Of a DNA stretch of 34,525 nucleotides, positions 1-34,525 are shown in pieces. Source of the stretch: a virus; the IMG/VR virus record IMGVR_UViG_3300047409_000540, positions 1 to 34,525 of that record; one strand, written 5' to 3'. The notes below the pieces were generated by a model. It had not been told where the DNA came from. It did no database searches and saw only the letters and a program-made list of their open reading frames with translations. Made by a program: the position numbers and the translations under genes. The first letter of the stretch is position 1. Every line of letters begins with the position of its first letter.

Positions 1-115
1 CCTGGCGCGGCTCCGGGGCCTTCAACCCGATGAAGGCCTTGACCTTCCCCCAGGCGCCCGCGAGCCTTTGCGTCAGCCTCCGCCCGGTCCCGCCACCACC
101 GTTCCCTCGCTCCAT
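1..115 (-). CDS. Partial CDS running off the left edge, unknown function
   Basis: Only the first 38 codons are present; no stop occurs before the edge. The start is ATG at 115, preceded by a strong AGGAGG about 6 nt upstream on the minus strand, which is why I accept it. The visible N-terminus is Gly- and Arg-rich (MERGNGGGGTGRR) followed by an amphipathic stretch (LAGAWGKVKAFIGLK). It follows the 200-568 gene after an 84-nt gap, so it is probably in the same leftward transcript. No family recognised. Confidence 0.5.
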   Translation of the reverse strand, partial: MERGNGGGGTGRRLTQRLAGAWGKVKAFIGLKAPEPRQ

Positions 116-199
116 TTTTCTCCTCCTCAGACCATCCACACTCACAGCCAAGGCCCCATGCCTCGCACCGTGCGCCATCCCAGGGCGGCCTGGTCTGAG

Positions 200-568
200 T
201 CACCTGACCCGGACCACCCGGCCGTCCACCACGTCCACTCCCGGAGGGAGATGCAACACGCGTGCCTGAATCCTGCGGCGCCCGAACCGGACGCCCTCCT
301 GGTGCCTCCGCATGAACACGTCCAGGTGGAGGCCGTGGACCTTGGAGCCGGTGCTCTCGCATACCATCGGTCCGGACTTCCAGCTCCACGCCCCAGGCCT
401 CTCCGCCGGGACCTCGAGCTGGAGCACGGCGCCCAACAGCTTGGGGTCACACGCCAGGGTCCGGCCCACCACAGGAGGAGTCCCGGCCTTCGTGGGCGCG
501 CCCAGCCATCGAGGGCCGACGCACAGCACACAGGCACAGAAGGCCGTCACCAGGAAGGTGATGGTCAC
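200..568 (-). CDS. Small protein with N-terminal membrane/signal segment, unknown function
   Basis: This is a 122-residue protein. The GTG start at 568 overlaps the preceding stop as GTGA, the pattern used through this operon. The first 17 residues (MTITFLVTAFCACVLCV) are hydrophobic and Cys-rich and look like a signal or single membrane anchor. The remainder is soluble and basic, with an Arg-rich C-terminus ending VDVVDGRVVRVR. It lies downstream of the amidase and the two-helix membrane protein, so an envelope or lysis-accessory role is possible, but no family is recognised. Confidence 0.55.
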   Translation of the reverse strand: MTITFLVTAFCACVLCVGPRWLGAPTKAGTPPVVGRTLACDPKLLGAVLQLEVPAERPGAWSWKSGPMVCESTGSKVHGLHLDVFMRRHQEGVRFGRRRIQARVLHLPPGVDVVDGRVVRVR

Positions 569-786
569 AGGTCCAGCTCCCGCGCTATCAGCTCGAGCGT
601 GGCATCCACCACGCTCCGCGGGTCCACCGCCTCCTCGAGGGCTACGGGCAGCACACGCCTGGTGACGTATCGCGGGCCGCGCCTGGCGGTGAGGGACAAC
701 ACGCCCAGCTCGGTCCTGATGACCAGCTCCTCGAATCCGAACCGGGCACGGAGTTCCGGCATGTCCATTCTCGCCAGCAGCCTCAC
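565..786 (-). CDS. Hypothetical 73-aa protein
   Basis: The start is GTG at 786 with AGGAGG 6 nt upstream and a GTGA overlap with the preceding gene, so the short version is preferred over the longer open frame. The protein is acidic at its C-terminus (a run of E and D with VVDATLELIARELDL) and has a central basic beta-like segment (TARRGPRYVTRRVLP). No catalytic motif, membrane helix or metal site is visible. Its N-terminal heptads suggest a small helical protein. Function unknown. Confidence 0.6.
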   Translation of the reverse strand: MRLLARMDMPELRARFGFEELVIRTELGVLSLTARRGPRYVTRRVLPVALEEAVDPRSVVDATLELIARELDL

Positions 787-1007
787 GCCGCACCTCCTTC
801 GACACAGGACCCAGAGCACACCACCAGCTCCTCCGCACTCTTTCGGAGTAGGGCCTGGAGGTCCAGGGCAGTTTCCTCGGGCATGACGCCCGCAAAGGGG
901 CGGCGCCCCGGTTCGTGAAAGGCCACGCGGAACATGCCTCCTAACAGGTCCCCCGTGATGCACCCGAACCCGTACCCCGGATGCAAAAACGCGTCTCCCA
1001 CTTTCAT
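783..1007 (-). CDS. Small beta-rich protein, CarD/Tudor-like N-terminus
   Basis: This is a 74-residue product. The ATG at 1007 overlaps the previous stop as ATGA. The N-terminus reads KVGDAFLHPGYGFGCITGD followed by a hydrophobic strand (FRVAF), the usual look of a small SH3-like or CarD-type beta barrel (a VGD..HP.YG.G.I pattern). The second half (ETALDLQALLRKSAEELVV) is an amphipathic helix. A nucleic-acid or RNA polymerase contact is possible by analogy with CarD N-domains, but the similarity is only motif-level. Confidence 0.55.
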   Translation of the reverse strand: MKVGDAFLHPGYGFGCITGDLLGGMFRVAFHEPGRRPFAGVMPEETALDLQALLRKSAEELVVCSGSCVEGGAA

Positions 1008-1111
1008 TGGGCCCCGCACATGGAGCACGGGACCGGCGCCCCAATCGCTGCGTTCCGGGAGCAGTTTGGGCACAGCCAATGCTCTGGCGTCTCGTCCCAT
1101 CTCCGCCTCAC
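1004..1111 (-). CDS. 35-aa zinc-ribbon microprotein
   Basis: This very short frame is accepted because it has a GTG start overlapping the upstream stop (GTGA), ends in an ATGA overlap with the next gene, and carries two clean knuckles, CPNC and CSMC, 12 residues apart at its C-terminus. Without it the 1008-1107 stretch would be a gap in an otherwise seamless operon. It is essentially just one zinc ribbon preceded by a short charged segment. The partner or target is unknown; such ribbons commonly bind nucleic acid or protein. Confidence 0.55.
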   Translation of the reverse strand: MRRRWDETPEHWLCPNCSRNAAIGAPVPCSMCGAQ

Positions 1112-1329
1112 CTCCAGAATCTCCCCAGGAGCAGGGAGCGCCTGGACAGAGGCTTCCCCACCTCCACCGCGGAGGCCAGGGCCACGGCCACGCCTGCGAC
1201 CACCTGGCCAGCGGAGGGCGCGGCCTTCTCCTGGCGCACCTCCTCCACCGCGTCCCTCAGCCGGTTCATGGTGGCCGCGGTGATGATGTCCCCGTTTTTG
1301 AAGACGGGCAGCGGACCCGGGACCGCCAC
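1108..1329 (-). CDS. Small protein with C-terminal transmembrane helix
   Basis: This is a 73-residue protein from GTG at 1329, which overlaps the previous TAG by one base. The N-terminal half contains FKNGDIITAATMNRLRDAVE, a pattern seen in phage tail/baseplate-type proteins just before a helix. Residues about 41-58 (GQVVAGVAVALASAVEVG) form a membrane-length hydrophobic helix, followed by a basic tail (SRRSLLLGRFWR). It sits beside the two-helix membrane protein downstream of the endolysin, so a lysis-accessory or membrane role is likely. No firm family. Confidence 0.55.
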   Translation of the reverse strand: MAVPGPLPVFKNGDIITAATMNRLRDAVEEVRQEKAAPSAGQVVAGVAVALASAVEVGKPLSRRSLLLGRFWR

Positions 1330-1529
1330 TACTTGGCCCCCAGGGCCGCGCCCAAGGAAACCTTGTGCCACTTCCCACCGATCCCGTACCGGATCTTCCC
1401 AACGGTGATGCCCAACGCGAACCGCCACCCGTTGCGGAAGAGCGCCAGGGCCACACGCTGACGGATGGGGCACGGCTTCGTCTGGATGCTCACCTGGTGG
1501 CGCCGGCCTCGAGGCCTCTTCCGCTTCAT
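1329..1529 (-). CDS. Small highly basic protein
   Basis: This is a 66-residue protein starting at ATG 1529, which overlaps the preceding stop (ATGA); GAGG lies about 7 nt upstream. It begins MKRKRPRGRRH and stays strongly basic, with repeated FRNGWRFALGITVGKIRYG beta-like segments. There are no Cys pairs or membrane helices. High basicity suggests nucleic-acid or membrane-surface binding. Function unknown. Confidence 0.6.
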   Translation of the reverse strand: MKRKRPRGRRHQVSIQTKPCPIRQRVALALFRNGWRFALGITVGKIRYGIGGKWHKVSLGAALGAK

Positions 1530-1705
1530 CGGGTCCTCGTCCAGAACACGCCCGACACCATGGCCAGGGCAAGGTAAACGAATCCCGCGGCCACCTTCCA
1601 TCCGTAGTGGTCCGCGATGCTCACGAGGTAGCACGCGAAAACTCCCGCGGCCACCGCGAAGGCCAGGAGCGCGATGAGGGTATCAACAGCTCGGCGGCGC
1701 GTCAT
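1526..1705 (-). CDS. 59-aa membrane protein with two helices, holin candidate
   Basis: The frame has ATG at 1705 overlapping the upstream stop (ATGA) and its own TGA overlapping the next ATG. The N-terminus is MTRRR. Helix 1 is about residues 9-30 (LIALLAFAVAAGVFACYLV) and helix 2 about 37-55 (VAAGFVYLALAMVSGVF), joined by a short loop, and it ends in TRTR. Two helices with charged ends, two genes after the endolysin, fit a class II-type holin. No sequence family is claimed. It is too short to be found by a typical length cut-off. Confidence 0.6.
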   Translation of the reverse strand: MTRRRAVDTLIALLAFAVAAGVFACYLVSIADHYGWKVAAGFVYLALAMVSGVFWTRTR

Positions 1706-1965
1706 GCCTTCCTCCTGGACAGCCTGGCCACCTGGCGCAGGGCGTAGCGGCGGCGGTACTTGTGGTCCTGGACAGGCGCGAGGTAGAGAGACGTCCCGGG
1801 GCTCCGCAGTACCGCCCGGTCAATCCGCTTCAGCATCCTCCTGGAAACGGTAAAGGAGACGTCTCCGAAGGAGACAAGGTTACTGATGACATGGCACATG
1901 CCCTGATAGCGCGGCTCCTTGAAGTAGTGCGCCAGGTATTTCCAGGCGGACCGTTCCGTCATCAT
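1702..1965 (-). CDS. Basic 87-aa protein in the lysis region
   Basis: The start is at ATG 1965 (a second ATG follows at 1962) with a perfect AAGGAGG 7 nt upstream, one of the best ribosome sites on this strand. The gene overlaps the amidase stop upstream and the holin candidate downstream. The protein is Arg/Lys/Tyr-rich, with a hydrophobic middle (ISNLVSFGDVSFTV) and a very basic C-terminus (ARLSRRKA). The strong ribosome site implies high expression. No known family recognised. Confidence 0.6.
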   Translation of the reverse strand: MMTERSAWKYLAHYFKEPRYQGMCHVISNLVSFGDVSFTVSRRMLKRIDRAVLRSPGTSLYLAPVQDHKYRRRYALRQVARLSRRKA

Positions 1966-2510
1966 GACAACACCTCCTTGACAGTGCGTAGGAAGAAGTC
2001 CATGGGAAACGACGGACCCGGGTCCCAATGGTCACCATGACCTGGAAAGGCCAGGGACGCCAGGTTGTGAGTGGTGATGCCCCGGCCGGTCTGGAGCCGG
2101 AGAATGTCGTGCGTCACCAGGACCGGGGGAATGTCCCAGGCCTTGCACAGGGCCGCCACGAGGTCCGCGGCTCGGCGCACGGTCAGGCTCGAGTCCGCGT
2201 CCGCCCACTGGGCCGCGGATTGCTTGGCCTCGCCGCACAGCTCAACACCGATGCCCCGCCCGTTCACGCCCCACGCGTGCCACGCCGCGGCCTGGGTGGG
2301 GACGCACTGGATGACCTCCTTGGGGTCCACCACGTAGTGGGCGGAGGCCCGGCATCGGGAGTCCTGAAACCACGCGGCCACGGCGCGCGCGGACCCCGCG
2401 TACTCCTTGCCCTCCGTGGAGTGCAGGACGATGAGGTCCACGCGTGTCCGCCCGAACTGCGGCCCTTGATTCTCACTCTCGAGGAGTGGCACCGTCGCCA
2501 GGTCTATCAC
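1962..2510 (-). CDS. Endolysin, N-acetylmuramoyl-L-alanine amidase (Amidase_2/PGRP-like)
   Basis: The predicted lysis enzyme cuts the amide bond between muramic acid and the stem peptide. It has 182 residues from GTG 2510, chosen for its GTGA overlap and the AAGGAG 9 nt upstream; an in-frame ATG at 2558 is the alternative. Family signatures are VLHSTEG with candidate zinc ligand His30, SAHYVVD at 56-62, the helix AWHAWGVNGRGIGVELCG, and TTH (His148) plus HWDPGPSFP with Asp163 in the usual third-ligand position. No cell-wall-binding domain or signal peptide is present, so a holin would be needed; the 1526-1705 gene is the candidate. Confidence 0.85.
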   Translation of the reverse strand: MIDLATVPLLESENQGPQFGRTRVDLIVLHSTEGKEYAGSARAVAAWFQDSRCRASAHYVVDPKEVIQCVPTQAAAWHAWGVNGRGIGVELCGEAKQSAAQWADADSSLTVRRAADLVAALCKAWDIPPVLVTHDILRLQTGRGITTHNLASLAFPGHGDHWDPGPSFPMDFFLRTVKEVLS

Positions 2511-2719
2511 TTCGCTGCTCTCCTTCGGATTGCGCGGACTGCGGGGCGGTGCATCCATAGCCCCAAGCATCCCGGCTCACACTCTTTCCCCTCCGCCATC
2601 CGACGAACGCGGGCCAGACACTCCGCGGTCCAGTCCACGCCCCGCATGGTGATCCATCCGTAGGGGACCCAGCTGACGGTGTTGAACGTGCCGGCTGCGT
2701 CATAGGCCGTGTACCTCAT
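2507..2719 (-). CDS. Hypothetical 70-aa protein
   Basis: The ATG at 2719 overlaps the upstream stop as ATGA, so this start is preferred over one seven codons earlier. The N-terminal half is Tyr/Trp-rich (RYTAYDAAGTFNTVSWVPYGW), followed by an amphipathic helix (AECLARVRRMAEG) and a short Cys pair region (ECEPGCLGLW). The C-terminus is basic (AIRRRAAK). It lies directly before the amidase. No recognised domain. Confidence 0.55.
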   Translation of the reverse strand: MRYTAYDAAGTFNTVSWVPYGWITMRGVDWTAECLARVRRMAEGKECEPGCLGLWMHRPAVRAIRRRAAK

Positions 2720-3096
2720 CCCCGCTCCAGTCCGGCCCACAGCTCTTTCCTGTAGGGCTCCTGTGGGCCTTTGGGCAGATCAAGGCCCAGGCCCAGCTCC
2801 TCTATCAGAAGGGGGATAGTGACGTCAATGGCCACATGGAGGTCCACGTCCCGGAGGCGGTATGCCCGTCCGTGCCAGAGTCTGTACTCGAATCCGAACA
2901 GACACTGGCCGGCAAGCACCGGAGTCCAGCCCCCGCCAACGTGATCCTCTACCTCCAGGACCCCAGTGGGGAACCGCTCTTTCACCGCGGCCAGCAGCTT
3001 CGACACGAAGAGGTCCCTGGCCTGGTCCTCCGTGCGCTCCTTCTCAGCTTTCAGCCGCGCCTGGCTGAACCGCTCCATGTGAGTCATGCTCTTCAC
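2716..3096 (-). CDS. Hypothetical 126-aa protein
   Basis: GTG at 3096 is chosen because GGAGG lies 7 nt upstream; the first ATG at 3087 would be 16 nt away. Residues about 8-40 are a charged helix (ARLKAEKERTEDQARDLFVSKLL), followed by a mixed alpha/beta part with LRDVDLHVAIDVTIPLLIEELG. This looks like a compact cytoplasmic phage protein with no visible catalytic site. It is separated from the gene upstream by only two bases. Confidence 0.6.
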   Translation of the reverse strand: MKSMTHMERFSQARLKAEKERTEDQARDLFVSKLLAAVKERFPTGVLEVEDHVGGGWTPVLAGQCLFGFEYRLWHGRAYRLRDVDLHVAIDVTIPLLIEELGLGLDLPKGPQEPYRKELWAGLERG

Positions 3097-3098
3097 GC

Positions 3099-3602
3099 CT
3101 ACTCCTCCTTCCTCACAAACGGCAGGACCTTGTTCGTGGTCACGGGCACCGCGGACCGCTCCGGGGGATTCAGGACGTACACCGCAACGCCCTGGACCAG
3201 CTCCATGAGGTCCCACCGCTCAAGGGCCGCATCGTGCGACCGGAGTAGGGCGTGACTCGCGGGCGCCCGGTCCAGCCGCGGAGGGACGGCCTCGCGGACC
3301 GGGGTCATGAGGTGCCGCGGCGCCGGGAGCTGCACGGTGTAGCCCCGCGCCATGAGCGCCACGTCCACCCGCCGCGCGTCCCTCGAGAAGACGCACACCG
3401 CCGTACTCCCGGAGGCCAGGGCGGCCACCTGGTAGCGCGCGCTCCGCTCGAGGTCCCCCACACCCTGGGCCCACTCCACGTCCGCGGAGCTGAAGGCCCC
3501 GTCCGGAGCCTGGACCGAAACGCGGACCCCGTTCTCGATGACGGAAAACATCACGGAGGTCCCCTCCGGGCATCCCTGTAGCACCCTGGCCAGCCTCTTC
3601 AT
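3099..3602 (-). CDS. Hypothetical 167-aa protein
   Basis: The start is ATG 3602, giving the ATGA overlap with the Zn-ribbon gene upstream; the frame is open further upstream but without operon-style overlap. The N-terminal half is beta-rich (TSVMFSVIENGVRVSVQAPDG), with GSTAVCVFSRDARRVDVALM in the middle, and the C-terminal half has AVPPRLDRAPASHALLRSHD. No metal site or membrane segment is seen. No family recognised. Confidence 0.6.
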   Translation of the reverse strand: MKRLARVLQGCPEGTSVMFSVIENGVRVSVQAPDGAFSSADVEWAQGVGDLERSARYQVAALASGSTAVCVFSRDARRVDVALMARGYTVQLPAPRHLMTPVREAVPPRLDRAPASHALLRSHDAALERWDLMELVQGVAVYVLNPPERSAVPVTTNKVLPFVRKEE

Positions 3603-3895
3603 GACTTCGTCTCCTCCTGCTCTAGATACTGACGCCACGACGGATTCCGCTCCAGCTCCCACGCGCCGTTCCGCGCCACCTGGGCGCGGATGCACGCGGG
3701 GCACGTCACGCCTCGAGGGAGGACGGACGCGCGGCCAGGGTAGGACTCCCCGCACCGAATCGCGTTCGTGAAGGGGTCCCGGAGGTGAACCGGGCTGACG
3801 TCCTGGCACCCGGTTCCGAAACAGACAGGGCACCGTAGCTGGTCCGGGCCGGGAGGTGCGCCACTACCTCCGCACGTGTTGCACGCCCGCGTCAT
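3599..3895 (-). CDS. 98-aa zinc-finger protein with DnaJ-like CxxCxGxG knuckles
   Basis: The N-terminus carries CNTCGGSG (Cys5, Cys8) and CPVCFGTGC (Cys22, Cys25, Cys30), the repeat form of the DnaJ central zinc domain. A further Cys48 and CPAC (Cys65, Cys68) may form a second site. The C-terminus is a charged helix (SWRQYLEQEETKS). Its ATG overlaps the downstream operon as ATGA. By family knowledge such knuckles bind zinc and often unfolded protein or nucleic acid; the actual partner is not visible. Confidence 0.65.
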   Translation of the reverse strand: MTRACNTCGGSGAPPGPDQLRCPVCFGTGCQDVSPVHLRDPFTNAIRCGESYPGRASVLPRGVTCPACIRAQVARNGAWELERNPSWRQYLEQEETKS

Positions 3896-4194
3896 CTGAG
3901 CACCACCGCTCCGTTAGGTCCTCGCTCCACGATGACGTCCCGGCCGGTGTCCTTCTTGAAAAAGCACCGGAAGCAGAGGCCCCCTACTCGAGGGCGCCGC
4001 GTCTTGTACGTCACACCACAGGCGCAAACGGCCTGGACCAGAGGACGCGGAGCACATCGGACGCACGTTGCGGCCTCCGGGACCTGGGTGAAGCGGAGCG
4101 TGCCGCGGTTGTAGCTACCACACACGGCCTCCCGGTAGTCTCCCAGGTGCTCCGTTCCCCTCTTCAGGAGATGGACCCGCGGCTGGGGGGTCAT
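3892..4194 (-). CDS. 100-aa Cys-rich (zinc-ribbon) protein
   Basis: ATG at 4194 overlaps the SprT-like stop as ATGA. Cysteine pairs are CVRC (44/47), CAC (57/59) and CFRC (74/77), plus Cys25, enough for two zinc sites. The N-terminal half is polar and may be a beta hairpin (GTLRFTQVPE). The C-terminus (RDVIVERGPNGAVVLR) is beta-like. It directly follows the SprT-like metalloprotease, which also ends in a zinc ribbon, so they may act together; that link is inferred from position only. Confidence 0.6.
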   Translation of the reverse strand: MTPQPRVHLLKRGTEHLGDYREAVCGSYNRGTLRFTQVPEAATCVRCAPRPLVQAVCACGVTYKTRRPRVGGLCFRCFFKKDTGRDVIVERGPNGAVVLR

Positions 4195-4745
4195 CGGCGG
4201 CCCGCCTGGAAGGACCCGCCGCAGTCGTTGCACGTGGCGTGGAAGTCATCCCGGGCCACGCGGACCTTGATGCCACACTCACAGATGAAGAGGCGGAGCC
4301 GGGAGCCGGGTTTCGCGGAGCTGGCCGGGGCGAGGAGCGCCGGGTGAGGGTACGCGGGCAGGCGCTTCGCCAGGGCCTCGAGCTGGAAGGTCAGCTGCTC
4401 CGTGCTGGGCGTGGACGTCCAGGGCTTGCGGAACCCGCACGCCTTGGCCACCTTGACGAAGCCTCCCTTGTGGCCCTCGCCAGGGGTGGCCGCGTGGATC
4501 AGCTCATGGAGCAACGTCTCGAGCACCGGCAGGACCGCGGACAGCTCCGGGCTGATGAAGATGTGCGCGAGGCCGTCCGCGGAGGCGGATCCTTGCCAGC
4601 ACTGCCCAATCGCCTTGCGACCACCGCGGGACCCCTTGGGGAACCCGACGCTCACGTGGGCGTCCGGGACCGTGGTGTTCGCCCGGGCGCTCACCAGCTC
4701 CCGGAGTTCCGCCGCCGCCATCCTCAGCCACTCTTCTCTGGTCAT
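4191..4745 (-). CDS. SprT-like zinc metalloprotease with C-terminal zinc ribbon
   Basis: This is a 184-residue protein. The active site is HELIH at 80-84, inside LLHELIHAATPGEGHKGGF, with His92 as third ligand, the arrangement of SprT/Spartan-type zincins. The C-terminal ribbon uses Cys155, Cys157, Cys172 and Cys175. SprT-family proteins are known for DNA-protein crosslink handling; whether the phage one does this is inference. I use ATG 4745 because GGAGG is 5 nt upstream. ATG 4757 is also possible and would keep the same 12-nt distance from the TGGCACG box seen at the two sister promoters. It is the first gene of its transcription unit. Confidence 0.8.
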   Translation of the reverse strand: MTREEWLRMAAAELRELVSARANTTVPDAHVSVGFPKGSRGGRKAIGQCWQGSASADGLAHIFISPELSAVLPVLETLLHELIHAATPGEGHKGGFVKVAKACGFRKPWTSTPSTEQLTFQLEALAKRLPAYPHPALLAPASSAKPGSRLRLFICECGIKVRVARDDFHATCNDCGGSFQAGRR

Positions 4746-4769
4746 TCTCGCCTCCATGCCGTTCTTGAA

Positions 4770-4785
4770 TGCAGGACGCGTGCCA
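4770..4785 (-). promoter_or_regulatory. Sigma-54-like -24/-12 box, module 1 (upstream of the SprT-like gene)
   Basis: The minus strand reads TGGCACGCGTCCTGCA. GG and GC are separated by exactly 10 bp, as in the sigma-54 consensus (TGGCACG, then TTGC), with CTGC in place of TTGC. The predicted start would be near 4759. It lies 12 nt before ATG 4757 and 24 nt before ATG 4745. The same box occurs at 5693-5708 and 7302-7317. Confidence 0.55.
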
Positions 4786-4844
4786 GCCGTAACTCGTTTA
4801 AACATGGCGAACCGGGGGCCTCGAGGGCGACAAAAAACGGCGCA

Positions 4845-4864
4845 GTGACAACAATTGTTGTCAC
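4845..4864. promoter_or_regulatory. Perfect 20-bp palindrome, operator/activator-site candidate, module 1
   Basis: The sequence GTGACAACAATTGTTGTCAC is a perfect inverted repeat that also contains the TGA stop of the 4861-5187 gene. It is centred about 95 bp upstream of the predicted start of the box at 4770-4785, the usual distance for a sigma-54 activator site. A related palindrome occurs at 5779-5796. Confidence 0.6.
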
Positions 4865-5187
4865 GCGGGATACTCCTCCCGGGGGAGGCCGGCGTCCGCC
4901 AGGTACTTGGGCCAGCAGCTCCGGCAGATTCCATGCGAGGTCCCGCCGTCCTGCTCCGGGGCGCACGGCACGGCGCCGTACACCGCGCGGCACACACAGC
5001 ACGCCACGGCCAGCTTCGGCACCGTGTAGGCCAGGACCAGGTCACCCTTCGCGCGGAGGAGGACGCACCGCAAGCACTCCACCAGCTCCGCGTCCGTCAC
5101 CAGGGACGTCAGGCGCACGGCGGCCGGCTGGCCGCAGGCGCACGCGGCCCCGGACGCGCGGGTCACGTACCAGGACGGGGCGCTCAC
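4861..5187 (-). CDS. 108-aa Cys-rich protein with several zinc knuckles
   Basis: GTG 5187 overlaps the previous stop (GTGA). The protein has CAC (16/18), CLRC (38/41), CCVC (63-66), Cys75 and CRSC (88/91), enough for two zinc sites. Its C-terminus, CWPKYLADAGLP, resembles the end of the preceding gene (CQAYLAALGLP), so the two look like diverged tandem relatives. The stop codon is built into the regulatory palindrome. Function unknown; nucleic-acid or protein binding is plausible. Confidence 0.6.
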   Translation of the reverse strand: MSAPSWYVTRASGAACACGQPAAVRLTSLVTDAELVECLRCVLLRAKGDLVLAYTVPKLAVACCVCRAVYGAVPCAPEQDGGTSHGICRSCWPKYLADAGLPREEYPA

Positions 5188-5462
5188 GCGCGGGGCTCCG
5201 GAAGGGACGGGAGGCCCAGGGCGGCCAGGTACGCCTGGCACTCGCGGCGGAAGGGCTCCCGGGACTTGCAGTCCGGGCAGTCCACGTCCAGAGGACTCCG
5301 GGTCACCCGGGTCCCGCCCACGGCCCCGCACAGGGCCTGGGAGCCCCACGCCAGGTGGAGGAGGGCACGCCTGGGGACTGCAACACCACAGATGTCGCAG
5401 ACCGCGTGTCCTTGCCAGCTGAGGTGTTGCTTCCACACATGAAGGTGCGCTGGCGTCTTCAT
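5184..5462 (-). CDS. 92-aa Cys/His-rich zinc-ribbon protein
   Basis: ATG 5462 overlaps the upstream stop as ATGA. Pairs CDIC (22/25) and CPDC (62/65), with Cys45, Cys75 and several His near the N-terminus (AHLHVWKQHLSWQGH), suggest a zinc fold. The C-terminal CQAYLAALGLP is shared in form with the next gene. No catalytic residues are recognised. Confidence 0.6.
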   Translation of the reverse strand: MKTPAHLHVWKQHLSWQGHAVCDICGVAVPRRALLHLAWGSQALCGAVGGTRVTRSPLDVDCPDCKSREPFRRECQAYLAALGLPSLPEPRA

Positions 5463-5680
5463 TCCTGGCCCTCCCTCATCTCGCGGCGTTCACGCGCGGT
5501 GAGCGCCTTGGGCTGGAGGATCCGGCGGCGCCGGGCCTCGTCCGTCACGAAGGCCACCTGGGCCGCCAGGACCTGGTCACCGGCCAAGGGGCCCGCGGCC
5601 AGCTTCGCGGACGTCTCCAGCCACCGGAGGATTTCCAGGTTGGAGGTCAGCGTGATTCCGTTCCCGAAGGGGTCACTCAT
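5459..5680 (-). CDS. 73-aa helical protein, first gene of a transcription unit
   Basis: ATG 5680 lies 12 nt after the TGGCACG box of module 2 and follows AGGGAAGG. The sequence is mostly helical (LEILRWLETSAKLAAGPLAGDQVLAAQVAFV) with a very basic, charged C-terminus (ARRRRILQPKALTARERREMREGQE). It ends in an ATGA overlap with the zinc-ribbon gene. A DNA-binding or regulatory role is possible from the charge pattern but not shown. Confidence 0.6.
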   Translation of the reverse strand: MSDPFGNGITLTSNLEILRWLETSAKLAAGPLAGDQVLAAQVAFVTDEARRRRILQPKALTARERREMREGQE

Positions 5681-5692
5681 GCCCTTCCCTAA

Positions 5693-5708
5693 TGCAGCAT
5701 CCGTGCCA
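5693..5708 (-). promoter_or_regulatory. Sigma-54-like -24/-12 box, module 2
   Basis: The minus strand reads TGGCACGGATGCTGCA, with GG and GC 10 bp apart as in sigma-54 promoters. The predicted start near 5682 would be only two bases before ATG 5680. A 13-bp block, AAACAAAGGACTT on the minus strand (5724-5736), is also present upstream of module 3 (7324-7336). Confidence 0.55.
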
Positions 5709-5778
5709 GGCCTCGAGGCCCGCAAGTCCTTTGTTTGCGTCTCCACCCACTCCTCCGGGCTGACACTTTTTGGCGGAG

Positions 5779-5796
5779 TGACAGCAATTGTTGTCA
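5779..5796. promoter_or_regulatory. Imperfect 18-bp palindrome, operator/activator-site candidate, module 2
   Basis: The sequence TGACAGCAATTGTTGTCA differs from the module 1 palindrome at one position. It is centred about 105 bp upstream of the predicted start of module 2. On the minus strand both copies are followed by CACT(G/C)CGCC and, 6 nt later, by an extra TGTC half-site. The 5681-5838 gap holds no gene that I can support. Confidence 0.55.
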
Positions 5797-5838
5797 TGTA
5801 CCGCCCTGGAGGGGCGAGGACACCAGGGCCCAGAGGCT

Positions 5839-6066
5839 TCACAGGAGCCCCTGGCCGTCCAGGAATAGGAGGACGTCCGACAGAGTCCGGAGGGAGTCCT
5901 GGAAGAACGTCCGGCCGTCAATCACCAGGGTCCAGCACCCACGGGACCGACACGCGGTCCACCTGGCCCCGCGGTAGACCTCCACGCCACCCTCGAGAGA
6001 GTACTCATACCGCGCCAGGGTCCCCCGGCCGCCGGGGACCATGACGCGGGTGTAGCGCACGCTCAC
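5839..6066 (-). CDS. Hypothetical 75-aa protein
   Basis: GTG 6066 overlaps the upstream stop as GTGA. The protein is compact and beta-rich: VRYTRVMVPGGRGTLARYEYSL, then VEVYRGARWTA and CWTLVIDGRTFF, ending in a helix with LSDVLLFLDGQGLL. It has two Cys but no paired knuckle. It is the last gene of the unit that begins at 7288. No family recognised. Confidence 0.6.
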   Translation of the reverse strand: MSVRYTRVMVPGGRGTLARYEYSLEGGVEVYRGARWTACRSRGCWTLVIDGRTFFQDSLRTLSDVLLFLDGQGLL

Positions 6067-7124
6067 GAGGCCGCCACCTCAGCGGGGACACGGTCCAGGA
6101 ACCGGGCCTTGGCCGGGCGCTTTCCGAAGGCGAAATGGGCGTCACGGTCGGACCGGGTCAGGGTGACCGTCATGGCAACGCGGGCGCCCTTCAGCTCTCG
6201 GCGGAGGTTGTCGTCCGCCCAGTCCGCGTGCAGGGCCTCAAAGAGGGAGCCGGGGCACGTGACCCACGCGGCCCAGGAGCCTTCCGGGGTCTGGACCTTG
6301 ATGACCAGTTTGGTGACCTCAGACCCGTACGCGAATCCGGGCTGGGTCTTCACGGACACCACCGTCCCCTCGATTTCCAGGCGGCCCTCCGGCGCCGGCA
6401 CCTTGGCCTCCTCCACCACGGGCGTCAGGAGCTGCTGGGCCAGCTTGACCGCGTAGGCCTCCTGCTTCTCGGAGAGGGACCCGAACCGGAGCAGCTTGCC
6501 GTTCATGTCCTGGAGGATGCTGTACGCGCGCGCCTGGACCTTCTCCTGGAAGGACAGGGGCTCCGGCTCCTGGTCCTCCGCGATGCCCACACCGTAGCCG
6601 TGGAGGCGCGCCACGAGGCGCTGGGCCGCGTCCGTCTGTCCCAGTTCGAGGGCGGCCTCCAGCTCCGGCTTCGCCGCGAGGTACGCGAACCGGGCCGTCT
6701 TGCGCTTGCACTGCTGAATCGCCAGGGCGCGGCGGGCCGTCTCCTGGACGTGCCACGCGGCCCACTGGGAGCGGTCCGCGAGGAGGGAGTACTTGGAGGA
6801 GCAGTCATGCCCCATGCGGAGGTACTGACCCGTGGGCTGGTGAAACCACACGTCCCCGTTCCGGAAGGTGGCGCCGCACACCTGGCACCGGGACTCCTCC
6901 GCACCGAAGGACGGGTGCTGGAAGAAGGGGGCGCCGGACCGCTCGAGGCCGGCCAGGCAGCAATCCAGCTGCTCGGAGTGGGGCGCCGGAGCGCACGTCA
7001 TCCCGTATTCATACGTGTTCCCGTCCGCGTCCATCACGGGCAGGGAGTAAGAGAGGATGTACGTGTAGTCACACGGCATGATGGCGCCGGGGCGGTGTGG
7101 GTCGGTCCGGACCTGGGCCTTCAT
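6063..7124 (-). CDS. Zinc-finger plus OB-like domain phage protein
   Basis: This is a 353-residue protein; ATG 7124 overlaps the small upstream gene (ATGA). A later ATG (7079, MPCDYTYILSY) is possible. The N-terminal domain contains CQVCGATFRNGDVWFHQPTG followed by GHDCSSKY, that is Cys80, Cys83, His95 or His106 and Cys108, a zinc site of a type I associate with uncharacterised phage proteins. The middle is helical. The C-terminal third (IEGTVVSVKTQPGF... through LKGARVAMTVTLTRSD) has the strand pattern of an OB-like fold. Nucleic-acid binding is a reasonable inference; no enzyme motif is seen. Confidence 0.65.
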   Translation of the reverse strand: MKAQVRTDPHRPGAIMPCDYTYILSYSLPVMDADGNTYEYGMTCAPAPHSEQLDCCLAGLERSGAPFFQHPSFGAEESRCQVCGATFRNGDVWFHQPTGQYLRMGHDCSSKYSLLADRSQWAAWHVQETARRALAIQQCKRKTARFAYLAAKPELEAALELGQTDAAQRLVARLHGYGVGIAEDQEPEPLSFQEKVQARAYSILQDMNGKLLRFGSLSEKQEAYAVKLAQQLLTPVVEEAKVPAPEGRLEIEGTVVSVKTQPGFAYGSEVTKLVIKVQTPEGSWAAWVTCPGSLFEALHADWADDNLRRELKGARVAMTVTLTRSDRDAHFAFGKRPAKARFLDRVPAEVAAS

Positions 7125-7288
7125 CGGAGTCCCGCCGCGTTCATGGCCAGGGCCTGTTCGTGGAGGCCGTTGAGGCGCCCTAAGGCCTCGAATTCCGCCG
7201 ACACGCGCGGAGTCTTTGCCAGCTTCATCTGTCGAGCACTCGTCCACTTCGCCTTGCGTCCCATCCTCCGCCGTGCCTTGCTCTTCAT
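7121..7288 (-). CDS. 55-aa very basic protein, first gene of a transcription unit
   Basis: ATG 7288 lies 13 nt after the module 3 box and directly after GAGAGGAGG; TGA overlaps the next ATG. It begins MKSKARRRMGRKAKW and continues with a helical middle (EFEALGRLNGLHEQALAM). Strong basicity suggests nucleic-acid contact. It is below common length cut-offs, but the frame fills its slot exactly between promoter and next gene. Confidence 0.6.
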   Translation of the reverse strand: MKSKARRRMGRKAKWTSARQMKLAKTPRVSAEFEALGRLNGLHEQALAMNAAGLR

Positions 7289-7301
7289 GCCTCCTCTCTA
7301 T

Positions 7302-7317
7302 TGCAGGACGCGTGCCA
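7302..7317 (-). promoter_or_regulatory. Sigma-54-like -24/-12 box, module 3
   Basis: The minus strand reads TGGCACGCGTCCTGCA, identical over all 16 bases to module 1, and is 13 nt from ATG 7288. The predicted start is near 7291. It lies downstream of the methyltransferase gene, so it would start a second transcript inside the leftward run. Confidence 0.55.
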
Positions 7318-7359
7318 GGCCGTAAGTCCTTTGTTTCTGAACCGCCGGGGGAGGCCTGG

Positions 7360-7373
7360 GACAAGAATTGTCA
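7360..7373. promoter_or_regulatory. Degenerate TGACA palindrome, module 3
   Basis: The minus strand reads TGACAATTCTTGTC, which aligns to the module 1 palindrome with a three-base loss in the left half. It is centred about 75 bp upstream of the predicted module 3 start. This is the weakest of the three copies. The 7289-7437 gap contains no gene that I can support. Confidence 0.4.
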
Positions 7374-7437
7374 GGCCCAAACGTATAATCAACGACTTAG
7401 CCGTACTCAATCCGATACACGGGTCCGACACTTCTTG

Positions 7438-8484
7438 TCAGTCCTCCGCGAAGAGGGGGCCCGCGATGCGGCGCCGCGCGATGGCCGCGTACTCCGGGTC
7501 CAGCTCGAGGCCCAGGAATCGGAATCCCTCCGCCAGGGCCGCCACTCCCGTAGACCCGGACCCCATGAACGGGTCCAGCACCAGGCCTCCAGGAGGGGTC
7601 ACGAGACGGCACAGCCACCGCATCAGGTCCACCGGCTTGACGGTGGGGTGTGCGTTCTTCCCGGCATAGTGGCGCTCACCACTGCTGGCCTTGGAGGTGT
7701 AGAAGAACCTCGAGGCACCGTCACTCCTGGCGTCCAGGCTCGAGGCCGCCTCCGCGTCCAGCACCAGGTTCGCGGGCCACCTTCCGATGACGTCCTTGGC
7801 CTTGGCCTCGTCCGTGGTGGCATACCCCCCGTAGGCCTTCTCCGGGGCTCCCATGGGCTGATTCGTCCGGGCCTCCGTCCCGATGCGGCACCCGTCCACG
7901 TTGAGCGCCCCGGGCCCGTGCTCCAGGACGTTGGCGGCCACCGTTCCCTCCACGGGCCTCCTGGCCAGGACGATGGGCTCCCAGGCGGGCTTGAGGGCTG
8001 TCCCCCATCCTTGCCACCTCGAGGCCGCCTCCGTCACCGCCTCCGGGCCCGCCACGGTGTGGTCCGGGTCAGACATCCAGGGCCGGAGGTTCCCCGCGTT
8101 GGCGTGGTAGGCCGCGGCGGCGCTGGCGGGTTTCGTCCGCTTTCGCTCCGCCCCGGCCGCCTTGTCGATGGCCTTGGACACGTCCAAGGACTTGGGGAAC
8201 CCAGACCCATACAGCCACATCAGGCAGTCCCGCACCTCGAGGCCCGCGTCCTCGATGGCGCACGCCAGGCGGTGGTAGGTCCTGGTCCCCCCGAAGGCCA
8301 CCAGGTGACCCCCCGGCTTGAGGACCCGCAAGGCCTCCACCCAGAAGGGCACACCAGGGACACCGTGGTCCCACTCCTTGCCCATGAAGGCCAGGCCGTA
8401 CGGCGGGTCCGTGACGATGGCGTCCACGCTCGAGGCCTCGAGGCGCGGCATGAGGGCCCGGCAGTCCCCCACCTGAATCTCCAT
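7438..8484 (-). CDS. Beta-class DNA methyltransferase (N6-adenine or N4-cytosine)
   Basis: This is a 348-residue enzyme transferring methyl from SAM to an exocyclic amino group in DNA. The catalytic motif IV is DPPYG (26-30), near the N-terminus; the SAM motif I, DPFMGSGSTG (304-313), is near the C-terminus, followed by LGLELDP. This motif order defines the beta group. The middle (about 110-270) holds the target-recognition region. ATG 8484 shares one base with the polymerase stop (TGATG), so the two are probably translationally coupled. No restriction endonuclease is seen beside it, so an orphan protective methylase is likely. The recognition site cannot be read from sequence. Confidence 0.88.
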   Translation of the reverse strand: MEIQVGDCRALMPRLEASSVDAIVTDPPYGLAFMGKEWDHGVPGVPFWVEALRVLKPGGHLVAFGGTRTYHRLACAIEDAGLEVRDCLMWLYGSGFPKSLDVSKAIDKAAGAERKRTKPASAAAAYHANAGNLRPWMSDPDHTVAGPEAVTEAASRWQGWGTALKPAWEPIVLARRPVEGTVAANVLEHGPGALNVDGCRIGTEARTNQPMGAPEKAYGGYATTDEAKAKDVIGRWPANLVLDAEAASSLDARSDGASRFFYTSKASSGERHYAGKNAHPTVKPVDLMRWLCRLVTPPGGLVLDPFMGSGSTGVAALAEGFRFLGLELDPEYAAIARRRIAGPLFAED

Positions 8485-10457
8485 CACAAGGCCACCTTGT
8501 CCTTCCAGTTTCGGCCCACCTTGGAGTCCCACAGGATCTGGACCCGGAGCTGGGTCCGCTCCGGCTGGCGGTTCAGGATGTCATCGCATCGGCGCGCGGC
8601 CTCCTGGTCCGGCACGTCTCCCACCACCTCGTCATGGATGGTCATTCGCATCGTGAGGCCCAGGGCCTTGCGCTCACGGTACAGGTCCACCAGCTTTTCC
8701 TTATTCACGTCCGCCGCGGTCCCCTGGACCACCGCATTGAGGGCCTTGTGGAGCCGCGGGCACGCGCCACAGGACTCCCGCCGGCCCTGCTCATCCTTGC
8801 TTGGGCCAGTCCACCCGTGCCGCGGGCACGCCTTGAACCGCGCCCTACGCCCCAGGACCGTCCGCACGTAGCCCCGGCTCTCCGCGGTAGTGGCGGCCTT
8901 GCGGAGCGTACCCTGGGCCTCCGGAATCGCCTGGCGGTAGGCCTCCACGATTTTCCGGGCCTCCTCCACGGTGACGCCCAACATCCGGGCGTGTTTGTCC
9001 ACACCGCCCCCAAAAAGGTTCATGAAATTCAAGGTCTTGATTTCGCGGCGCGTGAAGGACACATCAGGCCGCGCGGCCCGCGCAATCGGGCCCGTGATGT
9101 CATCGTGGAAGTCCACCTCCGGGTCCTCGAGGTAGACCCCCAGCATTCGGTCACTCACTTTGGTCCGGGCCGCAATGTCCGCGAACACCCGGTACTCAAT
9201 CTGCTTCGCGTCCGCCGAAAACAGGAGCCGGCCCTCCGGCGCCACGTACAGCTCCTTCACCTCCGGGGACACCTGTTGGATGTTGGCGCCCTCGTCTCTC
9301 GTGGCCTTGGAGCAGCTGAACCGGCCCGACACGGTCCCGCCTCCGTCGTTGCGGAGCTGGTGCAGGCTGAACCGGAGCAGTCCGTCCGCCTGCACGCTGG
9401 CACTGTAGGGGACGACGAACTTGGACCTGAAGTCCTTGGCCGCGCCGGCCTCCCTGATGGCCTCCGCCACCGGATGCCCCGCGGCGGCCAGGCACTCATC
9501 GGAGAAGGACAGCCGGCCCGTTTTCTCGTCACGGAATCCCGTGAGAGGAATCTCCGCGGCGCGGTCCTCCCAGACCTTGACTCCTGCACGCTCGAGGACG
9601 GCCAGGACATCCGCGCGGACATCGGGATTGACTGCGCGGCCCGTCAGCCGGCGGAGCGCCTGGTGCGCCGCGGCCTCGCGCGCCACGCTCTCCACGTCCC
9701 ACGCCCTCAGCTTCTCCACATCAATGAGCGCCGCGTTTCGCTCCATCTCCACGACGACGGGCAACACGTCACGCTCGAGCTGGAGCACGGGGCCCAGGTG
9801 TTGCGCCTCGAGCAGCGGACGGAACCGGTCCGCCAGGCGCAGCACCAGGGACGCGTCCTGGCGTCCGTAGGGTGCTATCTCCCACTCCGCGTACACGTGG
9901 GCGCCGCGCTTCATATCGAGGCCCTGGACTTTTCCGGCGCCCAGGTAGTCCTGTGCGATGCCCTCGAGGCTGAAGCCTCCTGTCACCACACCGTCCACCG
10001 TCCGCGCCCAGCCGCGGTGGTCATCGAGGAGCGCCACCTCGTGGCCCACGTCTCCCAGCTCGAGGGCCACGTCCGCGAGAGCACGCCCGGTCAGGACTTC
10101 GAAGTGGTGCGCGTCAAACTGAGTGTTGAGTCCCAGGACCACCTTCCCGCGGAGGCCCTGGTCACTCACCAGCCATCGGACCGCCGCGTCCTCGGAGACG
10201 CCACTCCCGTCCTTGGCCGCCCAGCTCACGTACCTGGACCTGACGTGGGAGTCCTCGTGCCACGAGATGGAGAGGCCGATGGGTTTGTCTCCGGCCCACC
10301 AGCGGAGGCCGGTGGTTTCCATGTCGAAGGCCACCGGTCCGCGAACGCGTGAGAGGTCCGGGAGTGTGTCGGGCACCCAGTCCGCCGGGCGAGGCCCCGG
10401 GACGTGAGGCGCTATCACGTCCAGGGGTGTGAGGTCAAACAGACAGGCCTGGGTCAT
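8484..10457 (-). CDS. Family A DNA polymerase with 3'-5' exonuclease
   Basis: This is the 657-residue replicative polymerase. Exonuclease motifs: Exo I DMETTGL with Asp45/Glu47; Exo II LGLNTQFD with Asp115; Exo III YGRQD with Tyr197/Asp201. Polymerase motifs: A is DAKQIEYR (Asp416, Glu421); B is RREIKTLNFMNLFGGG (Arg470, Lys474, Phe478); C is IHDE (His608, Asp609). Phe at the position equal to E. coli 762 predicts discrimination against dideoxynucleotides. Motif B has NFM..LFG in place of the common NFG..YG. Between B and C lies CPRH...CGAC (Cys544, His547, Cys563, Cys566), a possible zinc site. ATG 10457 overlaps the upstream stop (ATGA); GTG 10466 is an alternative. Confidence 0.92.
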   Translation of the reverse strand: MTQACLFDLTPLDVIAPHVPGPRPADWVPDTLPDLSRVRGPVAFDMETTGLRWWAGDKPIGLSISWHEDSHVRSRYVSWAAKDGSGVSEDAAVRWLVSDQGLRGKVVLGLNTQFDAHHFEVLTGRALADVALELGDVGHEVALLDDHRGWARTVDGVVTGGFSLEGIAQDYLGAGKVQGLDMKRGAHVYAEWEIAPYGRQDASLVLRLADRFRPLLEAQHLGPVLQLERDVLPVVVEMERNAALIDVEKLRAWDVESVAREAAAHQALRRLTGRAVNPDVRADVLAVLERAGVKVWEDRAAEIPLTGFRDEKTGRLSFSDECLAAAGHPVAEAIREAGAAKDFRSKFVVPYSASVQADGLLRFSLHQLRNDGGGTVSGRFSCSKATRDEGANIQQVSPEVKELYVAPEGRLLFSADAKQIEYRVFADIAARTKVSDRMLGVYLEDPEVDFHDDITGPIARAARPDVSFTRREIKTLNFMNLFGGGVDKHARMLGVTVEEARKIVEAYRQAIPEAQGTLRKAATTAESRGYVRTVLGRRARFKACPRHGWTGPSKDEQGRRESCGACPRLHKALNAVVQGTAADVNKEKLVDLYRERKALGLTMRMTIHDEVVGDVPDQEAARRCDDILNRQPERTQLRVQILWDSKVGRNWKDKVAL

Positions 10458-10672
10458 CGTATCCACTCGAGGAGGAATGCACCGCCATCGAGAGGCACAA
10501 CACGAAGGCGCCGCCCACGGTCGGATGTTGTCTCCACCCGTAGCGCACCCGGCCTGTCAAAGAACACGGTCACAGTTTCATGCGCTCCTTCCTGGAAAGT
10601 GAGAGTACTCTCCGCGTGAAGGTCCAGAGACGCCACCGCCTGGTCTACGTGGATGCGCCTCTGGACCGGCAT
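10454..10672 (-). CDS. Small beta-rich protein before the polymerase
   Basis: This is a 72-residue protein starting at ATG 10672, one base after the upstream TAG. It reads as a run of short strands: ESTLTFQEGAHETVTVFFD, then ALRVETTSDRGRRLRVVPL and GAFLLEWIR, a jelly-roll or SH3-like pattern. No catalytic residues. It is translationally linked to the polymerase through ATGA, so a replication-accessory role is possible but unproven. Confidence 0.6.
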   Translation of the reverse strand: MPVQRRIHVDQAVASLDLHAESTLTFQEGAHETVTVFFDRPGALRVETTSDRGRRLRVVPLDGGAFLLEWIR

Positions 10673-10673
10673 T

Positions 10674-11210
10674 CTAGAGCGATGCCTCCGTGGCCACGGT
10701 CACGGGGCGAGGACGTGCGTGTGTCCGCGGGAACGTCCTCTCGATGCGCGAGTGCTCCGCCACGGCGCGGTATCCGAAAGAGCGGAGCCGCGAGTGGATG
10801 TAGTAGATCGTGGTCCGCGGAAATTCGAAAGCGCCTTCACCGTCCGTCTCCTGGACGAGAGGATGCTCCGGGAAAAACAGCGCCCGAAACGTGAGAGCGA
10901 AGGCCGCGGTGTTCTGGAGCGTGCCGTCCTCGCCGCGCCACATGCGGCCCCGACGTCCGCGGATCTTGCCGATGCCCAGGTGTGCCGCGGTGAGGTACGC
11001 GTCAGAGTGGGCCACCACCAGCGATTCGCTGGGCGCGAATCCTCGCGCGCGGTTCTCCTCGAGGGCGTCCTGGTGCGCCGCGTTCATGCTGCGCGCGCTG
11101 AAGGGCAACGCTCGCACGGTGCGAGGTTTCCGTGGAGTACTCTCGACCCACACCCCGCGCTCCTCGCTGTACTCCAGCGGATTCTTCACGATTCGGCCTT
11201 GTTTCAACAC
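10674..11210 (-). CDS. Unknown early leftward protein, 178 aa
   Basis: This is the first gene after the leftward promoter at 11231-11259. GTG 11210 is chosen because GGAGG stands 6 nt upstream and the nearby ATG at 11213 hits a stop after one codon. The protein is basic, with GIGKIRGRRGRMWRGEDGT in the middle, then FALTFRALFFPEHPLVQE and a Tyr-rich FPRTTIYYIHSRLRSFGYRA. No known motif. As the promoter-proximal gene it may be an early takeover or regulatory protein; that is inference. Confidence 0.6.
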   Translation of the reverse strand: MLKQGRIVKNPLEYSEERGVWVESTPRKPRTVRALPFSARSMNAAHQDALEENRARGFAPSESLVVAHSDAYLTAAHLGIGKIRGRRGRMWRGEDGTLQNTAAFALTFRALFFPEHPLVQETDGEGAFEFPRTTIYYIHSRLRSFGYRAVAEHSRIERTFPRTHARPRPVTVATEASL

Positions 11211-11230
11211 ATTCCACCTCCAGTACCGAA

Positions 11231-11259
11231 AGCATAGCAACGCCCGCGGGACGTGTCAA
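11231..11259 (-). promoter_or_regulatory. Sigma-70-like leftward promoter
   Basis: On the minus strand, TTGACA (11259-11254) and TATGCT (11236-11231) are 17 bp apart. The -35 is a perfect match and the -10 matches 4 of 6. The spacer carries the palindrome CCCGCGGG (11243-11250). It would start the leftward run beginning with the 178-aa gene. Confidence 0.7.
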
Positions 11260-11262
11260 GCG

Positions 11263-11291
11263 TAGACTTTCCACAGAAAGTTTGTTAGGAT
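11263..11291 (+). promoter_or_regulatory. Sigma-70-like rightward promoter with palindrome in the spacer
   Basis: TAGACT (11263-11268) and TAGGAT (11286-11291) are 17 bp apart, each 4 of 6 to consensus. The spacer contains ACTTTC-CACA-GAAAGT (11266-11281), an inverted repeat placed where a repressor would block the promoter. It leads to the 11320 gene with AAAGGAGGT at 11307-11315. Confidence 0.5.
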
Positions 11292-11319
11292 GCCTTTGTC
11301 ATTTAGAAAGGAGGTCCCA

Positions 11320-11598
11320 ATGGTGGACCTGGAAGGATATGTGATGGCGCGTGACCTCGCGCTACACGCTCACGCGGCGGCCAAGGAAAACCGCGTCAGC
11401 GTTGCTTCGTTTGCTCCTCACCTGGGCGTGTCGGAGGCATTCCTCTACATGCTCCTGGCGCAAGCACACGCGCCCCGCACCCGCGCGAAGGCGGTGGACC
11501 GTCTCCGCACCACCGGGGAAAAGCTGGCGCAGCTCACCGGCTACCAGGGGGAGGTGTTGGACCGCGTGACCGTAACGTCCGCGGCGGTGGCCCAGTGA
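11320..11598 (+). CDS. Small HTH-like early protein, possible regulator
   Basis: This is a 92-residue protein. ATG 11320 follows AAAGGAGGT by 4-5 nt, one of the strongest ribosome sites in the window. Residues about 25-50 (VSVASFAPHLGVSEAFLYML) resemble a helix-turn-helix of the Cro type (LGVS turn followed by a recognition helix). The rest is helical with RLRTTGEKLAQLTG. It is the first gene after the rightward promoter, so it may regulate the divergent promoters. That role is inferred from position and the HTH look only. Confidence 0.6.
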   Translation: MVDLEGYVMARDLALHAHAAAKENRVSVASFAPHLGVSEAFLYMLLAQAHAPRTRAKAVDRLRTTGEKLAQLTGYQGEVLDRVTVTSAAVAQ

Positions 11599-11846
11599 AA
11601 GCGGGCAGCATCACTCCGGGGGACGCCGCAATCCTGGCCCTCCGTGAGCTGAACAGCGCCACGCGTGCCTTCGGTCCGTTCAACACTCCGCACGAGGGAT
11701 GGGCCGTGCTCCTCGAGGAGGTGGATGAGCTGTGGGACGAGGTGAAGCTGAAACCCAGCAAACGCTCCGTGGCGCGGATGCGGAAAGAGGCCATCCAGTG
11801 CGCGGCCATGGCGCTCCGGTTCGTGATTGACTGCTGCCCTGAATGA
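11595..11846 (+). CDS. MazG-like nucleotide pyrophosphohydrolase-type protein
   Basis: This is an 83-residue all-helical protein starting at GTG 11595 (GTGA overlap). HEGWAVLLEEVDELWDEVK contains the EE..E motif that binds metal in MazG/dUTPase-like folds, and MRKEAIQCAAMALRF forms the second helix. It is short and lacks the usual final ExxD aspartate (EAIQ here), so activity is uncertain. In the family the reaction is hydrolysis of NTPs to NMP and pyrophosphate. It lies just before the primase-helicase. Confidence 0.65.
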   Translation: MKAGSITPGDAAILALRELNSATRAFGPFNTPHEGWAVLLEEVDELWDEVKLKPSKRSVARMRKEAIQCAAMALRFVIDCCPE

Positions 11847-14023
11847 TTCCCGCCCAGCTCCAGGCCCGGCACCAGTGGATCGTCTGGGCACTCAAGGACG
11901 GCAAGAAGCCCCCCGTCGATGACAAGGGCCACGCCGCGAAGGACTGGCGCACGATGGGCGCCACCTTCGCGGACGCACAGCTGCGCCTCCTCCAGCTTCC
12001 CATCGAGGACGCGGAGCCTGGCGCACATCCGACGAAGGGGCTAGGACTCCTCGAGGCGACCGGCGCGGACCTCGATGACTGCTTTGACCAGGACGGTGAG
12101 CTGCTACCGTCCGCGCGAATGCTGCTCGACTCACTCCCGGGATACGCGGAGCGTTCTCCCTCGAGGAAGGGCCTCAAGATTTTCTTCCGCACTGACCCGT
12201 CCTTCTGGGTGGAGTTCAATTTCCACGGCGGAAACGCGGACGTCACCGCGGAGCGAAAGGCGCCTCTCTACTTCACCGTCACGGGTCATGAGCTGCGCCC
12301 AGGTGACCCCGACGCGGACGGGACCGCGTCCGTGCTCGAGTCGTTGCGGTTCTACCAGGGCCAGGATAATTCCCCTGGCCATGTGAAGAAGGGCCTGGAG
12401 GACACCGTGAGGCCCGGGTCACAGAATCAGGAGGCCTTCCGCGAGGCGTGCCGCTACGTCCGCATGGGAAAGACGGAGGAGGAAATCGTTGGGATGCTCT
12501 GGGCCCAACGTGACCGGTTCCCCACGGAGCCGGGACGCGAGGCCTGGACCGAATCGGACTTCCGTCAGCTCGCACGCTCCGCCACGAGGTACAAACCCTC
12601 CGCGGACCCGTTCGCGTATGACAACCGCGGAGACGGTTCCCACTTCACTCACCTCCACGGCGACACAGTGCGCTTTGACCACCTCCGGCAGCGGTGGCTG
12701 ATCTACGACGGGCGCCGATGGGAGCCGGACCCCACAGAAAAACTCCGCGAGTACGCGGAGCAGTCCGCGCGCTCCAGGAAGGTCAACGCGGCGCTCATCC
12801 AGGACGCGACCGCCGCGAAGGTGGCCGCGCGATGGACCGCGGACGGAAGCGGGACGCGGAAGATTGACTACTGTCTCCGCGAGGCGCGGTCCATGCCCCC
12901 CATCGCATCCGCCGGCCTCGAGTGGGACACGGACCCGTGGCTCCTGGGCGTGCGAAACGGAGTGCTCGACCTACGCACCGGGACGCTACGCCCCGGCAGG
13001 CCGGAGGACGGCATCACGATGCAGACGGCGGTGGGATTCAAAGCGGACGCACAAGCACCCCTCTGGGAGGTCACTCTCGAGGACGTGTTCAAGGACAAGC
13101 CTCCGGGATTCGTGGAGTACGTTCAGCGCGCCCTGGGCTACTCCCTGACCGGGGACATGCGCGAAGAGGTTTTCTTCCTGCTCACCGGCACGGGCCGCAA
13201 CGGCAAGGGGACCGTCATCAACACGTTCGCGGAGGTGCTGGGGGACTATGCCGCTGACCTCAAGTTCGCATCCCTCGAGGTGAACCGCAACGCACCCGCA
13301 GGCGCGGGACCGTCTCCCGATTTCAAGAAGCTGGAGAAAAAGCGATTCGTCACCGCATCGGAGGGCACGGGCGGCGCCCTCAATACGTCGGTCATCAAGC
13401 AAATCACCGGGCGTGACGCGATGACAGCTCGAGGGCTCTACGAAAGGGAGGAGCGCACGTACAAACCGGAGCTAAAGCTGTGGCTGACCGCACAGTCAGA
13501 GAAGCGCCCCAAGGTGCGGGACGATTCGGACGGGTTCTGGGCCAGGCCTCACGAGGTCCAGTTCGCACAGTCCTACGTGGACCGCCAGGACAAGACGCTC
13601 AAGGACCGCCTCCTGGGTGAGCTGGAGGGCATCCTGGCTTGGGCCGTGCGCGGTTGCCTGGAGTGGCAACGCGTAGGCCTCGCGCCCCCAGCGGAGGTGC
13701 TGGCCGCAGTCGAAGAGTACAGGCGCAGTGAGGAGCCGCTGGCCGAGTTCTACCAGGGCGCGTGTGAGATACGCCCCGGCCTGTTCGTCACCCGGACTGA
13801 GCTGAGGGATGCATACGTACGGTGGGCAGAGAGAGAGCGTATCCACTTCCGCCTGGGACCAAAGCGCTTTGCCCAGGAGGTGGCCAAGCGGTTCCCCAGC
13901 GTGCGGCCCACCGGGGCGACAGGCGAGGACAGGGCACGAGGACACGAGGGCATCGGCCTACAACACACGTACCAGGGCACGACGGACACCAGGGAACCGG
14001 GGCAGGACGATGTCCCATTTTGA
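11843..14023 (+). CDS. Primase-polymerase (AEP) / D5-type SF3 helicase
   Basis: This is a 726-residue replication protein. The N-terminus (HQWIVWALKDGKKPPVDD) matches the bifunctional primase-polymerase fold, with metal motif I at DLDDCFD (76-82) and motif II at ERSPSRKGLKIFF (103-115). The C-terminal SF3 ATPase has Walker A LTGTGRNGKGT with Lys455, and further conserved parts around KRFVTASEGTGG and KPELKLWLTAQ. It would prime and unwind DNA for the family A polymerase encoded on the other strand. ATG 11843 overlaps the upstream stop (ATGA). A tail rich in Pro/Gly/Thr ends at DDVPF. Confidence 0.85.
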   Translation: MIPAQLQARHQWIVWALKDGKKPPVDDKGHAAKDWRTMGATFADAQLRLLQLPIEDAEPGAHPTKGLGLLEATGADLDDCFDQDGELLPSARMLLDSLPGYAERSPSRKGLKIFFRTDPSFWVEFNFHGGNADVTAERKAPLYFTVTGHELRPGDPDADGTASVLESLRFYQGQDNSPGHVKKGLEDTVRPGSQNQEAFREACRYVRMGKTEEEIVGMLWAQRDRFPTEPGREAWTESDFRQLARSATRYKPSADPFAYDNRGDGSHFTHLHGDTVRFDHLRQRWLIYDGRRWEPDPTEKLREYAEQSARSRKVNAALIQDATAAKVAARWTADGSGTRKIDYCLREARSMPPIASAGLEWDTDPWLLGVRNGVLDLRTGTLRPGRPEDGITMQTAVGFKADAQAPLWEVTLEDVFKDKPPGFVEYVQRALGYSLTGDMREEVFFLLTGTGRNGKGTVINTFAEVLGDYAADLKFASLEVNRNAPAGAGPSPDFKKLEKKRFVTASEGTGGALNTSVIKQITGRDAMTARGLYEREERTYKPELKLWLTAQSEKRPKVRDDSDGFWARPHEVQFAQSYVDRQDKTLKDRLLGELEGILAWAVRGCLEWQRVGLAPPAEVLAAVEEYRRSEEPLAEFYQGACEIRPGLFVTRTELRDAYVRWAERERIHFRLGPKRFAQEVAKRFPSVRPTGATGEDRARGHEGIGLQHTYQGTTDTREPGQDDVPF

Positions 14024-14040
14024 GGACACGGAGACGGTCC

Positions 14041-14147
14041 GTCCAGCTTCGTCCAGGTTGGAGAGCGTTTTCAGTATATCCTCCTATAAGAGAGAGAGAA
14101 TAGGGAGGAGACGTGGAAAGCGGTGACGAAGCTGGACGAAGCTGGAC
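14041..14147. repeat. Iteron cluster upstream of terminase, cosB-like candidate
   Basis: A 16-bp perfect inverted repeat has arms GTCCAGCTTCGTCCAG at 14041-14056 and its reverse complement at 14132-14147. Within it the 10-mer GACGAAGCTG occurs three times: once on the minus strand in the left arm, and twice in tandem at 14125-14144. The 75 bp between the arms are AT- and purine-rich (GTATATCC, TATAAG, AGAGAGAGAA). Position directly before the small terminase gene recalls lambda cosB with its three gpNu1 sites. Confidence 0.5.
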
Positions 14148-14186
14148 CGGGGTAGTCCCTGGAAACCCCCACCCCCCTAGAAATCC

Positions 14187-14214
14187 GGCCTCCCAAGGCC
14201 TGATTCATTTTTTT
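14187..14214 (+). terminator. Possible weak intrinsic terminator before the small terminase
   Basis: GGCCT-CCCA-AGGCC (14187-14200) is a 5-bp stem followed, after seven bases, by seven T residues (14208-14214). The stem is short and the T run is displaced, so efficiency is doubtful. It could end the primase-helicase transcript or mark part of the packaging region. Confidence 0.35.
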
Positions 14215-14230
14215 GGAACGGTGTAAGTTT

Positions 14231-14878
14231 ATGGTGCGTAAGGCGCAAGAAATGGCCGGGGTCCCTGGAATCCAGCCCGTTGGAGCGGGTCAAAAGGGCT
14301 CGGGGGAGCACGAGTTTTCGAAAATCGTAAATGACCCGGTACAAGCTCCGCCGGCCGGCCCCCTCGAGCCCCCCATCCACGAGGGCGCCGCGGTGCCGCG
14401 CGCGGGCCGCCCAGGCGTCCCTCCTGGTCCCATCGAGGTCCACGCCGCGAGGTTCGCGGAGCTGGTGGGCCTCCACCACAACACCGTCGCGGAGTACTTG
14501 CGGCGCGGGATGCCGTTTCGTCGTGAGGGCGCGTGGAGCATGGTGGAGGTGGGTGAGGGGATCCGGTGGATGCTGGCCCGCAACGCGGAGGAGCTGAGGG
14601 CATCGAAGGACCTTTCCGACGCGGACGTGGGGCGCGCGGCCAAGGTGGCCGCGGAGGCGAAGCTGAAGGAGCTGGACCTGGCGGAGCGCCAGGGGAAGCT
14701 GGTCAGCGTGGAGCGGGTCAAGGAGGAGTGGACACAGAACGGCGCCACCATCCGTGAGGCGGTGATGGGCATTCCGGCGGTGGCCGTCCAGTCCGGCCTC
14801 GTGGCGCCGGCCCAGGAAGCGCAGCTCGAGGCAATGTGCCGGGACGCTCTCCTGGCGGCCATCGTGAAGATCCCATGA
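14231..14878 (+). CDS. Terminase small subunit (Nu1-like)
   Basis: This is a 215-residue DNA-packaging protein. After a Pro-rich leader (about residues 35-70), residues about 72-112 form a winged HTH (FAELVGLHHNTVAEYLRRGM then GAWSMVEVGEGIRWML), the DNA-recognition part of small terminases. The C-terminal half is helical, with KLKELDLAERQGKLVSVERV, typical of Nu1-type proteins contacting the large subunit. ATG 14231 is used; a TTG at 14213 is in frame but less likely. The gene overlaps terL as ATGA. Confidence 0.82.
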   Translation: MVRKAQEMAGVPGIQPVGAGQKGSGEHEFSKIVNDPVQAPPAGPLEPPIHEGAAVPRAGRPGVPPGPIEVHAARFAELVGLHHNTVAEYLRRGMPFRREGAWSMVEVGEGIRWMLARNAEELRASKDLSDADVGRAAKVAAEAKLKELDLAERQGKLVSVERVKEEWTQNGATIREAVMGIPAVAVQSGLVAPAQEAQLEAMCRDALLAAIVKIP

Positions 14879-16755
14879 CACAGACCCTGGGGCCTTTCGC
14901 CGGTTTAAACGCGGCGCTCAAGCAATCCATCCGGCCGGCGGCGCGCCTCGTGGTGTCTGAGTGGCTGGACTCGCACCGGGTCATCGGACGGAACTACCCC
15001 TCCGCGTTCCCTGGTGCCTGGCGCACGGAGCGCACGCCCTACCTCCGCGAACCGCTCAACGCGTTTGACGACGCGGGCGTGGAGGTGCTGGTCCTGCTCT
15101 TCTCCTCCCAGATTGGCAAAACGGAATGCCAGCTCGGAACGCTGCTCTACGCCTATGGCGCGGACCCGGGCCCGGGAATGTTCGTGATGCCGACTGTCAG
15201 CATGGCGGAGGACCTGAGCAAGAACCGGCTTGTCCAGGCGCTCCAGACGTGTGCGGTCCTCGAGATTGGGTCACAGAAGGGCCGCACGTCTGACTCGTCC
15301 ATCCTGGCCAAGCGCATCAATGACGCGCCCCTTGCCCTGGCCGGCGCGGAGTCTCCGGCCACGTTGGCCTCGAGGCCCATCCGGTACTTGTGGGCGGACG
15401 AGATTGACAAGTGGCCCAGCTCTACCGCGGAGGGAGATCCACTCTCCCAGGCCATGCAAAGGACCGCGGCATTCCGCCGCCGAAAAATCGTGCTCACGTC
15501 CACGCCCACCGTCAAGGGGGGCAGTCGGATTGAGGACTGGTATGAGCGGAGTGACCGCCAGGTATTCGAGGCGCCGTGTCCGCGGTGCGGCCGGCCTTTC
15601 GTTGTGGAGTGGCACCACGTCCGGTGGACGTCGGGGGAACCCAACACGGCGCACCTCGAGCACCTGGAGGAGCTGACCGATGTGGAGCTGGCGCGCGGCG
15701 CGCGGCCCGGGTGTGGTGGGCGCATCGAGGACCACGAACGCGCCGGCATGTTTGCGAAGGCCAAGTGGCGCGCCACGGCGCCCTTCACCGGTATCCGCGG
15801 ATACCGTACCTGGGCGGTGGTGTCTCCGTGGGTGCGCCTCTCGGAAATGGTGGCCGCGTTTCTCCAGGCGAAGAAGAATCCGGAGACGTTGCAGAGCTGG
15901 GTGAACCTCACGCGCGCGGAAAGCTGGGAGGCGCCCTCGGAGAAGGTGGAGTCCGCGTCCCTGCTCTTGCGCCGGGAGCAGTACGCCGCGGACGTGCCGG
16001 CGGGGGGTCTGGTCCTGACGGCCGGCGTGGACACCCAGGATGATCGTCTCGAGGCCGTGGCCGTCGCGTGGGGCCCGGGGGAAGAGGCGTGGATTCTGGA
16101 GCACGATGTGTTCTTCGGTGACCCCGCACACCTCCAGGTGTGGGAGGAGCTGGACAAGTTTCTCACTCGAGGCTTCACGCTCGAGGGCGGAGGAGAGGCG
16201 CGCGTCCAGTGTGCTCTCGTGGATGCGCTGGGCCATCGGACAAACGAGGTGTATAGGGCCGTGGTGGCGCGACAGCATCGGCGGGTCTACGCCAGCATCG
16301 GCAAGGACGGAGGCGTGGCGGGCCAGCTGGTGAGCAGTCTGAAAGTCCTGGAGACGAAACAGGGGAACGTCATGCGCTACGTGGTGGACGCGTCCCAGGT
16401 CAAGGCGCTCATCTACTCGCGGCTGAAGTCTGAGGAGCAGCACGGGCCGGGCGTCATCCACTTCCCCATGACTGTAGGGGACGCGTTCTTCACGTCTCTC
16501 ACCGCGGAGCACCTGGTCACCCAGCGAAACAAGTTCAACGTCCCATCCAAGCGGTGGGCGCTCCGTCCTGGTCACACGCGGAATGAGGTGCTGGACTGCT
16601 TCGGCATGGCGACCGCGGCGCTCCGCGTCATCTGCCCGACACCGGCCCGGTTCGCGGACCTCGCGGCCAAGCTGGGGACCACTCCGGTTCCGGACAAGGG
16701 CCGCGCGGCGGTCCCCGTGCGGAGGCGCACGTCTCACTGGACACCGCCGGGCTAG
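14875..16755 (+). CDS. Terminase large subunit (GpA family)
   Basis: This is a 626-residue packaging motor and nuclease. ATPase: SSQIGKTE (Lys82) as the Walker A equivalent, YLWADEIDKW with Asp175/Glu176 as Walker B, and LTSTPT (207-212) as the coupling motif. A zinc-like CPRCGRPF occurs mid-protein. The nuclease domain begins near AGVDTQDDRLEAVAVAW with Asp386. The order and motifs match lambda gpA-type terminases that cut cos ends. ATG 14875 overlaps terS (ATGA). The gene ends the packaging block; the portal is 9.6 kb further on, which is unusual. Confidence 0.9.
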   Translation: MTQTLGPFAGLNAALKQSIRPAARLVVSEWLDSHRVIGRNYPSAFPGAWRTERTPYLREPLNAFDDAGVEVLVLLFSSQIGKTECQLGTLLYAYGADPGPGMFVMPTVSMAEDLSKNRLVQALQTCAVLEIGSQKGRTSDSSILAKRINDAPLALAGAESPATLASRPIRYLWADEIDKWPSSTAEGDPLSQAMQRTAAFRRRKIVLTSTPTVKGGSRIEDWYERSDRQVFEAPCPRCGRPFVVEWHHVRWTSGEPNTAHLEHLEELTDVELARGARPGCGGRIEDHERAGMFAKAKWRATAPFTGIRGYRTWAVVSPWVRLSEMVAAFLQAKKNPETLQSWVNLTRAESWEAPSEKVESASLLLRREQYAADVPAGGLVLTAGVDTQDDRLEAVAVAWGPGEEAWILEHDVFFGDPAHLQVWEELDKFLTRGFTLEGGGEARVQCALVDALGHRTNEVYRAVVARQHRRVYASIGKDGGVAGQLVSSLKVLETKQGNVMRYVVDASQVKALIYSRLKSEEQHGPGVIHFPMTVGDAFFTSLTAEHLVTQRNKFNVPSKRWALRPGHTRNEVLDCFGMATAALRVICPTPARFADLAAKLGTTPVPDKGRAAVPVRRRTSHWTPPG

Positions 16756-16802
16756 GCTGGTATGATTCCTGAGTCACGTTTCGCTTTTGGAGGTCCTGTC
16801 CG

Positions 16803-17357
16803 ATGAAGCAGCACTTCTTCCGGTCCTTGGGCGCATCACTGGCCTTCGGCCTGGTGTGCATCGCGCTCCAGGTGGCGTGCGGTTCGAACCCGTCCAGCCC
16901 CTCCGCGTTGCCCAGCCCCTCGCCATCTCCCAGCGCCTCCCCGGCGCCTCAAGTGGAGGTGGCCCTCTCGGTGGACGTCATCGACGCGAACTCGCGCCAG
17001 CTGATTTTCACCGCGGACCACGGCCAGGAGGTTGTGCTCCGGGCCTCCACATCGGCCTTCGATGCCGTCACCCACGAGGCCGTCCCTGTTTCCCGGTTTG
17101 TCCGTGAGTACTCGTGGGCCAATCTTTCGGACCCGATGGTAGGGTGCGGCCTCTTCGGTCCCGTCACCACGGACCATCCCCACGCCAGCTGTTTTGGGGA
17201 CGGCTACTTCATCGTCCGGGTCACCGCGATTGGGTACGATGGCGAGAAGGTGGGGGAGTCTCCCATCTACTCCCTCCCCATCGGCAGTGCGGCCACGTCC
17301 AACAGCGCCGGCTGGCGGCGCCTCTCTGCGGCGGAGGCCGCGAGGTTCGGGGGCTAG
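16803..17357 (+). CDS. Predicted exported lipoprotein with Pro/Ser linker
   Basis: This is a 184-residue protein with an N-terminal signal (FFRSLGASLAFGLVCIALQVAC) ending at Cys26; the -3 residue is Gln, so the lipobox is not perfect. Then follows a PSPSPSPSASPAP linker (about 33-48) and a globular beta-rich domain with a Cys pair region (GCGLFGPVTTDHPHASCF). GGAGG precedes ATG 16803 by 9 nt. Phage lipoproteins are known in some systems to block receptor or DNA entry (superinfection exclusion), and that is the leading hypothesis. It is the first gene of the island after terL. Confidence 0.65.
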   Translation: MKQHFFRSLGASLAFGLVCIALQVACGSNPSSPSALPSPSPSPSASPAPQVEVALSVDVIDANSRQLIFTADHGQEVVLRASTSAFDAVTHEAVPVSRFVREYSWANLSDPMVGCGLFGPVTTDHPHASCFGDGYFIVRVTAIGYDGEKVGESPIYSLPIGSAATSNSAGWRRLSAAEAARFGG

Positions 17358-17368
17358 TCCCCAGGCAA

Positions 17369-17447
17369 GGGGGGCTTTCCCCCGCAGGTCCGGGGGCGGG
17401 GGAAACACCGCCGCGTGAGCGGAGGCGCCCAGCCATCCCCGCCCCCG
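17369..17447. other. GC-rich hairpins between exported-protein genes
   Basis: The 17358-17469 gap holds GGGGGG-CTTT-CCCCC (17369-17383) and an 11-bp inverted repeat CGGGGGCGGGG (17391-17401) / CCCCGCCCCCG (17437-17447). No T run follows, so this is not a classic terminator. It may stabilise or attenuate mRNA. No promoter recognised here. Confidence 0.4.
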
Positions 17448-17469
17448 ACCGACTTTCTGGAGGCGATAC

Positions 17470-18456
17470 GTGAAGCAGATTCGGAATCTCGTCCTGGCCC
17501 TCCTGGCCTCCGCCCCTTTGGCACTGGCCCAGGAGCAGCCGGCGGACCTCCCCACGTTTTCGGTCATCCAGGTCATCCAGGAAAACCCCGCCCACGTGTA
17601 CGTGACGGGGGGCTATGAACTCGCGTCCACGGGGGTCACACCCAATGTGGGCCAGCTCATCGGAATCATCGGCGGGGCCGCGCCGGTTCGCATCGGAAAG
17701 ACCACAGCAGTCCGCCCCAATTTCCGAATCGCGTTCCAACAGCTCCCGGGCGCCACCGTCATCGACCCCGCGAACTTCGGTTCCCTCGAGGGCATGGTGG
17801 GCCTCAGCAAGAACCTGACGAAGACGGGCGGATTCCGACTGGCGGCCACGTCCCGCGTGTGGGTGAATCAGCGCCTGGCGCACGGGGATGCTCTGCAACC
17901 GACAGTTCCCGCCACGTACGGGTGGGGATTTGGTTTCGAGGGCCACGGGGACGACGGAACGCACATCACCATCCTTGGCGGCCGGGACACGTACGGGGTG
18001 GAGGGCGCTCCGCTCTCGACTGCTCCCAGCGGACTCCAGGCGCGGGCCCTGGGCCGCATCGCAATTCCCGGGACGGATGTGACCACGGCTCCTGGTGTGA
18101 AGCAAAAGTACGGGTCCGTGCTCTTTGACGCGCGCCTCTCTTTCGTGAGGCCGGACGCGGATCCCCTCGCGCCCTCCCAGCTGACCACGGTTGTCCTGTA
18201 CGGTGTGGCCATCGAGATTCAGCCCCTGTGGGGCCGCCTGTTCAATCGACCGCAGGCCTCCGCCCCGGCGCCGGCTCCGGAGGCGGCTCCTCCGGTTTCG
18301 AAGAAGCTGGACCAGAATCCGGGCCCCACGGACCCCGCGGCGCTCACCATTTCGGACTCGAGGCTCCTGGCCCCCGTGTACCTCACCCCCTACGCTCACG
18401 CGGTCCACCAGGACAACGCGTCCCGGTGGCTTTCCACAATGCAGGAGGCGCACTGA
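17470..18456 (+). CDS. Sec-exported beta-rich protein, unknown (outer-membrane-like?)
   Basis: This is a 328-residue protein from GTG 17470, with GGAGG 6 nt upstream. Signal peptide: MKQIRNLVLALLASAPLALAQ, cleavage near residue 20-21. The mature part alternates short strands with Gly/Asn turns (VYVTGGYELAS, FRIAFQQL, FRLAATSRVWV, YGWGFGFEG, SVLFDARLSFV), resembling an outer-membrane barrel, then an Ala/Pro linker and a C-terminal tail. No C-terminal aromatic is present. It is exported to the envelope; function is unknown. Confidence 0.6.
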   Translation: MKQIRNLVLALLASAPLALAQEQPADLPTFSVIQVIQENPAHVYVTGGYELASTGVTPNVGQLIGIIGGAAPVRIGKTTAVRPNFRIAFQQLPGATVIDPANFGSLEGMVGLSKNLTKTGGFRLAATSRVWVNQRLAHGDALQPTVPATYGWGFGFEGHGDDGTHITILGGRDTYGVEGAPLSTAPSGLQARALGRIAIPGTDVTTAPGVKQKYGSVLFDARLSFVRPDADPLAPSQLTTVVLYGVAIEIQPLWGRLFNRPQASAPAPAPEAAPPVSKKLDQNPGPTDPAALTISDSRLLAPVYLTPYAHAVHQDNASRWLSTMQEAH

Positions 18457-18695
18457 TGAAGCGGACACTCGCGGCCCTGGTGCTGGCCCTGGCCCTCGCG
18501 GCCCAGGTCTACGCGGCCGGGACGGTCGCCATGACGGAGGCGGACCCCGTCAATGGTGTTGTCAAATACACCATCACCTGGACGTGTGACGCGTCGGGCA
18601 ACGTGAATGGAAACGCCCTCCGCATCAAGTCCGGCAAGGTGATTCAATCGCAGTTTGTTCCGGGCACAGGCGGCACGGCTCCCTGGTCACGGTGA
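18456..18695 (+). CDS. Exported protein, truncated fragment of a virion-type domain
   Basis: This is a 79-residue protein; ATG 18456 shares one base with the upstream stop. Signal peptide: MKRTLAALVLALALAAQVYA. The mature part has YTITWTCDASGNVNG and VIQSQFVPGTGGTAP, a pattern I know from longer phage proteins that continue with a Tyr-Asp-Val strand. Here it stops four residues after GTAP, as WSR. The next gene begins with GTG overlapping this stop. It looks like a gene cut by recombination, kept as a short exported product or remnant. Confidence 0.55.
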   Translation: MKRTLAALVLALALAAQVYAAGTVAMTEADPVNGVVKYTITWTCDASGNVNGNALRIKSGKVIQSQFVPGTGGTAPWSR

Positions 18696-19714
18696 ACACC
18701 ATCGGAAAGTTCCGTGCCTCCATGAGTGGCGCTTCGGCCACGAGTAACTTCTTCAGCGTGACCGGGACGATGCCCGCTTCTCCAAGCGTTGATGTCGCCG
18801 GATCGCTGTTCAACATCACTACCTCGGGAAGTCCCTCTACCATCATCGAAGAGGGAGTTCGCATCAACCTTCTTCCTGGCTATACGGGGGCGTACCAGGT
18901 GAGCGCGCTCGGTGTGACGAACACCGTTGCGGGTACGGGCTCGGATGCCTTCGCTCCCATTGGAAACGTCGGAATCAACGCCAGGTCCGCGGCTACCACG
19001 ACCGGGAGCAACATCGGCATCCGCACGGCCGCTCAGGGCGGGAACATCAATTATGGGCTGTTCTCGTCCGCGTTTGTGGCGAAGGACAACTCGCGCGACA
19101 TCGGAGTCGCTGGCTTTGCGAAGCAGAGTGGAGGTACGAATCGAATTGCTCATGGGGGCATCTTCGGTCTGTACAACGCTGACGTGGTGTACGCGACCAG
19201 CGCCGCGCTCATCGCTGATAATGGTGCCATCGCAGCGCCGGTCATCGAGGCCTTCGACAACAATTCGAAGAAGTGGTCAATCGAAGACGGTGGCGCGATG
19301 TGGGCAGCGAACTCGAAGACCCTCACCGAATCGAGCGCCACCACGTTTGCCACGCTCACGGTGCCGACTGGAACCACGGTCAACGGAGAAATTCCGTACA
19401 ACATCGAGACTGCGTCCGCGACACCGCACTATCAAATCGAGTTTGGCACTCTGGTCTTCGGTTGCACGAACAACGCGGGCACGACGGCTTGCGCTCTCGC
19501 GCGGCCGAATGCCAGCACGACGGTTGACCAGACCACCGACAACGTGCAAACGACGTCGGGCACGCTGACCAACACGTTCACCTATGCGGATGGAGGCTCG
19601 GGCGTCGTGAGCTTCAAGGCGAACGCCGTCTCCTCGTTGACGCAGACCCTCCTCCGTATCAACTACTTCTTCGTCCAGTACGGAAACGCGGCGGACGCGT
19701 TCGCGCCGCAGTAA
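18692..19714 (+). CDS. Putative fibre/adhesin-like protein, 340 aa
   Basis: GTG 18692 overlaps the preceding stop (GTGA); there is no signal peptide of its own. The sequence is Gly, Asn, Ser, Thr-rich with many short strands (GSNIGIRTAAQGGNINYGLF, FDNNSKKWSIEDGG, SSATTFATLTVPTGTTVNG), ending in LTQTLLRINYFFVQYG. The form resembles phage fibre or receptor-binding proteins in which a trimming or trimer module (KKWSIEDGG) precedes the tail. Base use is less GC-rich at third positions than neighbours. Role inferred only from composition and pattern. Confidence 0.55.
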   Translation: MNTIGKFRASMSGASATSNFFSVTGTMPASPSVDVAGSLFNITTSGSPSTIIEEGVRINLLPGYTGAYQVSALGVTNTVAGTGSDAFAPIGNVGINARSAATTTGSNIGIRTAAQGGNINYGLFSSAFVAKDNSRDIGVAGFAKQSGGTNRIAHGGIFGLYNADVVYATSAALIADNGAIAAPVIEAFDNNSKKWSIEDGGAMWAANSKTLTESSATTFATLTVPTGTTVNGEIPYNIETASATPHYQIEFGTLVFGCTNNAGTTACALARPNASTTVDQTTDNVQTTSGTLTNTFTYADGGSGVVSFKANAVSSLTQTLLRINYFFVQYGNAADAFAPQ

Positions 19715-19729
19715 ACAAAGGGAAGACCT

Positions 19730-20188
19730 ATGATCCTCGCAGCCATGGCGTTTGTCCTCGCGCAGGCAGCCCCGGTCACGATCACGCTCGACCCCGATAC
19801 GTCCGCCGCGATCCGCGCGGACTACGACAAGGTACAAGCTGACATCCAGCGAACCCTAGATGACCTCGATTTCGCTGACGCCCAGGCGGAGAAGCGGGAG
19901 CGCGAGTGCATCGCTGACAGACAAATCCCTGGCCCCCCGTGTCCGCACGCCGAACCCGCGAAGCGGCCGAAGCTTTGGCCGTCTGTCGGGGAGTACGCCC
20001 GCGTTCGTTTCGATGACGCTCTCGGACATCGTCTCGCTACGGAGTACAAGGCCCGCATTGAGAAGGAAACTTTGGCGCGATGCGAGGCGTTCAAGTCGGC
20101 GTTGTACGAATCGGGCATGACGAAGGGAGATTTCTTGAAGAAGCTTGGGGAGGCGCCTGGATACGAACCGTGTCCGGCGAAGAAGTGA
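19730..20188 (+). CDS. Probable exported protein with four cysteines
   Basis: This is a 152-residue protein. The first 17 residues (MILAAMAFVLAQAAPVT) look like a short signal peptide. The rest is helical and charged (YDKVQADIQRTLDDLDFADA; AQAEKRERE) with four Cys spread along the chain (CIAD, PPCPH, ARCEAF, EPCP), possibly two disulfides. ATG 19730 follows AGGGAAG. It lies in the low-CTCGAG patch, so may share its origin with the fibre-like gene. No family recognised. Confidence 0.55.
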   Translation: MILAAMAFVLAQAAPVTITLDPDTSAAIRADYDKVQADIQRTLDDLDFADAQAEKRERECIADRQIPGPPCPHAEPAKRPKLWPSVGEYARVRFDDALGHRLATEYKARIEKETLARCEAFKSALYESGMTKGDFLKKLGEAPGYEPCPAKK

Positions 20189-20580
20189 AGACCCTCCGGC
20201 TTCTTTGGCTGACGATTGGGATTGCGCTCAGCCTGGCGTGCGCGGCGCACTGTGACCCCGCGCCGCCCGTGACCATTGCCCTGGCTGACCGCGCTATAGG
20301 GGAGTCTGTGGCTGTGGGCCTCACGGGCGCATACGACTTGTACACCACGGGCCTAGCCCTTTCGAGGTGTCCCTTGTGCCGCGAGGGAAACCCCCTGGGC
20401 CCCAACGTGGAGACGCGCGTCTCCATGAAGGCCGCGGGGACCCTGGGCGCCGTGTCTCTCATTTGGTTCCTGGAGTCCCACGGCAGGCATAAGGCGGCCC
20501 TGGGCCTTGCGATAGGTGCATCCCTGGCCCAGTTTCTGGCGGGCACCCACAACGCGGTGTTGGCCGCGAGGAGACACTGA
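20185..20580 (+). CDS. Exported/membrane protein resembling DUF5658
   Basis: This is a 131-residue protein from GTG 20185 (GTGA overlap). Signal or first helix: LLWLTIGIALSLACAA. Then AYDLYTTGLALSRCPLCREGNPLGPN, a D..TT..AL..G..EGNP pattern recalling the DUF5658 membrane family. Further hydrophobic stretches are TLGAVSLIWFLES and ALGLAIGASLAQFLAG. Localisation is membrane. No enzymatic role known to me. Confidence 0.55.
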   Translation: MKTLRLLWLTIGIALSLACAAHCDPAPPVTIALADRAIGESVAVGLTGAYDLYTTGLALSRCPLCREGNPLGPNVETRVSMKAAGTLGAVSLIWFLESHGRHKAALGLAIGASLAQFLAGTHNAVLAARRH

Positions 20581-20921
20581 TGTTCGGATGGTTGAAGAGG
20601 ACCCTGGGACTGCGGTTTGTGTCAAGCGCACTCTCGGAGGCGGGATCCGGGAAGTATGGCCCGAAGGCCCAGGCCGCGTACTGGTGGGCCCACAATCACG
20701 CCGCGTGGATTGGGTGCGCCCTCTACGTGGCCACCTTCGTCCTCGAGAAGGCCCTTCCGGCCTTCGGGCTGTGTGGCCCTGGATTCGACTGCACCACATA
20801 TGACGGGTGGGTCAAGTCCGTGGGGGAATTCCTGGTGGGCGCCGGTTTTGCCACTCAGGCCGTTGCGGTTCCCTCTCCGGAACAGCGCGCCGCGGGACTT
20901 CGTGGAGAGGACAGGGTCTAG
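20580..20921 (+). CDS. Small membrane protein
   Basis: This is a 113-residue protein; ATG 20580 shares a base with the stop upstream (TGATG). Two membrane-length stretches: about 42-60 (WIGCALYVATFVLEKALP) and about 78-95 (VGEFLVGAGFATQAVAV), with a Cys-containing loop (LCGPGFDCTTYDG) between. The N-terminus is basic (FGWLKRTLGLRF). It could be holin-like but is far from the endolysin; function unknown. Confidence 0.55.
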   Translation: MFGWLKRTLGLRFVSSALSEAGSGKYGPKAQAAYWWAHNHAAWIGCALYVATFVLEKALPAFGLCGPGFDCTTYDGWVKSVGEFLVGAGFATQAVAVPSPEQRAAGLRGEDRV

Positions 20922-20926
20922 GTTCA

Positions 20927-21256
20927 ATGGTTGAGGGCCTGTCCACTCTCGAGATTGCGGGCCTCGTGGCCTTCGCGGTGGGCGTTCCTGTGGGCATCGG
21001 GAAGTCTATGGCCATGCTGAATCAGGCCATCACCCTGGGGAAGGCCGCCCACCGCCGGATGGATGAGGCAGATGTGCTCGAGAGGGCTAACGCGATTTCT
21101 GCGGGAGAAGAGCGTGGCCGGGCCCGGGCCGAATCGGAGGCGCTACACCGGGACCTCAAGGAGCTGAAGGAAACACTCTCCAAGAATTTCCACGGCATCC
21201 GCGAGGAGATGACGCAGCGGTTCGGGCGCATTGACGAGAGACTGGACCGCCGATGA
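20927..21256 (+). CDS. Membrane-anchored coiled-coil protein
   Basis: This is a 109-residue protein. One N-terminal helix (about 9-27, EIAGLVAFAVGVPVGIGKSM) is followed by a long charged heptad region (about 55-109, ERGRARAESEALHRDLKELK onwards) ending RFGRIDERLDRR. ATG 20927 follows GGAGAGGACAG. The TM-plus-coiled-coil form is common among phage accessory and lysis-timing proteins. It overlaps the next gene (ATGA). Confidence 0.55.
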   Translation: MVEGLSTLEIAGLVAFAVGVPVGIGKSMAMLNQAITLGKAAHRRMDEADVLERANAISAGEERGRARAESEALHRDLKELKETLSKNFHGIREEMTQRFGRIDERLDRR

Positions 21257-21609
21257 TTCTCGCATCGGTGGCGTGCTCCGTGTGGGTCACGATGGGCGCG
21301 AATCTCTTTCCCCTGGCGCGTCTCTTCACCGTGGGTGTACGGTGTCCTGACCCCGCGCCTGTTGGATTCTCCTGTCCCGCGGTTCTCTGGGAGGTGTACC
21401 CCTCCGGTCAGCGGGACCAGGCAGTCCATGCCCAGTGGGAACCGGACTGCTCTGAGGCTGTGACGTGGCGTGGACCCGCGCCCAGGACCTACGGCCTGGA
21501 GACGGGAGACTGGGAGATTCGCGTGACGTTTTGCGGGGCTGGCCTCAAAGACGGCGCGTGCAGGCCTGGGCCACAGACCGTGGTCCAGAAGAAAATCCTC
21601 TCGAGGTGA
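21253..21609 (+). CDS. Probable exported Cys-containing protein, 118 aa
   Basis: ATG 21253 overlaps the upstream stop (ATGA). N-terminus MILASVACSVWVTMGANLF is hydrophobic and signal-like. The mature part looks like a small beta-sandwich (FTVGVRCPDPAPVGFSC; VLWEVYPSG; GDWEIRVTFCGAG) with Cys in likely pairs, suggesting disulfides outside the cytoplasm. No known family recognised. Confidence 0.5.
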   Translation: MILASVACSVWVTMGANLFPLARLFTVGVRCPDPAPVGFSCPAVLWEVYPSGQRDQAVHAQWEPDCSEAVTWRGPAPRTYGLETGDWEIRVTFCGAGLKDGACRPGPQTVVQKKILSR

Positions 21610-21614
21610 TGCGG

Positions 21615-21881
21615 ATGAAGTCCAAGGACCTGGAAGCGCATCTCCTCAAACTCCATCGACAGATGGACGCAATGGTGCCGGCGGTCAGGAAAATCGTGGA
21701 GGAGGGCTCCGCGGAAACCATCCGCCTGGTGGATGACCGGCTCCGGGTCATCACCTCTCAACAGAGGTCCGTCCTGGGTGCGGTGCGCCAGCTTTCGCGG
21801 GTGCTGGGGGTGCGGCAGGGTATCGAATTGCCCGACCTTCCGGTGGTCCACCACGCGGTCACGGCGCGGAAGAGGGCATAG
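21615..21881 (+). CDS. Small coiled-coil protein
   Basis: This is an 88-residue protein. ATG 21615 has GAGG 8 nt upstream; ATG 21609, overlapping the previous stop, is the alternative. Residues are helical throughout (LEAHLLKLHRQMDAMVPAV; IRLVDDRLRVITSQQRSVLG) and the C-terminus is basic (TARKRA). It has no membrane segment. Function unknown. Confidence 0.5.
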   Translation: MKSKDLEAHLLKLHRQMDAMVPAVRKIVEEGSAETIRLVDDRLRVITSQQRSVLGAVRQLSRVLGVRQGIELPDLPVVHHAVTARKRA

Positions 21882-21891
21882 GGGGTGTCGA

Positions 21892-22083
21892 GTGGAGAAG
21901 GCCGTCCTGGAGACACGGAAGGAGGTCCTGGTATCGACCCCCGAATCTTGCGAGCTGTGCGGCGGGACTGTCCACCCAGACGCCGCGTACGCGGTGATCT
22001 TTTTCCCGGGGGCGGCCCGCCACCGACAGGGCATATGCGAGCGGTGTCTGTCCAGCCTCTTGGCCTGGAAACACGGGGAGTAG
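21892..22083 (+). CDS. 63-aa zinc-ribbon protein
   Basis: GTG 21892 is the start. CELCGG and CERC, about 30 residues apart, make one zinc ribbon; the loop between them is hydrophobic (YAVIFFPGAARH). The gene overlaps the proposed start of the first glycosyltransferase. It is one of several Cys-knuckle proteins in the genome. Target unknown. Confidence 0.5.
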   Translation: MEKAVLETRKEVLVSTPESCELCGGTVHPDAAYAVIFFPGAARHRQGICERCLSSLLAWKHGE

Positions 22084-22802
22084 CGTCTCCCCCCGTCCTG
22101 GCCTCGATGTTCTTTGCGGGGCCCCTGGCGGACCGATACCGGCGCATGGCCAAGGTCCTCGAGCACACTGCGAAAAAGCACCTTCCGTCCTGGGATGTGC
22201 GCGTGGTGGAGGAGCGCCCCCAGCTGTATGACTCCGCGATGGGGAACGCCTCTCACGGATGGAACACCCAGAAGCTAGTCTGGTGGAGGGACACCGTCGT
22301 CAATGCTCCTGACGGCGCGCGCGTCCTGGTCATCGACGGAGACACGGCGATTCTCCGCCCCCTGGACCCGGCCTGGGAGCTGCGGTTTGACGTGGCGTAC
22401 ACTGTGCGCCCTCGCGGCCTCCCTCTGAATGGCGGCGTGATGTTTCTCCGCGTGTCTGACCGGACCCGCCGGTTCATGTGCCTCTGGGCGGAGCACAATC
22501 TCCGGTTCATCGGAGACGCGGAGGCCCACGGGCCGTGGCGGGACAAGTACGCCGGCATCAATCAGGCCGCCCTGGGATACGTCCTAGAGCGTGAGGACCA
22601 TGGATGCGCTATCGTCCAGCTCCAGTGCAAGGAGTGGAACGCGTGCTCTCCGGACCTTTTCGTCCCCGGCCTCTCCCGCGTGCTCCACATCAAGTCCGGA
22701 TTCCGTAGGGCGCTCTTTCAGCCGGACCCCGTGACTCGCCGGCAGTACAAACCCCTCATTGACTTGTGGACGGGCCTTGAGGCGGAGGTGCGCCGTGGCT
22801 GA
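22035..22802 (+). CDS. GT-A glycosyltransferase 1
   Basis: This is about 255 residues. The core has VLVIDGDTAIL, the DxD motif for metal and nucleotide-sugar binding, then LNGGVMFLRVSD and GINQAALGYVL, and near the end VLHIKSGFRR, with a conserved His. The whole pattern is shared with the gene at 25422-26168, so these are paralogues. Predicted action is sugar transfer from a nucleotide-sugar; acceptor unknown. The start is uncertain: ATG 22035 gives the overlap, ATG 22107 is possible but would cut the first strand. It heads a six-gene cassette. Confidence 0.7.
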   Translation: MRAVSVQPLGLETRGVASPPVLASMFFAGPLADRYRRMAKVLEHTAKKHLPSWDVRVVEERPQLYDSAMGNASHGWNTQKLVWWRDTVVNAPDGARVLVIDGDTAILRPLDPAWELRFDVAYTVRPRGLPLNGGVMFLRVSDRTRRFMCLWAEHNLRFIGDAEAHGPWRDKYAGINQAALGYVLEREDHGCAIVQLQCKEWNACSPDLFVPGLSRVLHIKSGFRRALFQPDPVTRRQYKPLIDLWTGLEAEVRRG

Positions 22803-23379
22803 GGCTATCAGCCGGGAAGCGTGCCTGGCCCGGCATCGGGGGTACGCCATCGACACGGCCAAGCGCATCAACAATCTCCAGAGGGCCCGCATTCGGACGA
22901 TGTTGGCCCCAGTGCGCTACGGGGACACGGTCCTTGACATTGGGTGCAACGCGGGGCACCTCGTGGACTTCCTCGTGGGCTGTGACGTCTCTGGAGTGGA
23001 CTGTGCGCCGGAACTGGTGGCCCTGGCCTCGAAACGAATGCTACAGGCCCAGGTGGCGGAGGCGGAGGCGCTACCGTACCAGGACAAGGCGTTCCACGTG
23101 ACCGTCCTGGGGGAGATCCTGGAGCATGTCCATGACCCGGTCGTAGTCCTTTCGGAGGCCCGGAGGGTGTGCTCTCGCCTTGTGGTGGGGTCCACTCCGC
23201 ACCCGGACGGCAAGTGGGGCACGGCTACCGTGGCCAATCACCCGCACCATGTCCGGTGCTACACCGCCCAGCAGCTCCGGGAGGACCTTGTGCGCGCGGG
23301 TCTTCACCCCGTTCGCATCGGTGCAGTCCCGGACGTCACGGGCCGGCTCCAGTTCTGGGTCTTCACGGGGGCGCGGTGA
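22795..23379 (+). CDS. SAM-dependent methyltransferase 1 (class I)
   Basis: This is a 194-residue protein from GTG 22795. VLDIGCNAGHLVDFL is the glycine-rich SAM motif, followed by VSGVD (acidic ribose contact) and AEALPYQDKAFHVTVLGEIL with EHVHDP (motif IV/V region). This is the form of small-molecule or sugar methyltransferases of the Methyltransf_11 type. It lies between two glycosyltransferases, so the substrate is likely a sugar or glycan. Confidence 0.75.
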   Translation: MAEAISREACLARHRGYAIDTAKRINNLQRARIRTMLAPVRYGDTVLDIGCNAGHLVDFLVGCDVSGVDCAPELVALASKRMLQAQVAEAEALPYQDKAFHVTVLGEILEHVHDPVVVLSEARRVCSRLVVGSTPHPDGKWGTATVANHPHHVRCYTAQQLREDLVRAGLHPVRIGAVPDVTGRLQFWVFTGAR

Positions 23380-24161
23380 GGGTGAACGTCGTCACGAAGC
23401 TAGGCTGGATTCTCGAGCGCCTGGCCCTCGAGGTCCATGCGGCCTCTGTCAATTGCATCGGCGCGGTCCCTGGTATGCCCTGGCCCGGCGGTGTTGCCCC
23501 GGAGCGCCAGGCGGACCCGAAGGCGGACGTGAATTACTACATCCCGGCCCGGGACTTTTCGAAGTTCCCTTGCCCTGGAAAGGCCGTGGGAATGTACACC
23601 CACGGTGAGACGGGATTTGACCTCATCCCAAAGCTGGCCGCGTGCGTCACGATGAATCAGGACATGGCCACGAGGCTCCGCGCGGCAGGCGCGACACGCG
23701 TAGTGACCATCCGGCCAGGAACGGAGGCGCCCTCGAGGCGCCCCGTGTTTGGAGTCCTGGGCCGTGTCTACGGGAAAAAGCGCAAGGGCGCGGACCTGGT
23801 CCTTCGAGCTGTGAAAGAGGGTTTTGACTTTCGCGCGTGTACGGACTTTGCACCGCATGGCCGCAAGGAGTCCCCCTGTCCCGTCACTCACAAGATTCAG
23901 GACCGGGACGCGTTCCTGGACTCCATCGACTATCTGGTGGTCACCTCCACGGACGAGGGAGGCCCTATGCCGGTCCTCGAGGCCATAGCGCGGCACGTCC
24001 CAGTCATTGCCCCGCGGGTGGGCTGGTGCTGGGAGTTTCCCGTCATCCGGTATGAGGTGGGAAGCTGGAGTTCCCTCCGCGGTGTGCTCCGGGCCCTTTC
24101 GAAGCCTCCCAGCTGGAGGGCCTGGCGGGAACAGCATGACGCCTTGTGGGCCTCTTTGTGA
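23376..24161 (+). CDS. GT-B glycosyltransferase (GT4-like)
   Basis: This is a 261-residue protein from GTG 23376 (GTGA overlap). The C-terminal domain has STDEGGPMPVLEAIARHVPV, the nucleotide-sugar E(x)7E-type signature of GT4 glycosyltransferases, and FGVLGRVYGKKRKGADLVL earlier. The N-terminal domain is short, so the enzyme is compact for a GT-B. It would transfer a sugar with retained configuration by family. Acceptor unknown. Confidence 0.72.
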   Translation: MRVNVVTKLGWILERLALEVHAASVNCIGAVPGMPWPGGVAPERQADPKADVNYYIPARDFSKFPCPGKAVGMYTHGETGFDLIPKLAACVTMNQDMATRLRAAGATRVVTIRPGTEAPSRRPVFGVLGRVYGKKRKGADLVLRAVKEGFDFRACTDFAPHGRKESPCPVTHKIQDRDAFLDSIDYLVVTSTDEGGPMPVLEAIARHVPVIAPRVGWCWEFPVIRYEVGSWSSLRGVLRALSKPPSWRAWREQHDALWASL

Positions 24162-24730
24162 GGGATCCCAACGTGAAGGCCCGGGCCCAGTCGGATGCTA
24201 CGCACCAGGACGCCCTGGCGTGTCTGCGCGCCGCCGTGGTGCTCCTGGGCGTACCCCAGGTCCTCGTGGACGTGGGCTGTGGGTCCGGCGCCCTGGTGTA
24301 TGCGTCCCGAGAGCAGGGTCTGGCCCACGAGGCCGTGGGCCTGGACTTGGGGGTGGAGACGCGGGTGGACACGGAGAAGCGCCTGGCGTACATCCACCAT
24401 GACCTAACACAGCCGTTCAAGGCCGGAGTCCGTGGTGACCTGACCTTGTGCTGGGAGGTAGGGGAACATCTCCCGGCCTCCGCTGCGGACGTCCTGTGCG
24501 ACACTGTTTCGGACGTGACGGGGTACGCACTTCTCTTTTCGGCGGCCACACCAGGGCAGCGCGGCTCCGGCCACATCAACGAACAGCCGCACGAGTACTG
24601 GCGCACACGGCTGGAGGCGCGCGGACTTCGGTACGCGGTGGAGCTGACGGTGACGATGCGGCAGGCTTTCGGCCAGGTAGCCCCCCGCGCCTGGTGGTAC
24701 GGGAAGAACATGCTGGTGTTCTACAGATGA
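24158..24730 (+). CDS. SAM-dependent methyltransferase 2 (class I)
   Basis: This is a 190-residue protein. GTG 24158 overlaps the preceding stop (GTGA). VLVDVGCGSGALVYAS is motif I, AVGLDLG the acidic strand, and LTLCWEVGEHL resembles motif IV. It has a His-rich C-terminal half (HINEQPHEYWRTR) and ends in RAWWYGKNMLVFYR. It is a second methyltransferase in the cassette, not closely similar to the first. Likely a sugar or glycan substrate. Confidence 0.72.
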   Translation: MRDPNVKARAQSDATHQDALACLRAAVVLLGVPQVLVDVGCGSGALVYASREQGLAHEAVGLDLGVETRVDTEKRLAYIHHDLTQPFKAGVRGDLTLCWEVGEHLPASAADVLCDTVSDVTGYALLFSAATPGQRGSGHINEQPHEYWRTRLEARGLRYAVELTVTMRQAFGQVAPRAWWYGKNMLVFYR

Positions 24731-25425
24731 CGGAGCTGACTGTGATGTGCGCCACCCTGGGGGAGCCCCACGCGGGCCGATTTCTCCAGGGTTTCGCGGC
24801 CCTGGCTGACCGTTTAAACGCGGAGTTCCTGATGGCCGCGGACGGACGGGAGGCCTTTGACCGTGTGCTTCACATCGAGGGCCGGAAGATTCTGGTCCGG
24901 TCTGGAGGATGCCAGGAGGCGGTCCTGGACCACATGGTGGAGAAGTGCTCCGGGCGATACGTGCTCACGTTGGACGATGACGAGGTGGTCACTCCGGCCA
25001 TGGTGGCGTGGCTCGAGGCGGGCGAGTACAAGGCGGAAAAGCACTGGGGGATTCCCTGGGCCAACATGTGGACCGCCTCACACTTCATCCACACCCGGGA
25101 GTTCTGGCCCAAGTTCCCCACGCGTCTCTCTGTCAAGGAGCTGGCCGGCGGCAGGCCCCCGGTCCCCCACACGCGGTCACCGTTCGGAAGGGGCGTCCAG
25201 GCCCCGGTCATCCTCGAGCACCACAAGTTCCTGGCCAAGGACTACGCCACTCGACTCGAGAGGGCCAAGCTGTATGACCGCCTCCGGCCAGGCGCCGGCA
25301 CGGGCCCCCATTTCATCAAGTACCAGCTCCCAGAGAGGGTGTTCAAGACGCTCACCCTTGCGCCTATCGGAGACGGCACATTCCGTCAGTGGGCCCCGGA
25401 GGAGCTGGTGACGGTGACCTTGTGA
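24727..25425 (+). CDS. GT-A glycosyltransferase 2 (GT2-like)
   Basis: This is a 232-residue protein; ATG 24727 overlaps upstream (ATGA). It has TLGEPHAGRFLQGFAALADR at the start and YVLTLDDDEVV, an acidic DDD(E) nucleotide-sugar site, in the middle. The second half has WGIPWANMWTASHFIH and VILEHHKFL. It is shorter than standard GT2 enzymes. Sugar donor and acceptor not predictable. The gene contains one of the four GTTTAAAC sites (24812-24819). Confidence 0.68.
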   Translation: MTELTVMCATLGEPHAGRFLQGFAALADRLNAEFLMAADGREAFDRVLHIEGRKILVRSGGCQEAVLDHMVEKCSGRYVLTLDDDEVVTPAMVAWLEAGEYKAEKHWGIPWANMWTASHFIHTREFWPKFPTRLSVKELAGGRPPVPHTRSPFGRGVQAPVILEHHKFLAKDYATRLERAKLYDRLRPGAGTGPHFIKYQLPERVFKTLTLAPIGDGTFRQWAPEELVTVTL

Positions 25426-26168
25426 GGGACCGACTGTTCTCCGTGTACTTTGCCCGTGATGACAAGGAGTGCTATGTCCGCCTGGCCCGCGTCCTCGAGG
25501 CCTCCGCGCGGCGTCATGCTCCGGACTGGGATGTGGAGGTCCGGAGAATCCAAACCACGAACCTCCGCTCCAGTGGTGGGTGTCAATCGCATTCGGACAA
25601 CAGCTGGAAGCTGGAGGTCTGGAAGGACGAGGTGTGCTCCTCCCCGGAGGGGACGCGGATAGTGCTGCTGGACGCGGACACGTTTCTCACCGGGAATCCG
25701 GGAGACGTTTGGGAGCAGGAGTTTGACGTGGCCTATACGGCGCGGCCCGCGGGTGTCTCTCTCAAGTACCCCATCAACGCGGGCGTGTTCGCGGTCCGTG
25801 TCAATGACCGGAGCCGGGCCTTCATGCGAGCCTGGCACCAGCAGGACCGGACCTTCCTGGCTGACCGGAAGCTACACTACCCCTGGGCGCACATCTACGG
25901 CGGGATGAATCAGGCGTCTCTGGGGTCCATGCTGCACCGTCCGGAGACGTTGCCGGAGATGGGCCTCGAGGGCGTGAAGGTGGCCGCGCTCGAGTGTGCG
26001 CGGTTCAATTGCGAGGACACCAGCTGGGAGCTGTTCCATCCGGATCGGACTCGAATCGTCCATGTCAAGTCTGCCCTTCGGATGAATGCCCTGGGACTTT
26101 CGGGCGCCCGCACCCCCGCGCTAAAAAATCTTGTGCGTCTTTGGCGCTCCGTGGAATTGGGGGTATAA
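25422..26168 (+). CDS. GT-A glycosyltransferase 3, paralogue of the 22035 gene
   Basis: This is a 248-residue protein from GTG 25422. VLLDADTFLTG has the DxD motif; INAGVFAVRVND and GGMNQASLGSML parallel LNGGVMFLRVSD and GINQAALGYVL in the first gene of the cassette; VHVKSALR parallels LHIKSGFR. The N-terminal region (VYFARDDKECYVRLARVLE) aligns with MFFAGPLADRYRRMAKVLE there. So the cassette opens and closes with paralogues. The end of this gene overlaps the -35/-10 of the promoter for the head operon. Confidence 0.72.
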   Translation: MRDRLFSVYFARDDKECYVRLARVLEASARRHAPDWDVEVRRIQTTNLRSSGGCQSHSDNSWKLEVWKDEVCSSPEGTRIVLLDADTFLTGNPGDVWEQEFDVAYTARPAGVSLKYPINAGVFAVRVNDRSRAFMRAWHQQDRTFLADRKLHYPWAHIYGGMNQASLGSMLHRPETLPEMGLEGVKVAALECARFNCEDTSWELFHPDRTRIVHVKSALRMNALGLSGARTPALKNLVRLWRSVELGV

Positions 26169-26169
26169 T
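26141..26169 (+). promoter_or_regulatory. Sigma-70-like promoter for the head operon
   Basis: TTGGCG (26141-26146, 4 of 6) and TATAAT (26164-26169, perfect) are 17 bp apart. The start is expected near 26176, which is about at the GTG of the gpW-like gene (26175), so gpW could be leaderless from this promoter or be read from upstream. Confidence 0.6.
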
Positions 26170-26174
26170 CGGTC

Positions 26175-26372
26175 GTGGCCTTCACCCAGCAGGACCTCGA
26201 GGCCGTAGAGCACGCCATCGCACGCGGTGAGCGTGTGGTTCAGTTTGCGGACCGGTCCGTCACGTACCGGTCTATTCAGGAGCTGCAAATCGCGCAGGAG
26301 ATGATCTCCGCGCAGCTGAATCAGGCGACCCGGAAAAAGCAATTTCTGGGCGTAGGAAACAAGGGGTACTAA
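26175..26372 (+). CDS. Head-tail joining protein, gpW-like
   Basis: This is a 65-residue protein. MAFTQQDLEAVEHAIARGER followed by VQFADRSVTYRSIQELQIA is the classic gpW pattern (helix, short strand pair, helix); lambda gpW is about the same length. It has a GTG start at 26175. In lambda gpW seals the head and joins the tail. It directly precedes portal, as in lambda. Confidence 0.82.
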   Translation: MAFTQQDLEAVEHAIARGERVVQFADRSVTYRSIQELQIAQEMISAQLNQATRKKQFLGVGNKGY

Positions 26373-26378
26373 CAGAGC

Positions 26379-27932
26379 ATGGCGGTCCAGCCTCTTTTCC
26401 CCCGCACCCGCGGGGCGCACCGGTCCGCGAACAAGAAGGCGGCGCCCCAGGTCCGCGAGGTTGGGGTGGTGCGCGCGTCCTCCACGTATGAGGCCGCCTC
26501 TGCTCAACGCCGCGCGGTGGGGTGGAACGCTCCCACCACGTCTCCGAATCAGGGAGTCCTCCAATCCATCACCACACTCCGTGACCGGTCCCGGAATGCG
26601 GGACGGAATGACGGATACGCGGCGGGCATCCTGGCCAAGCTGACGAACAACATTGTTGGGACCGGCATCAAGCCTCTGTCCCAGGCCACGGACCTCTCCT
26701 TCCGGGAGGATGTACAGAACCTGTGGGCCAAGTGGACCGCGCAGTCCGATGCGCGCGGCGTGTCGCCTTGGGAAGGTCAGATGTCCCAGGCCGTCCGGTG
26801 TTGGCTCGAGGCCGGAGAGGTGTTCATCCGGCTTCGGCAACGACGGCCGGAGGACGGCCTGGCGGTTCCGCTCCAGGTGGAGGTGGTGGAGCCGGAGCTG
26901 TGTCCGGTGAACTACAACATCATCGCGGGAACCGGGAATCGCGTCCGGGCTGGAATCGAGTTTGACCCCATCGGGCGCCGGGTGGCCTACTACTTTTTCT
27001 ATTCGCGCCCTGGGGACCTGATGGACTTTGACCCCGGGGACCTCCGGCGTGTGCCGGCGGACTCGGTGCTCCACGTATACAAGCCTCTTCGTGCTGGACA
27101 GCTCCGGGGCATCCCGCATCTCACCAGCGCCCTCATCCGTCTCCGCGAGCTGGACAAGTTCGATGACGCCACGCTGCTCCGTCAGCAGCTGGCCAATATG
27201 TTTGTCGCGTTCCTCAAGCACCCGTCCACAAATGAGTCCTCCGTCATCCCCATCACCGGAGGCGCGTCCAGTCCCACATCCGTCCCGGAGGGGGACCGGC
27301 CCATCCTCTCCCTGGCGCCTGGCATCTTCCAGGAGCTGGACGCGGGCGAAGAGGTGGAGTTTTCGAAGCCTCCGGACATCGTCCAGGGGTATGAGGGATT
27401 CATCAAACAGCAGCTCCGGGCCGCGTGCGCCGCCGCGGACGTCCCGTATGAGGTGCTGACGTCGGACCTGTCCGGGGTGAATGACCGGTCCATGCGGGTC
27501 ATCCTGAATGAGTTTCGCCGGGGCGTCCAGGCGATGCAGCATCAGGTGGTGGCGCACCAGCTCTGCAATCCCGTTTGGAGCGCCTGGATGGACGCGGCCT
27601 TTTTGGCCCAGGCACTCCCGTTTGGAAATGACTACCTCGTGGACCCGACGCCCTACTCGAAGGTCATCTGGACGCCCCAGGCCTGGACCTACATCCACCC
27701 GGTCCAGGATGTACAGGCGGGGAAGGAAGCAGTCCGAAACGGATTCGCCTCCAGGGCCTCTATCGTCTCGGAACTTGGTGAGGACCCACAGGCCGTGGAC
27801 GCTCAACAGGCGGCGGACAACGCCCGGGCGGACGCGTTGGGCCTGAAGTTTGACTCGGACGGTCGGCAGCCTGCAAACGGCGCCGCCGTCCCGGGCGCCA
27901 ACGCACCCGGTGCTCCTGTTGGAGGTGAGTGA
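26379..27932 (+). CDS. Portal protein, lambda gpB family
   Basis: This is a 517-residue protein forming the dodecameric DNA channel. The N-terminal region with RDRSRNAGRNDGYAAGILAK and NIVGTGIKPLSQ, then VEVVEPELCPVNYN and PADSVLHVYKPLRAGQLRG, is typical of lambda-family portals. DVPYEVLTSDLSGVNDRSMR and a helical C-terminal end follow. ATG 26379 has AAGGGG upstream at a long distance. It overlaps the protease gene by a base. Confidence 0.9.
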   Translation: MAVQPLFPRTRGAHRSANKKAAPQVREVGVVRASSTYEAASAQRRAVGWNAPTTSPNQGVLQSITTLRDRSRNAGRNDGYAAGILAKLTNNIVGTGIKPLSQATDLSFREDVQNLWAKWTAQSDARGVSPWEGQMSQAVRCWLEAGEVFIRLRQRRPEDGLAVPLQVEVVEPELCPVNYNIIAGTGNRVRAGIEFDPIGRRVAYYFFYSRPGDLMDFDPGDLRRVPADSVLHVYKPLRAGQLRGIPHLTSALIRLRELDKFDDATLLRQQLANMFVAFLKHPSTNESSVIPITGGASSPTSVPEGDRPILSLAPGIFQELDAGEEVEFSKPPDIVQGYEGFIKQQLRAACAAADVPYEVLTSDLSGVNDRSMRVILNEFRRGVQAMQHQVVAHQLCNPVWSAWMDAAFLAQALPFGNDYLVDPTPYSKVIWTPQAWTYIHPVQDVQAGKEAVRNGFASRASIVSELGEDPQAVDAQQAADNARADALGLKFDSDGRQPANGAAVPGANAPGAPVGGE

Positions 27933-29410
27933 TGAGGGAGTGGTATCAGTTCAAGGCGCAGGCGGACCCGGCCGTGGCGGAGGTCATGATTTATGACTTC
28001 ATCGGTGGTCACGTGGACGAGTATTTCCAGGCCGGCGGCGGGTCTGGCGTGACCACGGCAAAGGGATTCCTGGCGGAGCTGGCGGCCCTTCCCGCTGACG
28101 TCCAGACGGTCAGGGTGCGAATCAACTCTCCTGGCGGTGACGTGGTGGGCGCCATCGCAATTGCGAATGCTCTGAGGGAGCAGGCGGCCAAGGGGCGTAC
28201 GGTGGAGACGGTTGTGGACGGCCTCGCGGCCTCCGCGGCTACCATGATCATGGTCGCCGGGACGCCGGCCAAGGTGGCCGCGAATGCCGTGGTGATGGTC
28301 CACAATCCCTGGAGCATGGCGGTAGGGGACGCGGCGGAGATGCGGAAGAACGCGGAGACGCTGGACACCTTTCGGAACTCCATCCTAGGGACCTATCAGT
28401 GGAAGTCCAAGCTGTCCGCGGCGGAGCTGACGGGCCTGATGGACGCGGAAACGTGGATGTCCGCCGACGAGGCCGTGGCCTACGGATTCGCGGACGAGGT
28501 GGTGCCGGCCCAGGCCGTCGCGGCCTCGATTGACGCGGCGCTCTTCCAGGCGCGGGCTATTCGGGTGCCGGACAAGTACAAGGCCTTGGTGGAAACGCTC
28601 CTCCGCAAGGAGGCCCCGGAGCCCCTGGCCGTGGTGCCGGCCAACATCAACGACAAGAAGGCCCCGGAGGGAGAGGCCTGGAGCGCCCCGACCCTCGAGG
28701 ACTTCACGTCCAAGGCCTGGACGGACCTGACCGTCAAGGAAAAGGACGACATCGCGGGGCACTATGCTTGGGCCGATGAGATGCCCCCGGCGGCCTTCGG
28801 GTCCCTGAAGATTCCGCACCACAGGGCATCCGATGGCGCGGTGGTCCTCGCGGGTGTGGAGGCCGCGGCGGCCCGGCTGGACCAGGCGGAGGGAGTGGAC
28901 CACGCGGCGGTCCGGGCGCACCTCGAGGCCCACTATCACCAGTTCGATAGGAAGGCGCCCTGGGAGGCCACCACGACGGACAACACGGGCCCGGCTCCGG
29001 CTTCGGCTCCCGCGGCCGTCCCCCTGGCCTCCGTCAGGGCGGTGGCCCACGCGTGCGAGGGACTGGACGCGGCGTTCCTCTCCTCCATGCTGGACATCCT
29101 GGACAAGGGCCTGGACGTGGTCCTGGCCCAGGTCACCGTGAAGAAGGCGGCCCTCGAGACGGAGCGTATCCGGGTCCGGGACCTGACGGCTCTGTGCGAG
29201 AGGTTCAATCAAAAGGACCTTCTCCCGGAGATGGTAGCGGGTGGCGTCACCGTGGAGCAGGGAAAGGCCCTGGTGTTGAAGGTCAGGGCGAAGCTGGACA
29301 AGGTGGAGATTGACTCAGGCCTGGCGCCGGGAGCTGAGGGCGGCGGGTCCAAGGCGCGTGTCCTCAGCTACGCAGAAATCTACGCGGCCCGGAACGGGCT
29401 GGCGAAGTAA
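27932..29410 (+). CDS. ClpP-like head maturation protease with C-terminal extension
   Basis: This is 492 residues from ATG 27932 (GGAGG 6 nt upstream; an in-frame GTG at 27929 is next to it). Residues 1-200 are ClpP/S49-like: RINSPGGDVVGA, DGLAASAATMIM with nucleophile Ser101, and VHNPWSMAVGD with His124. Residues about 230-345 (LEDFTSKAWTDLT; IPHHRASDGAVVLAGVEAAA) make an extra domain of the sort seen attached to phage prohead proteases. The final helical part (about 395-492) may serve as scaffold, as in lambda C/Nu3. Confidence 0.85.
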   Translation: MREWYQFKAQADPAVAEVMIYDFIGGHVDEYFQAGGGSGVTTAKGFLAELAALPADVQTVRVRINSPGGDVVGAIAIANALREQAAKGRTVETVVDGLAASAATMIMVAGTPAKVAANAVVMVHNPWSMAVGDAAEMRKNAETLDTFRNSILGTYQWKSKLSAAELTGLMDAETWMSADEAVAYGFADEVVPAQAVAASIDAALFQARAIRVPDKYKALVETLLRKEAPEPLAVVPANINDKKAPEGEAWSAPTLEDFTSKAWTDLTVKEKDDIAGHYAWADEMPPAAFGSLKIPHHRASDGAVVLAGVEAAAARLDQAEGVDHAAVRAHLEAHYHQFDRKAPWEATTTDNTGPAPASAPAAVPLASVRAVAHACEGLDAAFLSSMLDILDKGLDVVLAQVTVKKAALETERIRVRDLTALCERFNQKDLLPEMVAGGVTVEQGKALVLKVRAKLDKVEIDSGLAPGAEGGGSKARVLSYAEIYAARNGLAK

Positions 29411-29425
29411 AAAAGGAGAAGTCAA

Positions 29426-29815
29426 ATGACCGCAATCACGGAAGGGAAGTACCCCGGCCAGTTCCTGCTCTCGGAGTCGGACGGCCTCATCAGCCGGGAC
29501 AACATCACGCTGCACGTGGCGGCGGGGATCAAGCTGAATCCGGGCCGCGTCATCGGCAAGATCAGCGGCGGGGCCTACGTGGCCCAGGAGTCCAGCGCCA
29601 CGGACGGCTCGGAGACGGCGGTGGGTGTCCTCTACGGAAACGAAGCGGACAACACGGATGGAAACGCCGCCGCGGATTTCGAGGTGGTCATCGTGAACTT
29701 TGCCGCGGAGGTCCGCGGTCCGGACCTGAGCGTGGGTTCCTCGGTTGGAACCGTCGTGGCTGACCTGGCCACCCACGGCGTCAAGGTCCGCGGCTCGATC
29801 CCCACCGGCGAGTAA
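29426..29815 (+). CDS. Head decoration protein, gpD family
   Basis: This is a 129-residue protein. ITEGKYPGQFLLSESDGLIS matches the N-terminus of HDPD proteins that stabilise the expanded capsid. The beta-rich core has GISGKISGGA-type turns and ends in VKVRGSIPTGE. AAGGAGAAG precedes ATG 29426. It lies between protease and major capsid, as in lambda C-D-E. Confidence 0.85.
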   Translation: MTAITEGKYPGQFLLSESDGLISRDNITLHVAAGIKLNPGRVIGKISGGAYVAQESSATDGSETAVGVLYGNEADNTDGNAAADFEVVIVNFAAEVRGPDLSVGSSVGTVVADLATHGVKVRGSIPTGE

Positions 29816-29858
29816 TCGGGGCTCCGGCTCCCTTCCAAAAAGAGAGGAAAGAAAAGTC

Positions 29859-30887
29859 ATGGCACAGCTCGACGTCTTCAAAGCGGACGCGTTCCAGACC
29901 CGGACCCTGACGGATAGCATCCTGAAGGCTCCGTACAAGCCGGGGCGCATCGGCACCCTCGGCATTTTCCGCGAGCGTGGCATCAGCACCACGGTCGCCA
30001 TGATCGAGGAAAAGGACGGGCGTCTCTCGCTCATCCAGTCCACTCCTCGTGGCGGAAACTCCGGCCTCACGTACGGCCGCCAGGGGCGCACGGCGCGTCC
30101 CTTCAGCACCATCCATCTCCAGGGTGAGGCTACCATCAACGCGGACTCCATCCAGAACGTCCGCGCGTGGGGCACCGGCCAGTTCGATGAGACGGCCCAG
30201 GCGGAGGCCGTCCAGCCCCTGGTGAACGAGTACCTGACGGACCTCCGTGCTGCTCACGAGGTCACGCTCGAGCACCTTCGGGCAGGCGCCATCAAGGGCC
30301 TCATCAAGGACGCGGACAACACCACGATTGCGGACCTCTTCTCGGAATTCGACGTCTCCCAGCAGACGGCCACGCTGTCCCCTGACTCGAGCACCGACAA
30401 CGGTGACCGGCTCCGGGGCGAGGTGGTGGCGGCGCAGCGCCTGGTGGAGAATGAGCTGGGCGCGGAGCCCATCTCCGGCTATCGGGCCTTCTGCGGAAAG
30501 GACTTCTATGACGCGCTCCGGGCGGACCTGGGCGTGGTCAAGACGCTCCGATTCGCGGATGCCCGCGGCCTCCTCCAACAGCCGGCCGGCGTCCGGTCCT
30601 TCGACTTTGCGAATGTCATCTGGGAGGAGTACCGCGGCAGCACGGGCGGTACGCCTTTCTTCGCGGATGGCGAGGCGTACCTGTTCCCGGAGGGGTCCAG
30701 CATCTTCACCACGTATTTCGCGCCGGCCGACTTCATGGAGACGGTCAACACGCTCGGACTCCCGATGTACGCGAAGATCGCGGTGGACGACGAATTGCAG
30801 CGTTGGGCCAAGGTCCACACCCAGTCCAATCCCCTGGCCCTCTGCACGCGTCCTCGGGCGGTCATCAAGCTGACGCTCACCACGTAG
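29859..30887 (+). CDS. Major capsid protein, lambda gpE family
   Basis: This is a 342-residue protein, near the lambda gpE length. N-terminus MAQLDVFKADAFQTRTLTDS; HK97-fold patterns are FSTIHLQGEATINADSIQNV, the long spine helix LVNEYLTDLRAAHEVTLEHL, and C-terminal AKVHTQSNPLALCTRPRAVI. A purine-rich AGAGAGGAAAG site precedes ATG 29859. No fused domain. It would be the most expressed virion protein. Confidence 0.92.
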   Translation: MAQLDVFKADAFQTRTLTDSILKAPYKPGRIGTLGIFRERGISTTVAMIEEKDGRLSLIQSTPRGGNSGLTYGRQGRTARPFSTIHLQGEATINADSIQNVRAWGTGQFDETAQAEAVQPLVNEYLTDLRAAHEVTLEHLRAGAIKGLIKDADNTTIADLFSEFDVSQQTATLSPDSSTDNGDRLRGEVVAAQRLVENELGAEPISGYRAFCGKDFYDALRADLGVVKTLRFADARGLLQQPAGVRSFDFANVIWEEYRGSTGGTPFFADGEAYLFPEGSSIFTTYFAPADFMETVNTLGLPMYAKIAVDDELQRWAKVHTQSNPLALCTRPRAVIKLTLTT

Positions 30888-30901
30888 TAGGGGCCTCTCT
30901 C

Positions 30902-31234
30902 GTGGACTTGCGGCCTCCGTTCAGTACGGTACAGTCGGCATTCGGTCAGCTCGGAGAGGTGACGGTGCCTGGTGGGGATCCGGTGGAGACGGTGGTGGCG
31001 TGGCTACCGCCGACGACTTCGGAGTACCCCACCACGGCACCAGGTCATCGCGCCGAACCGCACCGACTCCTGGCTTTTTCGTATGTGGACGTGCCGCAAG
31101 TCCCACGAGGGACCCTCATTCGCACAGCCGAATTCACGGACGGCCCGATGCGTACCTGGCGCGTGGACGAAGCGCAACGCGTTGACTTTGACCATTACCG
31201 GGCGGTGGTGTTGCCGGTGGAGGACGTGACTTGA
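30902..31234 (+). CDS. Head-tail connector, gpFII-like
   Basis: This is a 110-residue protein from GTG 30902. SAFGQLGEVTVPGGDPVETV and the beta-rich RTWRVDEAQRVDFDHYRAVV fit the small connector proteins that follow gpE in lambda-like phages. GTLIRTAEF gives the central strand. It is followed immediately by a tail terminator-like gene via a TTG start. Confidence 0.65.
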   Translation: MDLRPPFSTVQSAFGQLGEVTVPGGDPVETVVAWLPPTTSEYPTTAPGHRAEPHRLLAFSYVDVPQVPRGTLIRTAEFTDGPMRTWRVDEAQRVDFDHYRAVVLPVEDVT

Positions 31235-31680
31235 GCGCCAGGAAGGACGCACTGACGGAGCTAAGGACGCGCCTCGAGGGAATCACCGTCGTCAACGGAT
31301 TCACCACGAACGCGGGCCAACAGCTCTTCATCGGTGAGAGGCCTGTCCTGGGGCCTGATGACCCCGCGGCCTCCATTGTCATGGTGGTGGGGACGGACCA
31401 GCCGGCGCCGAATCAGGGGGAAAACGTGGTCTACATCCTCCCTGTGAAGGTGCAGCTTCTGGTCCGTGCGGACGTGGCTACGCCCTGGGACGTCATCGAG
31501 GACGTCATCGCGGACGTGAAGAAGGCCGTGGAGACGGACCATGACCTGGCGGGCACGACGGTCCGACGCGGCCTCGAGCGTGGGCCCACGGAGGCCCTGG
31601 ACCGCGAGTCCGGGAGTGAATTTGTGGGCGTGACCATGGAGTACAAGCTGACGATGGCGGAGAAGTGGGGGACCCCGTGA
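31231..31680 (+). CDS. Tail terminator-like protein (gpU-like)
   Basis: This is a 149-residue protein starting at TTG 31231, accepted because GGAGG lies 7 nt upstream and the overlap with the previous stop is typical of the operon. The sequence has ALTELRTRLEGITVVNGFTT, then VYILPVKVQLLVRADVATPW and EFVGVTMEYKLTMA, a strand-helix order usual for tail terminators. Gene order (connector, then tail terminator, then gpZ-like) supports it. Confidence 0.65.
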   Translation: MSARKDALTELRTRLEGITVVNGFTTNAGQQLFIGERPVLGPDDPAASIVMVVGTDQPAPNQGENVVYILPVKVQLLVRADVATPWDVIEDVIADVKKAVETDHDLAGTTVRRGLERGPTEALDRESGSEFVGVTMEYKLTMAEKWGTP

Positions 31681-32279
31681 GCACCCGCGCCGCCATGGTC
31701 CTGAATGTGGATGACCTCCAGGCCGGCATCAACAATCTGAAAACGAAGTTCCCCGTGGCTGTGCGCCGGGCCCTCAAGAAGGCCGCCACGTCTGGCCGCC
31801 AGGCAATGGTGGCCGACATGTCCGCGGACACGGGGCTCCCTGTGGGAAAGGTCCGGGAGGCCATCAAGGTAGTCCCCCAGGGTGATACACAGGTGAACCT
31901 CGAGTGTACGGGGTCACGAATCCCTCTTATTGAGTTTCGGGCCCGGGGCCCGGAGCCCTCGAGGGGGCGCGGGCGAGGCGTCACGTACGCTCTCCCCAAG
32001 GGCCGTGGACGGATGGAACACGCGTTCATCGCCACGATGCCCAACGGTGGGCACCGCGGGGTATTCGTCCGGAAGTCAAACGCGGTGGCGAAAAAGACGG
32101 AGCACCCTCGCCTGGGGCGCGGGGGAAAATTGTTCAGTGGACTCCCCATCAAGGAGGTCTTCGGGCCTTCCCTGGTGCGGGTGTTCGAAAACCATCTCCC
32201 CCAGGGGATTGAGCGCGCCTCGGAGGCGCTAACGGATAATTTGCGGCATGAAGTGGACTTCATGCTCAGTAGGAGGTAG
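31677..32279 (+). CDS. Minor tail protein, gpZ-like
   Basis: This is a 200-residue protein from GTG 31677 (GTGA overlap). It is basic, with VAVRRALKKAATSGRQAMVA and GLPVGKVREAIKVVPQG, a form of the Minor_tail_Z family. The central part has RGRGRGVTYALPKGRGRMEH and GGHRGVFVRKSN. It ends in a helix, NLRHEVDFMLSRR. It would join the head end of the tail. Confidence 0.7.
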   Translation: MSTRAAMVLNVDDLQAGINNLKTKFPVAVRRALKKAATSGRQAMVADMSADTGLPVGKVREAIKVVPQGDTQVNLECTGSRIPLIEFRARGPEPSRGRGRGVTYALPKGRGRMEHAFIATMPNGGHRGVFVRKSNAVAKKTEHPRLGRGGKLFSGLPIKEVFGPSLVRVFENHLPQGIERASEALTDNLRHEVDFMLSRR

Positions 32280-32282
32280 ACG

Positions 32283-32891
32283 ATGCCGACACAGCCCTTC
32301 GAAGTGGTCGCACAGCCGTTCTCCCTGTACACCGCCCCTCTCGGCACCGCGTTTCCGGCGATTGACGAGGAGCCCTCTGGTGAGTGGACTCTCGTCGGGA
32401 CGTCCGGGGACCTGAACTATGACGAGTCCGGGGTGAAGGTCCAGCACAAGCAGAAGGTGGAGGAGTGGAAGGCCCTGGGGTCTACGGGTCCCCGCAAGGC
32501 CTTCCGCACGGAGGAGGAGTTCATGTTCTCGCTCCACCTCGTGGACATCTCTCTGGAGCAGTACTCCCTCGCCATGGGCGGGGGCACCGTCGCAACCGTT
32601 CCCCCTGGCGTGGGCACCGCGGGATACAAGTCCCTCGGCATGTCCCGCGGCCTCGAGGTGGTCCAGTACGCTCTCCTGGTCCGCGGCGTGGGCGCGTCCC
32701 CGTACGGTGTGGGGAACGTCCAGTTTGAGGTCCCCCGTGCCATCCAGGTTGGCGACCCCGCCCCCACGTTCGTCAAGGGCAAGCCGGCCGGCCTCGAGCT
32801 GTCCTTCCATGCTCTCGAGGACCTGGCGGCCACGTCCGACGATGAGCGCTTTGGGCGCCTCATCGCGGAGACGGCGGAAGCGAACACCTAG
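32283..32891 (+). CDS. Major tail tube protein (gpV-like)
   Basis: This is a 202-residue protein. FSLYTAPLGTAFPAIDEEPS and WTLVGTSGDLNYDESGVKV are typical of siphovirus tube subunits; the rest is a run of strands (EFMFSLHLVDISLEQYSLAM; VQFEVPRAIQVGD). ATG 32283 follows AGTAGGAGG. It precedes the tail chaperone, as expected. Confidence 0.8.
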   Translation: MPTQPFEVVAQPFSLYTAPLGTAFPAIDEEPSGEWTLVGTSGDLNYDESGVKVQHKQKVEEWKALGSTGPRKAFRTEEEFMFSLHLVDISLEQYSLAMGGGTVATVPPGVGTAGYKSLGMSRGLEVVQYALLVRGVGASPYGVGNVQFEVPRAIQVGDPAPTFVKGKPAGLELSFHALEDLAATSDDERFGRLIAETAEANT

Positions 32892-32893
32892 TC

Positions 32894-33163
32894 GTGACGA
32901 CGGAGGCCAGGGCGGCACAGCTCGCGGCGGAGATACGGGCCCACAAGGCCGCTATTCGCCGGGAGCGTGCCTCCCTGGCGCTCAAGAAGGCCCAGCTGGT
33001 GTCACTCGAGGCAGAGTGCTCCGCCCTGGGCGTGAAGCTGGTCCTTGTGAAAGGCGAAGGGAATACCCCATGGCCAAAACCGTCCTTGAACTCGCACTCA
33101 CCGAACGCTACGACGTCGTCATCAGCGGAATCCCCTATCCGCTCAAGTCCGTCCTCAAGCTGA
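32894..33163 (+). CDS. Small coiled-coil ORF overlapping the tail chaperone start
   Basis: GTG 32894 opens 89 codons. The first about 58 residues look real: a helical, Ala/Lys/Glu-rich segment (AAEIRAHKAAIRRERASLAL; KKAQLVSLEAECSALGVKL). After about 33069 the frame runs 94 nt into the chaperone gene and becomes a low-complexity Ser/Pro tail, so the C-terminus may be incidental. No strong ribosome site. Function unknown. Confidence 0.4.
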   Translation: MTTEARAAQLAAEIRAHKAAIRRERASLALKKAQLVSLEAECSALGVKLVLVKGEGNTPWPKPSLNSHSPNATTSSSAESPIRSSPSSS

Positions 33164-33432
33164 ACGTCCTGGACTTCCAGCGCATCGCGGCGCAGTCGAA
33201 ACGCGCCGCGGAGCTGAATGAGGTCCCCACTCCGGAGGGCATCGCGGAGCTGGATAGCATCCTCGAGGAGATGACGCGATTCATCCTCGAGGCCCCGGAC
33301 GAAATCCACCAGGCTCTCCGCACGGACCAGCGTATGGCGGTGGTGAACGTTTTTACCAGCCTCTTGCAGACTCCCGTGACGGGCAGTCCGCAGGAGATGA
33401 CGTCGAGCCCGTCAACTGGAGCGAACAGGTAG
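33070..33432 (+). CDS. Tail assembly chaperone, zero-frame product (gpG-like)
   Basis: This is a 120-residue protein from ATG 33070. VLELALTERYDVVISGIPYP, LKLNVLDFQRIAAQSKR and a helical remainder, then a Pro/Ser tail ending TSSPSTGANR. It sits between tube and tape measure, the position of lambda G. Its reading frame ends at TAG 33430-33432, while a coding-like sequence goes on in the -1 frame (see the 33258-33722 entry). This pairing is the usual sign of gpG/gpGT-type frameshifting. Confidence 0.75.
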   Translation: MAKTVLELALTERYDVVISGIPYPLKSVLKLNVLDFQRIAAQSKRAAELNEVPTPEGIAELDSILEEMTRFILEAPDEIHQALRTDQRMAVVNVFTSLLQTPVTGSPQEMTSSPSTGANR

Positions 33433-33722
33433 CGCGACTCTCGAGATTCTACGGAGGCACCCCGCTTGGGTGGCTCCAGGACACTCCCTTGGTCATCGTC
33501 ATGGAGATGGCCCGCATGATGCCGCGCCTCGAGGCGGAGGAGCAGCTGGCGCGGACGGCGGCGGCCGGAGTGGCGAAGCAGCTGGAGCCGGGTGACTGGG
33601 CGTCCCGGCAGATGAACGCGTGGCGACGGATGGCGGACGTATACGTGACGCGCGGGACACCGCCTCCAGCAGACTTGGGCGCGGTGGGAATCGGCTTCAA
33701 GAAGGTGGTCCGACATGGCTGA
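33258..33722 (+). CDS. T-like domain reached by -1 frameshift (gpGT-like)
   Basis: The -1 frame relative to the 33070 gene is open from 33258 to TGA 33720-33722. It has no ATG, GTG or TTG before TTG 33489, well inside the domain. From about 33399 it encodes DDVEPVNWSEQVARLSRFYG followed by GTPLGWLQ and a helical end to VVRHG, a typical T-domain pattern (W...L...YG..P). So the product must be made by frameshift from the gpG-like frame. The slip site is not certain; the T run GTTTTTACC (33349-33357) is the most homopolymeric candidate. Confidence 0.7.
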   Translation, partial: HPRGDDAIHPRGPGRNPPGSPHGPAYGGGERFYQPLADSRDGQSAGDDVEPVNWSEQVARLSRFYGGTPLGWLQDTPLVIVMEMARMMPRLEAEEQLARTAAAGVAKQLEPGDWASRQMNAWRRMADVYVTRGTPPPADLGAVGIGFKKVVRHG

Positions 33723-34525
33723 TGCGAAAATCGGAAAGGCCGTTCTCGAGCTGACGATTGATGACACCCAGTACAAGTTCGCCTTGGGTGAAATCGAGAA
33801 AGGCGCGAAGGACGCCCAGGCCCACCTCAAGGGCATCTCGGAGGCCGTCGATTTCGAGGTGTTTAAACAGCTCGGAGAGTACGCATTCGAGGCCTTCAAG
33901 AAAATCGGAGAGGGCATCATCCAGCTGGGTGAGCACGGGTCAGACGTGGCGGATGTGGCGAATGGCTTTGACCTCCTGTCCCAGAAGGTGGGCGCCACCG
34001 GGGACGAGATGCTGGGCAAGCTGCGCGCCGGAACCGTGGGGACCATCTCTGACTTTGACCTGATGAAGCTGGCGAACTCCGCCCTGGGGAACGGGCTGGT
34101 GAAGTCCGCTGGGGACATGGGGACCCTTGCGGAGGGCGCGCGGCTCCTGGCCAAGCGGACCGGCGGGGATACGAAGGAGGCCTTCGACGTCCTGACCTCC
34201 GCTATGGCCACCGGCCGCACGGCCACCCTCAAGCACCTGGGCGTATTCGTGGACGCCAAAGTGGCGACGGACAACTTCGCGGCCAGCATCGGCAAGGACG
34301 CCTCTGAGCTGACCCAGCACGAGAAGGCCACGGCTCTCTCCCAGGCCACCCTCGTCAAGCTGAAGCAGGCCCTGGCGGAGGCCGGCCCGGAGGCCCTGGA
34401 CTTCAAGGAGGTGTTGGAGCAGGGAAAGACGGCCCTGGCCAACATGTATGACCAGGTGGCGCGGGGCGTGGCCCAGTCCCCGGTCATGATGGCCGGCTTG
34501 AATGCCATTGGGAAGGAGCTGAAGG
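33715..34525 (+). CDS. Tape measure protein, partial (cut by right edge)
   Basis: ATG 33715 overlaps the frameshift product's end, and the frame is open to the edge (270 codons). The visible N-terminus reads MADAKIGKAVLELTIDDTQY then helical repeats (GEIEKGAKDAQAHLKGISEA; ALGNGLVKSAGDMGTLAEGA; ARLLAKRTGGDTKEAFDVLT), the usual start of tape measure proteins that set tail length. It contains the GTTTAAAC site at 33861-33868. Confidence 0.82.
   Translation, partial: MADAKIGKAVLELTIDDTQYKFALGEIEKGAKDAQAHLKGISEAVDFEVFKQLGEYAFEAFKKIGEGIIQLGEHGSDVADVANGFDLLSQKVGATGDEMLGKLRAGTVGTISDFDLMKLANSALGNGLVKSAGDMGTLAEGARLLAKRTGGDTKEAFDVLTSAMATGRTATLKHLGVFVDAKVATDNFAASIGKDASELTQHEKATALSQATLVKLKQALAEAGPEALDFKEVLEQGKTALANMYDQVARGVAQSPVMMAGLNAIGKELK

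What the first reader, a model, noticed from the sequence alone, without database searches (positions are those of the whole stretch)
4746..7437. Three copies of a sigma-54-like regulatory module in a phage leftward operon
Seen: minus-strand boxes TGGCACG(C/G)(A/G)T(C/G)CTGCA at 4770-4785, 5693-5708 and 7302-7317, each with GG and GC exactly 10 bp apart, and a TGACA palindrome upstream (4845-4864 perfect 20 bp; 5779-5796 one mismatch; 7360-7373 degenerate). Palindrome centres are about -95, -105 and -75 from the predicted starts, the usual range for sigma-54 activator sites. Modules 2 and 3 also share AAACAAAGGACTT. Modules 1 and 2 share CACT(G/C)CGCC plus an extra TGTC. Established: sigma-54 promoters use TGGCAC-N5-TTGC and an enhancer-bound activator. 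Inference: the phage uses a host activator, or an unrecognised phage one, to time three transcripts.
Basis: partly seen in the sequence, partly recalled or inferred. Interest (0 to 1): 0.75.

Follow-up and report, generated by a model that had tools for sequence, protein, structure and literature searches.

The report
Phage promoters borrowing host sigma-54
This virus of bacteria carries three copies of a switch that looks built for its host's emergency-type transcription factor (sigma-54 plus an ATP-driven activator), and the same switch, placed at an almost fixed distance before the start codon, turns up in many unrelated uncultured phages, so a whole set of phages may time its genes by a host signal.

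Summary
The three boxes are real and not chance: TGGCACG-N5-TGCA occurs 3 times in the window (mean 0.02 in 300 shuffles), each 12-13 nt before an ATG. The 18-bp palindrome TGACAACAATTGTTGTCA is exact in module 1 and has one change in module 2.

The same module (palindrome(s) 40-90 bp upstream, TGGCA-N7-TGC, then N13-14-ATG) occurs in at least nine viral contigs of 39-66% GC that share no module-driven genes with the window. A control with the box reversed found none. A 198-kb contig has 77 TGGCA-N7-TGC sites against 6 for the reversed pattern, with ATG peaking at N13-14.

The box fits the sigma-54 consensus (GG-N10-GC), and the palindromes sit at -75 to -122, a normal enhancer range. No record tested encodes a sigma-54 activator or RpoN, so the host probably supplies both. 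Predicted start sites are 2-3 nt before ATG, so transcripts should be nearly leaderless. Host dnaK promoters in Verrucomicrobiota share that layout.

Best reading: three host-sigma-54, enhancer-dependent promoters that split the leftward genes (probably including lysis) into separately controlled units. Host, activator and timing are unknown; nothing is experimentally shown.

The parts
4770..4785 (-). Module 1 sigma-54-type -24/-12 element TGGCACGCGTCCTGCA
   Evidence: GG-N10-GC; shuffles
4846..4863 (.). Module 1 upstream site, perfect 18-bp palindrome TGACAACAATTGTTGTCA, centre -95.5; begins with the TGA stop codon of the gene upstream
4828..4842 (-). Module 1 second, half-conserved 15-bp site CGCCGTTTTTTGTCG, 19.5 bp centre to centre from the 18-mer
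   Evidence: compare the tandem sites in L183 and L007
4191..4757 (-). First gene after module 1: SprT-like protein (weak Pfam match, below cut-off), ATG 13 nt after the TGC of the box
   Evidence: PF10263, E 0.0035; start inferred from box-ATG spacing
1962..2570 (-). Amidase_2 endolysin further down the same leftward gene series; likely in the module 1 transcript (inference)
   Evidence: PF01510, E 6.5e-23
1526..1705 (-). 59-aa hydrophobic protein next to the amidase, possible holin (inference from sequence)
5693..5708 (-). Module 2 sigma-54-type element TGGCACGGATGCTGCA
5779..5796 (.). Module 2 upstream site TGACAACAATTGCTGTCA, centre -105.5
5761..5775 (-). Module 2 second site CGCCAAAAAGTGTCA, 19.5 bp from the 18-mer centre
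5459..5680 (-). First gene after module 2 (73 aa, no family), ATG at predicted +3
7302..7317 (-). Module 3 sigma-54-type element TGGCACGCGTCCTGCA
7359..7373 (.). Module 3 near upstream site, 15-bp TGACAATTCTTGTCC, centre -75
7426..7440 (.). Module 3 far upstream site, 15-bp TGACAAGAAGTGTCG, centre about -142; its TGA is the stop of the methyltransferase gene
7121..7288 (-). First gene after module 3 (55 aa, basic, no family), ATG at predicted +4
11231..11259 (-). Sigma-70-like TTGACA-17-TATGCT with TG, the only good minus-strand consensus match in 1-12000; candidate primary promoter of the leftward genes (178 aa, PolA, methyltransferase)

Best explanation
Each module is an enhancer-dependent sigma-54 (RpoN) promoter that works with host proteins. 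Host sigma-54 RNA polymerase binds TGGCACG-N5-TGCA as a closed complex. A host AAA+ activator binds one or a pair of TGACR-N5/8-YGTCA palindromes, about 20 bp (two helical turns) apart and centred 75-140 bp upstream, loops over and uses ATP to open the promoter. RNA starts 2-3 nt before the ATG, so translation begins on a nearly leaderless message. The three promoters split the leftward gene series into units ([55 aa-353 aa-75 aa], [73 aa-92 aa-108 aa], [SprT-like ... probably to the amidase endolysin]) whose expression is gated by a host signal, while polA and the methyltransferase probably run from a sigma-70-type promoter near 11,245. Shown: sequences, spacing, recurrence in unrelated contigs, absence of phage-encoded activator or RpoN models. 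Inferred: sigma-54 use, activator binding, start sites, leaderless translation, operon extents, any timing.
For: Exact -24/-12 consensus and spacing; the published core is TGGCAC and TGC 5-7 nt apart (PMC12316311), or TGGCACG-N4-TTGC(T/A) (PMC9765219). Not chance in the window. The same module is in L005/L006, L009, L013, L028, L182, L183 (three copies), L184/L185/L188 (near-identical), L186, and partly in L007, at 39-66% GC. In the contigs tabulated, every palindrome-box pair within 300 bp has the palindrome upstream (26 pairs), none downstream. Reversed-box control 0 against 8. Box-ATG offsets peak at N13-14, and the 198-kb G013 has 77 TGGCA-N7-TGC against 6 control. Tandem 18-mer/15-mer centres 19.5-20.5 bp apart in L183, L007 and window modules 1 and 2. 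No PF00158 in 19 records and no PF04552 in 16. Bacteria use the same layout: 23 of 30 Verrucomicrobiota dnaK genes have a box within 120 nt, about a dozen ending 11-15 nt before ATG; in eight Myxococcota genomes an ECF-sigma-like gene has TGACACGACACCGTGTCA some 60 bp before TGGCA-N7-TTGC.
Against: Position -15 is C (G in most other phages), not the consensus T. With +1 at its usual place the purine-rich stretches before ATG in modules 2 and 3 would not be transcribed, so they cannot serve as Shine-Dalgarno sequences. The host is unknown, and no bacterial gene with the phage-type palindrome plus box was found: five genome-wide hits look like chance or are a different dyad, and 388 Verrucomicrobiota genomes gave none. 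Some box-bearing contigs (G013, L026, L029-L031) lack the palindrome, so it is not universal. Records may be incomplete, so an activator gene could lie outside the window. No RNA data.
Confidence: 0.77

Rival explanations
1. The palindromes are operators of a phage repressor (or another phage regulator), and the box is that phage's own promoter element read by a non-sigma-54 polymerase or a phage sigma factor.
For: Phages often repeat operators before several transcripts; the 18-mer is a perfect dyad; G013 carries 77 sites, the density expected of a phage's own promoter class. Some contigs have the box without the palindrome.
Against: The same palindrome occurs in contigs of 39-66% GC whose other genes are largely unrelated, which points to a shared host protein. 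The palindromes are always upstream at enhancer distance and never overlap the box. No HTH regulator was recognised by Pfam in the scanned window proteins. The box has the sigma-54-specific GG-N10-GC.
Confidence: 0.12
2. The box-to-ATG stretch is a translational or RNA-level element (for example a hairpin bound by a phage protein), which would explain the fixed spacing to ATG.
For: The distance from TGC to ATG is nearly constant; in many contigs GCACG-NNN-CGTGC could form a short hairpin.
Against: In the window the box cannot form that hairpin (GCACGCGTCCTGC, GCACGGATGCTGC). An upstream palindrome at -75 to -122 has no role in this model. Bacterial sigma-54-type dnaK promoters show the same spacing.
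Confidence: 0.04
3. Sigma-54 promoters, but driven by an unrecognised phage-encoded activator.
For: The phage-type palindrome was not found with a box in the bacterial genomes sampled.
Against: No PF00158 match in 19 records including a 198-kb contig. Sigma-54 requires an AAA+ activator (established knowledge), and that family is well modelled; the control rang in all 14 known genomes.
Confidence: 0.07

Closest known systems
Sigma-54 (RpoN) promoters with bacterial enhancer-binding proteins (NtrC/PspF/NifA class)
   Same: TGGCACG...TGC with GG-N10-GC; paired dyad sites 75-140 bp upstream; two helical turns between sites
   Different: In phages; -15 is C/G; start codon at predicted +3/+4; dyad TGACR-N5/8-YGTCA matches no activator site that I know
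CtrA-controlled promoters of Alphaproteobacteria phages ('lytic deferment', PMC9437464)
   Same: Unrelated phages carry clustered sites for one host regulator in promoter regions, which the authors see as evolved independently
   Different: Here sigma-54/activator sites instead of CtrA; host and regulator not identified; no binding or reporter data
Sigma-54 control of chaperone genes (chaperone and protease genes in Planctomycetota and Bacteroidota, PMC12316311; [quoted passage not shown]
   Same: Verrucomicrobiota dnaK genes here have the same box-to-ATG layout and TGACA-type half-sites upstream
   Different: Host half-sites (AGTGNGACA, GTGACA) are not identical to the phage palindromes; the box-plus-palindrome combination was not found in 388 genomes
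Phage-shock (psp) response, sigma-54/PspF
   Same: Sigma-54 and phage infection meet
   Different: psp is a host response to phage; here the promoters are in the phage genome

Membership tests
Sigma-54 promoter | -24 GG and -12 GC separated by 10 nt | tested here: met
   three of three
Sigma-54 promoter | TGGCAC at -24 and TTGC at -12 | tested here: inconclusive
   TGGCACG exact; -12 element is CTGC (TGC core met, T at -15 not)
Sigma-54 promoter | Activator binding sites about 80-150 bp upstream | tested here: met
   Conserved palindromes at -75 to -142, only upstream
Sigma-54 promoter | Needs RpoN and an AAA+ activator | not testable with these tools
   Neither is in the phage records; host unknown
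Sigma-54 promoter | RNA starts about 12 nt after the -12 GC | not testable with these tools
   No RNA data
Phage promoters run by a host regulator (CtrA-like strategy) | Same regulator sites recur in phages of different lineages, in promoter regions | tested here: met
Phage promoters run by a host regulator (CtrA-like strategy) | The host regulator is known and binds the sites | not testable with these tools
   Activator not identified
Phage-encoded sigma-54 activation | PF00158 or PF04552 domain in the phage | tested here: not met

The most novel reading that the evidence does not exclude
A widespread, unrecognised set of uncultured phages runs part or most of its transcription from host sigma-54 promoters with nearly leaderless starts, and a subset shares one conserved enhancer for a single host activator, so that phage gene expression (possibly lysis) is gated by a host stress or developmental signal.
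Probability: 0.45. Interest if true: 0.85.

Novelty: new variant of a known kind. Interest (0 to 1): 0.73.

Why it matters
I found no paper in the held library that describes phages built on sigma-54 enhancer-dependent promoters. Such promoters are off unless an activator spends ATP, so a phage that uses them couples its programme to a host signal. The composite signature can be searched for, may help to assign hosts to dark viral contigs, and suggests two direct tests: does rpoN loss block the phage, and does the host signal control lysis? The fixed start-codon spacing also predicts a class of nearly leaderless sigma-54 transcripts, which Verrucomicrobiota dnaK genes seem to share.

Tried and rejected
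Phage-encoded activator or RpoN: none found. Related isolate phages: none near, and no isolate carries the module (one chance match). Myxococcus phage Mx8 as kin: a plain scan found three TGGCA-N7-TGC sites and no TGACA-N5..8-TGTCA palindrome. Host by palindrome + box + RTG over 84,980 species: five hits; L019, L021, L022 and L023 look like chance, L020 proved to be the Myxococcota ECF-sigma-like promoter. Verrucomicrobiota with the phage-type palindrome: none in 388 genomes. Host by TerL in Myxococcota: best identity 39%, no better than isolate phages. TerL relatives in viral contigs (28 loci): no palindrome+box module, so it does not follow TerL ancestry. A fourth near-box at 267-252 (AGGCACGCGTGTTGCA) lies inside a coding frame with no ATG after it: rejected. 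L015-L018 (34% GC) matched the pattern, but their box is one arm of an inverted repeat: set aside. L019-L023 and L187 were also not counted as phage modules.
Full report
OBSERVATION. The window is a 34,525-base virus record, GC 63-70%. PolA, an N6/N4 methyltransferase, a weak SprT-like match and an Amidase_2 lie on the minus strand; a primase-helicase, TerS, TerL, portal, head protease, lambda-D-like decoration protein (HDPD), major head and tail proteins lie on the plus strand. The three boxes are at the stated coordinates and are the only zero-mismatch matches. 300 dinucleotide shuffles give 0.02 on average against 3. The dyads are as described, with the additional sites listed under parts.

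Each box ends 12-13 nt before an ATG. With the C of the -12 GC at -12, the ATG starts at +3 (modules 1 and 2) or +4 (module 3), so a sigma-54 transcript would be nearly leaderless. For module 1 this favours the ATG at 4757, in frame with and 12 nt before the one at 4745. Module 3 has two dyads. In modules 1 and 2 a half-conserved second site lies 19.5 bp from the 18-mer, the spacing of the perfect tandem sites in L183.

COMPARISON. A scan of IMG/VR for TGACANCAATTGTTGTCA gave eight contigs. In L005, L006, L009 and L007, which share little else with the window, it is followed by a sigma-54-type box; the first three also keep N13-ATG. Scans with the composite pattern and with the box alone added more. 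The 15-bp version, TGACR-N5-YGTCA plus box plus ATG, added L182-L188, including L183, which has three copies, two of them with the 18-mer and 15-mer in tandem. L184, L185 and L188 are near-identical and count once. The same pattern with the box reversed gave zero contigs against eight.

POSITION. Over the contigs tabulated, all 26 palindrome-box pairs within 300 bp have the palindrome upstream, 14 of them at 40-80 bp. TGGCA-N7-TGC-N13-ATG had 41 matches in 19 records and no control match; part of this is selection, because several records were fetched by such a match. Less affected is G013 (198 kb, fetched by one site): 77 TGGCA-N7-TGC against 6 reversed, ATG offsets peaking at 13 (12) and 14 (17). 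Its consensus is TGGCACGG-N3-GTGCA, and no TGACA palindrome was apparent upstream, so the core promoter and the enhancer are separable.

MECHANISM. The core agrees with the sigma-54 consensus as published. Enhancer-like dyads at -75 to -142 and two-turn tandem spacing are what an activator of the NtrC class would need (established knowledge). No PF00158 domain was found in 19 virus records, no PF04552 in 16, and no regulator match among the scanned window proteins. The host is therefore the likely source of both. A sigma-70-like site at 11259-11231 may start the leftward series; the sigma-54 modules would then add control for the genes after the methyltransferase. The endolysin lies in the series after module 1, so lysis could be among the gated functions (inference).

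HOST. Unknown. Bacteria with the same layout exist: dnaK in Verrucomicrobiota and various Myxococcota genes with TGGCACG-N5-TGCA-N9-GGCATG (9 of 237 genomes, control 0). A Myxococcota ECF-sigma-like gene in eight genomes has an 18-bp dyad with the same outer halves, TGACACGACACCGTGTCA, at the same distance from a sigma-54 box. Its core differs from the phage dyad, so it is a lead and not an identification.

KNOWN. The nearest precedent found is CtrA control in unrelated Alphaproteobacteria phages (PMC9437464). No paper found describes phages built on sigma-54 promoters; the library is open access only.

VERDICT. A real, recurrent regulatory module; sigma-54 use very likely, host activator likely, timing and signal unknown.

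Noticed in passing
L032 / G013 (loci L086-L095): 198-kb viral contig with 77 TGGCA-N7-TGC sites (6 for the reversed pattern), ATG mostly 13-14 nt after; consensus TGGCACGG-N3-GTGCA, no TGACA palindromes apparent upstream.
   Followed up: partly
L126, L127, L128, L140-L169: Verrucomicrobiota dnaK genes: 23 of 30 have a sigma-54-type box within 120 nt, about a dozen ending 11-15 nt before ATG, with TGACA / AGTGNGACA half-sites upstream in many; suggests sigma-54 heat-shock control.
   Followed up: partly
L172-L179 (Myxococcota genomes): ECF-sigma-like gene with conserved TGACACGACACCGTGTCA, a second GGACAAGCTGACG-like site, TTGGGTTTT and a TGGCAT-N6-TTGC box; looks like an unrecognised activator regulon.
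   Followed up: partly
L183:4374-9050: In L183 a terminator-like hairpin lies between the upstream sites and the box, and a TTGGGTTTTTT stretch precedes the -24 element, as in the Myxococcota promoters.
   Followed up: no
L015-L018 (34% GC): TGGCATGAAATTTGCTGATGCAAGATTTGTGCCA: two overlapping inverted boxes beside a TGACA-N8-TGTCA site; may be a recombination site rather than a promoter.
   Followed up: no
L004, L007, L008 (39-42% GC): Many TGCAC/GTGCA repeats around the 18-bp palindrome.
   Followed up: no
window 22759-26168: SAM-methyltransferase- and glycosyltransferase-like genes sit between TerL and portal, an unusual place for such a cluster.
   Followed up: no
L182:6095 and 6281: A second box (TGGCACGATACTTGC, TGGCACGATTCTTGC) some tens of bp upstream of the start-codon-proximal one: tandem sigma-54-type elements.
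   Followed up: no
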